DNA from: Maribacter sedimenticola
GTDB taxonomy: Bacteria > Bacteroidota > Bacteroidia > Flavobacteriales > Flavobacteriaceae
Length of the DNA stretch: 64,000 bases
Assembly (NCBI RefSeq): GCF_900188415.1
Contig: NZ_FZNV01000008.1
Span: 62,001 to 126,000, forward strand
Reading direction: 5' to 3'
The notes below the pieces were generated by a model. The model worked only from the letters and a program-made list of their open reading frames with translations. It had not been told where the DNA came from and searched no databases. Of this stretch, positions 1 through 64,000 are shown one piece after another. The position numbers and the translations under genes were made by a program. Each line of letters begins with the position of its first letter. Position 1 is the stretch's first letter.

Positions 1-33
1 GAAGAACTTATAAAGAGCGAGATTACAACATAA
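1..33 (+). CDS. possible 3' end of an upstream gene
   Basis: The first bases read in frame as EELIKSEITT and then a TAA stop at 31-33, about 60 bases before hppD. This could be the tail of a plus-strand gene that begins outside the window. Ten codons are too few to name it, and an open stretch this short can arise by chance. Confidence 0.3.
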   Translation, partial: EELIKSEITT

Positions 34-92
34 ATTTTTTTGTTATAAATGTTGCATAAGCAACAATAATTAAACTATAAAAAACTAAAACT

Positions 93-1223
93 ATGTCAAC
101 TTCAACAGTAGCGGAAAACAAACACAAAGAGGCACAAGATTTTATGCCTATTAACGGTACCGATTATTTAGAGCTTTATGTAAGTAACTCTAAACAAGCG
201 GCACATTATTATAAAACCGCTTTCGGTTTTAAATCTTTAGCTTATAAAGGTCTTGAAACCGGTAGTAGGGATTTTGAATCTTATGTGGTAGAGCAAGATA
301 AAATTAGATTGGTTTTGACCTCACCGTTAAAGAGTGGTACAGATGTGGGTAGGCACATAGATAAGCATGGTGACGGAGTTAAGGTAACGGCACTGTGGGT
401 AGATGATGCTACCTATGCATATAACGAGGCTATGAAAAGAGGAGCTAAAAGTTACATGGAGCCAAAAACCGAAGAAGACGAGCACGGTAAGGTGGTAAGT
501 TCTGGTATTTATGCTTATGGTGAAGTAGTGCACATTTTTGTAGAGCGTAAAAATTATAACGGTACATTTTTACCAGGCTACCAAAAATGGGAAAGCGATT
601 ACCAGCCAACGTCTACTGGATTAAAGTTTGTGGATCACATGGTTGGCAATGTAAACGAGGGTAAAATGAATTATTGGGTAGATTTCTACGCCAATGTAAT
701 GGGCTTTAAGCAAATAATGTCTTTTGATGATAAGGATATTTCTACCGATTATACAGCGCTCATGAGTAAGGTAATGAGTAATGGTAACGGTCGTATTAAA
801 TTTCCGATCAACGAGCCTGCTCCAGGAATGAAAAAATCTCAGGTAGATGAATATTTAGAGTTTTATGAAGGTGAAGGTGTACAACATATAGCTGTAGCAA
901 CCGATGATATCGTAAAAACGGTTTCTGATTTAAAAAGTAGAGGTGTAGAGTTTTTGAGCATACCAACTACGTATTATGATGTATTGACAGAAAGAGTTGG
1001 TGAAATCGATGAGGATATTGAATCATTGAGAAGACTAGGTATTTTGGTGGATCGTGATGATGAAGGATATCTGTTGCAGATTTTCACAAAAACGGTACAG
1101 GCAAGACCAACCATGTTCTTTGAAATTATTCAGCGTAAAGGAGCAACTTCTTTTGGAAAAGGAAATTTCAAGGCTTTGTTTGAAGCTATTGAGCGCGAGC
1201 AAGAATTAAGGGGAACCTTATAA
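93..1223 (+). CDS. hppD: 4-hydroxyphenylpyruvate dioxygenase
   Basis: A cytosolic non-haem iron dioxygenase that turns 4-hydroxyphenylpyruvate into homogentisate, the entry step of tyrosine ring degradation. At 376 residues it has the family's usual length. It has two vicinal-oxygen-chelate halves (about 20-165 and 175-365). The three iron ligands expected of the family are visible: His182 in VDHMVGNV, His265 in GVQHIAV and Glu344 in FFEIIQR. The C-terminal helix with GNFKALFEAIEREQ closes the active site in known HPPDs. It starts with ATG after an AT-rich leader and is followed at 76 bases by hmgA in the same direction, so pathway order and gene order agree. Confidence 0.97.
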   Translation: MSTSTVAENKHKEAQDFMPINGTDYLELYVSNSKQAAHYYKTAFGFKSLAYKGLETGSRDFESYVVEQDKIRLVLTSPLKSGTDVGRHIDKHGDGVKVTALWVDDATYAYNEAMKRGAKSYMEPKTEEDEHGKVVSSGIYAYGEVVHIFVERKNYNGTFLPGYQKWESDYQPTSTGLKFVDHMVGNVNEGKMNYWVDFYANVMGFKQIMSFDDKDISTDYTALMSKVMSNGNGRIKFPINEPAPGMKKSQVDEYLEFYEGEGVQHIAVATDDIVKTVSDLKSRGVEFLSIPTTYYDVLTERVGEIDEDIESLRRLGILVDRDDEGYLLQIFTKTVQARPTMFFEIIQRKGATSFGKGNFKALFEAIEREQELRGTL

Positions 1224-1298
1224 GTTCAACAGATTTCTTGACAAGCCAAGAATAGTTTAATTTTAATAAAACAGTAGTAACTAACAAAACGAACGTAT

Positions 1299-2453
1299 AT
1301 GCCTATCTATCATAAGCAAGGTGCGTTGCCGCCAAAAAGGCACACGCAGTTTAGAAAACCCAACGGGGAGTTGTACTCGGAACAATTGTTCGGTACCATT
1401 GGTTTTGACGGTATGTCCTCTTTGTTATATCATCATAATAGACCTACCATGGTCAAAGAGATCGTAAAGAGTACCGATGTGTCTCCTAAAATTGCATTGG
1501 AGAAGAATATACGTTCATTGAAGTTGGTTAGTTTTAATGCACCCGCAAAAGACGATTTTTTAATAGCTCGTGAGCCACTTTTGGTCAATAGTGATATCAT
1601 CATTGGGGTAGCGGCACCACGAAAATCGTTACGCGAATATTTTTATAAGAATACCGATGCCGATGAAATGTTGTTCATACATAAAGGCTCAGGTACCTTA
1701 AGAACTATTTTTGGACAGATTCCCTTTGAATATGGTGATTATCTGATCATTCCCAGAGGAACCATTTATCAAATAGATTTTGATAGTGAAGACAATCGCA
1801 TATTATATGCCGAGTCATATTCGCCGATCTATACGCCAAAAAGGTATCGCAATTGGTTTGGGCAATTATTGGAGCATTCTCCGTTCTGTGAACGCGATTA
1901 TAAATTGCCACAAAACCTTGAAACATTTACCGATACCAATGAACATTTGATAAAGGTAAAAAAGCAAGGGGTCATGCATGAAATGGTGTATGTAGGGCAT
2001 CCTTTTGATGTTGTGGGTTGGGATGGATATAACTTCCCATACGGATTCTCCATTCATAATTTTGAACCTATTACGGGCAGAATTCACCAGCCGCCACCAG
2101 TGCATCAAACTTTTGAAACAAATGCCTTTGTAATTTGTTCTTTTGTGCCAAGACTTTACGATTATCATCCGCAGTCCATTCCGGCACCATACAACCATTC
2201 CAATATAGATTCAGATGAAATGCTGTATTATGTAGACGGAGATTTTATGAGCAGAAACGGTGTGCAACCGGGTAATATTTCTTTGCATCCCGCAGGTATA
2301 CCACACGGTCCGCATCCAGGTGCTGCAGAACGTAGCATAGGTCAAAAAGGGTCTGAAGAATTAGCGGTTATGATAGATACCTTTAAGCCGTTGATGGTTA
2401 CTGAGAATGCCATGAAATTAGATGATGGCGATTATTACAAATCTTGGTTATAA
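1299..2453 (+). CDS. hmgA: homogentisate 1,2-dioxygenase
   Basis: Opens the homogentisate ring to maleylacetoacetate, the step after HppD. At 384 residues it is the shorter bacterial form. The cupin-like core shows a first set of His/Glu motifs (DEMLFIHKGSGTLRT, then EYGDYLIIPRGTIYQ) and a second set near the C-terminus (DEMLYYVDGDF, HPAGIPHGPHPGA) that holds the iron ligands in the family. It lies between hppD and fumarylacetoacetase, 18 bases upstream of the latter, so the three are almost surely one transcript. Confidence 0.95.
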   Translation: MPIYHKQGALPPKRHTQFRKPNGELYSEQLFGTIGFDGMSSLLYHHNRPTMVKEIVKSTDVSPKIALEKNIRSLKLVSFNAPAKDDFLIAREPLLVNSDIIIGVAAPRKSLREYFYKNTDADEMLFIHKGSGTLRTIFGQIPFEYGDYLIIPRGTIYQIDFDSEDNRILYAESYSPIYTPKRYRNWFGQLLEHSPFCERDYKLPQNLETFTDTNEHLIKVKKQGVMHEMVYVGHPFDVVGWDGYNFPYGFSIHNFEPITGRIHQPPPVHQTFETNAFVICSFVPRLYDYHPQSIPAPYNHSNIDSDEMLYYVDGDFMSRNGVQPGNISLHPAGIPHGPHPGAAERSIGQKGSEELAVMIDTFKPLMVTENAMKLDDGDYYKSWL

Positions 2454-2471
2454 CAGAAATAAGAAAAACAC

Positions 2472-3707
2472 TTGACAACACTTAAAACATGGGTCAGCGT
2501 ACCCCATAATTCAGATTTTTCCATTTACAATCTTCCTTTTGGCATTTTTTCGGTGAACGATGATCGGCCAAGAGCAGGTATTGCTATTGGAGCGCAAATT
2601 GTTGATTTGGTTGTGGTATCAGAGTTAGGGTTGTTAGAGGTCGATGCCAACTATTTTAATCATTCAACTTTAAATGAATTTATCGCTCTAGGAAAGAAGA
2701 TTACCAATAAAGTCCGTTTAGATATACAGCAGTTGCTGGTGATAGAAAATTCGCCATTAAAAAATCATCCTGAAGCATTTATGCAACAGAAAGACGCTAC
2801 GATGCATTTACCGGTGCAAGTAGGCGATTATACCGATTTTTATTCGAGTATTGAGCACGCTACCAATGTGGGTAGAATGTTTCGTGATCCAGAAAATGCG
2901 CTATTGCCCAATTGGAGGCATATTCCGGTAGGCTACCATGGGCGAGCTTCTTCCATTGTGGTAAGTGGTACCGATATTCATAGACCTATGGGTCAAGTGA
3001 AAACCAATGAAATGGAAACACCGGTTTTTCAAGCATCGGGGCGTTTAGATTTTGAATTGGAAATGGGTTTCATAGTAGGTAAACCTACACAATTAGGAGA
3101 ACGGATTGCAGTTGAAAATGCCTCCGATCATATTTTTGGATTAGTGTTGTTCAATGACTGGTCCGCTAGGGATATTCAAAAATGGGAATATGTACCTTTA
3201 GGCCCGTTTTTGGGCAAAAGTTTTGCATCATCTATGTCTCCATGGATTGTTACGTTAGAGGCATTGGAGCCATTTAAGGTTCAAGGTCCTAAGCAAGAAC
3301 CAGCGGTACTTTCGTATTTACAATATGAGGGAGCCAAAAATTATGACATACAGTTAGAAGTGGGGATGTCTTCCAAATCTTCGGAAGAAACTATAATCAG
3401 TCGCTCAAACTTTAAGTACATGTATTGGAATATGATGCAGCAATTGGCGCACCATACTGTTAATGGATGTAATGTAAATGTAGGCGATGTCATGGCATCG
3501 GGTACCATATCGGGCAAAGATGAAAGCTCCTATGGATCGTTGTTGGAGATTTCGTGGGGAGGTAAAAAGCCTTTCGAATTAAAAGACGGAAGCAAACGCA
3601 CTTTTATTGAAGATAATGACACCATAACCTTGAAAGGATTCGCGGAAAAAGAAGGCGTAAGGGTTGGTTTTGGTGAAGTAACGGGTACTATTTTACCCAG
3701 TAAGTAA
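2472..3707 (+). CDS. fahA: fumarylacetoacetase
   Basis: Hydrolyses fumarylacetoacetate to fumarate and acetoacetate, the last step of tyrosine degradation. At 411 residues it matches the family. The N-terminus SDFSIYNLPFGIF is the usual small SH3-like domain and the catalytic barrel follows, with YTDFYSSIEHATNVG, PVGYHGRASS, DFELEMGFIVG and FNDWSARDIQKWEY. The reading frame has no early ATG, so the chosen start is TTG at 2472, preceded by an A-rich AGAAA stretch; the ATG seen at 2488 is in another frame. No maleylacetoacetate isomerase gene is next to it, so isomerisation is non-enzymatic, glutathione-free or encoded elsewhere. Confidence 0.95.
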   Translation: MTTLKTWVSVPHNSDFSIYNLPFGIFSVNDDRPRAGIAIGAQIVDLVVVSELGLLEVDANYFNHSTLNEFIALGKKITNKVRLDIQQLLVIENSPLKNHPEAFMQQKDATMHLPVQVGDYTDFYSSIEHATNVGRMFRDPENALLPNWRHIPVGYHGRASSIVVSGTDIHRPMGQVKTNEMETPVFQASGRLDFELEMGFIVGKPTQLGERIAVENASDHIFGLVLFNDWSARDIQKWEYVPLGPFLGKSFASSMSPWIVTLEALEPFKVQGPKQEPAVLSYLQYEGAKNYDIQLEVGMSSKSSEETIISRSNFKYMYWNMMQQLAHHTVNGCNVNVGDVMASGTISGKDESSYGSLLEISWGGKKPFELKDGSKRTFIEDNDTITLKGFAEKEGVRVGFGEVTGTILPSK

Positions 3708-3715
3708 TTTAGAAT

Positions 3716-4615
3716 ATGAGCACAATGTCACAACATGAAGAAATAAATACAATAGACCCGGCAAGTATATCTCAACAAGAACTGCATGGGTATTTATTGT
3801 CTGCTGTAGCGCCAAGACCTATTTGTTTTGCCAGCACAATTGATAAGGACGGCAATGTAAATTTGAGTCCGTTCAGTTATTTTAACCTATTCAGTGTAAA
3901 CCCGCCAATCATGGTTTTTTCCCCTTCTAGAAGAGGTCGTGACAATACCACCAAGCACACCTTGGAAAATGTCTTGGAAGTAAAGGAAACGGTAATCAAT
4001 ATCGTGAATTATGACATGGTAGAGCAAATGTCCTTGTCAAGTACGGAATATGGTGATGGTGTAAATGAATTTGTAAAATCAGGATTAACGCAAGTACCAA
4101 GTGATAAGGTAAAGCCGCCGAGAGTAGGGGAAGCTCCCGTAGCTTTTGAGTGTGTTGTTGACCAAGTAATAGCACTGGGTGATGGTCCAGGGGCAGGAAA
4201 TCTAGTGTTGGCAAAAGTGGTTCAGATACACGTAAAGAAAGCATTTTTAGATGCCGAAGGAAAATTGGATACGCCCAAGTTGGATTTGGTTGCCCGTATG
4301 GGCGGTAATTGGTATTGCAGGGCTAATGGCGATGCTTTGTTTGAAATACCTAAACCTATACGAACCAAAGGTATTGGGGTAGATATGTTGCCAGAAGCTG
4401 TGCGAAACAGTACGGTACTGACGGGTAATAATTTGGGTAGATTAGGTAATCTGGAAGAGTTACCTACAAAAGAAGCAATAGCTGCTATTGCAGAACATCC
4501 TGAGGTGAAATCTATACTGAACAACGATGAAGATGCTGTAGCATTGCACCAACTGGCACAACAGTGGTTGGCAGAAGGCAATACGGAAGATGCCTTGGCC
4601 TTGTTGCATCTATAG
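3716..4615 (+). CDS. flavin reductase-like FMN-binding protein
   Basis: A 299-residue protein whose first 200 residues match the flavin reductase-like split barrel: SAVAPRPICFASTIDKDG, NLSPFSYFNLFSVNPP and FSPSRRGRDNTTKHT form the FMN pocket. The last 100 residues are helical and of unknown role. It starts 8 bases after fahA and is probably the fourth gene of the homogentisate operon. What it does there is inference: it may supply reduced flavin or act on a side product. It has no membrane segment or signal peptide. Confidence 0.85.
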   Translation: MSTMSQHEEINTIDPASISQQELHGYLLSAVAPRPICFASTIDKDGNVNLSPFSYFNLFSVNPPIMVFSPSRRGRDNTTKHTLENVLEVKETVINIVNYDMVEQMSLSSTEYGDGVNEFVKSGLTQVPSDKVKPPRVGEAPVAFECVVDQVIALGDGPGAGNLVLAKVVQIHVKKAFLDAEGKLDTPKLDLVARMGGNWYCRANGDALFEIPKPIRTKGIGVDMLPEAVRNSTVLTGNNLGRLGNLEELPTKEAIAAIAEHPEVKSILNNDEDAVALHQLAQQWLAEGNTEDALALLHL

Positions 4616-4644
4616 ACGGGCATTTAATATAACTTACATTTTAT

Positions 4645-5118
4645 TTATTGATTCTCTAGCCTCTTGATTATTTCTTTCATTTGCATAATTTCGCGCTCTT
4701 GAGCTTTTATAATATCATTGGCCAGCTTTTGTACCTCTGGGTCATTGATATTGGCGTTGTTACTTGTAAGTATTGCAATAGAATGATGTGGAATCATTGC
4801 TTTCATCCATGCAATGTCGTTTATTGGTAGTTGATTTCTGACCAAAAATGTGGATATCCCCATTATCAATAGACTTACACCTACAATGGTCATATTCTTT
4901 ATTTTGTTGGTATACATTTTACGCATAAATAGGAACATGATAATAGCCATTCCAGAAACGCCAATTAGGGTCATGTATAAACGTGTCCAGCTAAAATAAA
5001 TATGGCTAATTTCATAAGTATTGAAATACATGGTTATATACATGGAAAATGCAGAGCAAATACACATTAATAAAAACGTGGTATATTTTTGGTTTTTATT
5101 GTTTTCAGGATGTTCCAT
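4645..5118 (-). CDS. DUF305-family membrane protein
   Basis: A 157-residue protein with three likely membrane helices in the first 100 residues (LLMCICSAFSMYITMYF, TLIGVSGMAIIMFLF, MTIVGVSLLIMGIS). The short DUF305 signature follows: WMKAMIPHHSIAILTS, then NDPEVQKLANDIIKAQEREIMQM. The HH pair and the helix that follows mark the family. Function is unproven; relatives often sit near copper or other metal genes, and a cation diffusion facilitator lies just upstream on the same strand. It converges on the homogentisate operon with 29 bases between stops. Confidence 0.85.
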   Translation of the reverse strand: MEHPENNKNQKYTTFLLMCICSAFSMYITMYFNTYEISHIYFSWTRLYMTLIGVSGMAIIMFLFMRKMYTNKIKNMTIVGVSLLIMGISTFLVRNQLPINDIAWMKAMIPHHSIAILTSNNANINDPEVQKLANDIIKAQEREIMQMKEIIKRLENQ

Positions 5119-5321
5119 AAACTTCTGTTTAATTGTTATTGTTTAAATTATGGTAAGGGTTTAAAAGATGCCTACATAAGGGGGAAACAATGTAGTTTCT
5201 TTTATGCCTTAATTTAAAATATGAGACTAACAATTAAAAACTATGATGTCCTTTGTGTTAGAAATTTTATGAAACGCGTCAAATTTTTTTTGAAGGACTA
5301 TTCTATTTGAAAATATTGAGG

Positions 5322-6212
5322 TTAAAAATAGTCTTGATGTGTGGCATCATTGGGTTCAATATGAATATGGACATGGCCCAAAACGGGAATTTTTTCGCAT
5401 AAATGGTCCGTTAGGTTATGCGCAATATCATGGCCTTCGGTAACGGTAATCGTTCCGTCTACCAAAGCATGTAAGTCTACATGAAATTTCATTCCAGCTT
5501 TGCGGATAAAACATTTTTCTGTTTCCGTTACACCGGGCACCTGTAAAGAGGTAACACGTATTTCTTCCAAAAGGGAATCATACCGTTGTTCGTCCATAAT
5601 TTCACCCAGAGCAGGTCTTAGAATTAAATAGCTATTATATAAAATAAATCCAGCAGCAAGCAAAGCGGCCCAATCGTCCGCGGTTTCATATCCCTTGCCG
5701 AAAATAACGGCAATGGATATACCAACAAATGCCATTATAGATGTAATGGCATCACTTCTGTGGTGCCATGCATCTGCCTTTAAGGAAGTGCTATTGGTCT
5801 CTATACTTTTTTTAATAACTATTCGGTATGAGATCTCTTTCCATAAAATGATGGCACCTAGAACAAATAATGTCCAAGGTTTAGGAACTTTATGGGGAGT
5901 AAGAATATTGTCTATGCTTTCATGAACAATAACCGTAGCTGAAATGACCAAGAACGCAACTACCAAAAATGTAATTATGGGTTCAATTTTACCATGTCCG
6001 TATGGGTGGTTTTTATCTGCAGGTCTTTCCGCATACTTAAAGCCCAATAACACCAAAATAGAGGAGAAGATGTCAGTGGTAGATTCAATGGCATCTGCAA
6101 TCAAGGCATAGGAATTGCCAAAAAAACCTGCCAACCCTTTTATAAGGGCCAATAGAATATTACCTATAATACTAAAGTATGTCGTTTTAATGGCAGTCTG
6201 TTCAATACTCAT
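5322..6212 (-). CDS. cation diffusion facilitator family transporter
   Basis: Exports divalent metal ions (zinc, iron, cobalt or cadmium in the family) from the cytoplasm by proton antiport. The protein has six membrane helices. SYALIADAIESTTDIFSS and KADAWHHRSDAITS carry the two metal-site motifs (aspartates in helix II, HxxxD in helix V), and HPYGHGKIEPI is the usual loop. The C-terminal cytoplasmic dimer domain ends in HVHIHIEP. The frame opens further upstream at 6233, but the ATG at 6212 (MSIEQTAIKT) fits the family start better. A TACCTTTG box at 6217-6224 lies just before this ATG. Confidence 0.93.
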   Translation of the reverse strand: MSIEQTAIKTTYFSIIGNILLALIKGLAGFFGNSYALIADAIESTTDIFSSILVLLGFKYAERPADKNHPYGHGKIEPIITFLVVAFLVISATVIVHESIDNILTPHKVPKPWTLFVLGAIILWKEISYRIVIKKSIETNSTSLKADAWHHRSDAITSIMAFVGISIAVIFGKGYETADDWAALLAAGFILYNSYLILRPALGEIMDEQRYDSLLEEIRVTSLQVPGVTETEKCFIRKAGMKFHVDLHALVDGTITVTEGHDIAHNLTDHLCEKIPVLGHVHIHIEPNDATHQDYF

Positions 6213-6280
6213 ATAACAAAGGTACAGTGCCAAGAAAATGTATGATAACTTTATACGATATAATTGATGAAAAGGTTGTG

Positions 6281-6847
6281 TTAAACAGCCTTTTCATAAG
6301 CCTCTTTCAGCCAATCAATTAATTCAGTATCCACTTGTGAAGCTTCGGTAAGTTGAACCCTATGGGTACACATGGTGCCGAACGGACCGGAATTTTGCAA
6401 GCGCTCTGTAGTAGGTTTGTCTTTTATTTTAAGTCCTAAATCTATTCTGGTTTTAGTAGCAGGTTTTATCAATGCAAATTGCTTTTTGCGAATAATACTT
6501 ACGGTAGTTTTCTTGGGAGTTATGGTAATATCGTCGCCAAAAGGTTTAATCGCAAGAAGGAGCTTTTCATAAATGGGTAATAAGCTTTCTTTTCCTTTAT
6601 ATTGCTGATCGACCAAATCTGTTGGAGCATGGTTTTCTTCTTTTGAAAGGGTAACAATGGTATTGGCAAAACCGTGGGTAACACCATGTTCTTTCTTTAA
6701 ATAGTTAACACCCTCAGAATGTTTGGCAAATGATTTTTCTTTGAGAATGGTCTTCCATTCATTCAATGATTTACCTGTTTTTTCAGGCATATTGTCAATC
6801 ATGGTTTGTAAGGCCTTTTCCATTGGTAGCGGTTTAAATGTGGACAA
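6281..6847 (-). CDS. DUF4287/DUF5655 domain protein
   Basis: A 188-residue cytosolic protein with two small uncharacterised domains. DUF4287 is at about 10-70 (EKTGKSLNEWKTILKEK, GVTHGFANTIVTLSK). DUF5655 is at about 75-185 (YEKLLLAIKPFGDDI, KKTTVSIIRKKQFALIKPATKTRIDLGLK), with the C-terminal GTMCTHRVQL motif. Related proteins are common in Bacteroidota and soil bacteria; some are annotated as DNA-binding or transporter-linked, but no activity is established. It is a single-gene unit. Confidence 0.8.
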   Translation of the reverse strand: MSTFKPLPMEKALQTMIDNMPEKTGKSLNEWKTILKEKSFAKHSEGVNYLKKEHGVTHGFANTIVTLSKEENHAPTDLVDQQYKGKESLLPIYEKLLLAIKPFGDDITITPKKTTVSIIRKKQFALIKPATKTRIDLGLKIKDKPTTERLQNSGPFGTMCTHRVQLTEASQVDTELIDWLKEAYEKAV

Positions 6848-6915
6848 AAAAGATACAAAATTTTAGGGATGCATTCAATTAGGATTTAGATATCCTATGA
6901 ATGTATTATCAAAGT

Positions 6916-7332
6916 TTAGGTATTTAGTTTACCGGTATTAATTTCAATTCTACCGTTTATGGCACAGGACTTCATTACCGTATTATATATTGTCCCAAAT
7001 TTTTCTATATTTTTTTTAAGTAAGGATAGGTTGATATGTAGGTCCGTACTATGAATATGCAAGATGTAGTTTATATCATCCATACGTGGTGGTTTTTCTA
7101 GGCGTGTAGCGCTCAGTGTAATTTCTGCGTTCGTATACTCAAAATTCATAAATTCAGAAAATCGTTCCACATTTTTTAAGATACAGGCGGCCAACGAAGA
7201 AAGAAAGAGTTCTGCCGGGTTGGCCAAGGTTTCTGAAGTAGCTGGAGTAATGCCAAAAACAATGGTCGTTTGTTTAATATCTAGTGTAGCCTTTAATTTT
7301 GAAGTTGAGGTTGCGGTGACGGAATATTGCAT
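6916..7332 (-). CDS. OsmC family protein
   Basis: A 138-residue protein of the OsmC/Ohr fold, whose members reduce organic hydroperoxides with two cysteines. The first cysteine is clear in LFLSSLAACILKNVERFSE, the usual second-helix position; the second is in MKSCAINGRIEI near the C-terminus. The fold region TPATSETLANPAEL also fits. It stands alone, 59 bases from the madM stop. Whether it is an Ohr or a more general OsmC-like protein cannot be told. Confidence 0.85.
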   Translation of the reverse strand: MQYSVTATSTSKLKATLDIKQTTIVFGITPATSETLANPAELFLSSLAACILKNVERFSEFMNFEYTNAEITLSATRLEKPPRMDDINYILHIHSTDLHINLSLLKKNIEKFGTIYNTVMKSCAINGRIEINTGKLNT

Positions 7333-7391
7333 GTAAGGGAATATTGATAAATGAATATTTAGGGGAGCTATTAAAGTAAGGAATTTCTATG

Positions 7392-8138
7392 CTAGAACCC
7401 TAATAAGGTAAGTAATAAATAAAATACGGAGGGAAAGAGTAAGCAGCCTAGCCCGGTATAAAAAGTAGCGGTTAAGGCACCGTAAGGTACAAGTTTCTCG
7501 TCAGTTGCGGCCAAGCCGGCCACTACACCACTTGTTGTACCTATTAAACCTCCAAAAACAACCGCTGCATGGGGATTGTCCAGCTTTATCCTTTTTGCGA
7601 TAATAGGCGTCATTATAGTGGTAAATATGGTTTTCATGACACCTGTTGCCACACTAATGGCTATTACATCTGAACTTGCGCCTAAAGCCGTACCTGTAAC
7701 AGGACCAACAATATAGGTGCCTGCCCCGGCCGCAATGGTGGTCATGCTAACCGCATCTGTATATCCCATGAAATAGGCGATCGTTGCACCAAGGGCAAAG
7801 GTAACCGTCACCCCTGCGCATAGTGCAATTATACCCGCCAACCCAGCTTGTTTTATTTTTGAAATATCAGCACTCATGGCGGTAGCGACCACTGCAAAAT
7901 CGCGAAACATGGATCCCCCAAGAATGGCCATACCCGCAAATAGGGGAATATTGGCAATACCTTTTTGGTCCCCCAAAAATGCCAAGGAGAGCCCTGCAAG
8001 TATGGCAATGGCTACCCCAGGAATTTTATTTCGCAATAATTTCCTGGAAATTATAAATGAAAAAAGCATTACAAAACCAACAAAGAGAAATGCGAATATG
8101 AGTCCGTTTTTGGCAATGACCTTTTCTATAATATCCAT
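7392..8138 (-). CDS. madM: malonate transporter subunit MadM
   Basis: The larger subunit (248 residues, seven or more membrane helices) of the MadLM sodium-dependent malonate uptake system. Family features include GVAIAILAGLSLAFLGDQ, the glycine-rich MTTIAAGAGTYIVGPVTGTA and the C-terminal HAAVVFGGLIGTTSGVVAG. It starts 2 bases after the madL stop and is third in the order matB-madL-madM, so uptake and CoA activation of malonate share one transcript. Confidence 0.88.
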   Translation of the reverse strand: MDIIEKVIAKNGLIFAFLFVGFVMLFSFIISRKLLRNKIPGVAIAILAGLSLAFLGDQKGIANIPLFAGMAILGGSMFRDFAVVATAMSADISKIKQAGLAGIIALCAGVTVTFALGATIAYFMGYTDAVSMTTIAAGAGTYIVGPVTGTALGASSDVIAISVATGVMKTIFTTIMTPIIAKRIKLDNPHAAVVFGGLIGTTSGVVAGLAATDEKLVPYGALTATFYTGLGCLLFPSVFYLLLTLLGF

Positions 8139-8140
8139 TT

Positions 8141-8515
8141 CTAAATTTTTGGATGTTTATCATTTTGGCCAATTTTGGAAAGTACGGGCACAAGTAGCAT
8201 ACATGCAAACGTCGTTACGATACCGGCCACAACTGCCACAAAGCCGCCAGATAGCGCGGCTTTTACATTTAATGTCGCAGCCATGGCAACAATAATGGGA
8301 ATATACATAGAGCTCCAGAAAAGAATGCCTTTTTCGGTTTCCGGAATTAGCCAGCCTTTCTTTCTAAGATAAATACTTGATCCGATCAAAAGAATCATGG
8401 CAAAGCCCACACCGCCAATATCACTGTCAATACCAATTAGTTTGCCCAACAGATTTCCTAAGAATTTACCCGTTAGAAAGCAAACGGCCAGTAATGCTAC
8501 TCCATATATTTTCAT
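8141..8515 (-). CDS. madL: malonate transporter subunit MadL
   Basis: The small subunit (124 residues, four membrane helices) of the malonate:sodium symporter. GKFLGNLLGKLIGIDSDIGG and GFAMILLIGSSIYLRKKG match the MadL pattern, and KAALSGGFVAVVAGIVTT forms the last helices. It lies 8 bases after matB and 2 bases before madM. MadL and MadM are known to be needed together. Confidence 0.88.
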   Translation of the reverse strand: MKIYGVALLAVCFLTGKFLGNLLGKLIGIDSDIGGVGFAMILLIGSSIYLRKKGWLIPETEKGILFWSSMYIPIIVAMAATLNVKAALSGGFVAVVAGIVTTFACMLLVPVLSKIGQNDKHPKI

Positions 8516-8523
8516 GTTATGTT

Positions 8524-10005
8524 TTAAGAGGTGAACATTTTTTTGATTTCGTTTTTGGTTACTTTACCCATTACATTTCTTGGCAAATCTTCCTGAAAAA
8601 TATATGTTCTGGGCGTTTTATATGCCGGTAATTTTTCCTGTATCCACTTGGTCAATTCATCTGTAGACAGTTCACCATGTTTTAAAATGATACTGGCACC
8701 TATAATTTCTCCCCATTCCAAATCTGGTATGCCAACAACTCCACAATCCTTTATTTGTGGATGTGTACGAAGAACTTCCTCAATCTCTAGGGCAGATATC
8801 TTATACCCTCCGGATTTTATGATATCTACGGAATTTCTTCCTAATATTTGATAGCTGTCCTGATCATAAATGGCAATATCTCCAGATTTGAACCATCCGT
8901 CCTTGGTAAATGATTCTGCGGTAGCATCTGGTTTTTCCCAATATTCTTTAAATACGTTGGGGCCTTTAATCTGTATTTCTCCAGGTTCACCTTCATTTAC
9001 GGCTTGGTCATTCTCATCGGCTAGTCTAATGGAAACACCGTGTAACGGCTGACCAATATGGCCCGGTCTTCGTATGCCGTTATAAGGGTTGCTTATTGCC
9101 ATTCCCATTTCGGTCATACCATAACGTTCCAATAAAATATGTCCGCTGATTTCCTTCCATTCTTCCAATACACTTACAGGAAGGGCCGCTGAGCCAGAAA
9201 CCATTAACCTAAATCTTGATAAATGTTGTGATATGGCCGTTTTTTCCGATGGTGGTAATTCATTATAATAAGTAATCAGTTTAAAATAAATGGTAGGTAC
9301 GGCCATGAACACATTGACTTCGTCCTTTAAAAAGATGTCAAAAATAGCTTTGGGGTTGAATTTTGGCAAAAACTGACAACAAGCACCGCTCCACAAGGCG
9401 CAGCTTAACATATTGATGATACCATGCACATGATGAAGAGGTAGCACGTTTAACACATGGTCGTCTTTGTTCCATTCCCAAGAGGTGGTCAAAGCCGTAA
9501 TCTGTGCTTCAATATTGGCATGAGTGGTTACTACACCTTTGGGTAACCCTGTAGTTCCACTGGTATATAAAATCAGTGCGCTACGGTCTAGACTTATTTT
9601 AGGTAGCTCAGATTTTTTAGGAGCAATATCCGCATAATTTAGAAATTGAATAGTGGTGTTGTTAAAAAGAGGTGAAAGCAATTCTTCAAATGCTTCTGTA
9701 TAGATGACAGTAGTAGCTTTAGTATCCTCCAGTACATATTGAATAGACGGTAAGGGATGCTTTTCACATAACGGAACCGCAATTCCACCGGCTTTCCAAA
9801 CGCCCCATTGAACAGCGGCATATGAAAAACTAGCAGGAACTAAAAAGGCTATTCTAGCTTGATTTAAATCTTTTTGGTCTTGAAGTAGGTGAGCGGCAAC
9901 AGATGTGGATTGCTCTAATAATTGATTGTAGGTATAATTTTGGCTATCACTTTTAATGGCTATACGGTCAGTAAATGAATTAGCTCTTTCAATTAATGTA
10001 ATCAT
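8524..10005 (-). CDS. matB: malonyl-CoA synthetase (acyl-CoA synthetase, MatB/ACSF3 type)
   Basis: An AMP-forming ligase of 493 residues that would join malonate to CoA. The adenylation P-loop YTSGTTGLPKG is at about 147-157. ERYGMTEMGMAISNPYNG with RRPGHIGQPLHGVSIRL is the pattern of MatB/ACSF3 enzymes. The C-terminal hinge GRNSVDIIKSGGYKIS and the acyl-lysine motif PRNVMGKVTKNE are intact. The malonate assignment leans on its two transporter neighbours madL and madM, 8 bases downstream. No malonyl-CoA decarboxylase gene lies beside it, so malonyl-CoA may go directly to fatty-acid synthesis. Confidence 0.85.
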   Translation of the reverse strand: MITLIERANSFTDRIAIKSDSQNYTYNQLLEQSTSVAAHLLQDQKDLNQARIAFLVPASFSYAAVQWGVWKAGGIAVPLCEKHPLPSIQYVLEDTKATTVIYTEAFEELLSPLFNNTTIQFLNYADIAPKKSELPKISLDRSALILYTSGTTGLPKGVVTTHANIEAQITALTTSWEWNKDDHVLNVLPLHHVHGIINMLSCALWSGACCQFLPKFNPKAIFDIFLKDEVNVFMAVPTIYFKLITYYNELPPSEKTAISQHLSRFRLMVSGSAALPVSVLEEWKEISGHILLERYGMTEMGMAISNPYNGIRRPGHIGQPLHGVSIRLADENDQAVNEGEPGEIQIKGPNVFKEYWEKPDATAESFTKDGWFKSGDIAIYDQDSYQILGRNSVDIIKSGGYKISALEIEEVLRTHPQIKDCGVVGIPDLEWGEIIGASIILKHGELSTDELTKWIQEKLPAYKTPRTYIFQEDLPRNVMGKVTKNEIKKMFTS

Positions 10006-10518
10006 TTTTTATAGGTGCTTAAAAATTGTGTCAGCATAACAAGGTAAGCACCATAAGTGAATATGCCAAAACTGAATACATATTTACTTTTTGGCAATTT
10101 GTTTATGATATTGATAGTAGTACGGCCGTATTATCATAATAGCTGTTATTACGGAGCTGTTTTCGTTAATAAAGTATATTAGTAATTTATAGCATTCCTA
10201 CCTACATCTATACTAGATTGAAGTAATGCTCAGCATTGTCTTAGAATGTAGTTATCAGGAATTTTTAAGTAAATATATTACTGTTCATGCGTGAAGAAAA
10301 GTGTAGATTTTGTGATGCGAGTGGGAAAAAGGCCATACCTACCAAATCAGTTAGTTCCCCCGAAATACTTTTTCAGTAGGATGGCCAAAATTATATGTAG
10401 AATTTACGCCCCAAACCTAAGTGCTAAAATTTTAAAATTTTTACGGTATTCCGTAATGAATTATAAAAATTACATAATACCCTTATTTTGTTGGTATTTC
10501 TAAATGGGTCAAATACAA
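10006..10518. other. long spacer with a small palindrome
   Basis: About 510 bases without a convincing gene. It must hold the promoter of the malonate operon near 10006-10150, where the sequence is AT-rich and has several short inverted stretches around 10120-10160. A perfect inverted repeat TTACGG-TATT-CCGTAA is at 10441-10456 and could be a regulator site. A plus frame at 10291-10503 (70 codons, GTG start) and another starting ATG at 10287 (MREEKCRFCDASGKKA) show no family likeness and are not called; they may be relics. Confidence 0.4.
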
Positions 10519-10546
10519 AAACGGTTTGTGTTGTCACAAACCGTTT
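10519..10546 (-). terminator. intrinsic terminator of the lipoprotein gene
   Basis: A 12-base-pair perfect stem (10519-10530 with 10535-10546) and a 4-base loop. On the minus strand it is followed by a T-rich run (TTTTTGTATTT). It lies about 50 bases downstream of the minus-strand lipoprotein gene that ends at 10595. Confidence 0.85.
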
Positions 10547-10594
10547 ACGGTATTCAATATTAAATTTTCTTTTTCAATTGTAAAATAAGGTGCA

Positions 10595-11098
10595 TTAGTT
10601 ACCGCTTTTTGCCAATTTTTTATACATATCATATTGTTCCGTAGTAAGTATTTCCTCTAATTGCCTTTTACGTTCACTATCTATGGAACCCATCATTTCT
10701 CCACTGGCCATATTTTTTTGCTGTTTCTTAAATCTGTCCATTGCCGCATTATAGGTGTTGATTTGATCTTTTGTCATTCCTAATGTGGCAAATAACGTTT
10801 TGTCGTTTTCCAGGCTTTCTGTTGAGCTTGATTTTGCCAATTGGTTGTTCATTGCACCGGTAGAACCATTGGCTTGGGCAGCCGGGCTAACATTTAAATG
10901 ACCGGGCGTGTTATCCGTATTTTCCATATCCGTAGGGACTTCGGGAGCTTGTGTCTTCGCGGTGTTAGTGGTTACTTCTGTTGTAGAAGTAGAAGAACCG
11001 GGATCAGTGGCAACCGTTTGTTTGGAACTGGAACAGGATGCCATAATGAGTGTAACCGCAATGGTGCTTATTGCATATTTGATCATGATTGTTTTCAT
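10595..11098 (-). CDS. small lipoprotein, unknown function
   Basis: A 167-residue lipoprotein. The signal peptide has the lipobox IMASC at residues 17-21, then a Ser/Thr-rich, low-complexity linker to about 95. A short helical end follows (TLFATLGMTKDQINTYNAAMDRFKKQQ, ILTTEQYDMYKKLAK) that resembles the helical hairpin of Spy/CpxP-like and similar envelope proteins, though too weakly to name a family. It is a single-gene unit with its own terminator. Confidence 0.75.
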   Translation of the reverse strand: MKTIMIKYAISTIAVTLIMASCSSSKQTVATDPGSSTSTTEVTTNTAKTQAPEVPTDMENTDNTPGHLNVSPAAQANGSTGAMNNQLAKSSSTESLENDKTLFATLGMTKDQINTYNAAMDRFKKQQKNMASGEMMGSIDSERKRQLEEILTTEQYDMYKKLAKSGN

Positions 11099-11245
11099 TT
11101 TTAGTTTCTATTGGAAATTTAAAGCATATTTTATGCAGAGAAAGACCCTATCAATTAGATAATTGACTGGTATCATTATTAAGGTGGGTAAGGATCATTA
11201 TATCAGGATAATCATGCCTAACTTTACATCGTAAATCTGTAATTA

Positions 11246-13498
11246 GTGAAGGAGAAACTTACGCAGTTGGAGTTGTTTTTTAAAAGCTCAAGTTTTGACC
11301 GAGGGCTAAGGTTGGGTGTGGGTATTATTGTGCCATTTGCCATTCTTTACGCAGTGGGGTATTTTGAATATGCGCCCGCAATTGTAGTAGGAGTGTTGTT
11401 AAATGCCCCAAGTGATGTACCGGGTAGTGCTACAAGGAGGGTAAATGCCATACTTATTAGTATTGTGTTGACAATGCTCGTTACACTATTGGTCTTATTT
11501 GCAAAACCTATATTTTTCATTTTAGTATTGGTTATTGCCGCTGTCTCCTTTATGGTCTCATTAATTGCCGTTTATGGATTTAGGGCGTCCTTACTTTCTT
11601 TTTCAGGTCTTTTGTCCATGGTATTGGCATTTGCTATCCAAAAGGAAACACCTTTGGAAATTTTTATTCAAGTAGGCTTAATGGGTGTAGGCGGTTTGTG
11701 GTATTTGGCGGTTTCCCTAATTTTTCAAAAATTGGCTCCGGAGAAAGATCAAAACCAATTACTATCCGACACCTTACAAGCATTAGGAACTTATTTAAGG
11801 TTACGTACCCAATTATGGGCAGGTAATGACCAACAGGAAGAACTTTTACGGGAATCATTTTTTCTTCAAAATCAGATAAACGATAAACAAGAAACCTTGC
11901 GGGAAATTTTACTCACCCAACGTAAGCGTTCGGGACTTTCCCCTTATGAGGAAAAACAATTGCTAATGTTGCGTGCTTCGGTAAATATATTCGAGCTTAT
12001 AGAAGCAATGCATATCAATAATAAAGTGGTTCATAGTATTCATGCGGAACATCGCAACTATCTACTACCTTTTAAAGAGGTCAACTACATTTTGGGCAAT
12101 CATCTTATCCACCTTGCGGAACTATTGATCCAGAAAGATAAAATTCCAAATAAACATGTGTTGCTGAACGCATTGGAAAAAGGCAACAAAACAATTGCCT
12201 CATATATTGCGGAAATAGGTTTGCCGGCCGCAAGGGAAGGTGCGTTGACCCTTAAGACAATTTTTGATTATCAAGAGCGATTGGTAGCCGAAATTAGGGT
12301 TGTACGGCGTATTATGGCGAATGTAAAGAATACCCCGGGCCTATCCTTGAAAAAAAAGGACTCTGCTTATTTTTTGACCAATCAAGAATTTGGTTTTAAG
12401 GTATTGACCCAAAATTTAAGTTTTAAATCTACCTTGTTTAGGCATGCATTCCGGTTCAGCGTAGCGCTTTTGTTTGCGTATCTGTTGGGGTATTTTTTGG
12501 ATATACAGAATACCTATTGGATTCTCTTGACCATTGTGGTTATTATGCGGCCAAGTTACGGTCTTACAAAGACACGTTCTACAGATAGGATTATAGGAAC
12601 GCTCATAGGGGCCTTGTTCGCGATAGGGGTAGTTGTGTTGACCCAAAATACAATTGTGTATGCCGTTTTGGCATTTGTTTCCTTGATTTTGGCCTTTTCC
12701 TTGATACAGAGGAATTATAAGTTTGCGGCCGCTTTAATTACTATCAGCATTGTATTCGTGTATTCACTGATAAACCCCAATGCTTTTGAAGTAATCCAAT
12801 ACCGCGTAATAGATACCGTATTGGGCGCCATTATTGCGGTGGTGGCCAATTATACGATATTCCCTAGTTGGGAAGCGGATAATTTTAAACAAGTGTTGTT
12901 AAATGCGTTTAAAACCAACAATGGTTATCTCTTGGCAATGCAAAAATTTTATACGGATACCGCTACGCATAAATTGGCCTATAATGTGGCAAGAAAGGAA
13001 GCCTTTTTGGCCATTGGTAATTTAAATGCCTCGTTTCAACGGTTGACCCAAGATCCAAAATCAAAACAGAAAAATTTTCAACTGTTATATGAGATGGTAA
13101 CCTTGAACCAAGCTATTCTTTCCGCAATTGCCGGCATAGGTAATTTTGTGGTCAATCATAAAACCACACCCGCATCTTCGGAGTTACAGCGTTTATTCCA
13201 TAGAATCTCTAGTACCCTTGGTATTGCATATGAAATTTTGGAACAGGGTAGTGCATCCAAAAATGTACCTACAGAGGCATTAATGGACGCTGAGGAAAAA
13301 TTACTGGACAAGTATGTTCAATTATCTAATAGACGTGATGAGGAAATTAGCCTAGGCAAAACTACAATGGATACGGATACCTTGCACGGACTCCAAGAAG
13401 CGTATTTAATTTCAAACCATATAATTTGGCTCAAATCGCTTTCGGAAAATTTACAAAAAACAACGGAACACTATGTAAAAACTACGGTACAGGAATAG
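11246..13498 (+). CDS. FUSC family membrane protein (YccS/YhfK type)
   Basis: A 750-residue inner-membrane protein with two sets of about six helices (about 20-150 and 405-530), each followed by a cytoplasmic helical part. This is the duplicated layout of FUSC proteins, some of which are aromatic-acid exporters. RHAFRFSVALLFAYLLGYF, NTYWILLTIVVIMRPSYGLTK and DRIIGTLIGALFA form the FUSC core motif. The start is GTG at 11246, the first start codon in frame; TAACTTTAC at about 11219-11227 resembles a -7 box. Substrate unknown. Its stop marks the left limit of the cassette region. Confidence 0.88.
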   Translation: MKEKLTQLELFFKSSSFDRGLRLGVGIIVPFAILYAVGYFEYAPAIVVGVLLNAPSDVPGSATRRVNAILISIVLTMLVTLLVLFAKPIFFILVLVIAAVSFMVSLIAVYGFRASLLSFSGLLSMVLAFAIQKETPLEIFIQVGLMGVGGLWYLAVSLIFQKLAPEKDQNQLLSDTLQALGTYLRLRTQLWAGNDQQEELLRESFFLQNQINDKQETLREILLTQRKRSGLSPYEEKQLLMLRASVNIFELIEAMHINNKVVHSIHAEHRNYLLPFKEVNYILGNHLIHLAELLIQKDKIPNKHVLLNALEKGNKTIASYIAEIGLPAAREGALTLKTIFDYQERLVAEIRVVRRIMANVKNTPGLSLKKKDSAYFLTNQEFGFKVLTQNLSFKSTLFRHAFRFSVALLFAYLLGYFLDIQNTYWILLTIVVIMRPSYGLTKTRSTDRIIGTLIGALFAIGVVVLTQNTIVYAVLAFVSLILAFSLIQRNYKFAAALITISIVFVYSLINPNAFEVIQYRVIDTVLGAIIAVVANYTIFPSWEADNFKQVLLNAFKTNNGYLLAMQKFYTDTATHKLAYNVARKEAFLAIGNLNASFQRLTQDPKSKQKNFQLLYEMVTLNQAILSAIAGIGNFVVNHKTTPASSELQRLFHRISSTLGIAYEILEQGSASKNVPTEALMDAEEKLLDKYVQLSNRRDEEISLGKTTMDTDTLHGLQEAYLISNHIIWLKSLSENLQKTTEHYVKTTVQE

Positions 13499-13560
13499 GT
13501 TGATGGGTAATCATTTTTTTTCTTCATATTCAATGAAGTCTTAAGGGGTTTAATTGGTAT

Positions 13561-13760
13561 TTAAGGTATTATATCTCGCGTCGATTATCGAAAGTAGCTT
13601 AGAACTGGCCATAAATTATATACGGTGTCAGCCAATGGGTTTTCTTGTTTATTCATTGACGGTCCAGAGCAAAATTCTAAAGATTTGGCGGGCATTAAAA
13701 AAATATACGAACCTTTGGTTTTAAGCCCCAATCCCGTAATGTTTAAAAGTTTTGTTGCAG
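13561..13760. repeat. decayed cassette sites at the far end of the array
   Basis: Two site remnants lie in tandem. 13588-13633 resembles the right half of the A-type sites (CGAAAGTAGCTTAGAACTGG, then ATAAATTATA-N6), but its core reads GTC, not GTT. 13661-13760 resembles the right half of B-type sites (GTCCAGAGC, AAATATACGAACCTTTGG) and ends in GTTGCAG at 13754. The left halves are unrecognisable. They mark the boundary between the array and the FUSC gene. Confidence 0.7.
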
Positions 13761-13767
13761 TGCGTAT

Positions 13768-14436
13768 TTATTCCGTCCGAGTAGCTACAACTTCTCCAGT
13801 TTCATTCGGGACACCATAGAATTTCAAAACATTTTCATTTACCTCACTAATTGGTAAAGTGACTCCTTTTCTTCCTCGTTTAAATATGGAAATAAAATAA
13901 GTTGATTCTAATTTTTCTATTATCCATTTCGAACCTTCTTTCCATTCCAATTCTTTCAATTTTTTCTTATCCCACAGTTCTTTGTTGAAAGCTATTTTGG
14001 TTTTTGATTTACCTTCTACTTGAAATTCAAAATTTAAGCTTTCAATTTCTTCCTGGCTTAAGTCCGTCTTAGTGGGTAGAAGTCTTACAAAGTCCATTTC
14101 AATAATAACGTTATCATCGTTAAAAGTTCCATTCACTAGAAGTCTCAAAAAGTTTTCATTGAGCAACTTTAAATCCGCATATTTTTCTCCATTTTCGAGA
14201 ATTAGCGTATTATCTTTTACGTTTAAATCCAATTCAGATTTTGTCAATTGCAAATTGGTAAAAAGTCCTGCTTTATTAGTTTCAAAATTTAGAATTTGAA
14301 GTCCGGGATTTTTTTTGAATTCCTTATAGCCAACTTCTTTCAGGATCCATTTTCCATCCAATTGTTGACCATTAGTAGTTTTGAAAATCATAAGTGTTGT
14401 TATCAGCAGTTTTCTTTTTTTCCAAATGCGCCACAA
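13768..14436 (-). CDS. cassette gene: secreted protein, unknown function
   Basis: A frame of 222 codons. The first 25 residues look like a signal peptide (KKRK, then LLITTLMIF, cleavage near NGQ), and the rest is a beta-rich domain beginning QQLDGKWILKEVGY, as in small lipocalin-like or DUF4488-type proteins; no firm match. The start is uncertain: the only upstream start is TTG at 14436, inside the recombination core of the next site (14431-14437), whereas the first ATG (14391) would cut the signal peptide in half. The native start may have been lost when the cassette inserted. This is the last, most decayed unit of the array. Confidence 0.65.
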   Translation of the reverse strand: MWRIWKKRKLLITTLMIFKTTNGQQLDGKWILKEVGYKEFKKNPGLQILNFETNKAGLFTNLQLTKSELDLNVKDNTLILENGEKYADLKLLNENFLRLLVNGTFNDDNVIIEMDFVRLLPTKTDLSQEEIESLNFEFQVEGKSKTKIAFNKELWDKKKLKELEWKEGSKWIIEKLESTYFISIFKRGRKGVTLPISEVNENVLKFYGVPNETGEVVATRTE

Positions 14437-14564
14437 CGGCTAAGCTATGAAAAGTTGCGGTGTGAAATCCGACAGGATTTCGGCCCGCAGACTAAATGTA
14501 TTAAATATGTGTGGATTTTCTCAAGGTAAAATCCGACCGGAATTAATTGTAGGTGTTGTTACCT
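14431..14564. repeat. cassette recombination site (C type)
   Basis: An attC-like site of 134 bases. The low arm is CACAAC-N8-TATGAAAAGTTGCGG and the high arm AATTAATTGTA-N6-GTTACCT. The inner stem-loop is GAAATCC-GACA-GGATTTC at 14464-14481, and the arms pair imperfectly. The high core GTTACCT (14558) matches AGGTAAC (15416) across the next gene. The low core CCACAAC has only a weak partner at 13754. Confidence 0.75.
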
Positions 14565-14571
14565 GTAGTTT

Positions 14572-15408
14572 TTATTCTGCTATTCTCTTTAATAATTCCG
14601 CTGTTTTTGATTCAATTGCTCCAATGTATTTTAAATCAATTGCTTTTTTGTGAGTCAGCATTTGATAGAAAACACAAGCATTTAAAAAAGAACCGTTCGC
14701 ATTTGGATGACTATCATCATCGTAAAGTTCAATATCTGGATATTCGGTTAGGATTTCATAGTATTTAGTTCCGTTGTCGGATTTCTTAATTCCATTTTTT
14801 TCTGCAACTAAATCATAAGATTCGTTAATCAGTTTAATTTCTTGTTCTAAATTTTCAATCTTTGGCGAACAACACTTATCCTTTTCAATTGATATGTCAA
14901 TCATTCTAGATTCATAACAATATTGTTTTGGATATTCCTTTTTTGAAGGCCAAGTATTGAACAATATAAATTCGCAATTAGGATTGTCTGCCAAATATTT
15001 GATATCTAAAACTGCTTTATTAACTTTTAGTTCCCTGTTTTCAGGAATAAGGACACTTACAGTCCCAGTTTGTAGAATAATAATGTCCCATTTTTTTTCT
15101 TTTAACTTTATTTCCGTTTCTGTGATTTCGCCATCTTCTTTTTTCCGAACGCTAATTCCGTTCTCTGTTCTTAAGGTTACAATGTCAGTTAAATGTCCAG
15201 ATAAAGATTGTCCAGGATTTGTCATTTGGTCAATTTTTATGTTGGGATTGGTTTCATCCAACATTTTTTGAAGCGTTTGAGGCATATCGTAAAAATAAGT
15301 CAAACTATTTCCAATGAACAAGACATTCAACTGTTGGGATGATTGTTTTTTTTGAGAGTTACAACTAATAATTGTAAAAGCTAAAATGATTAGCAGAATG
15401 TTTTTCAT
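14572..15408 (-). CDS. cassette gene: SGNH/GDSL-like lipoprotein
   Basis: A 278-residue lipoprotein, lipobox TIISC (Cys16). An SGNH-type hydrolase domain follows: block I is LNVLFIGNSLTYFYDMP with the nucleophile Ser in GNSLT, block II is in NPGQSLSGHL with Gly, and the block V-like DDSHPNANGSFL near the C-terminus supplies the Asp/His pair. The block III Asn is not clear (IILQTG in its place). It resembles DUF4886-type proteins, which may deacylate sugars or lipids; substrate unknown. The unit's boundaries are GTTACCT (14558) and AGGTAAC (15416), a perfect match. Confidence 0.8.
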   Translation of the reverse strand: MKNILLIILAFTIISCNSQKKQSSQQLNVLFIGNSLTYFYDMPQTLQKMLDETNPNIKIDQMTNPGQSLSGHLTDIVTLRTENGISVRKKEDGEITETEIKLKEKKWDIIILQTGTVSVLIPENRELKVNKAVLDIKYLADNPNCEFILFNTWPSKKEYPKQYCYESRMIDISIEKDKCCSPKIENLEQEIKLINESYDLVAEKNGIKKSDNGTKYYEILTEYPDIELYDDDSHPNANGSFLNACVFYQMLTHKKAIDLKYIGAIESKTAELLKRIAE

Positions 15409-15415
15409 AAATTAT

Positions 15416-15599
15416 AGGTAACGGTTGAGTTAAAGCTTAAGGCCTTCCTGCCGGCAGAAAGGTTTAGTTTTCTTTTCTTGTCCAAAGCTAAATTTGAATA
15501 TTTCGCTAACGCGTAATTTTCAATTTAGCGACATTATAAATATACACAGACCATTCGGTTTTGCCCTAAAGTCCGCATTACGTTTAGCCTTTGTTAGCT
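15416..15599. repeat. cassette recombination site (B type)
   Basis: A site of 184 bases. The low core is AGGTAAC (15416-15422), and the high arm GCATTACGTTTA-N6-GTTAGCT ends at 15599. Its central part carries TTGTCCAAAGCTAAATT and AATTTAGCGACATTATAAAT, which pair, as in the other B sites. An internal copy GCTAACGCG at 15504 suggests an inserted or rearranged piece. The low arm is less conserved (TTAAAGC in place of TATGA). Confidence 0.75.
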
Positions 15600-15615
15600 A
15601 CTGCTTTATTTGTTT

Positions 15616-16005
15616 TTACAGACTAATACTTCCAAAAAGTTGTTGAAAATACATTTGCTTGTTTGGTGCTTTCAATTTCATAATTCTTTTACCTTTTTCG
15701 TCCGTTATTTCAATTTTATATTGTCCGTTCATTAAATCAATATTTGACTTAATCACTATCGAATCGGTTCCCCTAATAATATAATTAGCCACTATATTCT
15801 TTCTGTTTTCATGCTCCAGAAAAATAATTAATTTACCATTTTTACTAAATATTGCTGGCTTTACAATATAAGATAGTTTACTATCTAAATATCCTAAAAA
15901 TTCTGTTGTGTCTAAAATAATATACTTAGCAGACCATTTCCCGACAATTTCATTTTCTGGTTTTCTGTCGCCACAAGAAAGTATTGACATTAAGTTTATT
16001 ATCAA
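15616..16005 (-). CDS. cassette gene: small lipoprotein, unknown function
   Basis: A 129-residue product. The short N-terminus ends in a lipobox-like SILSC (Cys11), then about 115 residues predicted as beta-sheet (EIVGKWSAKYIILDTTEF, GKLIIFLEHENRK, GQYKIEITDEKGKRIMKL), like lipocalin-type lipoproteins. The N-terminal stretch is short for a signal peptide. Codon use is AT-richer than in the housekeeping genes nearby. The unit's boundaries GTTAGCTAC (15593) and GTAGCTAAC (16048) match over 9 of 9 bases. Confidence 0.75.
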   Translation of the reverse strand: MIINLMSILSCGDRKPENEIVGKWSAKYIILDTTEFLGYLDSKLSYIVKPAIFSKNGKLIIFLEHENRKNIVANYIIRGTDSIVIKSNIDLMNGQYKIEITDEKGKRIMKLKAPNKQMYFQQLFGSISL

Positions 16006-16047
16006 TAAAGGATATAATTTGATTTTGACATTGTATTTTTTTAAGTT

Positions 16048-16249
16048 GTAGCTAACGCTTGAGCTATGAACAGTACGGGAGCAAACTAGCGTTTACTTTC
16101 CGCTAAGCACATAGCGAAATCTTTTGGTTTTGTTTTTTCTTTTTTTGTGTCAAAGCGAAATCCCAAAGATTTTGCGAACATCATAAAAATACGCAAACCT
16201 TTCGATTAAGACTGAAACCCGTATTGTTTATAGGTTTTGTTGTCATTAG
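16048..16249. repeat. cassette recombination site (B type)
   Basis: A site of about 200 bases. The low arm GTAGCTAAC-N8-TATGAACAGTACGG pairs with the high arm CCGTATTGTTTATA-N6-GTTGTCA, with only G-T wobbles over 14 bases between the inner arms. The core flanks GCTAAC and GTTGTC do not match each other; each matches the far end of its own neighbouring gene unit instead. The inner stem is GCGAAAT..ATTTTGC near 16154-16174. Confidence 0.8.
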
Positions 16250-16268
16250 TTTTTTCCGCAATAGTTTC

Positions 16269-16979
16269 TTATTTTTTGACCGCTCTAATGCACATAAAAG
16301 CTGGAAATTCATTGAGTTCTTTATAATGTTTTTGGTCTAATTCTTCAAATTCCTTCAAAGGTTTTGGTTCTACTAATTTGTCAATATAAAATCCGTTTTC
16401 TGTTAGTGGTGCAATACAATCGTGTAGTGGTCTTCTGTGACTATTAATTTCAATTGGATTACCAAAACCAGACCAAACACAGTTAACAGCTTCTGTTTTA
16501 AAGTATTCGGTCGATTTATAATAATTATATTCAAAAAAAGGATGTTCGATTGAGATGATTAATTGACCATTATTTTTGAGAACTCTATGGAATTCTTTAA
16601 TTGTTAAGTCCCAATCTTCTAGGTAATGCAAAGCCAATGCGCACAGGACAAAGTCAAAGGATTTGTCTTCTATCATTGTCAAAGGCTCACATAAATCGTG
16701 GACAAAGAATGTTCCTTGATTCTTGTTTCTTTGCTTTGCAAATTTTATCATCTCTGAACTAAAATCGAACCCAGTTACTTGCGCATTTTTTGAAAGTAAG
16801 ATTTCTGCATATTTACCAGGTCCACAAGCTGCATCAAGAACCGATTTGTTTTTTACTTCTTTAAGTAAATTCAATGTATTAGGTCTATCGTAATAAGCAT
16901 TATGAGGTTTGTGTTCTATTAATCTGTTATAGCTTTCAGCTAATTCATTATAGGCCTTTTTGATTTTCTCATTGCTCAT
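16269..16979 (-). CDS. cassette gene: class I SAM-dependent methyltransferase
   Basis: A 236-residue cytosolic methyltransferase. Motif I is VLDAACGPGKYAEILL at about 50-65, the acidic end of strand 2 is VTGFDFSSEMI, and motif IV is FDFVLCALALHYLEDW. RVLKNNGQLIISIEHPFFEYN fits the UbiE/TehB-like group. Substrate unknown. It is the last gene of a three-gene cassette: a Crp/Fnr-type regulator, a membrane protein, then this gene 2 bases after the membrane protein's stop. Confidence 0.88.
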   Translation of the reverse strand: MSNEKIKKAYNELAESYNRLIEHKPHNAYYDRPNTLNLLKEVKNKSVLDAACGPGKYAEILLSKNAQVTGFDFSSEMIKFAKQRNKNQGTFFVHDLCEPLTMIEDKSFDFVLCALALHYLEDWDLTIKEFHRVLKNNGQLIISIEHPFFEYNYYKSTEYFKTEAVNCVWSGFGNPIEINSHRRPLHDCIAPLTENGFYIDKLVEPKPLKEFEELDQKHYKELNEFPAFMCIRAVKK

Positions 16980-16981
16980 AG

Positions 16982-17620
16982 CTATTCCTTGTTATATTGA
17001 ATTAATGATATTCCTGAACATAAAATCCAACCTGCGATACTAAAGACAAATATTCTGAAACCTGTAAGACTTGTAAATACAAAATTCGTAGTTGCACCGA
17101 TTATCGCAAAAATTAAAATTACAATACCAAAATATCCAATCCATTTAGGTAGTTTTTTTGATTTAATCATAATTAAAGAATAAATACTTATCGCAGTACA
17201 AAATGAAATTATAAATACATAGTCCAAAGCTTTATTTACAGCAAAACCATAATTAATTATAGGTTTTATAGTTGTAATATTCTGTTCAAGGTTTTCTGAA
17301 TATTGACCAAAAAAATTAGGTAAGACTAAACCATTAAAAAGTGCTGCTAGCATTGCTGAGAAAAGTCCGAATGCAATTATGATAAAAGCTAAAGATGATA
17401 ACTTCCATTTGTCTGAAAGCTTAAAGGTTAGACCATAAAAACCAAACAGAATGAATGGTAAACAAAAGATTGCTAATGCGTGTGTTATCTTTAATGGTGT
17501 AGACATTTGAGTAATATGCTCAATGTTACCTCCTGATGGGTGTAACATCATTGTTGTGATAGCTAAAAAAGAGCCAACAGTTAGTGAAATTCCCGTGCTT
17601 TTGTAAAAATTTGTTTCCAT
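16982..17620 (-). CDS. cassette gene: DUF4386-like membrane protein
   Basis: A 212-residue protein with six likely membrane helices: the first has TGISLTVGSFLAITTMML and the last FRIFVFSIAGWILCSGI. The pattern is like DUF4386 and related small integral proteins; no transport motif is visible. It lies between a Crp/Fnr-type regulator (86 bases upstream) and a methyltransferase (2 bases downstream). The regulator probably controls this pair. Confidence 0.75.
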   Translation of the reverse strand: METNFYKSTGISLTVGSFLAITTMMLHPSGGNIEHITQMSTPLKITHALAIFCLPFILFGFYGLTFKLSDKWKLSSLAFIIIAFGLFSAMLAALFNGLVLPNFFGQYSENLEQNITTIKPIINYGFAVNKALDYVFIISFCTAISIYSLIMIKSKKLPKWIGYFGIVILIFAIIGATTNFVFTSLTGFRIFVFSIAGWILCSGISLIQYNKE

Positions 17621-17705
17621 TATTATTTTGATATTTTATTTAAGGACAAATATCAAAGGAATATGAAAAAATAGCACTTGATTGAGATCAAGAAACAAAT
17701 TAATT

Positions 17706-18266
17706 TTAGATAAATCTTTTTCTAACTCTACTCAATGTTTCTGGCGTCATTTTAAGGTATGAAGCTATGATTGTTTGTGGAAATTTTTGAAGAAGGTTAG
17801 GTTTGTTTGTTATTATATAATTATACTTCTCATCAGGTGAAAAATTATTATCAAAAAAATCTATTCGTGAAGTAGATTCTTCTAGAATTTTTCCCATCTG
17901 AAGAAAAGACTGTGATTGAGCAATCAGCTTATGTATTGCATCTATAGAAATTTCATAGAAAGAACTGTCTTCAAAAGCTTGAATGGAACATTCCGATGGT
18001 TTTCTTGAAGTAAAACTTTTGTGATTTATTACCCAATCATTAGCAATATTTAGGTCGATGATATTCTTATTAAAACCGGAATCTATGCTGTATTGATAAA
18101 AGCTGCCTGAAACAATAAAACATAATGAAGAGCAAACTTTCCCTTTTTCAAGTAGAATATCTCCTTTTTTTAATTCTTTAAATTGAAGTTCTTGTTTTAG
18201 AAGTATCGATTCCTTTTCGGAAAACTTTCCTGCTTTATTTAGAAATTTCGAAATCGATTTATCCAT
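17706..18266 (-). CDS. cassette gene: Crp/Fnr family transcriptional regulator
   Basis: A 186-residue protein with a cyclic-nucleotide-binding-like barrel (LKKGDILLEKGKVCSSLCFIVSGSFYQY at about 33-60) and a short C-terminal helix-turn-helix (PQTIIASYLKMTPETLSRVRKR). This is the layout of Bacteroidota Crp-like regulators. No cAMP-binding Arg-Ser pair is evident, so the ligand is unknown. It is the first gene of a three-gene cassette and would bring its own control. Confidence 0.85.
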   Translation of the reverse strand: MDKSISKFLNKAGKFSEKESILLKQELQFKELKKGDILLEKGKVCSSLCFIVSGSFYQYSIDSGFNKNIIDLNIANDWVINHKSFTSRKPSECSIQAFEDSSFYEISIDAIHKLIAQSQSFLQMGKILEESTSRIDFFDNNFSPDEKYNYIITNKPNLLQKFPQTIIASYLKMTPETLSRVRKRFI

Positions 18267-18298
18267 TAGTTTAATTGTCTCTCAATGTTTCTTCAAAA

Positions 18299-18502
18299 TT
18301 AATGCCAACGCCTGGGCTATGATTATTGCGGGGCAGAAATCCGACGGATTTCCAGCTACGCGCTAAGCTAAAGCTTTTGGTTTTGATTTGTTTTTTGTTT
18401 TGTCCAAAGCTAAATCCAACAGATTTAGCGACTTCATAAATATACACAGACCTTTCTTTTTTGCCTTAAACTCCGCATTACTTTTAGGTTTTGTTGGCAA
18501 CA
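18299..18502. repeat. cassette recombination site (B type)
   Basis: The best-preserved B site, about 200 bases. The low arm is TGCCAAC-N8-TATGATTATTGCGG and the high arm CCGCATTACTTTTA-N6-GTTGGCA. Two inner stem-loops are GAAATCC-GAC-GGATTTC (18336-18352) and GCTAAATC-CAACA-GATTTAGC (18409-18429). Here the two ends match each other as well as their partners across the flanking genes (9 of 11 at 16239; 10 of 10 at 19029). Confidence 0.8.
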
Positions 18503-19023
18503 GTTTTTTTTATTCGGCTAATTATACTTTCTGTTTTTAGCTTATCAAAATCATCTTTTAGCTTTTTCCATTCTCGATAATCAGAATCCACTTCTTCAGG
18601 CCTTTTGCCTTTCATTTCAGAGTAATTCGTAACATGATTTACTAATTCCAAGTGAGCAAGCCTTTTGGTTAATTTACGGTCAATCTTTTCATTCCGACTA
18701 AATAGTTCTTGAAGTTTTGTTTTTAGTTCATTTGGATATCGAGTAAGTAATTCAGCCGAACCTAACAGATTAACCTCAATATTCGATTTCGTTAATAAAG
18801 TCCACAATTGGTCAAAATTCGGTTCTGGTAATTTTACAAATCCGTATTCATTTCCCCAACCAGAATCCCATAGGATTTCATTCATCCATAAATTCCCTTT
18901 TTTGTCAACAAAATGTTCTGTTCCGTCAACTTTTCTCAACCCGAAATCTTCCGGCTTACTTTTATTATATCTAAAAGAAGCTAAAAAATGCTTTTCGTTA
19001 ATGTCGATGTTCTCTGGTCTCAT
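18484..19023 (-). CDS. cassette gene: unknown cytosolic protein
   Basis: A 179-residue hydrophilic protein without signal peptide. KVDGTEHFVDKKGNLWMNEILWDSGWGNEYGFVKLP is aromatic-rich, followed by a helical, charged half (KLQELFSRNEKIDRKLTKRLAHLE). No family recognised. Its last codons read TVANKT and then the stop at 18484-18486, so the coding region ends inside the recombination site; the site itself supplies the stop codon. This ties the gene to the site downstream of its 3' end and supports the usual integron order of gene, then site. Confidence 0.75.
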   Translation of the reverse strand: MRPENIDINEKHFLASFRYNKSKPEDFGLRKVDGTEHFVDKKGNLWMNEILWDSGWGNEYGFVKLPEPNFDQLWTLLTKSNIEVNLLGSAELLTRYPNELKTKLQELFSRNEKIDRKLTKRLAHLELVNHVTNYSEMKGKRPEEVDSDYREWKKLKDDFDKLKTESIISRIKKTVANKT

Positions 19024-19028
19024 TAAAT

Positions 19029-19163
19029 TGTTGCCAACGTGTTTGTATATGGTTTGATGCGTGGTTAAGCACCTAATTTAGTAAATAAAAAACCGAATAG
19101 AAAATCCGCGAGGATTTTCGTAAGTAGGCTAGAACTAGCAATAAATTATACATGTTGTTAGAC
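19029..19163. repeat. cassette recombination site (A type)
   Basis: A site of 135 bases. The low arm is TGCCAAC-N9-TATGGTTTGATGCG and the high arm GCAATAAATTATA-N6-GTTAGAC. The inner hairpin GAAAATCC-GCGA-GGATTTTC is at 19098-19117, followed by the A-type block GTAAGTAGGCTAGAACTAGC. The low core matches the unit below it (10 of 10); the high core GTTAGAC has no good partner at 19645. Confidence 0.8.
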
Positions 19164-19170
19164 ATAGTTT

Positions 19171-19632
19171 TTATTCTAAAATCAGTTTTAACTCTCCGTG
19201 TTCAGGAATCAAATTCCACTTTTTGCAAAGTTGGTCAAATTCCGATTTCATTTTTTCAATAGCTGATAAGTTCATAATCGGAACTCTAATTCCACTGATA
19301 TTTTTAGATTCCCAATTTACTAATTCAATGTATTGTTCTGTTTTTGCTGCACCAGAACCAATGGATTGAAGATTTCTCGCCATAATTTCTGATAGCCAAG
19401 TTTCAGAGCCCAAATTTTGAATTATTTTTTTATCGGATAATTCTTCTATTGTCATTCCAGATTTAACCTTTCCGTAAAAACCATTTTCCAGTTTGAATCC
19501 TTTTTCAACAACATAGTGAGCAATATCATGATACGGGATATCTGGTCCAAGATTTACACTTGTTATTGTTCCATCTTTTCTTTTACAAATTAAGGTATTT
19601 CTATTTTTACCTTTAGTGATTATTATTTCCAT
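19171..19632 (-). CDS. cassette gene: unknown cytosolic protein
   Basis: A 153-residue protein without signal peptide. PDIPYHDIAHYVVEKGF has a His-Asp...His arrangement, then FYGKVKSGMTIEEL and a C-terminal helix IEKMKSEFDQLCKKWNLIPEHGEL. Similar small proteins appear in Flavobacteria, but no function is known to me. Its unit is the exception in the array: the high core of the site below (GTTAGAC, 19157) does not match AAATAAC at 19645, so its borders may have been altered by recombination or deletion. Confidence 0.75.
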   Translation of the reverse strand: MEIIITKGKNRNTLICKRKDGTITSVNLGPDIPYHDIAHYVVEKGFKLENGFYGKVKSGMTIEELSDKKIIQNLGSETWLSEIMARNLQSIGSGAAKTEQYIELVNWESKNISGIRVPIMNLSAIEKMKSEFDQLCKKWNLIPEHGELKLILE

Positions 19633-19644
19633 TTCTCAAATTGC

Positions 19645-19701
19645 AAATAACGACTTTGATTAAGTACTAAACCACAATTATTTTTATAAGGTGTTGTAAA
19701 T
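19645..19701. repeat. short cassette recombination site
   Basis: A reduced site of 57 bases. The low core is AAATAAC and the high end TTTTTATAAGGTGTTGTAAAT. It lacks the inner stem-loops of the longer sites. The high core GTTGTAAAT matches ATGTACAAC at 21631 across the next three-gene unit over 8 of 9 bases, so it still has a functional-looking boundary. Confidence 0.55.
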
Positions 19702-19713
19702 TTTGCTGTTACT

Positions 19714-20451
19714 TTATTCTACTAATTCCATCAACATTATTCTACCACCAAAATCTATTTCTTGTTTCAAAATCTTTCTTGTTGATTTATCTATGAAATA
19801 GTTCATTATTGCGGTATTATCTGAAATATCATCAGTAGTTTCAACTTTCCATACTTGAGTCTTTTTGCCATTAAAATTGATGCTTGTCTCTTCTGTGTTT
19901 TTAATTGTTGCAGTTATTACTCCAATTTTAGAATTAGGATTATAGTCAAAAATCGAAATAGTATTTGAGTAACCATTTTTTAGAGGAAGTAATCTTATTA
20001 ATTGTGGATAAAAATTACTGTCAAAAAAAGGTTTATCTTCTTTTTCTAAAATTTCTGTTTTTTTGTCAGTTTGTTTATCTAAATAATAGCCTGTAATTTT
20101 TTCTCCAAATTCTAATATCATATCTCTTTGTTGATTAAATGAAGAATGATATATGGGTTTAAATGTTTTATTTTCAACTATTGTACTGTCAATCCATTTG
20201 GTTGGTGACTGTTTCATGCTGACGGTTGTGATAATATATATTTTCTCTTTTTCTTTCTGAATTTGAGTTTGTATAGTTCCTATTTGAATTTTGAGAGTAT
20301 CTTGAAGCATAAACCAAGACATCTTTGATGTTTCAGAGTTTATTAGTTGTTCATTAACAGTATTATTTAACGGACTCAATAAAGTTTCTTGACTAAATAA
20401 TTGAACTGAGGCTCCGAAAATAAATAGTAAAATGTAAAGGGTGTTTTTCAT
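19714..20451 (-). CDS. cassette gene: secreted DUF3108-like protein
   Basis: A 245-residue protein with a signal peptide (NTLYILLFIFGASVQLFSQ). A mostly beta domain follows in which SFNQQRDMILEFGEKITGYYLD, LIRLLPLKNGYSNTISIFDY and the ending TQVWKVETTDD..NYFIDKSTRKILKQEIDF resemble DUF3108/TapB-like periplasmic proteins. It is the third gene of a cassette with an AraC-type regulator and a small ABM-like protein, 41 bases after the latter. Confidence 0.75.
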   Translation of the reverse strand: MKNTLYILLFIFGASVQLFSQETLLSPLNNTVNEQLINSETSKMSWFMLQDTLKIQIGTIQTQIQKEKEKIYIITTVSMKQSPTKWIDSTIVENKTFKPIYHSSFNQQRDMILEFGEKITGYYLDKQTDKKTEILEKEDKPFFDSNFYPQLIRLLPLKNGYSNTISIFDYNPNSKIGVITATIKNTEETSINFNGKKTQVWKVETTDDISDNTAIMNYFIDKSTRKILKQEIDFGGRIMLMELVE

Positions 20452-20492
20452 TTGTTTATGTTTTATATGCGCTTTTAGGCATAGATTATTAG

Positions 20493-20780
20493 TTAATCTC
20501 TTAATTGGAAAATAATATCCATAATTTCAATATTTGGCGCATCATTAATAGCGTAGGCTGATGGAATACTTTTGGCTAAATCAGATTCTTGGTATTTTTT
20601 TAGAGATTGTAGAGAGTCCCAAACGTATACTCCTCCATATTCTCCGTCTTTACTTGTTTTTACATAGTATTTTTGTAGAAGACCTGAGATAGATTTAAAA
20701 TTAGATTCTCTTTCTTTTGCTCTTTTTAGTAACTCATCTTCTGGTAAATCCGATTTCAACTTAATAATTTGTAATACCAT
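20493..20780 (-). CDS. cassette gene: small ABM/YdhR-like protein
   Basis: A 95-residue protein with the ferredoxin-like fold signs of ABM monooxygenase-like proteins: MVLQIIKLKSDLPEDELLKRAKERE, then GLLQKYYVKTSKDGEYGGVYVWDS and SLQSLKKYQESDLAKSIPSAY. Members are often monooxygenases or have no known substrate. It lies between the AraC-type regulator (32 bases) and the DUF3108-like gene. Confidence 0.75.
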   Translation of the reverse strand: MVLQIIKLKSDLPEDELLKRAKERESNFKSISGLLQKYYVKTSKDGEYGGVYVWDSLQSLKKYQESDLAKSIPSAYAINDAPNIEIMDIIFQLRD

Positions 20781-20812
20781 AATAATTAGATTTTGATTTT
20801 TAAAATCGCAAT

Positions 20813-21562
20813 CTATTTATTTTTGATGATGGAAAATTGTAAAAATCGGTCGTTTTCATTTTTTAGCAAAGTAGAAGGTGTAAATCCTGTTATTTTCTTT
20901 ATTTCTTTAATAAAATGTGATTGATCAAAATAACCTTCTAAAGGATATAACTCTCCGTTTTTTATCTGGCTATATGTGATAGCACCTTTTCGGATATTGC
21001 AATAACTTTTTAAGGAAAGTCCAAAAGTAGATTGAAAATATCTATTTATTTGTCGTTTCGACCAATTCGCTTTTTGCGAATAATATTCAACTGTTTTATT
21101 TCCTTTTGTTTGATTAATAGATTTTAAAAGAACTGATTTTCTGGAATCAATTCTCTCTTTTTCTTTAATAGACGCTAACAAACAGCTGTTGAGGTATTCA
21201 AATAACCAATCATCGCTATTTTTATTAAACTCATCAAGTCTTAAATAAGTTTTATCTATTTGTTTTATTTCATTAAGAAGTAAACTAATATTCTCTTTAA
21301 TTATATTTTCGACAGCAAGCAATCTAAACTGTACTCCATATATTGTAGTTTCAGGTGAGATAACTACATTGGTTTTATGATTCCATAGACCAGATAAAAA
21401 CACATTTTGTAGATTGTCATTATGATAGCAAATTAATAAATCGAAAAAGCCATCAGGAAATATTGTATACTGCTGATAATTCTCATTCTTATTTTCAATT
21501 TTCCAGTAACACCTTATATAATCTTTAAGATTTTGATGTGGTTGTTGTTGAGAGTAAATCAT
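20813..21562 (-). CDS. cassette gene: AraC family transcriptional regulator
   Basis: A 249-residue regulator. The N-terminal half (HQNLKDYIRCYWKIENKN, TIFPDGFFDLLICYHND) is the DUF6597-type ligand-sensing part. The C-terminal half (VEYYSQKANWSKRQINRYFQSTFGLSLKSYCNIRKGA and GYFDQSHFIKEIKKITGFTPS) is the double helix-turn-helix of AraC. It is first in its three-gene cassette, so the unit is likely self-regulated. Confidence 0.9.
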   Translation of the reverse strand: MIYSQQQPHQNLKDYIRCYWKIENKNENYQQYTIFPDGFFDLLICYHNDNLQNVFLSGLWNHKTNVVISPETTIYGVQFRLLAVENIIKENISLLLNEIKQIDKTYLRLDEFNKNSDDWLFEYLNSCLLASIKEKERIDSRKSVLLKSINQTKGNKTVEYYSQKANWSKRQINRYFQSTFGLSLKSYCNIRKGAITYSQIKNGELYPLEGYFDQSHFIKEIKKITGFTPSTLLKNENDRFLQFSIIKNK

Positions 21563-21630
21563 CCAAAACTCTATTTAATATTTGTTGCTTCTTGTTTGTT
21601 TACGTTTATTAATTCGATTTTCAATTAATT

Positions 21631-21904
21631 ATGTACAACGCGGCGCTATGTGTAGTCCGCGATATTTTATGGAAATATAGTGAAAACCCTTTTTGGTTTT
21701 CGACGGTATTGGGAATAAAATATGGCGGTCCTTCCGAGCGTAGCGAACACATGAATTCGTTAATAAATAAACAGTTATGAATAAATTACATATAGTGACT
21801 GGATATGTTGGGTTATTTTCTTCCGTTAAGCGTCGTACTTAGAAAAGATACCCTTATCCTACGGTTTTATGTGATCTGACATAGCGCTGCGATGATGTTG
21901 CATT
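21631..21904. repeat. large cassette recombination site
   Basis: A 274-base site. The low arm ATGTACAAC-N7-TATGTG has GCGCTATGT (21643-21651), which pairs perfectly with ACATAGCGC (21879-21887) of the high arm; the high core is GTTGCATT (21897-21904). It is longer than the other sites and its middle carries no recognised motif. It closes the three-gene AraC unit on the high side. Confidence 0.65.
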
Positions 21905-21973
21905 TCCCTTTGTGCGGGAATCGAGGTACGAGATGTAGCACATAGGGTCGACGTAGGAGAATGCAACATCATC
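21891..21973. repeat. ORF-less mini-cassette between two sites
   Basis: GATGATGTTGCATT (21891-21904) and AATGCAACATCATC (21960-21973) are a perfect 14-base inverted pair, as expected of the two ends of one cassette, but only 55 bases lie between them and no gene fits. The interior holds a second inverted pair (CCCTTTGTGC with GCACATAGGG, 9 of 10), so the whole could also be a fold-back insertion. Confidence 0.6.
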
Positions 21974-22100
21974 GGTTTGGCTATGATTTCGGTGTGGAAT
22001 CGTCCGCAGGACTATTCCGCAGAGAAATCAACTTAAATATATGTTTTACTTTCGGTTTTTGCACTGTCGCTACGCTGAATTATAGCCGGTGTTGTAAACC
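21960..22100. repeat. cassette recombination site (C type)
   Basis: A site of 141 bases. The low arm is AATGCAAC-N14-TATGATTTCGG and the high arm GCTGAATTATA-N6-GTTGTAAACC. The TATGATTTC arm pairs with GAATTATA except for one extra base, like the bulged bases of integron attC sites. The inner hairpin is GTCC-GCA-GGAC (22003-22013). The high core GTTGTAAACC (22091) matches GGTTTACAAC (22734) over 10 of 10. Confidence 0.75.
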
Positions 22101-22721
22101 GTTTTTATTTTTTATACCGTATTTCTCCGCCAACTTATTGATTCCCTTTTTATGAACTTCAGGGCTTTGGTCTATATATTCTGGGTATAATTTTTCTAGT
22201 TTGCTTATCATTCGATATTCTCCATACATTATAAACTTAAGCAAATTCACGTCATAGTCTTTATACTCGTTTTCTAGGAAATCAATTAGGTTAAAATCAT
22301 TGTCCACCTTTGAGAAAAAAGGTAAAATTTTTGTTTTTAAGACATGCACGAGTTCATGTTTTATTTTAGTCGTGTCGGTATTCTCTTCAATTTCGTACCA
22401 TTTGTCATTTCCGTCTAAAAACTGTCCAATTCTTTTTCTAACCACGCAAACTGGTTCTGTCGGATATTTAGGTGGATTAGACTCATTCTTGAAGTTAAAT
22501 CGTGCTTTCCAAAATACATTAGAAAAGAGTCCGGTATTAACTGTGAAGGAAATTCTATCCTTTGAACCAAACATAGTTTTCTGAATATTAATTATATGTC
22601 CGAATTCCGATAAACCTTTGTAAAAGTTGTTGGATTTTTTTTTGAATCCGAGCGGTTTTAATTCTTCATGAAAACAAGTTTTTATTATTTCTTCAAATTT
22701 TAATTCAGCATTAGTTTTCAT
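22080..22721 (-). CDS. cassette gene: DUF4304 domain protein
   Basis: A 213-residue cytosolic protein of the DUF4304 family: LKPLGFKKKSNNFYKG at about 20-35, FGHIINIQKTMFGSKDRISFTVNTGLFS, then KWYEIEENTDT. Members occur in many bacterial accessory regions; function unknown. The gene runs into the recombination site: its last residues GLQHRL and stop are encoded by 22080-22100, which includes the core GTTGTAAACC. So the site is part of its own unit. Confidence 0.85.
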   Translation of the reverse strand: MKTNAELKFEEIIKTCFHEELKPLGFKKKSNNFYKGLSEFGHIINIQKTMFGSKDRISFTVNTGLFSNVFWKARFNFKNESNPPKYPTEPVCVVRKRIGQFLDGNDKWYEIEENTDTTKIKHELVHVLKTKILPFFSKVDNDFNLIDFLENEYKDYDVNLLKFIMYGEYRMISKLEKLYPEYIDQSPEVHKKGINKLAEKYGIKNKNGLQHRL

Positions 22722-22733
22722 TAGAGTGGAAAT

Positions 22734-22934
22734 GGTTTACAACGGTTTAGCTATGAACAGTACGGGAGCAAACTAGCGTTTGCTTTCCGCCACGCACATA
22801 GCAAAATCTTTTTGTTTTGATTTATTTTTTCCTGTCCAAAGCTAAACCCATAAGATTTAGCGACTTTATAAATATATACTGACCTTTACGTTTGGCCCAA
22901 AAGTCCGCATTACGTTTAGGTTGTGTTAGCAAAT
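22734..22934. repeat. cassette recombination site (B type)
   Basis: A site of about 200 bases. The low arm is GGTTTACAAC-N8-TATGAACAGTACGG and the high arm CCGCATTACGTTTA-N6-GTTAGCAAAT. The inner stem GCTAAACC..GATTTAGC is at 22841-22862. GAACAGTACGGGAGCAAACT in the low arm also occurs in the site at 16048. Both cores match their partners 10 of 10. Confidence 0.8.
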
Positions 22935-22945
22935 GTTTTTTGGTT

Positions 22946-23494
22946 CTATTCAAACATAAAACTTCTTAATTCACCTTTTTTATACTGTTTTAAAGCTTTT
23001 TTTAAATTTTTATTCAAGAGTGACATGTCATTTTTATCCAAATATTCCATAAAAATCTCACCGCCTTTAAATAGTATTTCTTGAACTTCGGGTAAGTCTA
23101 TAAATTTAATTCCCTCCTGTTTTTCGGGATGTACATATCTATTGTTATTTAGATGTTCATTCAGTAAATATTTAGTCATTGAAGCCATATAAATATTTTT
23201 CAGGTATGATTTTTCATCAATTATATCCATTAATTTACCACCTATTATTATTCGATAGTTGGAAGTTCCATCCATCCAAGTGATTAAGGATTTGTGTGCA
23301 TAGTAGTATTTTTTTGTTTCTTCTTTGTAAGGTCGATTTAATAAATAATCAACAGCATTTTGAATATCGGAATCTACATTATCATATTCTTCTTGAGATT
23401 CGAAGTTGCTTACTTTTTTATACAATTTTTCAAAATCTTGAGAATAGCCTATTTTGAAAAATGTTAGTAGAACTATTAAGAGTATTTTTTTCAT
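22946..23494 (-). CDS. cassette gene: secreted protein, unknown function
   Basis: A 182-residue protein with a signal peptide (KKILLIVLLTFFKIGYSQ) and a mainly helical domain (FEKLYKKVSNFESQEEYDNVDSD, MASMTKYLLNEHLNNN). It ends in a basic stretch LNKNLKKALKQYKKGELRSF. No family recognised. The unit is bounded by GTTAGCAAAT and ATTTGCTAAC, 10 of 10. Confidence 0.75.
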   Translation of the reverse strand: MKKILLIVLLTFFKIGYSQDFEKLYKKVSNFESQEEYDNVDSDIQNAVDYLLNRPYKEETKKYYYAHKSLITWMDGTSNYRIIIGGKLMDIIDEKSYLKNIYMASMTKYLLNEHLNNNRYVHPEKQEGIKFIDLPEVQEILFKGGEIFMEYLDKNDMSLLNKNLKKALKQYKKGELRSFMFE

Positions 23495-23505
23495 TTGATT
23501 ATAAT

Positions 23506-23643
23506 ATTTGCTAACGGTTTTGTGTATGATTTCGTTGCGTGTTTCAGCAACTAAATTAGCAAATACAAACCGAATAGAAAATCCGCGAGGATTTTCGTAA
23601 GTTGGCTAGTACTAGCAATGAATTATACACGGTGTTGTGCAAC
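23506..23643. repeat. cassette recombination site (A type)
   Basis: A site of 138 bases and the clearest attC-like fold. GTGTATGATTTCGTTGC (low arm) pairs with GCAATGAATTATACAC (high arm) with a single extra base and two wobbles. The centre has GAAAATCC-GCGA-GGATTTTC (23578-23597) and the palindrome GCTAGTACTAGC (23605-23616). The cores are ATTTGCTAAC and GTTGTGCAAC. Confidence 0.82.
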
Positions 23644-23644
23644 G

Positions 23645-24178
23645 TTATATATTTTCACTTATGCAAGTTGCACCTTTTTTAATTGCTTTTATTTTCTGTT
23701 TTGTTTTTCCTTTTGCTTCTAGGTCAACATGTTCTCCTTCGTCTGTATCTGGAATTCTAATAATATCAATTTTAGATTTAGTCAAACTTTTCAATTCCGA
23801 ATTGTTTAATAAAAATGTAAAAGAATAAGCTGTAAAGTTTTCAGAACTTGTTGTGTTAAACCCGCCACCAAATCCAGGGAAAAAAGGTCCGTTAGATGAA
23901 GATGTAATATTTTCAATTTTTGGTTTGGATTGTTTTATTGTTTTTAGTTCAATTTTAGAGCCGTTTTCAAGTTTAACTAATATTTCAGTTCCTTCAGGAA
24001 ATTCATGCTTTCTTTCTCCCCAATAGCTAAACTTAATGTCAAATCTTATCGAGTCATTTTTTATTTCAAAATAAACAGTTTTATTATAAAAATCAAATGA
24101 TGTTATTTTCTCATTTGTAAATGGGTCTTTGTCGGTTTTACACTTTTGAGAAAATGTTTTTATTGAAATTAGTAACAA
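23645..24178 (-). CDS. cassette gene: secreted protein, possibly frameshifted at its start
   Basis: A frame of 177 codons, first unit after the integrase remnant. As read, it starts at TTG (MLLISIKTFSQKC), a poor start. Upstream on the minus strand is ATG followed by eight A; with seven A the frame would begin MKKTALILLLLISIKTFSQ, a perfect signal peptide. So the true gene probably begins at 24203 with a one-base slip at 24193-24200 (decay, phase variation or slippage). The mature part is beta-rich with a Gly-Phe-rich stretch (GPFFPGFGGGFN). No family recognised. Its stop is two bases beyond the core. Confidence 0.7.
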   Translation of the reverse strand: MLLISIKTFSQKCKTDKDPFTNEKITSFDFYNKTVYFEIKNDSIRFDIKFSYWGERKHEFPEGTEILVKLENGSKIELKTIKQSKPKIENITSSSNGPFFPGFGGGFNTTSSENFTAYSFTFLLNNSELKSLTKSKIDIIRIPDTDEGEHVDLEAKGKTKQKIKAIKKGATCISENI

Positions 24179-24215
24179 TAAGATTAGGGCTGTTTTTTTT
24201 CATATCGGTTTTTTC

Positions 24216-24256
24216 TAATGTTGCACAACGTAAGAATATAGATCATATGATCTATA
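24216..24256. other. array head junction with a 20-base palindrome
   Basis: TAATGTTGCACAAC (24216-24229) is the high boundary of the first cassette; its core matches 23634-23643. It is followed 7 bases on by the perfect palindrome TATAGATCATATGATCTATA (24237-24256). No site arm (TATGA or TTA-N6) follows, so this resembles the single-core junction expected between an attI-like insertion site and the first cassette. The palindrome's role is unknown. Confidence 0.5.
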
Positions 24257-24302
24257 TATATTTCATATGCGGAACTAAGATAAAAGATTTTTTATACCAT
24301 TA

Positions 24303-24640
24303 AAGGAGGATTCTGCCAATGGGTGTAAATTTCTGTTGTTTTGGTAGAACTATGACCCAATAATACTTGTATATGCCGTCTTCCATAAGGTGTGTGGTAA
24401 AACTGTGCTTGAGCATATGCGGGGAGCTACTTTTTATGGGTTCCCACTCTTATGGCGGCCATGGAAATCAGTTTCAATCCGTAGGATACCGTATAGGCCT
24501 TCTATTTTGGGTCTAAAAAATAAAGACCTTTGGATTTGTATTTCTTGTAATAAGTGCGAAGTTCCTTTAATAGGGTAGGGCTTAATACGGTCATTCTATC
24601 TTTCTTGTGCTTATATTTATTCGCGTCCCTCTAAAAGGGC
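24303..24640 (-). pseudogene. broken tyrosine recombinase (integrase)
   Basis: Three frames together give the C-terminal half of a phage-type integrase: KHKKDRMTVLSPTLLKELR and YYKKYKSKGLYFL (about 24504-24615), AAIRVG then APHMLKHSFTTHLMEDGI (24385-24450), and after a frameshift IQVLLGHSSTKTTEIYTH (24320-24375), with the catalytic His and Tyr. At least two frameshifts and stops break it, and the box II motif reads HMLKH where active enzymes have HxLRH, so the second catalytic Arg is Lys. The N-terminal half is not recognisable between 24640 and 24829. It is on the same strand as the cassettes, with its 3' end facing them. Whether it was an IntI or an XerC/D-like enzyme cannot be said. Confidence 0.8.
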
Positions 24641-24829
24641 GTTTAACGCTACAACTTTCCGGTTTTTAGGGTCATGTAACGAAAAATAGGTTTACCACTG
24701 CATTGAAAGATCACCATTGGCGGCATATATTTTAGGGACAGTAAAGTTTCGTCTTATGAATCATATGCACTTTCATATTCATTACTGTATTCAAAGGTGG
24801 GCAACTTTTTGAAATTAGGCATAAAAAAA

Positions 24830-24853
24830 ACGGTCTAGCGAAAGCTAAACCGT
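24830..24853 (-). terminator. intrinsic terminator downstream of tRNA-Met
   Basis: A hairpin of ten pairs with one mismatch (ACGGTCTAGC-GAAA-GCTAAACCGT), followed on the minus strand by eight T. It lies 17 bases after the 3' end of the tRNA gene. Confidence 0.8.
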
Positions 24854-24869
24854 AGATTTTGTTACTTAG

Positions 24870-24942
<73 letters not shown>

Positions 24943-25130
24943 ATATGGGTTTCATCTATCTTGTTTTTCAACCTCAGTTCATTACCCTGACAAGATGAGC
25001 GCTACTATTTGTAACGGGCGACAAATATACAACCAATTTATTCTATTTTCAAAACTTATTTAAAGAATCTTTTTTGGTGCACCTGCCACTAAAAAACTTA
25101 AAATCCATAACTTCGAATTTTAAGCAATTT

Positions 25131-26495
25131 ATGGAGACGATCAACGATTTTATTGCCAGTGCATTACCTTATACGGAATGGCCAATGTTTCTTTTACTTA
25201 TTGGGGGCGGACTTTTTCTGGTCTTTTATTCTAAGTTTATGCCATACCGTTTTTTTGGTCATGCCGTAGCGATTACAGCTGGTAAATATGACAACGCAAA
25301 CTCTGTAGGCGAAGTAAGTTCGTTCCAGGCATTATCATCCGCTGTGGCGGCCACAGTTGGTTTGGGTAATATTTCGGGGGTGGCAATTGCTATACATGAT
25401 GGTGGTCCGGGGGTTGTGTTTTGGATTTGGATGACCGCATTGATCGGTATGTGTATAAAATTTTATTCCTGTAGCTTATCTATAATGTATAGGGGTACTG
25501 ATTCTGATGGTAAGTTACAAGGAGGCCCTATGTATTATATTACTAAAGGTTTGGGGGAGAAGGCCCGTCCTTTGGCAACCTTTTTTGCCGTATGTGGACT
25601 ATTTGGTTTTCTGGGCGTATTTACGGCAAACCAGTTTACGGAAACCTTTATGAGTGTGGTAGAGCCCTCAACTACAATTCTTGATATGGGAGATGAAAAT
25701 TGGAAATGGACTATTGGCATTGTTCTGGCCATTGTAACCTCTTTTGTTATTTTTGGCGGACTCACAAAAATTGCCAAAGTTGCATCTGCTATAGTACCTT
25801 TTATGGTGGCGCTATATCTAGTAGCGGTTGTAGTGGTCATGGCTTTAAATTCGGAAATGATCCTGCCTTCGTTAAAAATGATCATCAGCCAGGCATGGGA
25901 CTTGAAATCTGCCGCAACCGGTGGTTTCTGGGGTTTGGTGATTATTGGTGTGCGCAGGGCCATGTTTTCCAATGAGGCAGGTTTGGGTAGTGCACCAATG
26001 TACCATGGGCAATCTAAGAATGATGAGCCCATAAGGGAAGGGCTGGTTGCAATGTTGGGTCCTTTTATAGATACGATTTTGGTTTGTACGTTTACGGCTA
26101 TAGTCATTATATTGAGTGGGGCCTACTTGGAAGATGTCAGTGGCATTGTAATGACCTTGTCCGCTTTTGAAACTACACTTTTTGGTTGGGGAGATGTGTT
26201 ATTAATGGTCATTGTTACCGCCTTTGCATTATCTACACTATTTACCTATTCATACTATGGCGTAAAATCCCTTTCGTTTTTGACCAATGCCAAAATTGGC
26301 AAACTGTACAATTGGTATTTTGTAATCATGATTGTATTTGCAGCGGTAGCTTCATTGAATTTGGTAAAGAATTTAATTGATTTGTCTTACGCACTTATGG
26401 TAATTCCCAATATGATTGCCGTACTTTTGTTGGCTCCCAAGGTTAATGCGGAAATGAAGAAATACCTAATTAAATTAAAAGATGGCAGAGCATAA
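25131..26495 (+). CDS. alanine/glycine:cation symporter (AGCS) family protein
   Basis: A sodium-coupled amino-acid symporter of the inner membrane, about 455 residues with some 10-11 helices. AGCS signatures are SVGEVSSFQALSSAVAATVGLGNISGVA, LQGGPMYYITKGLGEK and RRAMFSNEAGLGSAPMYH. The frame opens at a TTG at 25074, but the ATG at 25131 (METINDFIAS) gives the usual family start. The stop overlaps the start of era by 14 bases, so the two are co-transcribed. Confidence 0.92.
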   Translation: METINDFIASALPYTEWPMFLLLIGGGLFLVFYSKFMPYRFFGHAVAITAGKYDNANSVGEVSSFQALSSAVAATVGLGNISGVAIAIHDGGPGVVFWIWMTALIGMCIKFYSCSLSIMYRGTDSDGKLQGGPMYYITKGLGEKARPLATFFAVCGLFGFLGVFTANQFTETFMSVVEPSTTILDMGDENWKWTIGIVLAIVTSFVIFGGLTKIAKVASAIVPFMVALYLVAVVVVMALNSEMILPSLKMIISQAWDLKSAATGGFWGLVIIGVRRAMFSNEAGLGSAPMYHGQSKNDEPIREGLVAMLGPFIDTILVCTFTAIVIILSGAYLEDVSGIVMTLSAFETTLFGWGDVLLMVIVTAFALSTLFTYSYYGVKSLSFLTNAKIGKLYNWYFVIMIVFAAVASLNLVKNLIDLSYALMVIPNMIAVLLLAPKVNAEMKKYLIKLKDGRA

Positions 26496-27366
26496 GGCAG
26501 GATTTGTAAACATTATCGGTAATCCCAATGTGGGCAAATCCACATTAATGAATGCGTTCGTAGGGGAGAAGTTATCAATAATTACTTCAAAGGCACAGAC
26601 TACAAGACACCGAATTTTGGGAATCGTCAATGGTGACGATTTTCAAATGATATTGTCGGATACTCCAGGTATCATAAAGCCGGCCTATGAGTTGCAGAGC
26701 AGCATGATGGATTTTGTGAAATCTGCATTCGAAGATGCGGATGTCTTGTTGTATATGGTAGAAATAGGTGAAAAGGCGCTAAAGGATGAAGCTTTTTTCG
26801 AGAAAATAAAGAACAGTAAGATTCCTGTTTTGTTATTGTTGAACAAAGTGGATACCGCCACGCAGGAGCTATTGGAAGAACAGGTGCAGTATTGGCAGCA
26901 AATGTTGCCCAATGTAGAGTTGCATCCTATTTCAGCGCTATCAAATTTTAATATTAAAGGTGTTTTTGAGCGCATTATAGAATTGTTGCCCAACTCGCCC
27001 GCTTACTATCCAAAAGACCAATTAACGGATAAACCGGAACGCTTTTTTGTAAACGAGACCATACGCGAAAAAATCCTGTTAAACTACAAAAAGGAGATAC
27101 CCTATGCCGTAGAAATCGAGACCGAAGAGTTTTTTGAAGATGAGGATATTATTAGAATGCGATCCGTAATAATGGTTGAACGCGATTCTCAGAAAGGTAT
27201 TATCATTGGTCATAAAGGTTCTGCCTTAAAAAAAGTAGGGATAGAGGCTAGAAAAGACTTGGAGAAGTTTTTTGGCAAACAGGTCCATATTGAACTTTAT
27301 GTAAAAGTGAACAAAAATTGGCGTAGTAACGCACGTCAATTAAAACGCTTTGGATATAATAGCTAA
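26482..27366 (+). CDS. era: GTPase Era
   Basis: Essential GTPase that binds 16S rRNA and assists 30S assembly. G1 is GNPNVGKSTL, G3 is DTPG and G4 is LNKVD. The KH domain near the C-terminus has QKGIIIGHKGSALKKVG. At 294 residues it is of usual length. It overlaps the AGCS symporter gene by 14 bases. Confidence 0.97.
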   Translation: MAEHKAGFVNIIGNPNVGKSTLMNAFVGEKLSIITSKAQTTRHRILGIVNGDDFQMILSDTPGIIKPAYELQSSMMDFVKSAFEDADVLLYMVEIGEKALKDEAFFEKIKNSKIPVLLLLNKVDTATQELLEEQVQYWQQMLPNVELHPISALSNFNIKGVFERIIELLPNSPAYYPKDQLTDKPERFFVNETIREKILLNYKKEIPYAVEIETEEFFEDEDIIRMRSVIMVERDSQKGIIIGHKGSALKKVGIEARKDLEKFFGKQVHIELYVKVNKNWRSNARQLKRFGYNS

Positions 27367-27555
27367 GAAGATTTCATAATTAATTAGTTCTTTTCGAAGA
27401 AACTTTAATTATTAACTTTTAATTAGGTTTATATTAATGTCTAATATTTAGTAAGTTATATTTTAAATTTTATTTATGCTCTTTTTTTATTGACTTAAAA
27501 AATAGAATTAATGTCTGAAAATCAAATTCCTTGTTAAAGATAAGAATGAAAATAC

Positions 27556-27563
27556 TATCTTTG
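27556..27563 (+). promoter_or_regulatory. TAnnTTTG -7 box before the NeuD-like gene
   Basis: TATCTTTG, the Bacteroidota -7 consensus, lies 33 bases before the ATG at 27597. A TTG (27531) further upstream is a possible -33 element, though its distance (about 22 bases) is a little long. Two copies of CGATGAAATGCA (27570-27581, 27590-27601) follow in the leader. Confidence 0.5.
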
Positions 27564-27596
27564 TCTTTTCGATGAAATGCATAAAAACCCGATGAA

Positions 27597-28331
27597 ATGC
27601 ACAATGTTATTATTTTTGGAGCTTCTGGACATGGAAGTGTTGTGTTGGATTGTTTAGAAAAAGAAGGTAGATATAACGTTGTTGGATTTGTCGATTCTTA
27701 TAAAAAGAAAGGGACTACAATTAATGGATATCAAGTATTAGGTAGTGAATTTGATCTTCCTTTTCTAATGAATAGATTTAATATTTATGGAGGTCTAGTG
27801 GCTATAGGTGATAACTGGACTAGAAAGCTCATTGTTGATCGTATCATTAAAATAATTCCTAATTTTAATTTTGTGAATACCGTTCACCCAAAGGCTGTGA
27901 TCGGAAAGGATGTTTTAATGGGCTGTGGTAGCGTAATTATGCCTGGCGCTATTGTAAACGCAAATGCCGTAATTCATGATTTTTGTATTATTAATACAAA
28001 TTCTTCTTTAGGTCATGATGGCGTAATGGATAGTTACTCAAGCCTTGCTCCATCGGTATGTAGTGGTGGTAACTTAAGCTTAGGACAGTTTTCTGCCGTA
28101 AGTTTAGGTGTAAATATCATTAATGGAATTAAAATAGGTTCTCATACTGTAATAGGTGCAGGAGCATTAGTTGTTGATAATTTTGGCGATTACGTAGTTG
28201 CTTATGGCTCTCCGGCAAGGATAATTCGCAAAAGATCTAAGGGTGAATCATATTTGGGATCTTCTAAGACAAAGCTAGATGCTACAACATTAGAGTATAA
28301 AGATAAAATAGAGCTAAACCTCTCTAGTTAG
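27597..28331 (+). CDS. NeuD-family acetyltransferase
   Basis: A sugar O- or N-acyltransferase of 244 residues. The N-terminal nucleotide-fold part begins NVIIFGASGHGSVVLDCLE. The left-handed beta-helix follows with repeated hexapeptides (IGKDVLMGCGSVIMPGAIVNANAVIHDF, NLSLGQFSAVSLGVNIING), then a CoA-site stretch IGAGALVVDNFGDYVVAYGSPARIIR. Members modify sialic acids or other surface sugars. Odd context: it stands alone between era and der, with AT-rich flanks and no sugar genes, which suggests insertion. Confidence 0.85.
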   Translation: MHNVIIFGASGHGSVVLDCLEKEGRYNVVGFVDSYKKKGTTINGYQVLGSEFDLPFLMNRFNIYGGLVAIGDNWTRKLIVDRIIKIIPNFNFVNTVHPKAVIGKDVLMGCGSVIMPGAIVNANAVIHDFCIINTNSSLGHDGVMDSYSSLAPSVCSGGNLSLGQFSAVSLGVNIINGIKIGSHTVIGAGALVVDNFGDYVVAYGSPARIIRKRSKGESYLGSSKTKLDATTLEYKDKIELNLSS

Positions 28332-28359
28332 GTTTTAGTGTTTGTGCCATATTAAGTGT

Positions 28360-28367
28360 TACCTTTG
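28360..28367 (+). promoter_or_regulatory. TAnnTTTG -7 box of der
   Basis: TACCTTTG, 15 bases before the der ATG (28383). A TTTG at 28341 is a candidate -33 element but is closer than usual (15 bases). Confidence 0.5.
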
Positions 28368-28382
28368 CGCCAAATTTAAGCT

Positions 28383-29687
28383 ATGAGTGCAATTGTTGCC
28401 ATTGTGGGGAGACCCAATGTAGGTAAATCAACGTTTTTTAACAGATTAATTCAAAGACGCGAGGCTATTGTAGATGCCGTCAGTGGCGTTACCCGTGATC
28501 GTCACTATGGTAAGAGTGATTGGAACGGAAAGGAGTTTTCTGTTATAGATACGGGTGGTTATGTTGTTGGTAGTGATGATGTGTTCGAAAAGGAAATTGA
28601 TAGACAGGTTGAGCTTGCCATTGAAGAGGCAGATGCCATAATTTTCATGGTTGATGTAGAAACAGGGGTAACGGGTATGGATGAGGATGTGGCCAAACTG
28701 TTACGTAGGGTCAAAAAGCCTGTTTTTTTGGCGGTGAACAAGGTGGATAATGCTAAAAGGGCAGAAGATGCCGTAGAATTTTACTCATTAGGATTGGGTG
28801 AATATTATACACTTTCCAGTATAAACGGTGGTGGTACGGGAGATTTATTGGATGCGCTTGTAGAGGAATTGCCAGATGTGGTCGAGGAAAAGAGCGAGTT
28901 ACCACGATTTGCTGTTGTAGGTAGGCCCAATGCGGGAAAATCTTCGTTCATAAATGCATTGATCGGGGAGGAAAGATACATAGTGACAGATATTGCCGGT
29001 ACTACCAGGGATAGTATAGATACCAAGTACAACCGATATGGATTTGAGTTCAATTTGGTGGATACGGCCGGTATACGCCGAAAGTCGAAGGTAAAGGAGG
29101 ACTTGGAATTTTATTCGGTTATGCGTTCCGTAAGGGCAATTGAGCATTGTGATGTATGTATACTCATGCTAGATGCCACCAGAGGTTTTGATGGTCAGGT
29201 AGAGAATATTTTTTGGCTTGCACAACGTAACCATAAAGGAATTGTAATTCTGGTAAATAAATGGGATTTGGTAGAGGATAAGGAGACCAATACCATAAAA
29301 CATTATACACAAAGAATTAAAAAAGCAATTGAGCCGTTTACAGATGTGCCAATTCTATTTGTTTCGGTATTGACCAAACAACGTATTTTCAAGGCTATTG
29401 AAACTGCCGTAGAAGTCTATAATAATAGGAACAGAAAAATCATTACGCGTAAATTCAATGAGGTCATGTTGCCTATCATTGAAAATTATCCTCCACCGGC
29501 GTATAAAGGAAAATTTGTAAAGATCAAATTCTGTACACAGCTGCCTACGCCTTACCCACAATTTGCATTTTTCTGTAACCTCCCGCAATATGTGCGTGAA
29601 CCCTATAAACGTTATTTGGAAAATAAAATCCGAGAGGAATTTGATTTCTCCGGTGTACCCATTACAGTATTTATGAGGAAGAAATAG
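28383..29687 (+). CDS. der: ribosome biogenesis GTPase Der (EngA)
   Basis: Two tandem GTPase domains and a KH-like C-terminus; acts in 50S assembly. The first P-loop is [12 protein letters not shown] (about 9-20) with DTGG, the second [12 protein letters not shown] (about 180) with DTAG, and NKWD is the second G4. At 434 residues it is of normal length. A strong hairpin terminator follows. Confidence 0.97.
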
Positions 29688-29709
29688 TGTAATACTATCT
29701 GTTTTATTA

Positions 29710-29752
29710 ATGGTCAAATGATTTTATTAGGTAAAATCGTTTGATCATTTTT
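29710..29752 (+). terminator. intrinsic terminator of der
   Basis: A 17-base-pair stem with two mismatches (29710-29726 with 29732-29748) and a five-base loop, then TTTTATT. It separates the convergent der and TPM genes and may serve both. Confidence 0.8.
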
Positions 29753-29776
29753 ATTGGTATTTGCCAACAATCGTAA

Positions 29777-30562
29777 CTACCAACCACCAGAAGCGCCGCC
29801 GCCGCCAAAGCCACCGCCGCCGAAACCTCCTCCAAATCCTCCGCCGCCAAAACTTCCGCCGCCACCGCCAAAACCTCCTGATCCGTTGGAGCGTCCCATA
29901 TTGCTAAGAATGATCATATCCCACGGGCTAAGACCTTTTCTTCTACCTCTACCGTTATTGTTATCATCATCTTTTCTGCTCCACAATAAAAATAAGATCA
30001 GGATAAATATTATAAACGGCAGATAAGAGGAGAACGGAGTACCACTACCGGTATCAAAGGAACGTTCTTCCTTAAACTCACCGTTCAATACTTGAAAAAT
30101 GACATCTGTTCCTTTATCCAGGCCTGCATAATAGTTTCCGGTCCTGAATTCAGGAAGAATAATGTTTTCTATAATACGTTTAGATAAGGCATCGGTCAAC
30201 GAACCTTCAACACCATAGCCGGTATTAATGGCTATCTTTCTATCATCCTTGGCCAATAAGATCAGTATACCGTTATCCTTGCCCTTTTGTCCAATGCCCC
30301 AGGCTTGTCCCCAATTTGCACCCAGGTAGTTGATGTTTTCGCCCATGGTACTACCAATAATGGCAACTACAATTTGGGTAGAGGTACTGTCGGAATAGCG
30401 CACCAGTTTCTGGCTCAATGCAACTTTTTGTTGACTATTTAATAGGTCTAGATAATCATATACGCTGGTTTCTAGCGCTGGCTTTTCAGGAATTTCAAAT
30501 TGACTCCAAATGGGGTTGCACCAAAAAAAAAGAATTAAAAGACTAGCCTTTAGATATCTCAT
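29777..30562 (-). CDS. secreted TPM domain protein with Gly-rich tail
   Basis: A 261-residue envelope protein. It has a signal peptide (LLILFFWCNPIWSQ), a TPM/DUF477 domain at about 25-150 (VYDYLDLLNSQQKVALSQKL, GKDNGILILLAKDDRKIAINTGYGVEG), one membrane helix (YLPFIIFILILFLLWS) and a C-terminus of almost only Gly, Phe and Ser. TPM proteins act in photosystem repair or membrane protein turnover in other groups; their bacterial role is not settled. It overlaps the preceding TPM gene by 20 bases. Confidence 0.88.
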   Translation of the reverse strand: MRYLKASLLILFFWCNPIWSQFEIPEKPALETSVYDYLDLLNSQQKVALSQKLVRYSDSTSTQIVVAIIGSTMGENINYLGANWGQAWGIGQKGKDNGILILLAKDDRKIAINTGYGVEGSLTDALSKRIIENIILPEFRTGNYYAGLDKGTDVIFQVLNGEFKEERSFDTGSGTPFSSYLPFIIFILILFLLWSRKDDDNNNGRGRRKGLSPWDMIILSNMGRSNGSGGFGGGGGSFGGGGFGGGFGGGGFGGGGASGGW

Positions 30563-31001
30563 TGCTCAATTCATTGGTGTCGTCCGTTTGCCACGGAAAA
30601 TGCGCTTTTAATTCCAAACCTGCCTTAAGGATTCCTGCTATAATACCTTCTTTGTAAGCACCTTTGATAAAATGTTTTTGAATGGTATCTTTTGTAGTTT
30701 GCCAAAAATCCGCAGGAACTACCTTATCTATGCCCTTATCGCCGCAGATAACAAATTTTCTATCATTGACCGCCACATAGAGCAAAACACCGTTCTCCTG
30801 TTTGGTGTTATCCATTTTTAAGATATGGAATACCTCCTTGGCCCGTTCATAATGATCTTTTGTGGTATGTGCCTCTATATGCACCCGTATTTCGCCAGAG
30901 GTATTGTTTTCGGCCTCTATAATAGCCTCCACAATTTCTTGTTCTTCGGTTTGTGTCAAAAAATCTTCTACTCTGGACATATAGGGATCAATCAAATTCA
31001 A
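30543..31001 (-). CDS. cytosolic TPM domain protein
   Basis: A 152-residue protein with a TPM/DUF477 domain (IVEAIIEAENNTSGEIRVHIEAHT, NGVLLYVAVNDRKFVICGDKGIDKVV) and no signal peptide. It lies between lemA (14-base overlap with its end) and the secreted TPM gene (20-base overlap). LemA and paired TPM proteins commonly go together in Bacteroidota. Confidence 0.88.
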   Translation of the reverse strand: MNLIDPYMSRVEDFLTQTEEQEIVEAIIEAENNTSGEIRVHIEAHTTKDHYERAKEVFHILKMDNTKQENGVLLYVAVNDRKFVICGDKGIDKVVPADFWQTTKDTIQKHFIKGAYKEGIIAGILKAGLELKAHFPWQTDDTNELSNEISKG

Positions 31002-31587
31002 AATTCACGTCAGGTGCGTTTTCAGAACCTACATCCGCTTTGTAGTATGCTAGCTCATCAAAATTCAGAAAACCTGCCAATATTGAATTTGGGAATTTTT
31101 TAATGTGCAGGTTGTAAGGCTCAACGGATGCGTTGAATCTGTCCCTGGCCACGTTTATTCTATTTTCAGTGCCTTCTAATTGTGATTGAAGTTCAAGGAA
31201 ATTTTGGTTAGCTTTTAAATCAGGGTAACGTTCTACGGTCACCAATAATCTGCTCAAAGCACTGCTAAGACCACTTTGTGCCTGGTTGAACTGCGCTAAT
31301 TGCTCTGGAGTTATATTGGCAGGATCAATGCTAACGGAAGTTGCTTTTGCTCTTGCTTCGATGACATCGGTCAATGTACCTCTTTCAAAATCTGCAGCAC
31401 CTTGTACGGTTTTCACCAAATTGCCTATTAAGTCATTTCTACGTTGATATTGACTTTCGACATTGGCCCAACTTTTAGTGGAAGTTTCCTTTAAAGCTAC
31501 GGCTGTGTTGTTGAATCCTACGCCCCATTGGTATAGCCCAAATGCAATGACGACAATTACGATTAATGCAATAATTCCTTTTTTCAT
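30988..31587 (-). CDS. lemA: LemA family protein
   Basis: A 199-residue protein with an N-terminal membrane anchor (IIALIVIVVIAFGLYQWG) followed by helical bundles, ending NFDELAYYKADVGSENAPDVNF. VQGAADFERGTLTDVIEARAKATS and RYPDLKANQNFLELQSQLEGTENRINVARD are family signatures. Function unknown. It belongs to an overlapping operon with the two TPM genes. Confidence 0.92.
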   Translation of the reverse strand: MKKGIIALIVIVVIAFGLYQWGVGFNNTAVALKETSTKSWANVESQYQRRNDLIGNLVKTVQGAADFERGTLTDVIEARAKATSVSIDPANITPEQLAQFNQAQSGLSSALSRLLVTVERYPDLKANQNFLELQSQLEGTENRINVARDRFNASVEPYNLHIKKFPNSILAGFLNFDELAYYKADVGSENAPDVNFEFD

Positions 31588-31612
31588 AATGGTAGTGTTA
31601 TATAGTGTAGTG

Positions 31613-31942
31613 TTATAATTGGTCCTTTATTTTGTTCAGTTCTGCTTTAACCCGTTCCAGCTTTTGAATGATATCAAAATTGGAAAGCGTTTTTTGCTTT
31701 TCTTCCTTTAAATGTATTTTGGCCCCCTCCAAGGTAAAGCCCCGTTCTTTGACCAAATGGTAGATCAGTTGAAGGTTCTTTATGTCTTGGGGTGTAAATT
31801 TTCTATTGCCCTTGGCATTTTTTTTAGGCTGTAAAACGTCAAATTCCTTTTCCCAAAAACGAATTAATGAGGCATTGACCTTAAAGGCCTTGGCCACTTC
31901 GCCAATTCCGTAATATCTTTTTTCTGGGAGTTCTATCTGCAT
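31613..31942 (-). CDS. MerR-like transcriptional regulator
   Basis: A 109-residue protein with a winged-helix domain (RYYGIGEVAKAFKVNASLIRFWEKEFDVLQPKKN, then KFTPQDIKNLQLIYHLVKERGFTLEGA) and a short helical C-terminus that may form a coiled coil. It has no effector domain. Its start overlaps the M23 peptidase stop by a base. It is probably co-transcribed with lemA. Confidence 0.88.
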   Translation of the reverse strand: MQIELPEKRYYGIGEVAKAFKVNASLIRFWEKEFDVLQPKKNAKGNRKFTPQDIKNLQLIYHLVKERGFTLEGAKIHLKEEKQKTLSNFDIIQKLERVKAELNKIKDQL

Positions 31943-32919
31943 TAATCCAGTGATTGGTTTTCCTGATTAGCGAATTTCAACATGTTTTCAAATTCTTCGG
32001 CAGATAAACTACCATAGTAGAAATTGATCGGGTTTATACGGTCATTCTCTTTCCAGACTTCATAATGTAAGTGTGGGGCCTCTGAACGCCCGGTACTTCC
32101 TACAAAACCAATTAAATCCCCACGTTTTACCTTTTGGCCCTTTTTTACATTGTATTGACTTAAATGGGCATAGAGACTTAAATAGCCGTAACCGTGTTCA
32201 ATTCTAATGTGTTTGCCATAACCAGATGAATTATTGTCGGCCCGGGTGACCTTGCCATCTCCAGAAGCGTATACCGGTGTACCCTTAGGGGCGGTAAAAT
32301 CCATGCCGTAATGCATTTTTCTGGCCTTGGTAAAAGGATCGGAACGCCAGCCGTAACCAGACGCCATGCGCGTAAGGTCTTCATTGTTAATAGGTTGTAT
32401 GGCGGGTATTGACATTAGCAATTTTTCCTTTTCCTCCGCCAATTTGGTGATTTCATCCAATGACTTGGACTGGATCGTCATTTGTTTTTTAATGATATCA
32501 AGCCTTTTCGTGGTGGCAATGATCATTTCGCTATTGTTGAAACCTTCCAAGGATTTATATCTGTTTATACCTCCAAAACCTGCCCTACGTTGTTCGTCAG
32601 GAATAGGGTTGGCCTCAAAATATAAACGGTAGATGTTATTGTCGCGTTCTTCAATATTGCCCAAGACCTCCTCTATCTGTTCCATCTTCTTGTTCAATAG
32701 TTCATATTGAAGTTCGTAGTTCTTTACCTCACGGGAAAGTGAAAGTTCCCTTGGGGTATTGACAAGGTCTGTATTTAAAAGTAAGATAAGTCCAAGAAGT
32801 CCAAAAAGGCAAGATCCCAAAATAAAGAAGGTTATATTTCTATAACGTCTAGATTTTTCGGGCTCTATTTTACGGTACGACAGGGTGTCTGGGTCGTAAT
32901 AGTATTTTACCTTAGACAT
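31942..32919 (-). CDS. M23 family metallopeptidase
   Basis: A 325-residue membrane-anchored peptidoglycan endopeptidase or its regulator. A cytosolic N-terminus, one helix (NITFFILGSCLFGLLGLILL) and a coiled coil (about 65-190) precede the LytM domain (about 200-305). Zn-site residues are visible in HYGMDFTAPKGTPVYA (HxxxD) and HLHYEVW (HxH). First gene of the minus operon; divergent from alaS. Confidence 0.93.
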   Translation of the reverse strand: MSKVKYYYDPDTLSYRKIEPEKSRRYRNITFFILGSCLFGLLGLILLLNTDLVNTPRELSLSREVKNYELQYELLNKKMEQIEEVLGNIEERDNNIYRLYFEANPIPDEQRRAGFGGINRYKSLEGFNNSEMIIATTKRLDIIKKQMTIQSKSLDEITKLAEEKEKLLMSIPAIQPINNEDLTRMASGYGWRSDPFTKARKMHYGMDFTAPKGTPVYASGDGKVTRADNNSSGYGKHIRIEHGYGYLSLYAHLSQYNVKKGQKVKRGDLIGFVGSTGRSEAPHLHYEVWKENDRINPINFYYGSLSAEEFENMLKFANQENQSLD

Positions 32920-33024
32920 GAATGTTATTTATCCTATTTTTGTGATTTAATTTTTAACGGAACAAACAAATATAAAAATTGTTTTATATAAACGGTTAAA
33001 ATTTGTAAAAGCTTAGCATTTTAG

Positions 33025-35661
33025 ATGAATTCCAAGGATACAAGAACTCAATTTCTGAATTTTTTTAAGGAAAAGGCACATAAGATCGTGCCTTCTGCAC
33101 CAATGGTCATTAAGGATGACCCCACCCTTTTGTTTACCAATGCGGGCATGAACCAGTTTAAGGAATATTTTCTGGGAATAAGCCAGAGTAAAAGTCCCAG
33201 AGTGGTAGATACACAAAAGTGTTTAAGGGTAAGTGGTAAACATAATGATTTGGAAGAGGTAGGTAAGGATACGTACCACCACACCATGTTTGAAATGCTG
33301 GGGAATTGGAGTTTTGGCGATCCTGCCGGCGGGTCAGGAGGGTATTTTAAGGAAGAGGCCATTAATTGGGCTTGGGAATTGTTGACCAAGGTGTATAAAA
33401 TTGATAAGGACAGTCTTTATGTTTCCGTATTTGAGGGTAGTACTGATGCGGATAAGTTGTCCATGGACAATGAGGCTTATGACCTATGGAGAAAAATTGT
33501 ACCTGCAGATAGAATAATCAAGGGAAACAAAAAGGATAATTTCTGGGAAATGGGCGACCAAGGTCCATGTGGTCCATGTTCTGAAATTCATGTAGATATT
33601 CGTTCAAAGGAAGAAAAGGCCAAAGTACCTGGAGCTAGCTTGGTCAACCAAGACCATCCGCAGGTCGTTGAGATTTGGAACTTGGTATTTATGCAGTATA
33701 ATCGTAAAGCAGACGGTTCTTTGGAGAGTTTACCGGCAAAACATGTAGATACCGGAATGGGTTTTGAGCGTTTGTGCATGGTGCTGCAAGGTGTTCAGTC
33801 TAATTATGATACCGATATTTTTACACCGTTGATCCGTGAAATAGAGACCATCACCAATACCGATTATGGTAAAAAGGAAGAAGTGGATATTGCCATTCGT
33901 GTTATTAGTGACCACATACGCGCCGTAGCATTTTCTATAGCAGATGGTCAATTGCCCAGTAATACAGGTGCTGGTTATGTAATACGTAGGATATTGAGAA
34001 GGGCGGTACGTTATGGTTTTACGTTTTTGAATACCAAAGAGCCGTTTATGTTCCGTTTGGTAAATGTCTTGACCAATTCGTTGGGAGATGCCTATCCAGA
34101 ATTAAAGGAGCAGAAACAATTAATTGAAAACGTAATCAGGGAAGAGGAAAATTCTTTCTTGAAAACCTTGGATCAAGGATTATTGTTGTTAGATACCATC
34201 ATCAAAAATGCAAAGGATAAAACTATAGATGGGGGCAAGGCGTTTGAATTGTATGATACGTTTGGTTTTCCAATAGACCTTACGGCGTTGATCTTAAGTG
34301 AAAAAGGTTATCAATTGGATGAGGCCGGATTCAATGAGGCCATGCAGCAGCAAAAAAATCGTTCCAAATCGGCATCGGCAGTGTCAAAACAAGATTGGGA
34401 AGTACTGCAAGAGGATAACGAGCAGGAATTTGTAGGGTATGATATGCTCGATGTTGAGGTGAAGATTACAAAATACCGTAAAATCGTTTCAAAGAAAGAG
34501 GGTACCCAATATCAATTGGTGTTCAATCTTACGCCATTTTATGCAGAAGGTGGTGGGCAAGTTGGCGATAAAGGGTATTTGGAAGATGCCCATGGTGATG
34601 TAATCTATATTACCGATACCAAAAAAGAAAATAACGAGATCATCCATTTTGCAAAGAACTTGCCTAAACATTTAGGGGAGACTTTTAAGGCCGTGGTCGA
34701 TAAAAAACAACGTAATAGAACTGAGGCCAACCATACGGCCACACATTTGTTACATCAGGCCTTGCGAGAGGTGTTGGGCAGTCATGTGGAGCAAAAGGGG
34801 TCATCTGTTCATTCCAAATACTTGCGGTTCGATTTTTCACACTTTGCAAAATTGACCCAGCAGGAATTACAGGATGTGGAAAATTTTGTGAACGCCCGTA
34901 TAGATGGTCAATTACAACTGCAGGAAGAACGTAATGTGCCAATGAAAACAGCAATTGAAAATGGTGCCATTGCCCTATTTGGGGAAAAATATGGCGATGC
35001 GGTAAGGACCATTAGGTTTGGACAATCCATAGAATTGTGTGGGGGAACCCATGTAAGGAACACTGCGGATATTTGGCAGTTTAAAATCAGGTCAGAAGGG
35101 GCAGTAGCAGCTGGGATAAGAAGAATTGAGGCCATAACCGGAGATGCCGTTAAGGATTTTCATTTGGACAATGATAAATTATTGTCTCAGATAAAGGGTA
35201 TCTTGGGGAACACACAAGACCCGGTAAAATCGGTTTCCAGTTTGCAAGAGGAAAACAGCGTGCTAAAAAAGCAGGTAGCGGAATTGTTAAAGGATAAAGC
35301 GAAGAATTTGAAAGGTACATTATTGTCCCAATTAAATGAGATCAACGGAATTCAGTTCTTGGCCACGAAAGTAGATTTGGATGCTGCCGGAATAAAGGAC
35401 CTTAGTTTTGAAATGGGTAATCAGAAAGACAATTTATTTTTATTGTTCGGTACCGAGCAGAACGGAAAAGCCTTATTGTCCTGCTATATATCCAAGGAAT
35501 TGGTTGCTGCCAAAAATTTGAATGCAGGCACTATAGTTCGTGAACTTGGCAAGTTTATTCAAGGAGGAGGTGGTGGTCAGCCGTTCTTTGCTACAGCAGG
35601 TGGTAAAAATCCAGAAGGTATAGACAATGCCCTTTTAAAGGCAAAGGACTATATTGCCTAA
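33025..35661 (+). CDS. alaS: alanyl-tRNA synthetase
   Basis: The 878-residue class II synthetase. The N-terminal core has [14 protein letters not shown] and the motif-2 region [18 protein letters not shown]. The editing domain carries the Zn-site [16 protein letters not shown] and the later CGGTHV, and the C-Ala domain ends in [16 protein letters not shown]. Length and motifs are complete. Confidence 0.98.
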
Positions 35662-35756
35662 AAGAACTACTATTTAAATTTTGGTTGGGCCAATTCCCTT
35701 ATTGAATTGGGTATTTGGGCGAGTACGAATTTTTAACAATTGATAATACATAAATT

Positions 35757-36608
35757 ATGAAAAAATTCTTGTTCGCTTTTATTTTGATCACGGCTTGTAC
35801 CAATGAAAAAAAGTCGGATCAGGTTCGTAAGTTATCTGGTGAGGACAATAAGGTGGCGTTGACAAGGAAAGATTCCATGCGGATAAGGAAGTTTGTGGAA
35901 CTGGCATTCAAAGCTCCTTTGCATTCCAAGGAGCATCAGGTCTTTTTGGATAGCGCCTTGCGTATACAACCGGATAATGCTTGGTTATGGCAGCAAAAGG
36001 CCATGCCGCTATATAAATCCAGAAAATATTCATTGGGGAAACCATTTTTGGAAAAAGCAGTGGAATATGATGCAAAACGATGGCTGGACTATAGTGGGTT
36101 CATGAAATGTATATTTTCCAAGGAATATTTAGAATCCATTACAGATTTCGTTAGATTTAAAAATGAGTTTGGTGATGGCTATGTTATGGACCACACCTAT
36201 AATTTTTACATAGGATTAAGCTATCTGCAGCTTAATGAATTTAACAAGGCAAAGGAATTTTTGGAATTGAGCAAGGAGCAACAATACGCCGACTTTTCAA
36301 AAGATGCTCCTCATGAAGCCTGTCATTATTTGGATTGGTACTATCTTGGTATTGCCAATTTTGAACTGGGCAGTTACCAAGAAGCTATTTCATCTTTTGA
36401 TATGGCTTTAAAAGGTTATGGTAATTTTGCGGATGCACTTTATTTTAAAGGTAGAAGTTTAACCAAATTAGGAGATCCAAAAGGTGTGGAATGGGAGCGT
36501 AAAGCATTTGAAAATGCCAACAATACCATTAACGAGGATAATGTAATCTATGAAATTTACCCCTATCAGGTATTTCATAAGTTGAATGAAAGTGTTCGCC
36601 CAAAATGA
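35757..36608 (+). CDS. TPR-like lipoprotein
   Basis: A 283-residue protein with a short signal peptide and lipobox-like ITACT (Cys14). Helical repeats with TPR-like spacing follow (YNFYIGLSYLQLNEFNKAKEFLELSKE, WYYLGIANFELGSYQEAISSFDMAL, ALYFKGRSLTKLGDPKGVEWERKAF). It overlaps the next gene by 4 bases. Function unknown; probably a scaffold of the cell envelope. Confidence 0.85.
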   Translation: MKKFLFAFILITACTNEKKSDQVRKLSGEDNKVALTRKDSMRIRKFVELAFKAPLHSKEHQVFLDSALRIQPDNAWLWQQKAMPLYKSRKYSLGKPFLEKAVEYDAKRWLDYSGFMKCIFSKEYLESITDFVRFKNEFGDGYVMDHTYNFYIGLSYLQLNEFNKAKEFLELSKEQQYADFSKDAPHEACHYLDWYYLGIANFELGSYQEAISSFDMALKGYGNFADALYFKGRSLTKLGDPKGVEWERKAFENANNTINEDNVIYEIYPYQVFHKLNESVRPK

Positions 36609-37564
36609 ATTTTTTCACCAAAATACCTTTAAGCAAGCAACGGAATACAATAGACTACACCAGTCGTATGCTTTTATTGGGCTCATGTTTTGCTGAAAAC
36701 ATAGGTGGTAAATGCAGTTATTTTAAGTTTCGGACCCTACAAAATCCATTTGGTATTCTTTTTCATGCTATTGCCATAGAAAATTTGATGGCAAGGGCTC
36801 TATTGGACAACAAATATGAAGAGCAAGATGTGTTCTTCCAAAATGGCAATTGGCATTGCTATGATGCACATTCGTCATTAAGTTCAGGGTCTAAGGAGCA
36901 ACTGTTGTACCGTTTAAATGCGGGATTGTCACAATTACGTAATTACATGCGCAGCGCTACCCATATTTGTATTACCCTAGGTACGGCTTGGGTCTATCGT
37001 CATAAGGATAGTGAAAGGGTGGTGGCAAATTGCCATAAAGTTCCGCAAACCAAGTTTCAAAAAGAATTGCTTAAAGTTGAGGAACTGCAAGAAAGTCTAG
37101 GTCGTATTGTACAAATGGTGCATGATGTACAACCAAGCGTTCAGGTAATTTTTACGGTGTCTCCAGTACGTCATTTAAAGGATGGGGTTGTGGAAAACCA
37201 ACAAAGTAAATCACACTTAATAAGTGCCGTTCATCAGTTATTGCAAAAAGATAAAATCTCTTATTTTCCAAGTTATGAGATTATGATGGATGAATTACGG
37301 GATTATCGGTTTTATACTAAGGATATGATTCATCCCAACGATATTGCCATTGATTATATCTGGGAACGTTTTCAAGAAAGCTGGATAGCTGACGGTATTT
37401 TAGGAGACATGAAAAAGGTAGATGACATACAACGGGGCTTAGGGCATAAACCCTTTCATCCGGAAGGGGAGGCGCATCAAAAATTTTTAACATCGTTACG
37501 GGGTAAAATAGCGTATATAATACAGAAGTATCCGTTTATGGATTTTAATAGCACAAAGACATGA
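36605..37564 (+). CDS. GSCFA domain protein
   Basis: A 319-residue protein whose N-terminal LLLGSCFAENIG contains the GSCFA motif of this SGNH-like family. FRTLQNPFGILFHA, ITLGTAWVYRH, VIFTVSPVRHLKDG and MIHPNDIAIDYIW complete the fold with likely catalytic Ser, Asp and His. It is expected to be a hydrolase of unknown substrate. Overlaps its neighbours by 4 bases on each side, so the three genes are one operon. Confidence 0.9.
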   Translation: MNFFTKIPLSKQRNTIDYTSRMLLLGSCFAENIGGKCSYFKFRTLQNPFGILFHAIAIENLMARALLDNKYEEQDVFFQNGNWHCYDAHSSLSSGSKEQLLYRLNAGLSQLRNYMRSATHICITLGTAWVYRHKDSERVVANCHKVPQTKFQKELLKVEELQESLGRIVQMVHDVQPSVQVIFTVSPVRHLKDGVVENQQSKSHLISAVHQLLQKDKISYFPSYEIMMDELRDYRFYTKDMIHPNDIAIDYIWERFQESWIADGILGDMKKVDDIQRGLGHKPFHPEGEAHQKFLTSLRGKIAYIIQKYPFMDFNSTKT

Positions 37565-38175
37565 AAAGATTTATAGCCGGCGTTTTGGTTGCATTGACCT
37601 TGGTTTTTGTTATTCGTTCATGTAATGAGGGTAAGGAAGACAAATCAATTCTAGAGGAGAATTCAATGCTTATTCAGCAGGAGATATCCAATGTTTCCAA
37701 ACTGATCGTTACAGAAGGGCATTTTGCGGAAGTGTACAATTACAAAGATTCTAAAGAGCTTTTTGGGCCGTTGTTAAGGGCTGAGAAAAAAGCTTTGGTA
37801 GTGGTCAATGCAGATGTGACCGTAGCTTATGATTTAAGTTTGATAGATTTTGAGGTGGATGAAACCGCCAAAACAGTACGGATCAATAGCATACCCGATG
37901 CCGAAATTAAGTTGAATCCAGATTTTGAATATTATGATGTAACTGCAGATTACCTAAATCAGTTTGATGCTGCGGATTATAATAAAATAAAGAAAACCGT
38001 AAGTGCCTCTTTAATGAAAAAGATAGAGGCGTCTTCATTGAGAAGCAATGCCGAAAATAGGCTGATCAGTGAACTCCAAAAGTTTTATATTCTAACCAAT
38101 TCCATGGGGTGGCGTTTAGCATATAGGGAAAACACCATTGAAACCATGGAGGAAGTTAAGGAGTTTAAACCGTAG
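37561..38175 (+). CDS. DUF4230 membrane-anchored protein
   Basis: A 204-residue protein with an N-terminal helix (FIAGVLVALTLVFVIRSC) and a DUF4230 domain (ISNVSKLIVTEGHFAEVYNY, KALVVVNADVTVAYDLSLIDFEVDE, YYDVTADYLNQFDAADYN). Function unknown. It is the third gene of the TPR-GSCFA-DUF4230 group. Its stop overlaps the end of the convergent phenylalanine hydroxylase gene by 11 bases. Confidence 0.9.
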   Translation: MKRFIAGVLVALTLVFVIRSCNEGKEDKSILEENSMLIQQEISNVSKLIVTEGHFAEVYNYKDSKELFGPLLRAEKKALVVVNADVTVAYDLSLIDFEVDETAKTVRINSIPDAEIKLNPDFEYYDVTADYLNQFDAADYNKIKKTVSASLMKKIEASSLRSNAENRLISELQKFYILTNSMGWRLAYRENTIETMEEVKEFKP

Positions 38176-39931
38176 CTACCATGGTATTGCTTGCTAATGC
38201 CAAGCCATCGTCAATAAGTTGTCCTAATTTGGGTTGCTCTAACTTTAAATGTTCCAGATGGACCTTAATTTTCTGTGCCAATTGTTTATCCCCGCTTTTT
38301 ATGGACAATTCATAAATTTCTATGGGTAGGAGCCAATCTGTCGGAAATTTTTCCTGAACCTCTTGAAAGACTTTGTTTCTTGAAACAATAGTGTTCTTTC
38401 CGTTTCTAAAATCCCTTATGGTCTGGTAATATAGTTCAAGTTCGCTTAGGGAGCTGTTCAAATCGGTTTGTTTTGTTTTGCTGAGTGTGTGGTCTAGAAG
38501 GTCAAAGCTTTTTAAATCTGCCGGACCATGAAAGGCAGAGACAATCTCTTCTCCTATGGCCATATTATACAATTCTTGGTTAGATTGAAAAAGTACCTTA
38601 TCCTTATACGTAACCTTACAATTTTCAAATGTAATTAAGATGATTCTGCCTTGCAGGTTCCTGGTACCCGTAATAATTTTTCCGGTAACATTTATGCCTC
38701 CCGTAAAATCCAAGGAGACAATTTCCCCTTCGTAAATTTTGTAGGCTTTTAAGTCCCTTGGACTCATTTCCTCAATAGGTATATTGATTCCCTTTAATCT
38801 GCCTATTGGAGAACCAAATCCCGTTTCATGTTGATTTACGTCTTGCCCTACCAATTCTTTTTCCCTGTAGGCCAAAGCAGATTTGCCTTTGGTCTGGAAG
38901 TAAATAGGTTTGCCATCATGAGCGATCAAGGATTCAAAATTACCAGAAACTTGAAGGCCTGTACTTAGTTCAATAGTACCTAATTCCTTGGAGTTGATCA
39001 GTTTCTGTAATCCGGATAGACCGCCTGTCCGTAATGCCATGGTATTGGCAAAGTCTTCCAGTACCTGACTTAAAAAAGCAAAATCTGGGGTTACAAATAG
39101 CTGTGGTTGCGGTTTGGTAATATCAAATGAAGTTCTTGCCGCTTCAATGGAATAGGGCAGCTTTTTTACTTGGTCCGTCATACACCATTCGCTTTCACCA
39201 ATAGACGACAGTAAGCCGGCTCCATAGATTTTAGGTTGTTCCAAAGTACCAATGAGTCCGTATTCCACAGTCCACCAATGCAGGTTTCTAATCAGTGCCA
39301 TTTCACTTGGTTCACCCATATTGTCTTGTAAATGCGCTATATGTTTTTCGGCACTTTCTATTTCTGAGATTGGGGTGCCATTGGCTTCCTTTATAATGGA
39401 AAGGTGGCGCACGGCCTCGTATAGTTCAAAATCCTTTGCGCTGGATATCGCCTTGGAACCTATTTCGCCAAACCTTCTCAAATAAGCGGCATATTCAGGA
39501 TTAGCAATAATGGGGGCATGACCGGCACCTTCGTGGATAATGTCCGGGGCCGGAGTATAGGCAATGTTTTCCAATTGACGAATATCCGAAGCGATCACCA
39601 AAACATTGTAGGCTTGGAATTCCATAAAAGCTGCTGGTGGAATAAAACCGTCTACCGCCACTGCCGCCCAGCCTAAATCCTTTAAAATTCGGTTCATGCC
39701 GTACATGTTGGGTATGTTATCTATGGAAATACCGGTTTTTTTTAATCCCTCTACATAAGATTCATGGGCAACCTTGCTTAGGTACGCCACATTTTTGCGC
39801 ATTACATACCGCCATACTGCTTGATTTACTGGGGTGTATTCCTCATAATTTTGAGGTTTTATATACTGTAATAAATGTTGCGGAAGCTTATCTAAAATAG
39901 TATTGCTTTCATAACCTGTGGTATTGTTCAT
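38165..39931 (-). CDS. phenylalanine 4-monooxygenase-like aromatic amino acid hydroxylase
   Basis: A 588-residue pterin-dependent, non-haem iron hydroxylase, likely phenylalanine to tyrosine. The iron facial triad is visible: His133 and His138 in IIHEGAGHAP and Glu223 in WTVEYGLIG. The catalytic core is followed by an extra C-terminal part of about 250 residues (from about 340) typical of Bacteroidota members and absent from short proteobacterial PhhA. It would feed the homogentisate operon at 93-4615. A Lrp-type regulator is divergent upstream. Confidence 0.92.
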   Translation of the reverse strand: MNNTTGYESNTILDKLPQHLLQYIKPQNYEEYTPVNQAVWRYVMRKNVAYLSKVAHESYVEGLKKTGISIDNIPNMYGMNRILKDLGWAAVAVDGFIPPAAFMEFQAYNVLVIASDIRQLENIAYTPAPDIIHEGAGHAPIIANPEYAAYLRRFGEIGSKAISSAKDFELYEAVRHLSIIKEANGTPISEIESAEKHIAHLQDNMGEPSEMALIRNLHWWTVEYGLIGTLEQPKIYGAGLLSSIGESEWCMTDQVKKLPYSIEAARTSFDITKPQPQLFVTPDFAFLSQVLEDFANTMALRTGGLSGLQKLINSKELGTIELSTGLQVSGNFESLIAHDGKPIYFQTKGKSALAYREKELVGQDVNQHETGFGSPIGRLKGINIPIEEMSPRDLKAYKIYEGEIVSLDFTGGINVTGKIITGTRNLQGRIILITFENCKVTYKDKVLFQSNQELYNMAIGEEIVSAFHGPADLKSFDLLDHTLSKTKQTDLNSSLSELELYYQTIRDFRNGKNTIVSRNKVFQEVQEKFPTDWLLPIEIYELSIKSGDKQLAQKIKVHLEHLKLEQPKLGQLIDDGLALASNTMVATV

Positions 39932-40151
39932 TGTTAAGATTTAAATGTTCAACTTCATCATCTTGCCAACCTTTTGCTGAAGCTCCAATCTATTTGGAGC
40001 CATGTTGCTGTTCAAGGTCTATTAAATATACATATTTAAGTCTTATTGGACGGTATTTATAATATTAATGGGAAAAATTACCTAAAATATGTATAAAGTA
40101 AGGAATAATATCTTTTTAGGTATATTTGACTTGCTGAAAACAGGAATTTTT

Positions 40152-40619
40152 ATGAACGAAAAATTAGATGCCATCGACAGGGCTATTTTAGGCATATTGC
40201 AAAAGGATGCCAAAACGGTCGCCAAATCTATCGCAGAACAATTAGGATTGACAAAAACACCGGTATATGAGCGTATAAAGCGGTTAGAACAGGAAGGTTT
40301 TATAAAGAATTATGTAGCTATTTTAAACAAGGATAAAATAGCAAAAAGCATCACTGTATTTAGCTTTGTTTCCTTAGAGGCGCAAAAAGGAGCAATGATG
40401 GATGATTTTTTTGAACAGGTAAAGAAATATCCGGAAGTGGTAGAATGTTTTGTAGTGGGGGGAGAGTTTGATTTTCTACTTAAGGTTGTGGTTGAAAACT
40501 TAGATGCCTATTATGATTTTGCCAAGTTTAAGATTGCTTCATTACCTAGTATAGGGGGGGTAAAGAGTGCATTTGTACTTAATGAGGTGAAAAATAGTAC
40601 GGATTTTCCGTTGTTGTAA
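40152..40619 (+). CDS. Lrp/AsnC family regulator
   Basis: A 155-residue protein with an N-terminal helix-turn-helix (LDAIDRAILGILQKDAKTVAKSIAEQLGLTKTPVYERIKRLE) and an AsnC effector domain (VVECFVVGGEFDFLLKVVVENLDAYYDF). The frame opens at 40089, but the ATG at 40152 is the natural start. Divergent to the phenylalanine hydroxylase gene with about 220 bases between, so it is a likely regulator of it, as in other phenylalanine/tyrosine loci. Confidence 0.9.
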   Translation: MNEKLDAIDRAILGILQKDAKTVAKSIAEQLGLTKTPVYERIKRLEQEGFIKNYVAILNKDKIAKSITVFSFVSLEAQKGAMMDDFFEQVKKYPEVVECFVVGGEFDFLLKVVVENLDAYYDFAKFKIASLPSIGGVKSAFVLNEVKNSTDFPLL

Positions 40620-40686
40620 TAATATTTAAATAAAAAAAGGGCTTGAGATATATATCAACAAACCCTTGTTATTCTTTTCTGTCAAT

Positions 40687-41256
40687 TTATTTCATGGCTA
40701 CGGCATTTGGAGGATACTGCTCTAAAATTTGAGAAACAAATTCTTTGATCCGTTCTTCTTTTTTGGCAATATTTCCTGTATTTGATAGTGTGCCCACACC
40801 TTTTCCTTGCCATACCAGTTCATTGGTATTATTATCGATTAGATCTATGTAAAGAGAACCTTGTGTTCTTGTACTTACATTAGAACCACCCCATCCAAAG
40901 CCAGGTCCCCAGGCCCAAGGGTTATAACCCCAGCCCCAAGCTCCGCCCCAGCCATAGTTGTTATTGTAAACATCAACCCTTTCCTGCTCTTTGGTAAAGA
41001 TACTTACCAACAAATCTGGGTTTTCGGATTTTACGAAACCCCTAGAACTCATTTCTGTTTCAATAGCACGGAGGATACGTTTTTTATCCAAATCTGAAAT
41101 TTGGGCCTGATCAATTCCTGTTTTGTAGAAAGCATAGGTTTTATAACCATTAAAATCTGCTTTTTGGTCATAATCAGAAAGAACGCTAACTGATGAACAG
41201 GAAGTAATAAAAACCAAAAGGAGCAGAGGTAAACCGAGTAATTTGATGTTTTTCAT
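40687..41256 (-). CDS. DUF4136 lipoprotein
   Basis: A 189-residue lipoprotein, lipobox VFITSC (Cys20). DUF4136 signatures are SDYDQKADFNGYKTYAF, then KRILRAIETEMSSRGFVKSENPDLLVSIF and a Gly/Trp-rich loop YGWGGAWGWGYNPWAWGPG. SLYIDLIDNNTNELVWQGKGVG is also typical. Outer-membrane function unknown. A single gene. Confidence 0.92.
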   Translation of the reverse strand: MKNIKLLGLPLLLLVFITSCSSVSVLSDYDQKADFNGYKTYAFYKTGIDQAQISDLDKKRILRAIETEMSSRGFVKSENPDLLVSIFTKEQERVDVYNNNYGWGGAWGWGYNPWAWGPGFGWGGSNVSTRTQGSLYIDLIDNNTNELVWQGKGVGTLSNTGNIAKKEERIKEFVSQILEQYPPNAVAMK

Positions 41257-41333
41257 AACGTTATATGTTTTTTAAGTACTTATTTTCACTGTTTTAACTA
41301 ATCACAAATATCATGCCGAGCTATGTTAATATT

Positions 41334-41492
41334 TTATTGGCTATTGGTTTTTGCATCATAACCATAGGGGCAATGTTTGCAGCCGCTTTCACAACAATAA
41401 CCACGTTTTAAATGATATTGCTCGGTAAATACCCTAAATCCGCCCTCGGCCCAATAAAAATCACCTTCTTCAATAGGTATAATTTTTTTCAT
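41334..41492 (-). CDS. DUF5522 mini-protein
   Basis: A 52-residue protein: MKKIIPIEEGDFYWAEGGF, then FRVFTEQYHLKRGYCCESGC and CKHCPYGYD. The CC..C..C cluster is the mark of the DUF5522 family and probably binds zinc or another metal. ATG at 41492; stop TAA at 41334-41336. A single short gene. Confidence 0.88.
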   Translation of the reverse strand: MKKIIPIEEGDFYWAEGGFRVFTEQYHLKRGYCCESGCKHCPYGYDAKTNSQ

Positions 41493-41652
41493 CTATACTA
41501 TTTCATCTCAATGGAATAAAGGTACTTCATTAAAAAGAATTTGACATCTGCTTTAACGTATTGATAATACAGGTAGGTTTTTATGTTTTTGGTGTTTAAA
41601 CGGTTTTGTTTGCACTAAATCCTAGTAGTTTTCTTACAAATTATTTTGGCCT

Positions 41653-41660
41653 TATCTTTG
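41653..41660 (+). promoter_or_regulatory. TAnnTTTG -7 box
   Basis: TATCTTTG, 24 bases before the ATG at 41685 of the small HExxH-like gene. No good -33 element was seen at the usual distance. Confidence 0.5.
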
Positions 41661-41684
41661 TATAACAACAACCAAAAGATAAGT

Positions 41685-42014
41685 ATGATATTGGTTTTTA
41701 AACATTTCTTCTATAAGAATTATGTAGGCTTGTCCTTATGGCCTTTTATATTTCTTAAGAATGGAAGTCTAAAAGAAGATATTGTTTTGATCAATCATGA
41801 AAAAATACATCTAAAGCAACAACGGGAATTATTTATTCTACCCTTCTATATATGGTATATCACGGAATGGTTGATACGAACGATATGTTATATGGATTCC
41901 TATAAAGCCTATCAAAATATAAGTTTTGAGCGCGAGGCTTATGCTCACGAACAAGATTTGACCTATTTGTCCAGAAGAAAAACCTTTAGCTTTATTAAAT
42001 ATCTTTGTCGTTAA
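41685..42014 (+). CDS. small membrane-associated protein with HExxH-like motif
   Basis: A 109-residue protein. VLINHEKIHLKQQRE has the HExxH zinc pattern (HEKIH), flanked by hydrophobic segments (NYVGLSLWPFIFLKN, LFILPFYIWYITEWLIRTI); FEREAYAHEQD could hold the third ligand. It resembles the core of M56-type peptidases but is much shorter than that family. It is 10 bases before the ACC deaminase-like gene. Activity not shown. Confidence 0.75.
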   Translation: MILVFKHFFYKNYVGLSLWPFIFLKNGSLKEDIVLINHEKIHLKQQRELFILPFYIWYITEWLIRTICYMDSYKAYQNISFEREAYAHEQDLTYLSRRKTFSFIKYLCR

Positions 42015-42024
42015 AATACGGCCA

Positions 42025-42930
42025 TTGCAAAGTATCAACCAACTTGTACATTTACCACTGCTTGACAAAAAACAGGTAACCCTTGTTTTAAAACGGGAAG
42101 ATTTGTTGCACCCGTACATTTCTGGAAACAAGTATAGAAAGTTAAAGTACAACCTGTTGGAGGCAGGTAAACAAAACAAGAGTACGTTGTTGACTTTTGG
42201 AGGGGCTTATTCCAACCATATAGCAGCCACGGCCTATGCGGCTAACGAGAAAGGTTTTAAATCAATAGGTGTTATACGTGGGGAGGAATTACAAAATTCC
42301 TGGCAAGGCAACAATACCTTACGTCTGGCCCATGAGCACGGCATGGAATTTAAGTTTGTAAGCAGGCAAGCCTATCGTTTAAAGGATGATTTGGAATTTT
42401 TATCACAACTATCCCAAGAATATAAGGGGTTCTATTTGGTACCCGAGGGTGGCACCAATTATCTGGCCGTAAAAGGATGTGCCGAAATTCTGACCCAAGA
42501 AGATATGGGTTTTGATGTAATCTGCTGTAGTGTTGGTACGGGGGGTACCGTTGCAGGCATTATAAAATCTGCTGGAGACCATCAACAGGTATTAGGGTTT
42601 TCTGCTTTAAAAGGAGATTTTTTAAAAAAAGAAATTCAGGGTATGGTTCAGGGGCAAAATTGGAATGTTATGACCGATTATCATTTTGGGGGCTATGCAA
42701 AAATGACCAAGGAATTGGTAGATTTTATAAATGAATTCAAGGAACATACCGGTATTCCTTTAGATCCGGTCTATACGGGAAAAATGCTATTTGGGTTGGT
42801 CAATATGATCAAGCACAATACTTTTGCAGCGGGTACAAAGATACTTGCCATACATACTGGTGGCCTTCAAGGAATTACTGGCATGAATAGTGTGCTGAAG
42901 AAGAAAAATTTACCTTTGTTGAATATATGA
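42025..42930 (+). CDS. ACC deaminase/D-cysteine desulfhydrase family enzyme
   Basis: A PLP-dependent enzyme of 301 residues. KREDLLHPYISGNKYRKLKYNL carries the PLP lysine (in SGNKYRK), then LTFGGAYSNHIAATAYAA and PEGGTNYLAVKGCAEI. Members are ACC deaminases or D-cysteine desulfhydrases; the exact substrate cannot be told. The start is TTG at 42025, the only start codon near the conserved N-terminus. Overlaps the next gene by 4 bases. Confidence 0.9.
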   Translation: MQSINQLVHLPLLDKKQVTLVLKREDLLHPYISGNKYRKLKYNLLEAGKQNKSTLLTFGGAYSNHIAATAYAANEKGFKSIGVIRGEELQNSWQGNNTLRLAHEHGMEFKFVSRQAYRLKDDLEFLSQLSQEYKGFYLVPEGGTNYLAVKGCAEILTQEDMGFDVICCSVGTGGTVAGIIKSAGDHQQVLGFSALKGDFLKKEIQGMVQGQNWNVMTDYHFGGYAKMTKELVDFINEFKEHTGIPLDPVYTGKMLFGLVNMIKHNTFAAGTKILAIHTGGLQGITGMNSVLKKKNLPLLNI

Positions 42931-43766
42931 AGAAGAAAATTATAATGTTTTTGATAATTGGAGCGTGTTTGGCTTCCTGTAAATCAAAAAAAACGTACTC
43001 CGATCAGTTGCGTACCAAAAATGTACTTAGCGAACGTAAAAAATCCACGACGGTCAAGAAAGAGACCAGGCCAGGTAATGTAGATTTACCCAGTGAACCA
43101 TCTAAGTTCATTCCATTTAGAATAGAGTCCGTAGGAGAGTATATAGAAACTTTTGCAGAAACGGCTCAGTTGGAAATGATGGGTTATGGAATACCGGCTA
43201 GTATAACATTGGCACAAGGTATACTGGAAAGTGGAAGCGGAAAAGGAGAGCTTGCCATGAAGACCAACAATCATTTTGGCATAAAATGTCATAAAGGATG
43301 GGAGGGAGACTATGATTTTCATGATGACGACGAAAAGGGAGAATGTTTTAGAAAATATAATCATCCCATGTATTCGTTTAGAGATCATAGTATATTTTTA
43401 ACTACACGTTCCAGATATGCATTTTTATTCAACTTAAGACATACGGATTATAAGGGATGGGCCAAAGGACTACGAAAAGCAGGGTATGCCACTGACCCTA
43501 GATATCCGCAAAAACTTATCTACCTCATAGAAAAGTACCAGCTTCACAAATATGACATACAGGTAAAGAAGGCCGGATATGACAAACAGACCATTGTGGC
43601 TACCCAGAACGATAAGGTGCATACCGTTGAAAAAGGGGATACCTTGTATTCATTGTCAAAAAAATATTATATGACGGTAAGTGAACTAATGCAATTAAAT
43701 AATTTGCAAAGTTCTAATCTATCCATTGGTCAGCGTATAAAAGTGAAAGTCAATAATATCAATTAA
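42927..43766 (+). CDS. glucosaminidase-LysM lipoprotein
   Basis: A 279-residue lipoprotein, lipobox CLASC (Cys17). A glucosaminidase domain at about 70-210 has the catalytic Glu in [25 protein letters not shown] LysM domain is at the C-terminus ([29 protein letters not shown]). It cleaves or remodels peptidoglycan. 4-base overlap with the preceding gene; hemL follows 5 bases later. Confidence 0.93.
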
Positions 43767-43771
43767 GTTTT

Positions 43772-45052
43772 ATGATCTATCAAAGAAGTAGTGCCTTGTT
43801 CGCAGAGGCCAAGAACTATATACCCGGTGGGGTTAATTCACCGGTGAGGGCCTTTAAGGCAGTAGGTGGTGACCCAATATTCGTTAAAGAGGCCAAAGGG
43901 GCCTATTTGTATGATGAGGACGGTAATAGGTTAATTGATTATATAGCATCTTGGGGACCTTTAATTTTGGGTCACGCCTATGAACCGGTCATTAACGCGG
44001 TAATCGATAAGGCAAAAAAAGGTACTTCTTTTGGAATGCCAACGGAAATAGAGACACAATTGGCGCAATTGGCTATATCCATGGTTCCGAATATTGATAA
44101 AATTAGGTTTGTGAACAGCGGTACGGAAGCCTGTATGAGTGCGGTACGGTTGGCAAGGGGTTACACGGGAAAGGATAAGATCATCAAATTTGCAGGGTGT
44201 TATCACGGTCATTCAGATTCGTTCTTGATCCAAGCCGGTAGTGGTGCCGTAACTTTTGGTAGTCCTAATAGTCCCGGAGTTACCCAGGGAACAGCAAAGG
44301 ATACCTTGTTGGCAACGTATAATGACCTTGATAGTGTAGCGACTTTGGTAGCAGCAAACAAAGATGAAATTGCCGCAATTATCATAGAACCTATTGCGGG
44401 TAATATGGGTTGCATTGTACCTACGGAAAAATTTATACAAGGTCTAAGGAATATCTGTACCCAAGAAGGTATTTTATTAATATTTGATGAAGTAATGACC
44501 GGTTTTCGTCTTGCTAAGGGAGGCGCACAGGAAGTTTTGGACATTAAGGCTGATATTGTAACCTATGGTAAGGTTATTGGCGGAGGTTTACCTGTGGGGG
44601 CTTTTGCTGCCAAGGCGGAAATTATGGATTATTTAGCTCCAGACGGGCCGGTATATCAGGCAGGAACATTAAGTGGGAACCCATTGGCAATGAGCGCTGG
44701 TTTGGCAATGCTGACTGCACTTAATGATAATCCTAAGGTTTTTAAAAGTTTGGAAGAAAAAGCGGCATACCTGCATAAGGGTATTGCGGAAGTACTGACG
44801 AATAAAGGTGTAGACTACCAGATTAATAGGTTTGGCAGTATGATTTCAGTACACTTTACTGATGAGCCCGTGGTAGATTTTTCATCATCTGCCAAAGGCA
44901 ACAATGAAACGTTCAAAAAATATTTCCATGGTATGTTGAACAAGGGTATTTATTTGCCGCCAAGTGCCTTTGAAAGTTATTTTTTAAATGATGCCCTAAG
45001 TTATGCGGATTTGGATGAAACCATTAATGCCTTAAAGGAAATTGTCCTATAA
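43772..45052 (+). CDS. hemL: glutamate-1-semialdehyde 2,1-aminomutase
   Basis: A PLP enzyme of 426 residues that makes 5-aminolevulinate for haem. Signatures are [48 protein letters not shown] and the PLP-lysine motif [17 protein letters not shown]. Complete length. Follows the glucosaminidase gene by 5 bases and ends before a terminator. Confidence 0.96.
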
Positions 45053-45084
45053 AGATCAGCTTATAATATGTGGTATAATAAATT

Positions 45085-45111
45085 AAAAAGCCCTCTTTTA
45101 GAAGGCTTTTT
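45085..45111. terminator. bidirectional terminator between hemL and the fusion lipoprotein
   Basis: AAAAAGCC pairs with GGCTTTTT (45085-45092 with 45104-45111) and an inner stem is possible. T-runs lie on both sides, so it serves hemL and the convergent 1315-residue gene. Confidence 0.85.
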
Positions 45112-45128
45112 AATTTAAATTCGTTCTG

Positions 45129-48100
45129 TTATTTAAAATTATATTGTATACCTAACTGAAACGCATTGGAAAAGAATTCATCAATGGTATAATATGTATA
45201 GTTAAGGTTGATTTTGGTAAAGTCCTTAATACGGTAAGATAATTCACCTTGATAACGTTGAAAAGTAGGTTCGTCCTGTTCCGCAAAAAGGGAGAAATCA
45301 CTACTTAGATTAAAATCAGAATCCTCATCCCCGATCTGTAAAAGAAGTCCGCCACCACCAAAAAGTCGTTCTTTGGTCAACCAATAGGGGAAACCGTTTC
45401 TTTGTTCCTCAGAACCTATAGCGTAAGCTCCTTCCAGTACAGGTCCCAATTTAAATGTATCTACGTTCAACAGATGATATTCCAATCGGGTACTACCTAT
45501 GGTGTAATATTGACTATCCGTATAATAGGTGGCATCGAGCATAAACGAATGTTTTAAGCTGGACGAGTAATTAAATTGTTGTTTGGCTATTACGGACAGG
45601 TCATAAATATTGAGTGCATAACCAGGAGCATTTGTAACTGGGTGTGCGTTTATTTGTAAAGTAGTTTTTGCCGCTTTTCCAATAAAATCAATGCCGGAAT
45701 TTAAGTGATAAAAGACATTGTTAAAATTGTCCATTTCAACCTTTGCGCCAATATAGAACGGGTTTTTTAAGTTGGATTCTGTCCTGTAGAGGTAGCCAAC
45801 ACCCAATAAATCCCTACCCTTGTCATTGACAACTATAGTATCTTTTAAAACAGCGTAAGAAGTACCTTGTTCTATTGAAAAACGATGAAAATCGAATTTC
45901 TTGTTATAGAATCCAAAATAGAAATTATTGTTGAACAGGGTAGGATCAAACTTGTCTGTAATGGCAGAAGAGGTTATCCCAATAGAATGACCTTTTTTCT
46001 TTCTGGTCTCTATGGCAGATTTTCTAACGATGGCATCGTCCATTAAAATTTTAAACTTACTAATGTATAAGGTCTGTTCTTGGTCTGTATCCTCTTTGAC
46101 CTCATTATTGAAACCAATCTTAAAATCAGAATCCAGTTTAGAGGGGGGTATGGTCATGGCAACTTCACCGGCAGCTTCTATATCCCCTTTTAATAAAAGT
46201 AATTTTGCCATGTAGTTCATGGTGTCATAATCCTTGGGATTGTCCTTAATGTAATCTTTATATATGGTCTGCAACTGGTCCATTTTACCGGTTTCCATAT
46301 GCCAGTCCATCAAATTGGTAATGGGAATATTAGTGGCACATGAGCTCCATTGCAATGCTTTTTCATATTGTGCATATTCTGAAAAGAGCTGTGCAATATT
46401 ATTGGACAAGTCTTTTAGGTCTTCCCTACAAAATTCAACAAACTGCATTTCTTCAATGGCCCTATCCCGGTCATTGACCATCATGAACTGAATAAAATAT
46501 GGGAAATCTGTAGCTCTTTTACCTTCAATGGATTTTGAATTTTGGGACCACTCCGCAATGATGTCCTGATCGAGTTCAATGCCACATTTTTGCCATTGCA
46601 ATGCTTTGTCAAAATTGAGCAGATCGGCATATGCTTTGGCCATTTTAGTGGCGAAAGCTTGGTCATTTATGGAACAAGGTGCTATTTCATCCAATTTGGA
46701 CAAAAGTTGTGTATTGCTAGTACGTATTAGAAAGTCATAGTAATTATTGCGGTTTTTTTGACTGGGTTCTTGCTCGTAGACAACTTCCAACACCTGTTCT
46801 ATGATAACGGTGTTATCGTCCGTATTAAAATTTGTATAGTAGTCTTTTAAAAATTCCACATCTTGGCTTCCCCACTCCATTTGGCGTTCCATCCATAGCT
46901 TTTTTAGTTCAGGTGATGGGTAGTCGCTAATAGTGCTGATATCCCTTGAAAAATCGGCATAGGACGCAGATGGGTTCTTCAGGTACATGGTATTTAATTG
47001 CTCCCAAAGTTCTTTGGTCTTACCTTGTGTCTTCATTGTTTTGGCATAGGCAATGACCTGTTGCGTATTGATGAAATTGTTGTTTTGGAACAATTCTTCC
47101 ATAAGTTCCGAAGCCTTTTCGTTTTTCTCTTCTACAATGGCCCGGTCTATTTTTTCCTTTAACGGTACCATGGTACTCTTACTTTCGTTAAAGGCTTTGT
47201 ATTCCTTGTTCATCTTGGTAATCAAAGAAGACGTTGTTCCAATCAATGTTCTTATTTCTGGCCTTATATCCGGCACACTTATGCTAGGTGAATTGGTCTT
47301 TATATTGTAGATGAAACCATTCAATAAAGGAACTGATTGAAATTTTATTTGTTCATCGTATAGTTTTTTGTTTAATCTGTCCTTGTTGACCGCATCGACA
47401 TACATTAACCAATAGGATTCTTTTTTGGCATCCCCGTTTATGGAGCTCGTTACTTCATACTGGCCTTCAAAATTCAAGTGTCTAACGGTTTGGTACCTCC
47501 AATCCATTACTGTCTCGGTGGACTTTTTTGCGGGTAAAAATCGCATGAACGGGTGTCTGCTCTTATAATCCACGATATGGACTTTTAATTCATCTATTGC
47601 TTTCTCGGCACTTGTTCTGTCAGTAATGTGCGAGGTATTCAAGGCATGGGACCATATACCCGTATAGAGATAGGTAGATTCCAATGCCCATTTTTCCTTG
47701 TCGGGTATTGTATAGCCGCTGCTTAACCGTGGGTAATCAAAAAACCGGGCATTCAACGGGTCTGGATCAAATTCCCTGTTGCCCCCTTTATCCAAATCGC
47801 CCAAGAAAGAGGTGTGCATATAATTTATGCTGGGAAACCCTTTTTTAAGGGCAGCCAATCCTAAACTATCAATTTGATTGTTTGGTGCTACATATGAGAT
47901 CGGACTATTTTTAGAAACGCTTTCCTTCCACTTTTTATCAGAGGCTTTGGTAACGTCTTCCATTAAATCCGTGTCTTTCCATAAATTCTGTAATAAGGGC
48001 AAATCATTATAGCCCCTTAAACCAACTTCATGACCGGCTTTTATGAATTCATCATTGATCCAGGCATTGGCAATTTCATCATTTTTGCCATCTAAGAGGG

Positions 48101-49076
48101 TAGATTTGTCCCAGCTTTTAAAATTGATATTGTCCTTATTGCTTTTGTCTGCGTTGAACGTCACAAAAGCTGCATATTTTAAATCTTCCTCAATGGCCAA
48201 TTCTTTCATCTTGGGCCACCAGTCCGATTTTAAAAACTCTGATTTTTGTTCTCCATTTTTTAATGCTATGGGCGCACCACTTGAATCATAAACAGATGAA
48301 GGAAAATCATCTAGGAACAAGGTTCCTATATTTGCAATAGGGTAGGGAATACCTTCTAAGCCTAATAATGTAGCGGCAAATAAGAGACCCCTCATTTCTT
48401 TCTTTAAAATTTCAGATGAATTATAGAATACCACTTTACCGTTACCTATTCTATTTTCAAGAAGTACTGGGTAGTCATGATGGGTATGGGAGGCAACAAG
48501 TACATTTACCGTACTGGAAAAATTAGAACCCTCAAAACCAAGGTGCATGGTTTTGTTATCAAAACTTCTGCCTTGCATTCCCGGAAAAAGAGGTTTTTTA
48601 AAGAATAGCCCAGAAGCTTCTATATTGGTGCTCCAGTCCGCATCTGGTGTCATACCATAGAAAAAGGACATGCGTTCATCCTTGGTGGCTTTAGTGATGA
48701 ACAACGTACCCCCTTTTGAAACAAATTTCAACAAACTGTCCACTGCAATATTGCTTAGGCCGGCAGTTTCATGAAGTGTTACCACCCTTGTGGTTGGCTC
48801 AATCTTAAGTTTTTCGTTGAATTGATTGATCCATAATGTTTTATGGGCAATTTTGGAATAATCGTAAGCCTTGGCCAAATTTTCCGTTTCGTAAATGGCA
48901 CTATAGTTGGTAGGTTCGATTAAAAATTGAACAAGCGGCTCTTCCGTACTTTTTTCAGGAATATTATATTTATTGTTAGACTTGTATAGTTCTTGTTGAC
49001 AACTGGCTAACAAACAGATAATTATAATTAGTATACAATATCTTATTTTACTGACAATCATAGGTATTAATTTCAT
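45129..49076 (-). CDS. lipoprotein fusion: DUF2194/deacetylase-like, helical repeats, outer-membrane barrel
   Basis: A 1315-residue product with lipobox LLASC (Cys26). The N-terminal region (about 40-560) resembles DUF2194 and the deacetylase part of exopolysaccharide proteins: ANIGTLFLDDFPSSVYD (250-266) and GHEVGLRGYND (348-358), where a catalytic His may be missing. A helical, TPR-like region lies at about 640-1010. The last 250 residues alternate polar and aromatic like a beta-barrel, and the chain ends QLGIQYNFK as outer-membrane proteins do. This joins in one chain roles split between PelA-like and PelB/PgaA-like proteins in exopolysaccharide systems. That link is inference; no other sugar-export genes are beside it. 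Confidence 0.7.
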   Translation of the reverse strand: MKLIPMIVSKIRYCILIIIICLLASCQQELYKSNNKYNIPEKSTEEPLVQFLIEPTNYSAIYETENLAKAYDYSKIAHKTLWINQFNEKLKIEPTTRVVTLHETAGLSNIAVDSLLKFVSKGGTLFITKATKDERMSFFYGMTPDADWSTNIEASGLFFKKPLFPGMQGRSFDNKTMHLGFEGSNFSSTVNVLVASHTHHDYPVLLENRIGNGKVVFYNSSEILKKEMRGLLFAATLLGLEGIPYPIANIGTLFLDDFPSSVYDSSGAPIALKNGEQKSEFLKSDWWPKMKELAIEEDLKYAAFVTFNADKSNKDNINFKSWDKSTLLDGKNDEIANAWINDEFIKAGHEVGLRGYNDLPLLQNLWKDTDLMEDVTKASDKKWKESVSKNSPISYVAPNNQIDSLGLAALKKGFPSINYMHTSFLGDLDKGGNREFDPDPLNARFFDYPRLSSGYTIPDKEKWALESTYLYTGIWSHALNTSHITDRTSAEKAIDELKVHIVDYKSRHPFMRFLPAKKSTETVMDWRYQTVRHLNFEGQYEVTSSINGDAKKESYWLMYVDAVNKDRLNKKLYDEQIKFQSVPLLNGFIYNIKTNSPSISVPDIRPEIRTLIGTTSSLITKMNKEYKAFNESKSTMVPLKEKIDRAIVEEKNEKASELMEELFQNNNFINTQQVIAYAKTMKTQGKTKELWEQLNTMYLKNPSASYADFSRDISTISDYPSPELKKLWMERQMEWGSQDVEFLKDYYTNFNTDDNTVIIEQVLEVVYEQEPSQKNRNNYYDFLIRTSNTQLLSKLDEIAPCSINDQAFATKMAKAYADLLNFDKALQWQKCGIELDQDIIAEWSQNSKSIEGKRATDFPYFIQFMMVNDRDRAIEEMQFVEFCREDLKDLSNNIAQLFSEYAQYEKALQWSSCATNIPITNLMDWHMETGKMDQLQTIYKDYIKDNPKDYDTMNYMAKLLLLKGDIEAAGEVAMTIPPSKLDSDFKIGFNNEVKEDTDQEQTLYISKFKILMDDAIVRKSAIETRKKKGHSIGITSSAITDKFDPTLFNNNFYFGFYNKKFDFHRFSIEQGTSYAVLKDTIVVNDKGRDLLGVGYLYRTESNLKNPFYIGAKVEMDNFNNVFYHLNSGIDFIGKAAKTTLQINAHPVTNAPGYALNIYDLSVIAKQQFNYSSSLKHSFMLDATYYTDSQYYTIGSTRLEYHLLNVDTFKLGPVLEGAYAIGSEEQRNGFPYWLTKERLFGGGGLLLQIGDEDSDFNLSSDFSLFAEQDEPTFQRYQGELSYRIKDFTKINLNYTYYTIDEFFSNAFQLGIQYNFK

Positions 49077-49264
49077 ATTCCAAATTTTGGTTGTAAAAAA
49101 AATGATCGATTAACCAGATTTGGAACCAACTAAGTACCTAAAGAACGTTTGCAAAGTGCAATTTATTCGATAAATGTAAAATTTCCTCTATTAAACAATC
49201 TAAAAAGAAGGTTTTTAAGGTTGTTTTTAATATGTAAAATATTAGTTGACAGGTATTTATAAGT

Positions 49265-49295
49265 AACAAAGGCCCGCAATCAGCGGGCCTTTGTT
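49265..49295 (-). terminator. intrinsic terminator downstream of the Spy-like gene
   Basis: A 13-base-pair perfect stem, AACAAAGGCCCGC with GCGGGCCTTTGTT. It lies 20 bases beyond the stop of the minus-strand gene at 49315. Confidence 0.8.
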
Positions 49296-49314
49296 ATGAT
49301 TTTTTTTTATAATA

Positions 49315-49767
49315 TTATTCTCTAGACATGCGTCTTTCTTTTTTGTGGTCTTTTCTTTTATCGTTAAACTTGCGCTTTTTATGATGGTCCATCTTTTCCC
49401 ATTTTGCGTATTGTTCCGCATCAAGAATGGATTTAATTGCATTTTTACGTTCTATTTGATGGTCTAACCGTTCATTCTGGCGCTTATACCGTTCTTCTGC
49501 TGTTAATTTTTTACCATCTTCTTTCTGTGCTTTAAAATCCTCCATTCTTGACTTGCGCATTTTGGCCTCCTCAATAAAAATGGATTTTAATTTGGATTGC
49601 TGAGTTTCGTTTAAATCCAATGCCAACGTCATTTTCTTAGTTTGTAACGTAGCTACTTGTTCTGGGCTCAGATCTTTCATGGTTCCTCTTTTATACTTCA
49701 TGTCATGATCCTGTGCCGTTGCCGATAATCCTGCCATTACTAAAATGGCCAATACTAATTTTTTCAT
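49315..49767 (-). CDS. Spy/CpxP-like secreted helical protein
   Basis: A 150-residue protein with a signal peptide (KKLVLAILVMAGLSATAQ). The helical, charged domain holds LTXXQ-like pairs (LSPEQVATLQTKKMTLALDLNETQQSKLKSIFIEE and the C-terminal ILDAEQYAKWEKM), then a very basic tail rich in Lys, Arg and His. Likely a periplasmic chaperone-like or metal-binding protein. A single gene with its own terminator. Confidence 0.8.
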   Translation of the reverse strand: MKKLVLAILVMAGLSATAQDHDMKYKRGTMKDLSPEQVATLQTKKMTLALDLNETQQSKLKSIFIEEAKMRKSRMEDFKAQKEDGKKLTAEERYKRQNERLDHQIERKNAIKSILDAEQYAKWEKMDHHKKRKFNDKRKDHKKERRMSRE

Positions 49768-49876
49768 CTTTTTATTTTTTTTGCATTTGTTTCTTTGACA
49801 GCATTTTGTAGCATTGGTTTAAAAGTATTACTCATTTTGGCAATTAATTAACGGCGTGCCAAAAATTGTTAAATGC

Positions 49877-49904
49877 AAAAGCACGACCCTTGGATCGTGC
49901 TTTT
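49877..49904 (-). terminator. intrinsic terminator of the small peptide gene
   Basis: AAAAGCACGA (49877-49886) pairs with TCGTGCTTTT (49895-49904) around an eight-base loop, 25 bases after the stop at 49929. Confidence 0.8.
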
Positions 49905-49928
49905 AAGTAGGTTAGAACTGTAAATGTC

Positions 49929-50105
49929 TTAATTCGTTTGAACTCTGTCGTGCTCCTCGTAAGGGTTAATGACAATGTCTACTTCTTGCTCAATTGTGTT
50001 AGAGGCCAATTCTTCTTTTGCTTCTGTATTTGTAGTTTGATGATACACTACAGAGGCAAAAATAAAACAGCTTAAGTAAACTAGACTTTTTAATTTATTA
50101 TTCAT
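49929..50105 (-). CDS. small secreted or membrane peptide
   Basis: 58 residues from the ATG at 50105 (MNNKLKSLVYLSCFIFASVVYH): one hydrophobic segment, then a polar, acidic tail EELASNTIEQEVDIVINPYEE. The frame can extend to an ATG at 50126, but the later ATG gives a normal signal-type N-terminus. Flanking terminators support a real transcript. Function unknown. Confidence 0.6.
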   Translation of the reverse strand: MNNKLKSLVYLSCFIFASVVYHQTTNTEAKEELASNTIEQEVDIVINPYEEHDRVQTN

Positions 50106-50153
50106 GATTTGGGGGTTTAAATTCAAGTCTAAACTATAGAACTAAATAACATG

Positions 50154-50184
50154 AAAAAGCCCATTGTTGTGAAATGGGCTTTTT
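50154..50184 (-). terminator. terminator of the metalloprotease gene
   Basis: AAAAAGCCCATT (50154-50165) pairs with AATGGGCTTTTT (50173-50184), and T-rich sequence lies on both sides. It sits about 100 bases beyond the protease stop and just upstream of the small peptide gene. Confidence 0.8.
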
Positions 50185-50285
50185 TTGATGTGTAAAGTAT
50201 TTAGAATGTGGTCAACCTTAAACGTTCATCGATCTTATTGGTTTTTCATCGATAGGCCACTAAAATCGGCTAAAATCAGCAACAA

Positions 50286-52775
50286 TTATTTTGGGTCCAA
50301 AATGTCGTTAATACGCTCAAAAACATCGTTGTAATGATATGTTGTCATTAAATTGGATGTCCTATTTCTTGCATTCCTGATTTCACGTCTTAAAATGTTC
50401 AATTCTGCCCGCGCTATGGTGCGAATATCAGATTGGCTAGTGTTGACAACTGTCGATTTTCTGTAGCCACCGTAATCAGACGCCTTAGTTTGGTTTTCTG
50501 CGGTCAATAGATATGCTAAACGGTCTATATGAGCTTTTTGAAGGTTTCTTCTATAAGTATCCACAGCTTTCCCGTTTTTGGTTTCGGACCAGATGCCGGT
50601 TCTAAGTTCACCCATCATTTGCGCAAGTGAATAGGCATTCTTTTGGTCTAACGTTTCATTTTCTATAAGTCTTGCCATTTTGCCTAGGCTCAGTACATTG
50701 TTCAAGGTGCGTACCTGCATGCTACGCATTTGCTCTAAAAATCCGGAGTATTCCGTACGTTTAAGAATTTCCTCGTCCAGCATCCACGTGGGGGTAGAAA
50801 ATAACTCTTCGTTCAGGAATGCCATGGCCCTTTGTTGATGATCTTTGGGAACCGCCGTATAAACCGCACCCTCTTGATCATAGGTCTTATGGTTTTCGTA
50901 TACCCCGCCAATATTGTTGGATACATGTCCCATATATCTATTGAATTGGGCAAAGACCTGTCCGTATAGTTTATCTAGGTCTTCATAGTTCTTGCCGTCT
51001 TCTGCCGTCCATTCTATTAATTTGGGTACAATACGTTTTAAGTTGGCAATACCATATGCACTTGCTTTCATGGCATCGTCACCTAAATCTTCGGTCTGTG
51101 AGCTTGGATCTACGATATCGCCTACCTGCTGATGGCCAAAACGGTATAACGGATCACCGGCATGTGCCAATATCCATTTATCCAAAATGGGTTTTTCCTC
51201 TTCAGCAGATGTATTCAAAATAGGCTTGTAACCCCATTGTATGGCATATTTGTCATATATGCCAATATTTGGCATTAATGCAACCCCTTCATCTCCTGGT
51301 TGGGCTATATAGTTAAATCGTGCATAATCCATAATGGAAGGTGCCGTACCGTATTTTTGGGTAAAGGTTTTGGATCGTAACGAGTCTACAGGATAAGCAA
51401 CACTGCTACCCATATTATGTGGCAGCCCCAATGTATGGCCAACTTCGTGTGACGAAACAAACCGTATGAGCCTACCCATAATTTCATCATCAAAAGATAC
51501 ACCCCTGGCAGCTGGGTTTATGGCCGCAGTTTGTACAAAATACCAGTTTCTCAACAAAGTCATGACATTATGGTACCAGTTGATGTCCGATTCAAGAATT
51601 TCACCGCTACGTGGATCGCTAACATGCGGTCCGTTTGCATTGGGTATGGGTGATGCAAGGTACCGAACAACGGAATACCTTACATCTTCTGGAGACCATT
51701 CCGGGTCTTCCTCTACCGTTGGGGGTTCCTTGGCAACAATGGCATTTTTAAAACCGGCGGCTTCAAAGGCTACTTGCCAATCTTCAATTCCTTGTTTTAT
51801 ATAAGGAACCCATTTTTTAGGGGTTGCCCTATCAACATAATAAACAATCTGTTTTTTTGGTTCAACGAGTTCGCCATTGTTATATTTTTCAATGTCCTCA
51901 TCCCTGACCTCCAAACGCCAACGGTCTAGAAATTTAATGGTTTTACTTTCTTGGGCATCTAGGCCATAATCTACTTGACCACGTGCAAACCAACCTACAC
52001 GCTCATCAAAGTATCTGCGTTTCATAGGTTCCTCAGGTAACAGTACCATAGAGTTATTGATTTCTACCGAAATTGAACCTAAGGTAGAATTACTTGGTGG
52101 GTTACTGGCCAAATACGTTTTTACATGGCGCACTTCTACATTTAAAGGATAGCTCTTTATAGACTCAATGTAGCCCCTGCCTTCATCTAAACGCGAAACC
52201 TTGTATCTCTTTCGGTACCGTTCTGGCATTCCAAAAGCTTTGGTATCCTTGGTAAAAATATCATTTACCTCAATGACCGTACTGGGCGAGAGCGAATCTT
52301 TTTTTACGGCCTTTATATCAAAGGAAAAAAGCACAGGCTCAAAATTAGAATTGACAACCGCTTCATGTACAGGTAGGGAATCTGCCGCCACTACGTCATG
52401 TGAAACCACACGAAGCAATACTTTTTTATCTTTCTTTTCCCAACGAAGTACCTGAGTATTGATTTTTCCACCACCAAACCCTATTCCCGATGCGGTTTTG
52501 GAAATACGGCTTACCATCAACATTTCTTTATTGAAAAGCGAATCCGGTATTTCAAAAAAGTGATTTTCATCTACCATATGGGTGTTAAATAGTCCCGTAT
52601 CGCTAATAGCGTCCTTGGTAATAACCTTGCTATAGGGCTGGATCTTGTCTTTAGAGGGTTTACCGGTTTCCTGCTCGGTATCTTTTTTCTTTTTCTTAAA
52701 AATTTGTGCTTCGGTATTCTGATAACCAAAAACACATACTAGAACGAGTAACTTTAGAAGTAGTTTTCTTTTCAT
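50286..52775 (-). CDS. zinc-dependent metalloprotease (DUF5117/DUF5118 type)
   Basis: An 829-residue secreted protein. It has a signal peptide (KLLVLVCVFGYQNTEAQ), then a KKKKK stretch, N-terminal beta domains (DUF5118- and DUF5117-like, with HFFEIPDSLFNKEMLMVSRISKT and FDERVGWFARG), a metzincin catalytic domain with HEVGHTLGLPHN and a helical C-terminal domain. Bacteroidota often encode several; substrates unknown. A single gene. Confidence 0.92.
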   Translation of the reverse strand: MKRKLLLKLLVLVCVFGYQNTEAQIFKKKKKDTEQETGKPSKDKIQPYSKVITKDAISDTGLFNTHMVDENHFFEIPDSLFNKEMLMVSRISKTASGIGFGGGKINTQVLRWEKKDKKVLLRVVSHDVVAADSLPVHEAVVNSNFEPVLFSFDIKAVKKDSLSPSTVIEVNDIFTKDTKAFGMPERYRKRYKVSRLDEGRGYIESIKSYPLNVEVRHVKTYLASNPPSNSTLGSISVEINNSMVLLPEEPMKRRYFDERVGWFARGQVDYGLDAQESKTIKFLDRWRLEVRDEDIEKYNNGELVEPKKQIVYYVDRATPKKWVPYIKQGIEDWQVAFEAAGFKNAIVAKEPPTVEEDPEWSPEDVRYSVVRYLASPIPNANGPHVSDPRSGEILESDINWYHNVMTLLRNWYFVQTAAINPAARGVSFDDEIMGRLIRFVSSHEVGHTLGLPHNMGSSVAYPVDSLRSKTFTQKYGTAPSIMDYARFNYIAQPGDEGVALMPNIGIYDKYAIQWGYKPILNTSAEEEKPILDKWILAHAGDPLYRFGHQQVGDIVDPSSQTEDLGDDAMKASAYGIANLKRIVPKLIEWTAEDGKNYEDLDKLYGQVFAQFNRYMGHVSNNIGGVYENHKTYDQEGAVYTAVPKDHQQRAMAFLNEELFSTPTWMLDEEILKRTEYSGFLEQMRSMQVRTLNNVLSLGKMARLIENETLDQKNAYSLAQMMGELRTGIWSETKNGKAVDTYRRNLQKAHIDRLAYLLTAENQTKASDYGGYRKSTVVNTSQSDIRTIARAELNILRREIRNARNRTSNLMTTYHYNDVFERINDILDPK

Positions 52776-52925
52776 TTTCTTGAGTTAGTTAGGTAATTTT
52801 CAAAGATTGAAATAATATCTGTAACAAATAGTTAATAATTTCTTAAGCCTATTTGTAACAATGTCCGGAAAAAGGCGTCTATTAAGTAGGAATAATCATT
52901 TTTTCATTCTGAATTAGTCAATTAT

Positions 52926-52952
52926 AAAGCCTTTGCAAACCGCAAGGGCTTT
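52926..52952 (-). terminator. intrinsic terminator of the DASS transporter gene
   Basis: AAAGCCTTTGC (52926-52936) pairs with GCAAGGGCTTT (52942-52952) with one G-T wobble, five-base loop. It lies immediately after the stop at 52961 on the minus strand. Confidence 0.75.
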
Positions 52953-52960
52953 ATTTTATA

Positions 52961-54400
52961 TTATGGATTAGTGAATATAATGGGAAGGATAAAATGGAAC
53001 ATTCCAATAAGCAATAGAACGGCAATGAGGTTTAATACAACACCGGCACGTGCCATTTCATGAACCTTAATATAACCACTGGCAAAAACGATTGCATTGG
53101 GCGGTGTGGCCATAGGAAGCATAAATGCACAACTACTGGCTATGGTAATAGGTATAAGTAGATGTACGATCGGTAATCCCAAACCTAAGGCAATACCTGC
53201 GACGACCGGTGCCAAAACGGCTACAAGGGCAACGTTGCTCATTAATTCTGTCATAAAGAGCATTAAGATAATTAATAGAGTAGCGGTAAATAGAATGCTA
53301 AGGTTACTCTGTCCTATAAGCTCTGCAACCAAATCCACAATACCAGATACGGACATGCCATTGGCAAGGGAGAGTCCGCCACCAAATAAAATAAGGATAC
53401 CCCAAGCAAGTTTTTGGGTATCCTGCCATTGAAGGATAAAATCTCCTTTCTTTAAATTATAGGGCAAAGTAAATAAGGCTATAGCGGCAAACATACTGAT
53501 AAGGGTATCCGTAAGTCCCAGAGAAGGAAATAGCGTATTTATGAGTGTTCTAAAGACCCATAGAAATACGGTAACCGCAAAAATGATAAGTACCATTTTT
53601 TCTTTCCTTGAAGTAGGTCCCAATTTGTTAAGCTCTTGATGAATAATGGTGTTGGATGCCTTGAACCTTAAATTTTGTGTGGGAAAGAACAATTTGGTTA
53701 AAACCAAATAACATATGGAAATCATGATGAGGGAAAAAGGTAGCCCTATGATCATCCACTTTAAAAAAGATATTTCAATTTGATATTCATTTTCCAATAG
53801 GCCAATGAGTACGGAATTTGGGGGCGTACCTATGACCGTTGCAATACCACCGGCATTGGCCGCAAAGGCAATACCCAACATTACGCTCAAAGCAAAATTT
53901 CTGTCCCTTTTTGTAAATCCGTCCCCATCCTCTATTAACAGATTGATCACGGACATGGCTATAGGTAACATAACAACGGTACTGGCCGTATTACTAATCC
54001 ACATGCTCAATACCGCCGTAGCGATCATAAAGCCCAATACGACCTTATTGGCGGTAGTACCTGTAAGTCTAATAATATTCAGGGCAATACGTTTATGTAA
54101 GTTGACTTTCTCCAAGGCCAGAGCCATAACAAAGCCGCCAAAAAAAAGAAAGACAATAGGGCTGCCGTAATTTGCTCCTACATCTGCAATGGGCATTATT
54201 TTTAAAATAGGAAAAAGCAACAAGGGCAACAATGCGGTTACTGATATGGAAACCGCTTCGGTTACCCACCATATTACCATCCACAATGCAACCGCTATAA
54301 CAGCATCAGCATTTTCAGATATAATAACACTGGGCAGGGCAATTAAAATACAAAATACAATAGGACCTGTAATCAACCCTATTTTACTACTTAGGTTCAT
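52961..54400 (-). CDS. DASS/SLC13 family sodium:anion symporter
   Basis: A 479-residue inner-membrane transporter with 11 or more helices. Helix motifs are GGFVMALALEKVNLHKRIAL, FMIATAVLSMWISNTASTVVMLPIA (SNT sodium/anion motif), FAANAGGIATVIGTPPNSVL and CAFMLPMATPPNAIVFASG. Members carry di- and tricarboxylates or sulfate; substrate unknown. A single gene, 55 bases downstream of lysS on the same strand. Confidence 0.92.
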   Translation of the reverse strand: MNLSSKIGLITGPIVFCILIALPSVIISENADAVIAVALWMVIWWVTEAVSISVTALLPLLLFPILKIMPIADVGANYGSPIVFLFFGGFVMALALEKVNLHKRIALNIIRLTGTTANKVVLGFMIATAVLSMWISNTASTVVMLPIAMSVINLLIEDGDGFTKRDRNFALSVMLGIAFAANAGGIATVIGTPPNSVLIGLLENEYQIEISFLKWMIIGLPFSLIMISICYLVLTKLFFPTQNLRFKASNTIIHQELNKLGPTSRKEKMVLIIFAVTVFLWVFRTLINTLFPSLGLTDTLISMFAAIALFTLPYNLKKGDFILQWQDTQKLAWGILILFGGGLSLANGMSVSGIVDLVAELIGQSNLSILFTATLLIILMLFMTELMSNVALVAVLAPVVAGIALGLGLPIVHLLIPITIASSCAFMLPMATPPNAIVFASGYIKVHEMARAGVVLNLIAVLLLIGMFHFILPIIFTNP

Positions 54401-54455
54401 GCTGGTTGGTTTTGCCAGCTTCTAAGCTACTATTTTTTATTTTTCCTTGAAAAGG

Positions 54456-56147
54456 CTATTTTAATATTTCAACAAAAAGAACATCGCCCTCCTTATAGAT
54501 TTTAGCCAACTGTTGTTTTGTAATACCTTTAATGCCCTTGTCCCATGCTTTGTTACTTAGATCGGCCTTGTTTTTAAGGGCATCCAATTCTATTTTCTTT
54601 TCTGACTTTAAAATGTCAAAAATAACTTTCTCGTTATCCGATAATTGTAGAGGTTTTTTCTCCGGTCTCATTTGCGGGAAGAACAATACTTCCTGTATAG
54701 AGGCATTATTGGTCATGAGCATAACCAAACGGTCAATGCCAATACCAATACCAGAGGTAGGGGGCATACCGTATTCTAGGGCCCTAAGAAAATCTTGGTC
54801 AATGAACATTGCCTCATCATCACCTTTTTCCGAAAGCTTCAATTGTTCTTCAAATCGCTCTCTTTGGTCTATAGGGTCATTAAGCTCTGAATAAGCGTTC
54901 GCCAACTCTTTACCATTTACCATAAGCTCAAAACGTTCTGTTAACGCAGGGTTGTCCCTATGTTCCTTTGTTAGCGGACTCATTTCCTTGGGGTAATCGG
55001 TAATAAAGGTTGGCTGTATATAATGATGCTCACATTTTTCGCCAAAAATTTCATCGATCAGTTTGCCTACACCCATAGTATCATCGACCTCTAAACCTAA
55101 TTTTTTAGCCGTTTCACGTAGTTCATCTTCTGGCATTCCTGCAACATCAATACCTGTGTGTATTTTTATAGCCTCTAAAATAGGTACTCTTGCGTAAGGA
55201 GCCTTGAATTCAATTTCGTGTTTGCCTACGGTTACCTTAGTGGTTCCATTGGCATCCATTGCAATTTTCTCCAATAATTTTTCAGTGGTATCCATCATCC
55301 AATTATAGTCTTTGTAGGCTACATACAGTTCCATTACCGTAAATTCTGGGTTATGGGTACGATCCATACCTTCATTTCTAAAATCCTTGGAGAATTCATA
55401 AACACCATCGAACCCACCAACGATCAATCTCTTTAGGTAAAGTTCGTTGGCAATACGTAAATACAAGGGAATGTTCAGGGCATTATGGTGCGTTAAGAAG
55501 GGGCGAGCCGTAGCACCACCTGGTATTGGTTGCAAAATAGGCGTTTCTACCTCTAAATAACCTTTATCGTTATAGAACTCACGAATACTATTGGTAATCT
55601 TGGTTCTCTTAATGAACGTTTCCTTTACTTTTGGATTGACTACCAAATCTACATATCGTTGGCGGTAACGTAATTCTGGGTCGTTGAACTCATCGTAAAC
55701 CTTGCCTTCCGCATCTTTTTTAGGCAATGGCAATGGTCTAAGCGATTTGCTCAACATGGTAAACTTCTTTACCATTATCGTTTTTTCACCCACCTGAGTG
55801 GTAAATAAATCGCCTTCGATACCAATGATATCTCCAATATCCAACAATTTTTTATAAACATCGTTGTATAAGGATTTGTCCTCTCCAGTACAGATTTCAT
55901 CTCTATTGAAATAAACTTGAATTCTACCAGAACTATCCTGTAGCTCGGCAAAAGAGGCTTTTCCTTGAATTCTACGAGACATTAATCTACCGGCAACGAT
56001 AACCTGTTTACCTTCCTCATAATTGGATTTTATGCTTGCTGATGTGGCATTAACAGGGTATAGCGCAGCTGGATATGGATTGATGCCCAGCGCTCTTAGT
56101 TTTTCCAATTTTTCTCTTCTGATAAGCTCTTGCTCCGATAATTGCAT
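54456..56147 (-). CDS. lysS: lysyl-tRNA synthetase
   Basis: A class II synthetase of 563 residues. The N-terminal OB fold has [29 protein letters not shown]. The catalytic core has [24 protein letters not shown] (motif 2) and [15 protein letters not shown] (motif 3). It has a C-terminal extension of about 60 residues ([22 protein letters not shown] to the end) typical of Bacteroidota LysRS. Confidence 0.97.
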
Positions 56148-56186
56148 GCCGTCGTTTATTTAGCTGGCAAATATAATCGATATGTA

Positions 56187-56912
56187 TTAATCTTTCAATC
56201 TTGTGGACACTAAAGGATAGAGTCTATCCACAAATTTTTTATAGGCAAGGGAAGAAGGGTGTAGCCCGTCATCGGCAACCAGTTCGGGCTCGTTCAAACC
56301 ATTTCTGGTAATATCCGTAATGTTAAGGAAGGTTATGCCCATTGATGTACAGGTTACTTTTGCAAAATGATTATAATCGTCCAGTGCTTTAGAAATTTGT
56401 TCATTACCATTTTGTTGACCATAAGGGGTATAAAAATAGTCCGGTATCGATAGTACGATCACTTTGTTGGAATCATTGCCCGCCAGTTGAACGGCTTTTT
56501 TCAAAAGTTCTGGAAATTCTGATTCATATTGGGCAAATGGCCGGGATTGAAATTGATTGTTTACCCCAATGAGCAGGGTGACCAAATCATAATTGCCAGA
56601 TTCCCTGCCCATTATAGATGCAATCAATTGGTCCGTTCTCCACCCGGTTTGGGCAATGACCGTGGTCTCTACGTTTAGGTTTTTTGTTTCCTCTATTCTA
56701 GTATCCAATTGTGCAGGAAAGCTTTGTTCAAAGTCTACACTTTCACCGACCGTATAACTGTCTCCAAGAGCTAAATATGTTGCCTTTTGCGTATTGCCAT
56801 TTTGCTCTTGTATAGGTTCTGATCTAATGTCATCGGTTTGGCTACAAGATGGTGCTGTAGTAATGAGCAATAGAAGCAATGTAATTTTAAACGACGTATA
56901 AATTTGTTCCAT
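56187..56912 (-). CDS. SGNH/GDSL hydrolase lipoprotein
   Basis: A 241-residue protein with an N-terminal signal peptide and lipobox-like APSC (Cys23). The esterase has block I ATYLALGDSYTVGESV with the nucleophile Ser, block III LLIGVNNQ and block V DDGLHPSSLAY with Asp and His. Similar to small acyl or lysophospholipid esterases. Transcribed after the thioredoxin-like gene. Confidence 0.9.
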   Translation of the reverse strand: MEQIYTSFKITLLLLLITTAPSCSQTDDIRSEPIQEQNGNTQKATYLALGDSYTVGESVDFEQSFPAQLDTRIEETKNLNVETTVIAQTGWRTDQLIASIMGRESGNYDLVTLLIGVNNQFQSRPFAQYESEFPELLKKAVQLAGNDSNKVIVLSIPDYFYTPYGQQNGNEQISKALDDYNHFAKVTCTSMGITFLNITDITRNGLNEPELVADDGLHPSSLAYKKFVDRLYPLVSTRLKD

Positions 56913-56988
56913 ATAGATATAACGTAAAAAAGTAGCTAAGGTTCTTTAAAATATAAGGAATTTACTATAGTCGTAAAAGGATTATAAA

Positions 56989-57552
56989 TCAATCAAAATG
57001 TAAGGTAGTAGCATAATTAGGAATATATGCCTCGCCGGAAACAATTTTAAATATATCACCTTCTAAAGTAGAAATAGGGCTTTCTATGATTCTATTGACT
57101 TCCCTGCCATTTTTGTAAAATATAAATGTTGGAACCCTACGAATATGAAGCGCCCATTCCTCACCTTGCGGACTTTTTTTGTAGTTATCCTTTCGTTTGT
57201 CCACCGCAACTATTTTTAAATTCTCCATAGGATAATTGGCTTCTTTAAGGATTTTTACAAACCTAGGTAGCTCACGTTTGCTATCCCCGCACCATGTTCC
57301 CATAAAAACTAAGATTTTAAATGCACTTAAATTTTGTCTAAACAACGTTATTTGGGCGTTATCAGTTTCATATTTTTCATAATTAGGTGTGTACCAAGAT
57401 GCATAATTTTGGGACATTAGGTGATTTTCGGTAATTTTTCCTAGCAAAAAAGGTTCTTGGTTTACAAGGGTAATTTCCTGGTAAGATTGTTGTGCAATTA
57501 CATTGTAGATAATGCCTAATGCCAATGTGATAATCAAAAAGGGTAATCTCAT
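56989..57552 (-). CDS. monothiol thioredoxin-like protein
   Basis: A 187-residue secreted protein. It has a signal peptide (LPFLIITLALGIIYNVIAQ) and a thioredoxin fold with ILVFMGTWCGDSKRELPRF and VPTFIFYKNGREVNRI (cis-Pro). The active site reads CGDS: the second Cys of CxxC is Ser, so it cannot be a normal dithiol reductase and may bind, sense or isomerise. Function unknown. Confidence 0.85.
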   Translation of the reverse strand: MRLPFLIITLALGIIYNVIAQQSYQEITLVNQEPFLLGKITENHLMSQNYASWYTPNYEKYETDNAQITLFRQNLSAFKILVFMGTWCGDSKRELPRFVKILKEANYPMENLKIVAVDKRKDNYKKSPQGEEWALHIRRVPTFIFYKNGREVNRIIESPISTLEGDIFKIVSGEAYIPNYATTLHFD

Positions 57553-57657
57553 AATATTCAGATTTAAAATTAAGCCTGAAAATTCTGGAAATTGCGGATA
57601 TATAACGATTTGAAGTGGGTGGAAATAGGTACTAGACCCGTGGTGGAAATAATTGTA

Positions 57658-58710
57658 TTAGTGATATTGTTGTTTTATTTCAGTGCGGTTGGTTACTTCT
57701 AATTTTTTGTAAATATTATTGATGTGGGTCTTAACGGTGCTTACTGATATAAACATTGTAGAGGCTATTTCTTTGTTGGTCTTGTTTTGTAAAATCTGCT
57801 TTACTATATTTTGCTCTTGTTCCGTTAATTTGGCATAGGCAAGTTGGCGTATCTTTTTTGCGTTTATTTTAGGCATTGCCAGTAAATAAATATTAAAGAC
57901 CACTGAAATGAACAGTAGTAACGGTAATAACAATTTCCACAAAGGTGAGCTTGCGGTATTATTGTTTGCTATTTGTTCGTCTATCTCTATTTCCTTTTTA
58001 TATTGTGCGGTAAACACGGTATTGGGATATTTAGTGGACAATCTTTCACCCAATTCCTTATAATAATTATTGGCGATTATATCCTTTATATAATAGGTGT
58101 AAGTTTCGTTCCTTTTATCCGATAAAAAGTTGTAGATATAAAGTTCTGCCAAAGGTTCGTTTAACTGTTCTCCAAAATCCTGTAATGTTCCAAACCATTT
58201 TTGTAGGTTCAATTTCTTACTTGCATCACTTCTAAAATCATTAAATTCAAAAGCCATTTGTTCTTTTAGTACATCTATTTCCAAAAAAATTTGAGAAGTA
58301 TTGTTTGTAGATATTATTTCACATAACATTTCATCTGAAAAGGACCTTGGAAAGTTTATGGTATCTGTATTTTTTGCTATGAATAGAATACTCTTACTGT
58401 TTTTGCAATTACCAAAAAAATGATCTGGCAATGTTGAGGTTTCGCTACAATCGTCTAAATGAATCCTATATATTCTATTTTCCTCCAGTAAATTGTTTCC
58501 GTAAAAATTAAAATATCCTAAAGAATCTGTACCTGTTTTTTTGACAACTTGCTCCAAGGAGATCCTATCTAATTTTCTATAGTCTTCAATGATGGATAAA
58601 TAGATGGATTTTTCGTTTTGGGGATTCGCTATTTGGCCGCTAAATTTGTACTGGGCCAAACTTACGCTACAGCAACATAACGAGATTGCGAAAAAGATGT
58701 GTTTAAACAT
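57658..58710 (-). CDS. LuxR-type membrane regulator
   Basis: About 350 residues from the ATG at 58710 (MFKHIFFAISLCCC). It has a signal peptide, a periplasmic domain of about 230 residues (YKFSGQIANPQNEKSIYLS), one membrane helix (LLPLLLFISVVFNIYLL) and a C-terminal LuxR helix-turn-helix (LTEQEQNIVKQILQNKTNKEIASTMFISVSTVKTHINNIYKKLEV). A membrane-anchored transcription factor is expected to sense envelope state. The frame starts at 58728, but the later ATG fits a signal peptide. Confidence 0.85.
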   Translation of the reverse strand: MFKHIFFAISLCCCSVSLAQYKFSGQIANPQNEKSIYLSIIEDYRKLDRISLEQVVKKTGTDSLGYFNFYGNNLLEENRIYRIHLDDCSETSTLPDHFFGNCKNSKSILFIAKNTDTINFPRSFSDEMLCEIISTNNTSQIFLEIDVLKEQMAFEFNDFRSDASKKLNLQKWFGTLQDFGEQLNEPLAELYIYNFLSDKRNETYTYYIKDIIANNYYKELGERLSTKYPNTVFTAQYKKEIEIDEQIANNNTASSPLWKLLLPLLLFISVVFNIYLLAMPKINAKKIRQLAYAKLTEQEQNIVKQILQNKTNKEIASTMFISVSTVKTHINNIYKKLEVTNRTEIKQQYH

Positions 58711-58806
58711 TGATTCTGATATGAGCATCTAAAATAAAAGATTTTGTAACAAAGCGGTTTTATTAACGACCAATAAGGTACATCAATCAATCAAAATATA
58801 AATCAA

Positions 58807-58962
58807 ATGAGTTTAATTAGAGTATTGCTTGCCATTTTTTTTCCGCCTTTGGCAGTTTTGGGCAAAGGTTGTGGGTCTTTTTTAATTGTTCTACTTTTGA
58901 CCTTTTGTGGCTGGGTGCCTGGGGTAATTGCCGCATTGGTAATTTTGAACAATCCTAACTAG
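58807..58962 (+). CDS. Pmp3/YqaE family membrane peptide
   Basis: A 51-residue peptide: MSLIRVLLAIFFPPLAVLG, GKGCGSFLIVLLLTFCGW and WVPGVIAALVIL form two membrane helices. FFPPLAV and GCG with WVPG are the Pmp3 family marks (UPF0057); members affect ion balance and are stress-linked. ATG at 58807, stop TAG at 58960-58962. Followed by a lipoprotein gene 10 bases later. Confidence 0.92.
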   Translation: MSLIRVLLAIFFPPLAVLGKGCGSFLIVLLLTFCGWVPGVIAALVILNNPN

Positions 58963-58971
58963 ATATAAAAC

Positions 58972-59709
58972 ATGAAATTTTCAAAAATGCTAACCGCTGT
59001 ATTAATTGCAGTGGTGTTCGTTGCGTGCAATTTTACCGAGGAAATCTACTTTAACAATGACGGGTCTGGGAAGATGAGTATGCGTTTTGATGGTGGTGAA
59101 ATGCTACAAATGCTTCCAAGTACAGATTCTACCGCATTGGAAAAAGCGATAGACTCTACCATTGTGTTTAAGGATGTTCTAAGGGATAAAAAAGATAGCA
59201 TTGCCACATTGACGTCGGAAAAGCAGGCCAAACTAAAAAAATTGGAGCCTTTTAAATTGCATATGCAGGTAGATGCGGAAAGAGGTATAATGAATTTTGA
59301 CCTGTTTAGGGATTTTAAAAAAGTTGCCGAGATGAACGATGCATTTAATACTTTTCAGAATGCCAGTTCTGTGGGTCCAATTGCAGGGGGTAAATCCATG
59401 CCGGGCAATGTTTCGGAGGAAAGTACTAGGGTAGACTATACTTTTAAGAATAATAGGTTTAAACGAGAAACAATTGTATTGGATCAAGCTTTATTTGAAA
59501 ATAGTATAGATAGTTTGGCCAGTGCAGAGATGTTTTTGTCAAGTTCTACCTACACATTCAAATACCATTTTCCAAAACGTGTTAAGTGGACCAACATTAA
59601 TGAAGCTACCTTTTCAATGGATGGCAAAACTTTGGTGCATGAAGTTAGTTTCTTGGATATGATGAAGAATCCTGAATCTATGGTTATTGAAGTGGAATTG
59701 GAAAAATAG
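58972..59709 (+). CDS. lipoprotein, unknown function
   Basis: A 245-residue lipoprotein, lipobox VFVAC (Cys19). EEIYFNNDGSGKMSMRFDGGEMLQM, then a helical charged stretch (DSIATLTSEKQAKLKKLEPF) and C-terminal beta strands. Similar proteins occur in Flavobacteria, no family name known to me. Follows the Pmp3 peptide by 9 bases and precedes lipB by 25. Confidence 0.8.
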   Translation: MKFSKMLTAVLIAVVFVACNFTEEIYFNNDGSGKMSMRFDGGEMLQMLPSTDSTALEKAIDSTIVFKDVLRDKKDSIATLTSEKQAKLKKLEPFKLHMQVDAERGIMNFDLFRDFKKVAEMNDAFNTFQNASSVGPIAGGKSMPGNVSEESTRVDYTFKNNRFKRETIVLDQALFENSIDSLASAEMFLSSSTYTFKYHFPKRVKWTNINEATFSMDGKTLVHEVSFLDMMKNPESMVIEVELEK

Positions 59710-59734
59710 GATATAGCTTTTATATTTTTGTGAA

Positions 59735-60430
59735 ATGAATAAACGGTTGCACATACAGGATTTAGGTCGTAAGGATTATAAGGAAACTTGGAACTATCAA
59801 GAACAATTGTTCAAGGAAATCCTTGATCTTAAAATACGCAACAGAAGAGAGTCGCTTGACTTAAAAACACCCAATCATTTTTTGTTTGTTGAGCATCCTC
59901 ATGTTTATACTTTGGGCAAAAGTGGCGATATGGCCAACCTACTGGTAGATGAAAAAATATTGGAGGAAAAAGGGGCTGCTTTTTATAAAATTAATAGGGG
60001 AGGTGATATTACCTATCATGGTCCGGGACAAATCGTTGGTTACCCTATTCTAGATTTGGACAATTTTTTCACGGATATTCATAAGTATCTGCGTTATTTG
60101 GAGGAAATGGTCATTTTAACATTGGCCGACTATGACATCAAAGCTGAGCGTTCTCCTGGCGAAACAGGGGTTTGGTTAGATGTAGGCACTCCTTTTGCAC
60201 GGAAAATTTGTGCCATGGGAGTTAGGGCAAGTAGATGGGTGACCATGCATGGCTTTGCTCTAAACGTAAATGCGGATTTAGGTTATTTTGACATGATGAT
60301 TCCGTGTGGAATAAAAGGTAAGGCGGTAACTTCCTTGAATGTTGAATTAGGTAAAAAGGAAGTGGACCTGGAAGAGGTAAAGCAAAAGTTGCTAAAACAT
60401 TTTCAGGTACTATTTGAAATTGAGTCATAA
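59735..60430 (+). CDS. lipB: lipoyl(octanoyl) transferase
   Basis: Moves octanoyl from acyl carrier protein to lipoyl domains. RGGDITYHGPGQIVGYPILDL carries the conserved YHGPGQ motif. KICAMGVRASRWVTMHGFALNVNADL holds the catalytic Lys region, and IPCGIKGKAVTSL the conserved Cys. At 231 residues it is of usual length. Last plus gene of its group; terminator follows. Confidence 0.97.
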   Translation: MNKRLHIQDLGRKDYKETWNYQEQLFKEILDLKIRNRRESLDLKTPNHFLFVEHPHVYTLGKSGDMANLLVDEKILEEKGAAFYKINRGGDITYHGPGQIVGYPILDLDNFFTDIHKYLRYLEEMVILTLADYDIKAERSPGETGVWLDVGTPFARKICAMGVRASRWVTMHGFALNVNADLGYFDMMIPCGIKGKAVTSLNVELGKKEVDLEEVKQKLLKHFQVLFEIES

Positions 60431-60433
60431 AAA

Positions 60434-60455
60434 AACCGAAGCGAAAGCTCCGGTT
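60434..60455. terminator. terminator between lipB and the TapB-like gene
   Basis: AACCGAAGC (60434-60442) pairs with GCTCCGGTT (60447-60455) around GAAA with one mismatch. Seven T follow on the minus strand, and T-runs flank it less on the plus side. Confidence 0.8.
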
Positions 60456-60478
60456 CAAGATATTGGATAGTTTGGTGT

Positions 60479-61171
60479 TTACTTATTATAGGAGGTAAGC
60501 ATTGTACTGCTCATTAAATCTCCATTTTTCTTATAAGTTTCTTGTTTTACCATACCTACGCCTTCTGACAACCAAACCCTTGAAGGGTATACTTGATTGG
60601 CCATCATCATTTTAGAACGGTTTTCACTGTAGAGTACAAAACATTCGTAAGTACCGGCAGGGGTAGTTACACTTTCTTTTTTCTCTACTTTTCTATTGGT
60701 CATATCTACGGCCATATTCATATTTATACCGCTCATACTTATTTTCATGGTTACATTGGCGTCATTTAGATTTTGCCCTACATTAAGATCATTGGGTATT
60801 TCAATATCGTTACCGGATATTTCAATATCCATATCGCCGTATTGCTGCATCATTTCAGTTGGTAGAAGAGATTCATAATCTAAGGTAACCAGGTTTCCTG
60901 TACAGGAAAGGTTATAATCTGTATCGTAAATATCCTTTCCCTTATTATCTTTTAAGTTTATTGCCATTGTGGCATTGGTGGTACCTCCTGTATTGGAAAC
61001 ATTGACTACCTTAAAAGAACTTACATTTTCAACTTTGCCTTTTTTGTTATAGTTCGTGTATTCCATGGCGACCCCTTCGGTCATTGGATAGAATTTACTG
61101 CAATTATCCTGAGCGATCATGGTGGTTATACTTAATAGTAAAACCAAAAATAATATTGCCTTTGTTTTCAT
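60479..61171 (-). CDS. TapB/DUF3108-like secreted protein
   Basis: A 230-residue protein with a signal peptide (AILFLVLLLSITTMIAQ). The beta-rich domain has FYPMTEGVAMEYTNYNKKGK, TPAGTYECFVLYSENRSKMM and VWLSEGVGMVKQETYKKNG, the pattern of TapB-like (type IV adhesin chaperone-like) and DUF3108 proteins. Function unknown. A single gene. Confidence 0.82.
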   Translation of the reverse strand: MKTKAILFLVLLLSITTMIAQDNCSKFYPMTEGVAMEYTNYNKKGKVENVSSFKVVNVSNTGGTTNATMAINLKDNKGKDIYDTDYNLSCTGNLVTLDYESLLPTEMMQQYGDMDIEISGNDIEIPNDLNVGQNLNDANVTMKISMSGINMNMAVDMTNRKVEKKESVTTPAGTYECFVLYSENRSKMMMANQVYPSRVWLSEGVGMVKQETYKKNGDLMSSTMLTSYNK

Positions 61172-61286
61172 ATAGTACGGTTTACTTTAATGTCCTAAAC
61201 ATTTAAAAATATGAAAATAAGCCAGTGTAATTATGCAATTTGTATGAACGGTATATAAATCTTTGTCAAACCTAACATAACATGTA

Positions 61287-63743
61287 TCATCGTATTTTAT
61301 ATACTTTAATACTATTTTCTTGGTCTTTGAAAACAAACTCTACTTTCTTGTTGTTATTAATATCGGCCATGTCAATAGGTGAGCTTCCAAATATGGGGAA
61401 ATCGGGAATAGGTTTGGCTTGACTATCGAAAACATATATTTTTTGGTTCTGTATATCGGTAACCGATACATAGATTTTATCGTTCAAATAAAATATTTCC
61501 GGTTTAGAATATACTCCTAGTTCAAGTTCAACTTTTTTATCACGTATGCGCAATATATTGTCGTTCATAATTGCCAATGTTTTGGAAGTGGCATCCATTC
61601 CGTGATCTTTAGTAAGTTGTAATTTACTAGATGTTACTTTTCCTTGTGTATCTATTTGAACCAATGAACCGTCTAAGGTGGTAAAAGTGAATTTATTTTG
61701 ATAAAGTTGAACGGGGTTATTGGAAAACGAGAACTTTTCCTTTACTGGTATTCTTGTCTTGCCCACTCTATTTACAATTCTCAAAAGTCCGTTTGCAAGT
61801 TTGAAAACAAGATAATCCTTTCTCCCAATACGGAAATGTTGGGGGGTGTCTTCTATATTGCCTTCGGCTGAGGTATAGGTAAATCCTTTGACAATTGCGC
61901 CCTTACTATTGTACATGAATACCTTATTTTCTTGGGTAACCACAAAACGGTAGTCCTTACGGCCTTCATAATCAAATACCGCTAAAGGATTTACATTGCC
62001 GCCACTATAGTTCATGGTAAAGGGTTGTACTTCATTACCATTTCTATCCAATATTAGAAATTCGTTATTTGTGGTAAAAGCAAGTTGTAATTTTCCGTTC
62101 TTAAAAAGGTCTACTTGATGAATTTTGCCCTGTATGCTGCTGTTAAGTTGTTTTTTCCATAAAATCTTTCCATTTGTTGAAATTAGATACAAGATATTTT
62201 CCTGGTCTTGGACAATAATTTCTTTTTTACCGTTATTGTGGTTGGTCACAAATTGAGGTAATGTGGCTAGGTCGGTTTGTAGCTGAGTCTCAAATACAGG
62301 GCTTACAGTATGTTGTTCATCTTCTTCGGTAATTTTCTTGATCAAGAAGTTTAAATGAAAAAAACCATTATCCGCAATTACTTGATTTGCAAAGACATAA
62401 TCCTTTAGATTGCTCTTTAGAAATTCATTACTTAGTGATTCTGAAACTGATTTCTTTAAATAAGTTCCTGCACCTTCTAAATTTGAAATTGTTATTTTAC
62501 TTGAGGAGGAGGTAAGTTTGGCTTCGGCATTTTTAAATAAAATGGTTTTATCAAACGTATCTCCTGTGCTGATTTTTGAAATGACAGATTCAATTCCGGT
62601 CTGGTTTTTTGTGAATACAATGGTATTGTCAACAATACTGGCATAGTTAAACGAAAGATCTCCGATTAGTGGATGAAGAGCCGTAAATAGACCTAGTTGT
62701 GGTTTTAACTCCAAGATTTCATGTCCGCTAAATTCATGGGTAGCGGTTTTTTCATTTTGTATGTAATCTACCAATGAGGCAGTACCAAAAGTTCTTAAAA
62801 AGAGAATGTCCTCTTTGTTATATGATGCAATTCCTATTTCTTCTACCGTATATAATAAAGAGTCCTGTTCGTTAATAGGAAACCCTTCTGTTTTTTTGTT
62901 TTGTACAAATGCAGCGTATTCTTCAAATCCGTAGGAAGTTACAGAGGTTGCATTGTTTGGGCTAAGTTTCCAAAGGGTATTGGTAATGGGTTTGGAGTGG
63001 TTGAGTAGGTTAAGTGAATAATTTGGGGTCATGGAAGGTAGGGCAACACCGTTCATTTGCAATTCCTGTTCGTTCAAGGTTATATCCAATGATAGCCAAC
63101 TGGCAAAATCAAGATCGGTTTGGTCTTGTGGTAAAATTTGTTGCAATAAAGATCTGCCGTGTTCTAGGTCTATCCAGATATTTGCCAGTTTTTCCTTATT
63201 GGCAGTATTTAAAAATTCATTTATGGATAGATTGTTATTTGATGTGGCATCACGGTTTAAGATAGAACTTAATACCGTTTTTGATGAACTTAAAATGGAA
63301 TAGCTGCCATAAGGTGCGCTATAAAAGTGAATATCGTTGAACTGATAAGAAGTAATGGTGTTAGAATTATCGGTGATTTCCTCAATACGTTTATTGGTAA
63401 TTTCGTCTACCTCGATCAGGGCAATACTATCCAGGGTAATGTATGTGAAATCAAAAGTGGTACTATCGTTGGCTGTAAAAGTTAATAAACCGTTAGTTTG
63501 ATTAGTTAGGAAATTGAACGTTTCCAGTTTACTGACAATACTTTTAATGGGCTGTAAGTGTTCCAATTTATTATATGGCTCATTTGATGCAATAGCGGAC
63601 TTGAGCGATTCATATTCATTTATTTGTATGGCAAGAACGGTATGGTCGGGAATTGCTTCTAAAATATCATTCTCCGTGTTTTTGTGGGGAGTACATGCAA
63701 AACAAAAAAGTATAGCAAAAACATATATAAGTAATAATCGCAT
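61287..63743 (-). CDS. large beta-propeller-like lipoprotein
   Basis: An 818-residue lipoprotein, lipobox FCFAC (Cys17). The N-terminal half resembles DUF3352-like proteins (AIPDHTVLAIQINEYESLKSAI, NIWIDLEHGRSLLQQILPQ). The C-terminal third has repeated strands with the PQQ-propeller rhythm (ENILYLISTNGKILWKKQL, NEFLILDRNGNEVQPFTMNY, NKVFMYNSKGAIVKGFTY). Function unknown. It lies between the TapB-like gene and rnhB, 34 bases from the latter's stop. Confidence 0.8.
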   Translation of the reverse strand: MRLLLIYVFAILFCFACTPHKNTENDILEAIPDHTVLAIQINEYESLKSAIASNEPYNKLEHLQPIKSIVSKLETFNFLTNQTNGLLTFTANDSTTFDFTYITLDSIALIEVDEITNKRIEEITDNSNTITSYQFNDIHFYSAPYGSYSILSSSKTVLSSILNRDATSNNNLSINEFLNTANKEKLANIWIDLEHGRSLLQQILPQDQTDLDFASWLSLDITLNEQELQMNGVALPSMTPNYSLNLLNHSKPITNTLWKLSPNNATSVTSYGFEEYAAFVQNKKTEGFPINEQDSLLYTVEEIGIASYNKEDILFLRTFGTASLVDYIQNEKTATHEFSGHEILELKPQLGLFTALHPLIGDLSFNYASIVDNTIVFTKNQTGIESVISKISTGDTFDKTILFKNAEAKLTSSSSKITISNLEGAGTYLKKSVSESLSNEFLKSNLKDYVFANQVIADNGFFHLNFLIKKITEEDEQHTVSPVFETQLQTDLATLPQFVTNHNNGKKEIIVQDQENILYLISTNGKILWKKQLNSSIQGKIHQVDLFKNGKLQLAFTTNNEFLILDRNGNEVQPFTMNYSGGNVNPLAVFDYEGRKDYRFVVTQENKVFMYNSKGAIVKGFTYTSAEGNIEDTPQHFRIGRKDYLVFKLANGLLRIVNRVGKTRIPVKEKFSFSNNPVQLYQNKFTFTTLDGSLVQIDTQGKVTSSKLQLTKDHGMDATSKTLAIMNDNILRIRDKKVELELGVYSKPEIFYLNDKIYVSVTDIQNQKIYVFDSQAKPIPDFPIFGSSPIDMADINNNKKVEFVFKDQENSIKVYKIR

Positions 63744-63777
63744 GAAAATTGATTTGTGTAAAGTTATGGTATTTGTA

Positions 63778-64000
63778 TTATTTGGAGAGGTCGTCCGCTA
63801 AAAGCTTAAAACTCATTCTATGGTATTTGGTTGGGCCATATTTTTGAATTGCGGCCCTATGTTCTTTGGTAGGGTAACCTTTGTTTTTTTTCCAATTGTA
63901 CATAGGATATTCTTCATGGAGCTGTAACATGTAAGCATCCCTTGCTGTTTTTGCCAGCACTGAGGCGGCTGCAATGGTGGTGTATTTGGAGTCGCCTTTA
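63778..64000 (-). CDS. rnhB: ribonuclease HII, 3' part
   Basis: The frame runs off the window edge, so the gene's start lies beyond base 64000. The visible C-terminus ([33 protein letters not shown], then PTKYHRMSF) matches the RNase HII end that follows the catalytic core. It removes RNA from RNA-DNA hybrids and misincorporated ribonucleotides. Confidence 0.93.

Follow-up and report, generated by a model that had tools for sequence, protein, structure and literature searches.

Background

In sedentary chromosomal integrons, units of small genes all point in one direction and form large arrays, share an AAC/GTT core with unit-specific pairing of R'' and R' boxes, carry sites whose inner arms are set off by unequal spacers, and start at a site beside the integrase. 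These traits recur in the system described here, the starting site as an attI-like candidate, and, as in CALIN elements, the array at the locus analysed is without a working integrase of its own. Pairing between the R'' and R' boxes of the same unit is used as a sign of circular cassettes, and Xer recombinases bind arms of 11 bp. In the IntegronFinder 2.0 survey, only In0 elements are reported as previously seen in Bacteroidetes, and one complete integron is named, in Salinibacter ruber (PMC9024848).

Against this background we analysed a 64,000-nucleotide stretch of the Maribacter sedimenticola genome (hereafter the window), a part of which is a degraded array of small cassettes belonging to an integron-like system with non-standard repeats and a non-standard partner enzyme. 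In a search of the open-licence PMC literature, we found no description of this cassette system.

Organization of the array

Eleven units on the minus strand occupy approximately 13.6-24.2 kb of the window, each closed by a related foldable repeat, and the array starts at an attI-like palindrome, which follows the remains of a tyrosine-recombinase gene. We consider it highly probable that this arrangement was built by a non-IntI tyrosine recombinase inserting and excising units at the shared GTT. The features are as follows, with the own-box match given as the number of R''/R' positions out of six:

24870..24942, minus: tRNA-Met, bounding the variable locus on the right
24275..24606, minus: 3' remnant of a tyrosine-recombinase gene (group B), its DNA 85.2% identical to the end of the intact C11 recombinase (L029)
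24227..24257, minus: attI-like site, palindrome 24236-24257 (11-bp inverted arms, 6 nt, GTT); 50-mer identical in L029
23515..24228, minus: unit 1, ORF 23645-24178; own-box match 6/6
23505..23646, minus: attC-like site 1; covariance model E 7.3e-23
22743..23514, minus: unit 2, ORF 22946-23494; own-box match 6/6
22733..22937, minus: attC-like site 2, mosaic with arms of two subtypes; covariance model E 2e-37
21968..22742, minus: unit 3, ORF 22080-22721 (DUF4304); own-box match 6/6
21962..22103, minus: attC-like site 3; covariance model E 6.3e-7
21639..21967, minus: unit 4, without ORF, odd closing site at about 21637-21899; 4 copies in the genome
19651..21638, minus: unit 5, 3 ORFs (DUF6597/AraC-like, ydhR-like, DUF3108); own-box match 5/6
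19641..19705, minus: attC-like site 5, truncated; best covariance-model E 0.026
19038..19650, minus: unit 6, ORF 19171-19632; own-box match only 1/6
19028..19169, minus: attC-like site 6; covariance model E 3.5e-20
18309..19037, minus: unit 7, ORF 18484-19023; own-box match 6/6
18299..18505, minus: attC-like site 7; covariance model E 1e-34
16056..18308, minus: unit 8, 3 ORFs (cNMP-binding, membrane-type, methyltransferase); own-box match 5/6
16046..16251, minus: attC-like site 8, best preserved; covariance model E 3.3e-43, also passed by the arm finder
15422..16055, minus: unit 9, ORF 15616-16005; own-box match 6/6
15412..15605, minus: attC-like site 9; covariance model E 2.6e-15
14437..15421, minus: unit 10, ORF 14572-15408 (DUF4886); own-box match 5/6
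14427..14570, minus: attC-like site 10; covariance model E 3.6e-12
13595..14436, minus: unit 11, ORF 13768-14436; own-box match 3/6
13595..13766, minus: last site (unit 11), decayed and hybrid; covariance model E 1.3e-14

A prior sequence-only reading had placed thirteen genes on one strand here; the strand was correct, all being on the minus strand, but the ORF count is 14, of 95-278 codons. The related foldable repeats that it described between the units were recovered as 10 sites, all on the minus strand, by two covariance models built for this analysis, with the odd site of unit 4 as one more, and among the 24 rows of both covariance searches together the best match outside the array had an E-value of 0.41. 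The feature also passes the end at 24256 that the reading had assigned to it, as the palindrome reaches 24257 and the recombinase remnant about 24606. A strict arm finder returned 0 sites in 177,006 shuffled bases, indicating that the sites are not due to chance; as a single window site passed this finder, we regard the array in the window as decayed. At gathering thresholds, no Rfam family matched in the window or in the loci L233, L235 and L144, the last from Seonamhaeicola aphaedonensis.

Site structure and strand asymmetry

The arm consensus proposed by the sequence-only reading proved right in substance: the left side reads AAC-N5 followed by a 16-nt arm, the right side the arm followed by N7/8-GTT, with the arm starting N-T-A. 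With an arm finder that allowed left spacers of 4-6 and right spacers of 6-9, the left spacer was 5 in 96/96 sites, and 93 of these had a right spacer of 7 or 8. Lists of direct and inverted repeats had made the repeat family visible but not the logic of the units, and a general hairpin scan that left the spacers free gave 5 matches in the array, 8 on its opposite strand and 3-4 on control stretches, the fixed-spacer finder being used in its place.

We aligned 51 of 53 de-duplicated sites in one alignment (A1) and 62 of 67 in another (A2), dropping those that were unclear, odd or on the opposite strand. The arms covary in the site alignments, a covariation that is partly built in because the sites were selected by arm matching. 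In the arm-free set, A stands opposite C at position 5 of the arm in 55/61 sites and at position 10 in 58/61, the reverse occurring in 0 at either position; on the bottom strand, both of these fixed mismatches read as G/T wobbles. Strand asymmetry appears to be carried by mismatches, not bulges, and the spacers are unequal, at 5 versus 7 or 8. Predicted folding favors the bottom strand as the more stable in 104 of 133 sites, as against 63 of 133 controls, and from this sequence pattern we propose that the A/C mismatches are likely to act as a strand selector. The earlier guess of a distinct site family is supported.

Pairing of units with their own sites

The start of a unit is complementary to its own 3' R'' box and not to that of its neighbor, so that the R''/R' pairing within the unit that characterizes IntI integrons is found here as well. 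Such pairing was complete in 56/69 units, compared with 1/69 when the preceding site was used, and in two large arrays own pairing was seen in 43/47 and 32/39 units versus 4 and 3 for the preceding site. In the window, the own-box match over positions 4-9 in the ten units with a listed value is 6, 6, 6, 5, 1, 6, 5, 6, 5 and 3 of 6, units 6 and 11 (1/6 and 3/6) matching their own R'' poorly, while the control with the R'' of the earlier site gives 2, 2, 4, 1, 2, 4, 1, 4 and 0 of 6, the site of unit 3 being taken as the earlier site for unit 5. Of the RYYYAAC/GTTRRRY consensus of IntI integrons, AAC and GTT are kept, but RRR is broken by starts such as GTTGTGC and GTTAGCA.

Since the repeats fold and sit between genes, and the window includes mosaic sites (22733-22937), one could regard them as MITE- or REP-type hairpin elements or terminators that owe their spread to transposition or homologous exchange and are unrelated to cassette borders. 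Such elements would not predict that a unit start should match, across hundreds of bases, the R'' of that unit rather than the next one; furthermore, strict sites keep to one strand (49 versus 0 and 40 versus 1 on the opposite strand), and the flanks of repeated units part at or beside one position (see below). We therefore consider this explanation extremely improbable. The integron-like interpretation of the sequence-only reading holds. That reading had also raised the prospect of repeats scattered without regard to gene borders; they are instead linked both to gene borders and to the recombinase.

The attI-like site and movement of single units

A 54-bp stretch with the attI-like site is common to the window and the locus of the intact C11 recombinase, the copies parting just past the GTT. 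Likewise, the paralogous platforms L067 and L068 have the attI-like stretch in common and differ in their first units after the GTT. Of 15 first-unit junctions, only 7 have an attI-like palindrome that clears a 2% shuffle test, random stretches doing so in 12/300.

As in IntI integrons, single units appear to have been gained or moved, as observed by comparing arrays within the same genome, chiefly that of a relative. In place of the one fixed block that the sequence-only reading had considered as the contrary outcome, single units recur in differing surroundings, with flanks that part at the GTT or no more than a few bases from it. Among the six largest clusters, a 558-bp cassette is present in 12 copies bounded at the GTT in one closed genome, including three pairs of tandem neighbors. 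Counting against a recombinase acting at the GTT, one unit's copies on C12 and C8 have different spacers directly before the GTT, and the blocks shared by L061 and L072 and within C19 start at AAC instead. A junction scan seeded on every GTT triplet was confounded by the conservation of the sites themselves and left unused.

At the tRNA-Met locus in 20 of the 35 other species of the genus, one of them represented by a stretch of only 2.8 kb, sequence is conserved to about the tRNA-Met or about 280 bp beyond. Five sites were found in L222, one weak site (E 0.012) in L230 and none in the remaining 18, and the comparison accordingly speaks to variation of the locus only.

The linked recombinase

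No minus-strand ORF of at least 60 codons covers the recombinase remnant in the window, and judged from its sequence the array is without a working enzyme of its own. The C12 enzyme is 355 aa long, and a relative is that of Seonamhaeicola aphaedonensis (L144). The linked recombinase scores 187.8 bits against TIGR02249 (cut-off 265) and is likewise below the cut-offs for XerA (207.2/220), XerC (184.6/335.15) and XerD (183.2/329.6 bits), its nearest NCBIfam match being a Xer model. By sequence it is closest to XerA and XerC-like recombinases (PDB 4a8e, 5hxy), from which it differs in its linkage to arrays and in an extra N-terminal domain of its own, of about 80-100 residues. The IntI-specific additional domain is absent: 64-65 residues separate two motifs in 22/22 array-linked enzymes, as against 106 in 15/15 IntI proteins, the measurement covering these 15 and one of two Xer proteins. 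In a quick tree of 77 rows (19 of 20 IntI, 18 of 19 chosen array and 17 of 19 chosen non-array loci from the 80 named, L066 being omitted), all 19 IntI sequences group on a single branch (SH-aLRT 100) with the array enzymes outside it; nine non-array rows fall among the array enzymes, and a single origin of the latter is not shown there.

A match was recorded in 20 of the 80 named loci, that in L173 (Peregrinibacteria, 32.9 bits) being weak and probably due to chance.

Distribution of sites and enzymes

Genome surveys used the stricter filters of Infernal, with at most 32 (family) and 13 (phylum) candidates scored per genome. A covariance-model search located sites in 87 of the 100 Flavobacteriaceae genomes sampled. 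The recombinase profile is found in 68 of these 87 versus 1 of the 13 without sites, and at E 1e-80 the linked enzyme is missing from 19 of the 87. This absence, together with the Xer model as closest NCBIfam match, could indicate that the cassettes are truly mobile but moved by another recombinase (XerC/XerD or an unlinked one), the linked enzyme handling the attI-like site or nothing. Yet the position and orientation of the enzyme relative to the array are fixed within each group, group B being co-directional (12 loci) and group A divergent (5 loci), and the covariance-model search found no sites at the XerC and XerD loci of the same genome; we hold such an arrangement to be improbable.

Still less probable, in our assessment, is an ordinary IntI integron that has lost intI (a CALIN), with the adjoining recombinases as bystanders. 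The order of the units, the AAC/GTT core and the own-box pairing are integron-like, and canonical IntI is present in the phylum, exceeding the cut-off in 70 of 247 genomes. However, the 71 genomes with an IntI match among the 247 searched include none from Flavobacteriaceae, and R1 sites do not track IntI, as they occur in 26 of these 71 and in 84 of the 176 others; it is the non-IntI enzyme that tracks the sites. The covariance-model search gave no site below E 0.1 at 12 IntI loci. Since a strict scan for canonical attC around 12 IntI genes was also empty, these loci serve only as a negative contrast. The broken neighbor in the window is, moreover, a non-IntI recombinase, and the site architecture differs from that of CALIN elements.

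Proposed mechanism and implications

Based on these observations, we propose that the system functions like an integron without being an IntI integron, its recombination being deduced from sequence. The bottom strand of a site, whose arms covary, would fold on its two arms in the cell, and the wobbles arising from the two mismatches would mark this strand for the enzyme. The latter would cut at the GTT and free a circular unit, in which the unit's own R'' and R' boxes would pair in full, and the circle would then be joined elsewhere, either at the attI-like site or at a different attC-like site. Because the window and the intact C11 recombinase have identical attI-like sites, the window array may be served in trans by that enzyme.

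Relative to sedentary chromosomal integrons, the differences lie in a recombinase that lacks the IntI insertion and falls outside the IntI clade, in the mismatched 16-nt arms, in unit starts departing from GTTRRRY, and in an attI-like palindrome with 11-bp arms. We lean towards a broader view of the system as a second, independently evolved integron. In this view, a Xer-like Bacteroidota recombinase lineage, which has a separate N-terminal domain instead of the IntI insertion, would capture and shuffle cassettes via sites whose A/C mismatches, as G/T wobbles on the bottom strand, encode the choice of strand; the system is found in the majority of the family genomes sampled and would have been missed by surveys for IntI and attC. 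The non-IntI nature of the partner, the apparent loss of the window array's own enzyme and the family-wide occurrence go beyond the sequence-only reading.

Here, most of the genomes sampled from one family carry a cassette system, which likely lets its hosts gain, lose and reorder genes unit by unit. If it works as we infer, the need of the IntI insertion for cassette shuffling would become directly testable, the two-mismatch code would offer a simple handle on strand choice in folded-DNA recombination, and many of the small uncharacterized genes in Flavobacteriaceae and their relatives would be cassette-borne and exactly delimitable.

Layout and gene content of the array

The window spans 62001-126000 of contig C19 (G000:C19) in a 4.27-Mb genome of 20 contigs, and its array region reads from the right end as follows:

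24870-24942, minus strand: tRNA-Met
about 24275-24606, minus strand: broken tyrosine-recombinase tail
24227-24257, minus strand: attI-like palindrome and GTT
attI-like palindrome to about 13.6 kb, minus strand: eleven cassette-like units (numbered 1-11 from the right), each ended by an attC-like repeat

The units encode 14 ORFs of 95-278 codons, with one unit devoid of ORFs and two carrying three each. No Pfam match was recovered at E 0.01 for six of the 14 ORFs, and one ORF has matches that all fall below cut-off; the names found are DUF4304, DUF6597 (with weak AraC-type matches), ydhR, DUF3108, a cyclic-nucleotide-binding domain, a methyltransferase and DUF4886. Four copies of an ORF-less unit, about 340 bp in length and bearing an odd attC-like site, are present in this genome (window 21629-21985; 30423-30775 and 35679-36019 of the joined loci L017+L018+L019; 2433-2783 of L020), and in two of the four copies GATGATGTT replaces GTT as the start.

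Comparison with 20 other congeneric species (20/35) shows a flank that is kept to the end of the tRNA-Met, or about 280 bp beyond it, and then diverges; five sites were detected at this locus in one of these species, a weak one in another and none in 18 of the 20. In the sampled genome G001, the same tRNA has an intact recombinase of the ~375-aa type (hereafter group B) within a few kb. Locus L220 of G001 (10982-15147) combines this enzyme with a split phage-type integrase-like frame, and about 280 bp beside the tRNA in the window (24584-24866) resemble G001 sequence.

Architecture of the attC-like sites

Across the loci examined, the sites are 117-127 or 185-192 nt long. Each opens with AAC and a 5-nt spacer, continues with two complementary 16-nt arms around a centre, and closes with a spacer of 7 or 8 nt followed by GTT; the outer boxes on the AAC and GTT sides are termed R'' and R', respectively. 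A strict fixed-spacer arm search, which favours matched arms, recovered 96 sites from the window and a set of further loci at score 12, and none in 177,006 bases of shuffled DNA even at the looser score of 11. Two covariance models, R1 from 51 short and R2 from 62 long sites, detected ten sites in the window, all on the minus strand and within the array, with best E values between 3.3e-43 and 0.026; site 16046-16251 is itself a row used to build R2. Outside the array the best match reached only E 0.41. In the short-site alignment, cells changed on both sides number 147 against 46.4 in shuffles, and the covariation score is 0.402 against 0.101, although this signal is partly built in because the sites were chosen through arm matching. 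Site 22733-22937 has a left arm of one subtype and a right arm of another, as if recombined inside site centres. Some long sites (L235 5364-5570, L234 5661-5867, L237 4167-4373) are near-palindromic over their whole length, since each also gives a model match on the reverse strand at the identical position.

Unlike the covariation test, comparison of unit starts with their own R'' is free of arm-matching bias. Throughout positions 5-9, 56 of 69 unit starts (read from after GTT) are the reverse complement of the unit's own 3' R'', and one of 69 is that of the preceding site's R''; mean matches are 4.55, as opposed to 1.65 with R'' boxes shuffled. The two large arrays of the sampled genome G044 display own-box pairing in 43/47 and 32/39 units (neighbouring box: 4 and 3). 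Ten window units match their own R'' at 6, 6, 6, 5, 1, 6, 5, 6, 5 and 3 of six positions, and the earlier site's R'' at 2, 2, 4, 1, 2, 4, 1, 4 and 0. In integrons such pairing of a unit's own R'' and R' is the trace of circular excision and re-insertion.

Selection of sites via R''/R' chains alone yielded 172 candidates, in 61 of which ten or more of the 14 other arm positions are paired. These 61 show a mismatch code: left A stands opposite C at arm position 5 in 55 sites and at position 10 in 58, with the reverse in none at either position, and these A/C mismatches become G/T wobbles on the complementary (bottom) strand. Whole-site folding with DNA parameters gave a more stable bottom strand in 104/133 sites versus 63/133 random stretches. 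In integron attC sites the bottom strand is picked via extrahelical bases, the unpaired spacer and the variable end (PMC8946536), whereas here the asymmetry takes another form, and the arm mismatch code may be what selects the strand.

Repeated units and their borders

The two arrays of G044, on one contig, have 49 and 40 strict sites in one orientation and 0 and 1 in the other; an enzyme heads the first array. The six largest clusters among their 87 units comprise a 557-560-bp unit in 12 copies, three pairs of them in tandem (identity 0.968 on average and 0.832 at the lowest), 704- and 741-bp units in three copies each (0.995 and 0.980), and 765-, 885- and 1677-bp units in two copies each (0.999-1.000). 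Mean flank identity of the repeated units falls to 0.42-0.63 on the left and 0.38-0.46 on the right, and in the copies listed divergence begins at GTT.

Comparable borders occur in the window's own genome: the left flanks of a 733-bp match (99%) between contigs C12 and C8 split at GTT, the right flanks of the four copies of unit 4 diverge after GTT, and another unit lies both within the C12 array and beside an attI-like palindrome on C19. The window's attI-like stretch equals that of the intact enzyme on contig C11 for 54 bp up to GTT, with divergence within three bases thereafter. Against simple cutting at GTT, however, the spacer of the C12/C8 copies differs directly before GTT, unit 1 and its C12 copy differ in their sites, and two of the shared blocks start at AAC.

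An attI-like palindrome (around TTACCGGTAA) precedes GTT three times in about 16 kb of L022/L023 (G000:C19:1-40000; near 663, 6794 and 16489), two copies having in common a stretch of about 440 bp that starts at AAC, possibly a cassette carrying an attI-like site. A 92% block common to two genera (L061 8859-9832, L072 18031-19000) likewise starts at the site's AAC rather than GTT, its right end coinciding with the border of the stretch examined.

Recombinases linked to the arrays

On C12 the array directly adjoins an intact, divergently read 355-aa recombinase, the type of group A; a second intact enzyme of the genome (375 aa) lies some 170 bp short of the C11 contig end, and its ~375-aa relatives head arrays across the family. 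The enzyme is upstream of and co-directional with the array at 12 group B loci and at locus L080, and divergent at five group A loci. The strict finder detected nothing in the little sequence that the contigs of loci L029, L063 and L066 leave, L069 has one strict site 6 kb off, and L072, with a 305-aa enzyme, has three by R1 and none by the strict finder. A group A recombinase broken by two TAA stops (G080:C27:45075-46136; L037, L066) represents another decaying array enzyme.

Among 80 named recombinase loci R1 found 62 matches across 20, of which 19 are from Bacteroidota, including Seonamhaeicola aphaedonensis (seven), Winogradskyella ursingii, Algibacter onchidii, Flavobacterium enshiense and Algoriphagus ornithinivorans. 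No covariance-model match below E 0.1 came from 12 loci of canonical integron integrases (IntI) or, in the window's own genome, from the XerC-like locus, the XerD-like locus and one further recombinase locus. The array enzymes have about 80-100 extra N-terminal residues sharing a motif, an extension also seen in several Bacteroidota relatives without detected sites and absent from the L072 frame as read; in a structure model of the C12 enzyme (mean pLDDT 83.0, pTM 0.52) the N-terminal part has the order strand-strand-helix-strand-strand-helix.

Phyletic distribution and relationship to integrons

In the sampled family, probably Flavobacteriaceae because of its named relatives, sites at E <=0.001 occur in 87 of 100 genomes, many of the 13 others being small, and phylum-wide in 110 of 247. 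The enzyme profile (E <=1e-80) matches 69 of the 100, comprising 68 of 87 site-bearing genomes and one of the 13 others (G092). Canonical IntI exceeds the cut-off in 70 of 247 phylum genomes; 71 have a match, none from the window's family, and sites occur in 26/71 of these versus 84/176 others. Six genomes of another family (G153, G165, G181, G192, G216, G219) possess both IntI and R1 sites, the compared sites lying tens of kb away or on contigs other than that of IntI.

Reviews count Bacteroidota among integron-bearing phyla (PMC8618304, PMC9668308); the IntegronFinder 2.0 paper lists a single complete integron from Bacteroidetes, that of Salinibacter ruber (PMC9024848), and a term search of the main text of a metagenome survey using models trained on known attC gave no mention of Bacteroidetes (PMC7370490). 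A search of open-licence PMC articles recovered no account of the present system.

An array enzyme scores 207.2 bits with the NCBIfam XerA model (cut-off 220) and 187.8 with that for integron integrase (cut-off 265). The IntI-specific extra domain is presented as a defining IntI character in one review (PMC9668308), and another study describes an integron-like subgroup in which this insertion is not fully conserved, yet essential for integron function (PMC8138268). The inter-motif distance is 64-65 residues in 22/22 measured enzymes of the array-linked families and 106 in 15/15 measured IntI. In a quick tree of 77 rows the 19 IntI form one branch (support 100) with no array enzyme within; the array enzymes are split over several branches, interspersed with nine non-array rows from other phyla, and the tree thus does not show a single origin for them. 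The best PDB match of the C12 model is still an IntI (2a3v). As it lacks defining features for which it was tested, the system should not be classed as an IntI integron. It may have arisen independently of IntI or form a sister branch to it.

We propose that the site would fold inside the cell, with one strand of the folded site being chosen for recombination, and that the array-linked recombinase would cut at GTT and catalyze the exchange, the window's array presumably being served in trans. The best reading of the whole is a cassette-capture platform, integron-like in its working and driven by a non-IntI recombinase.
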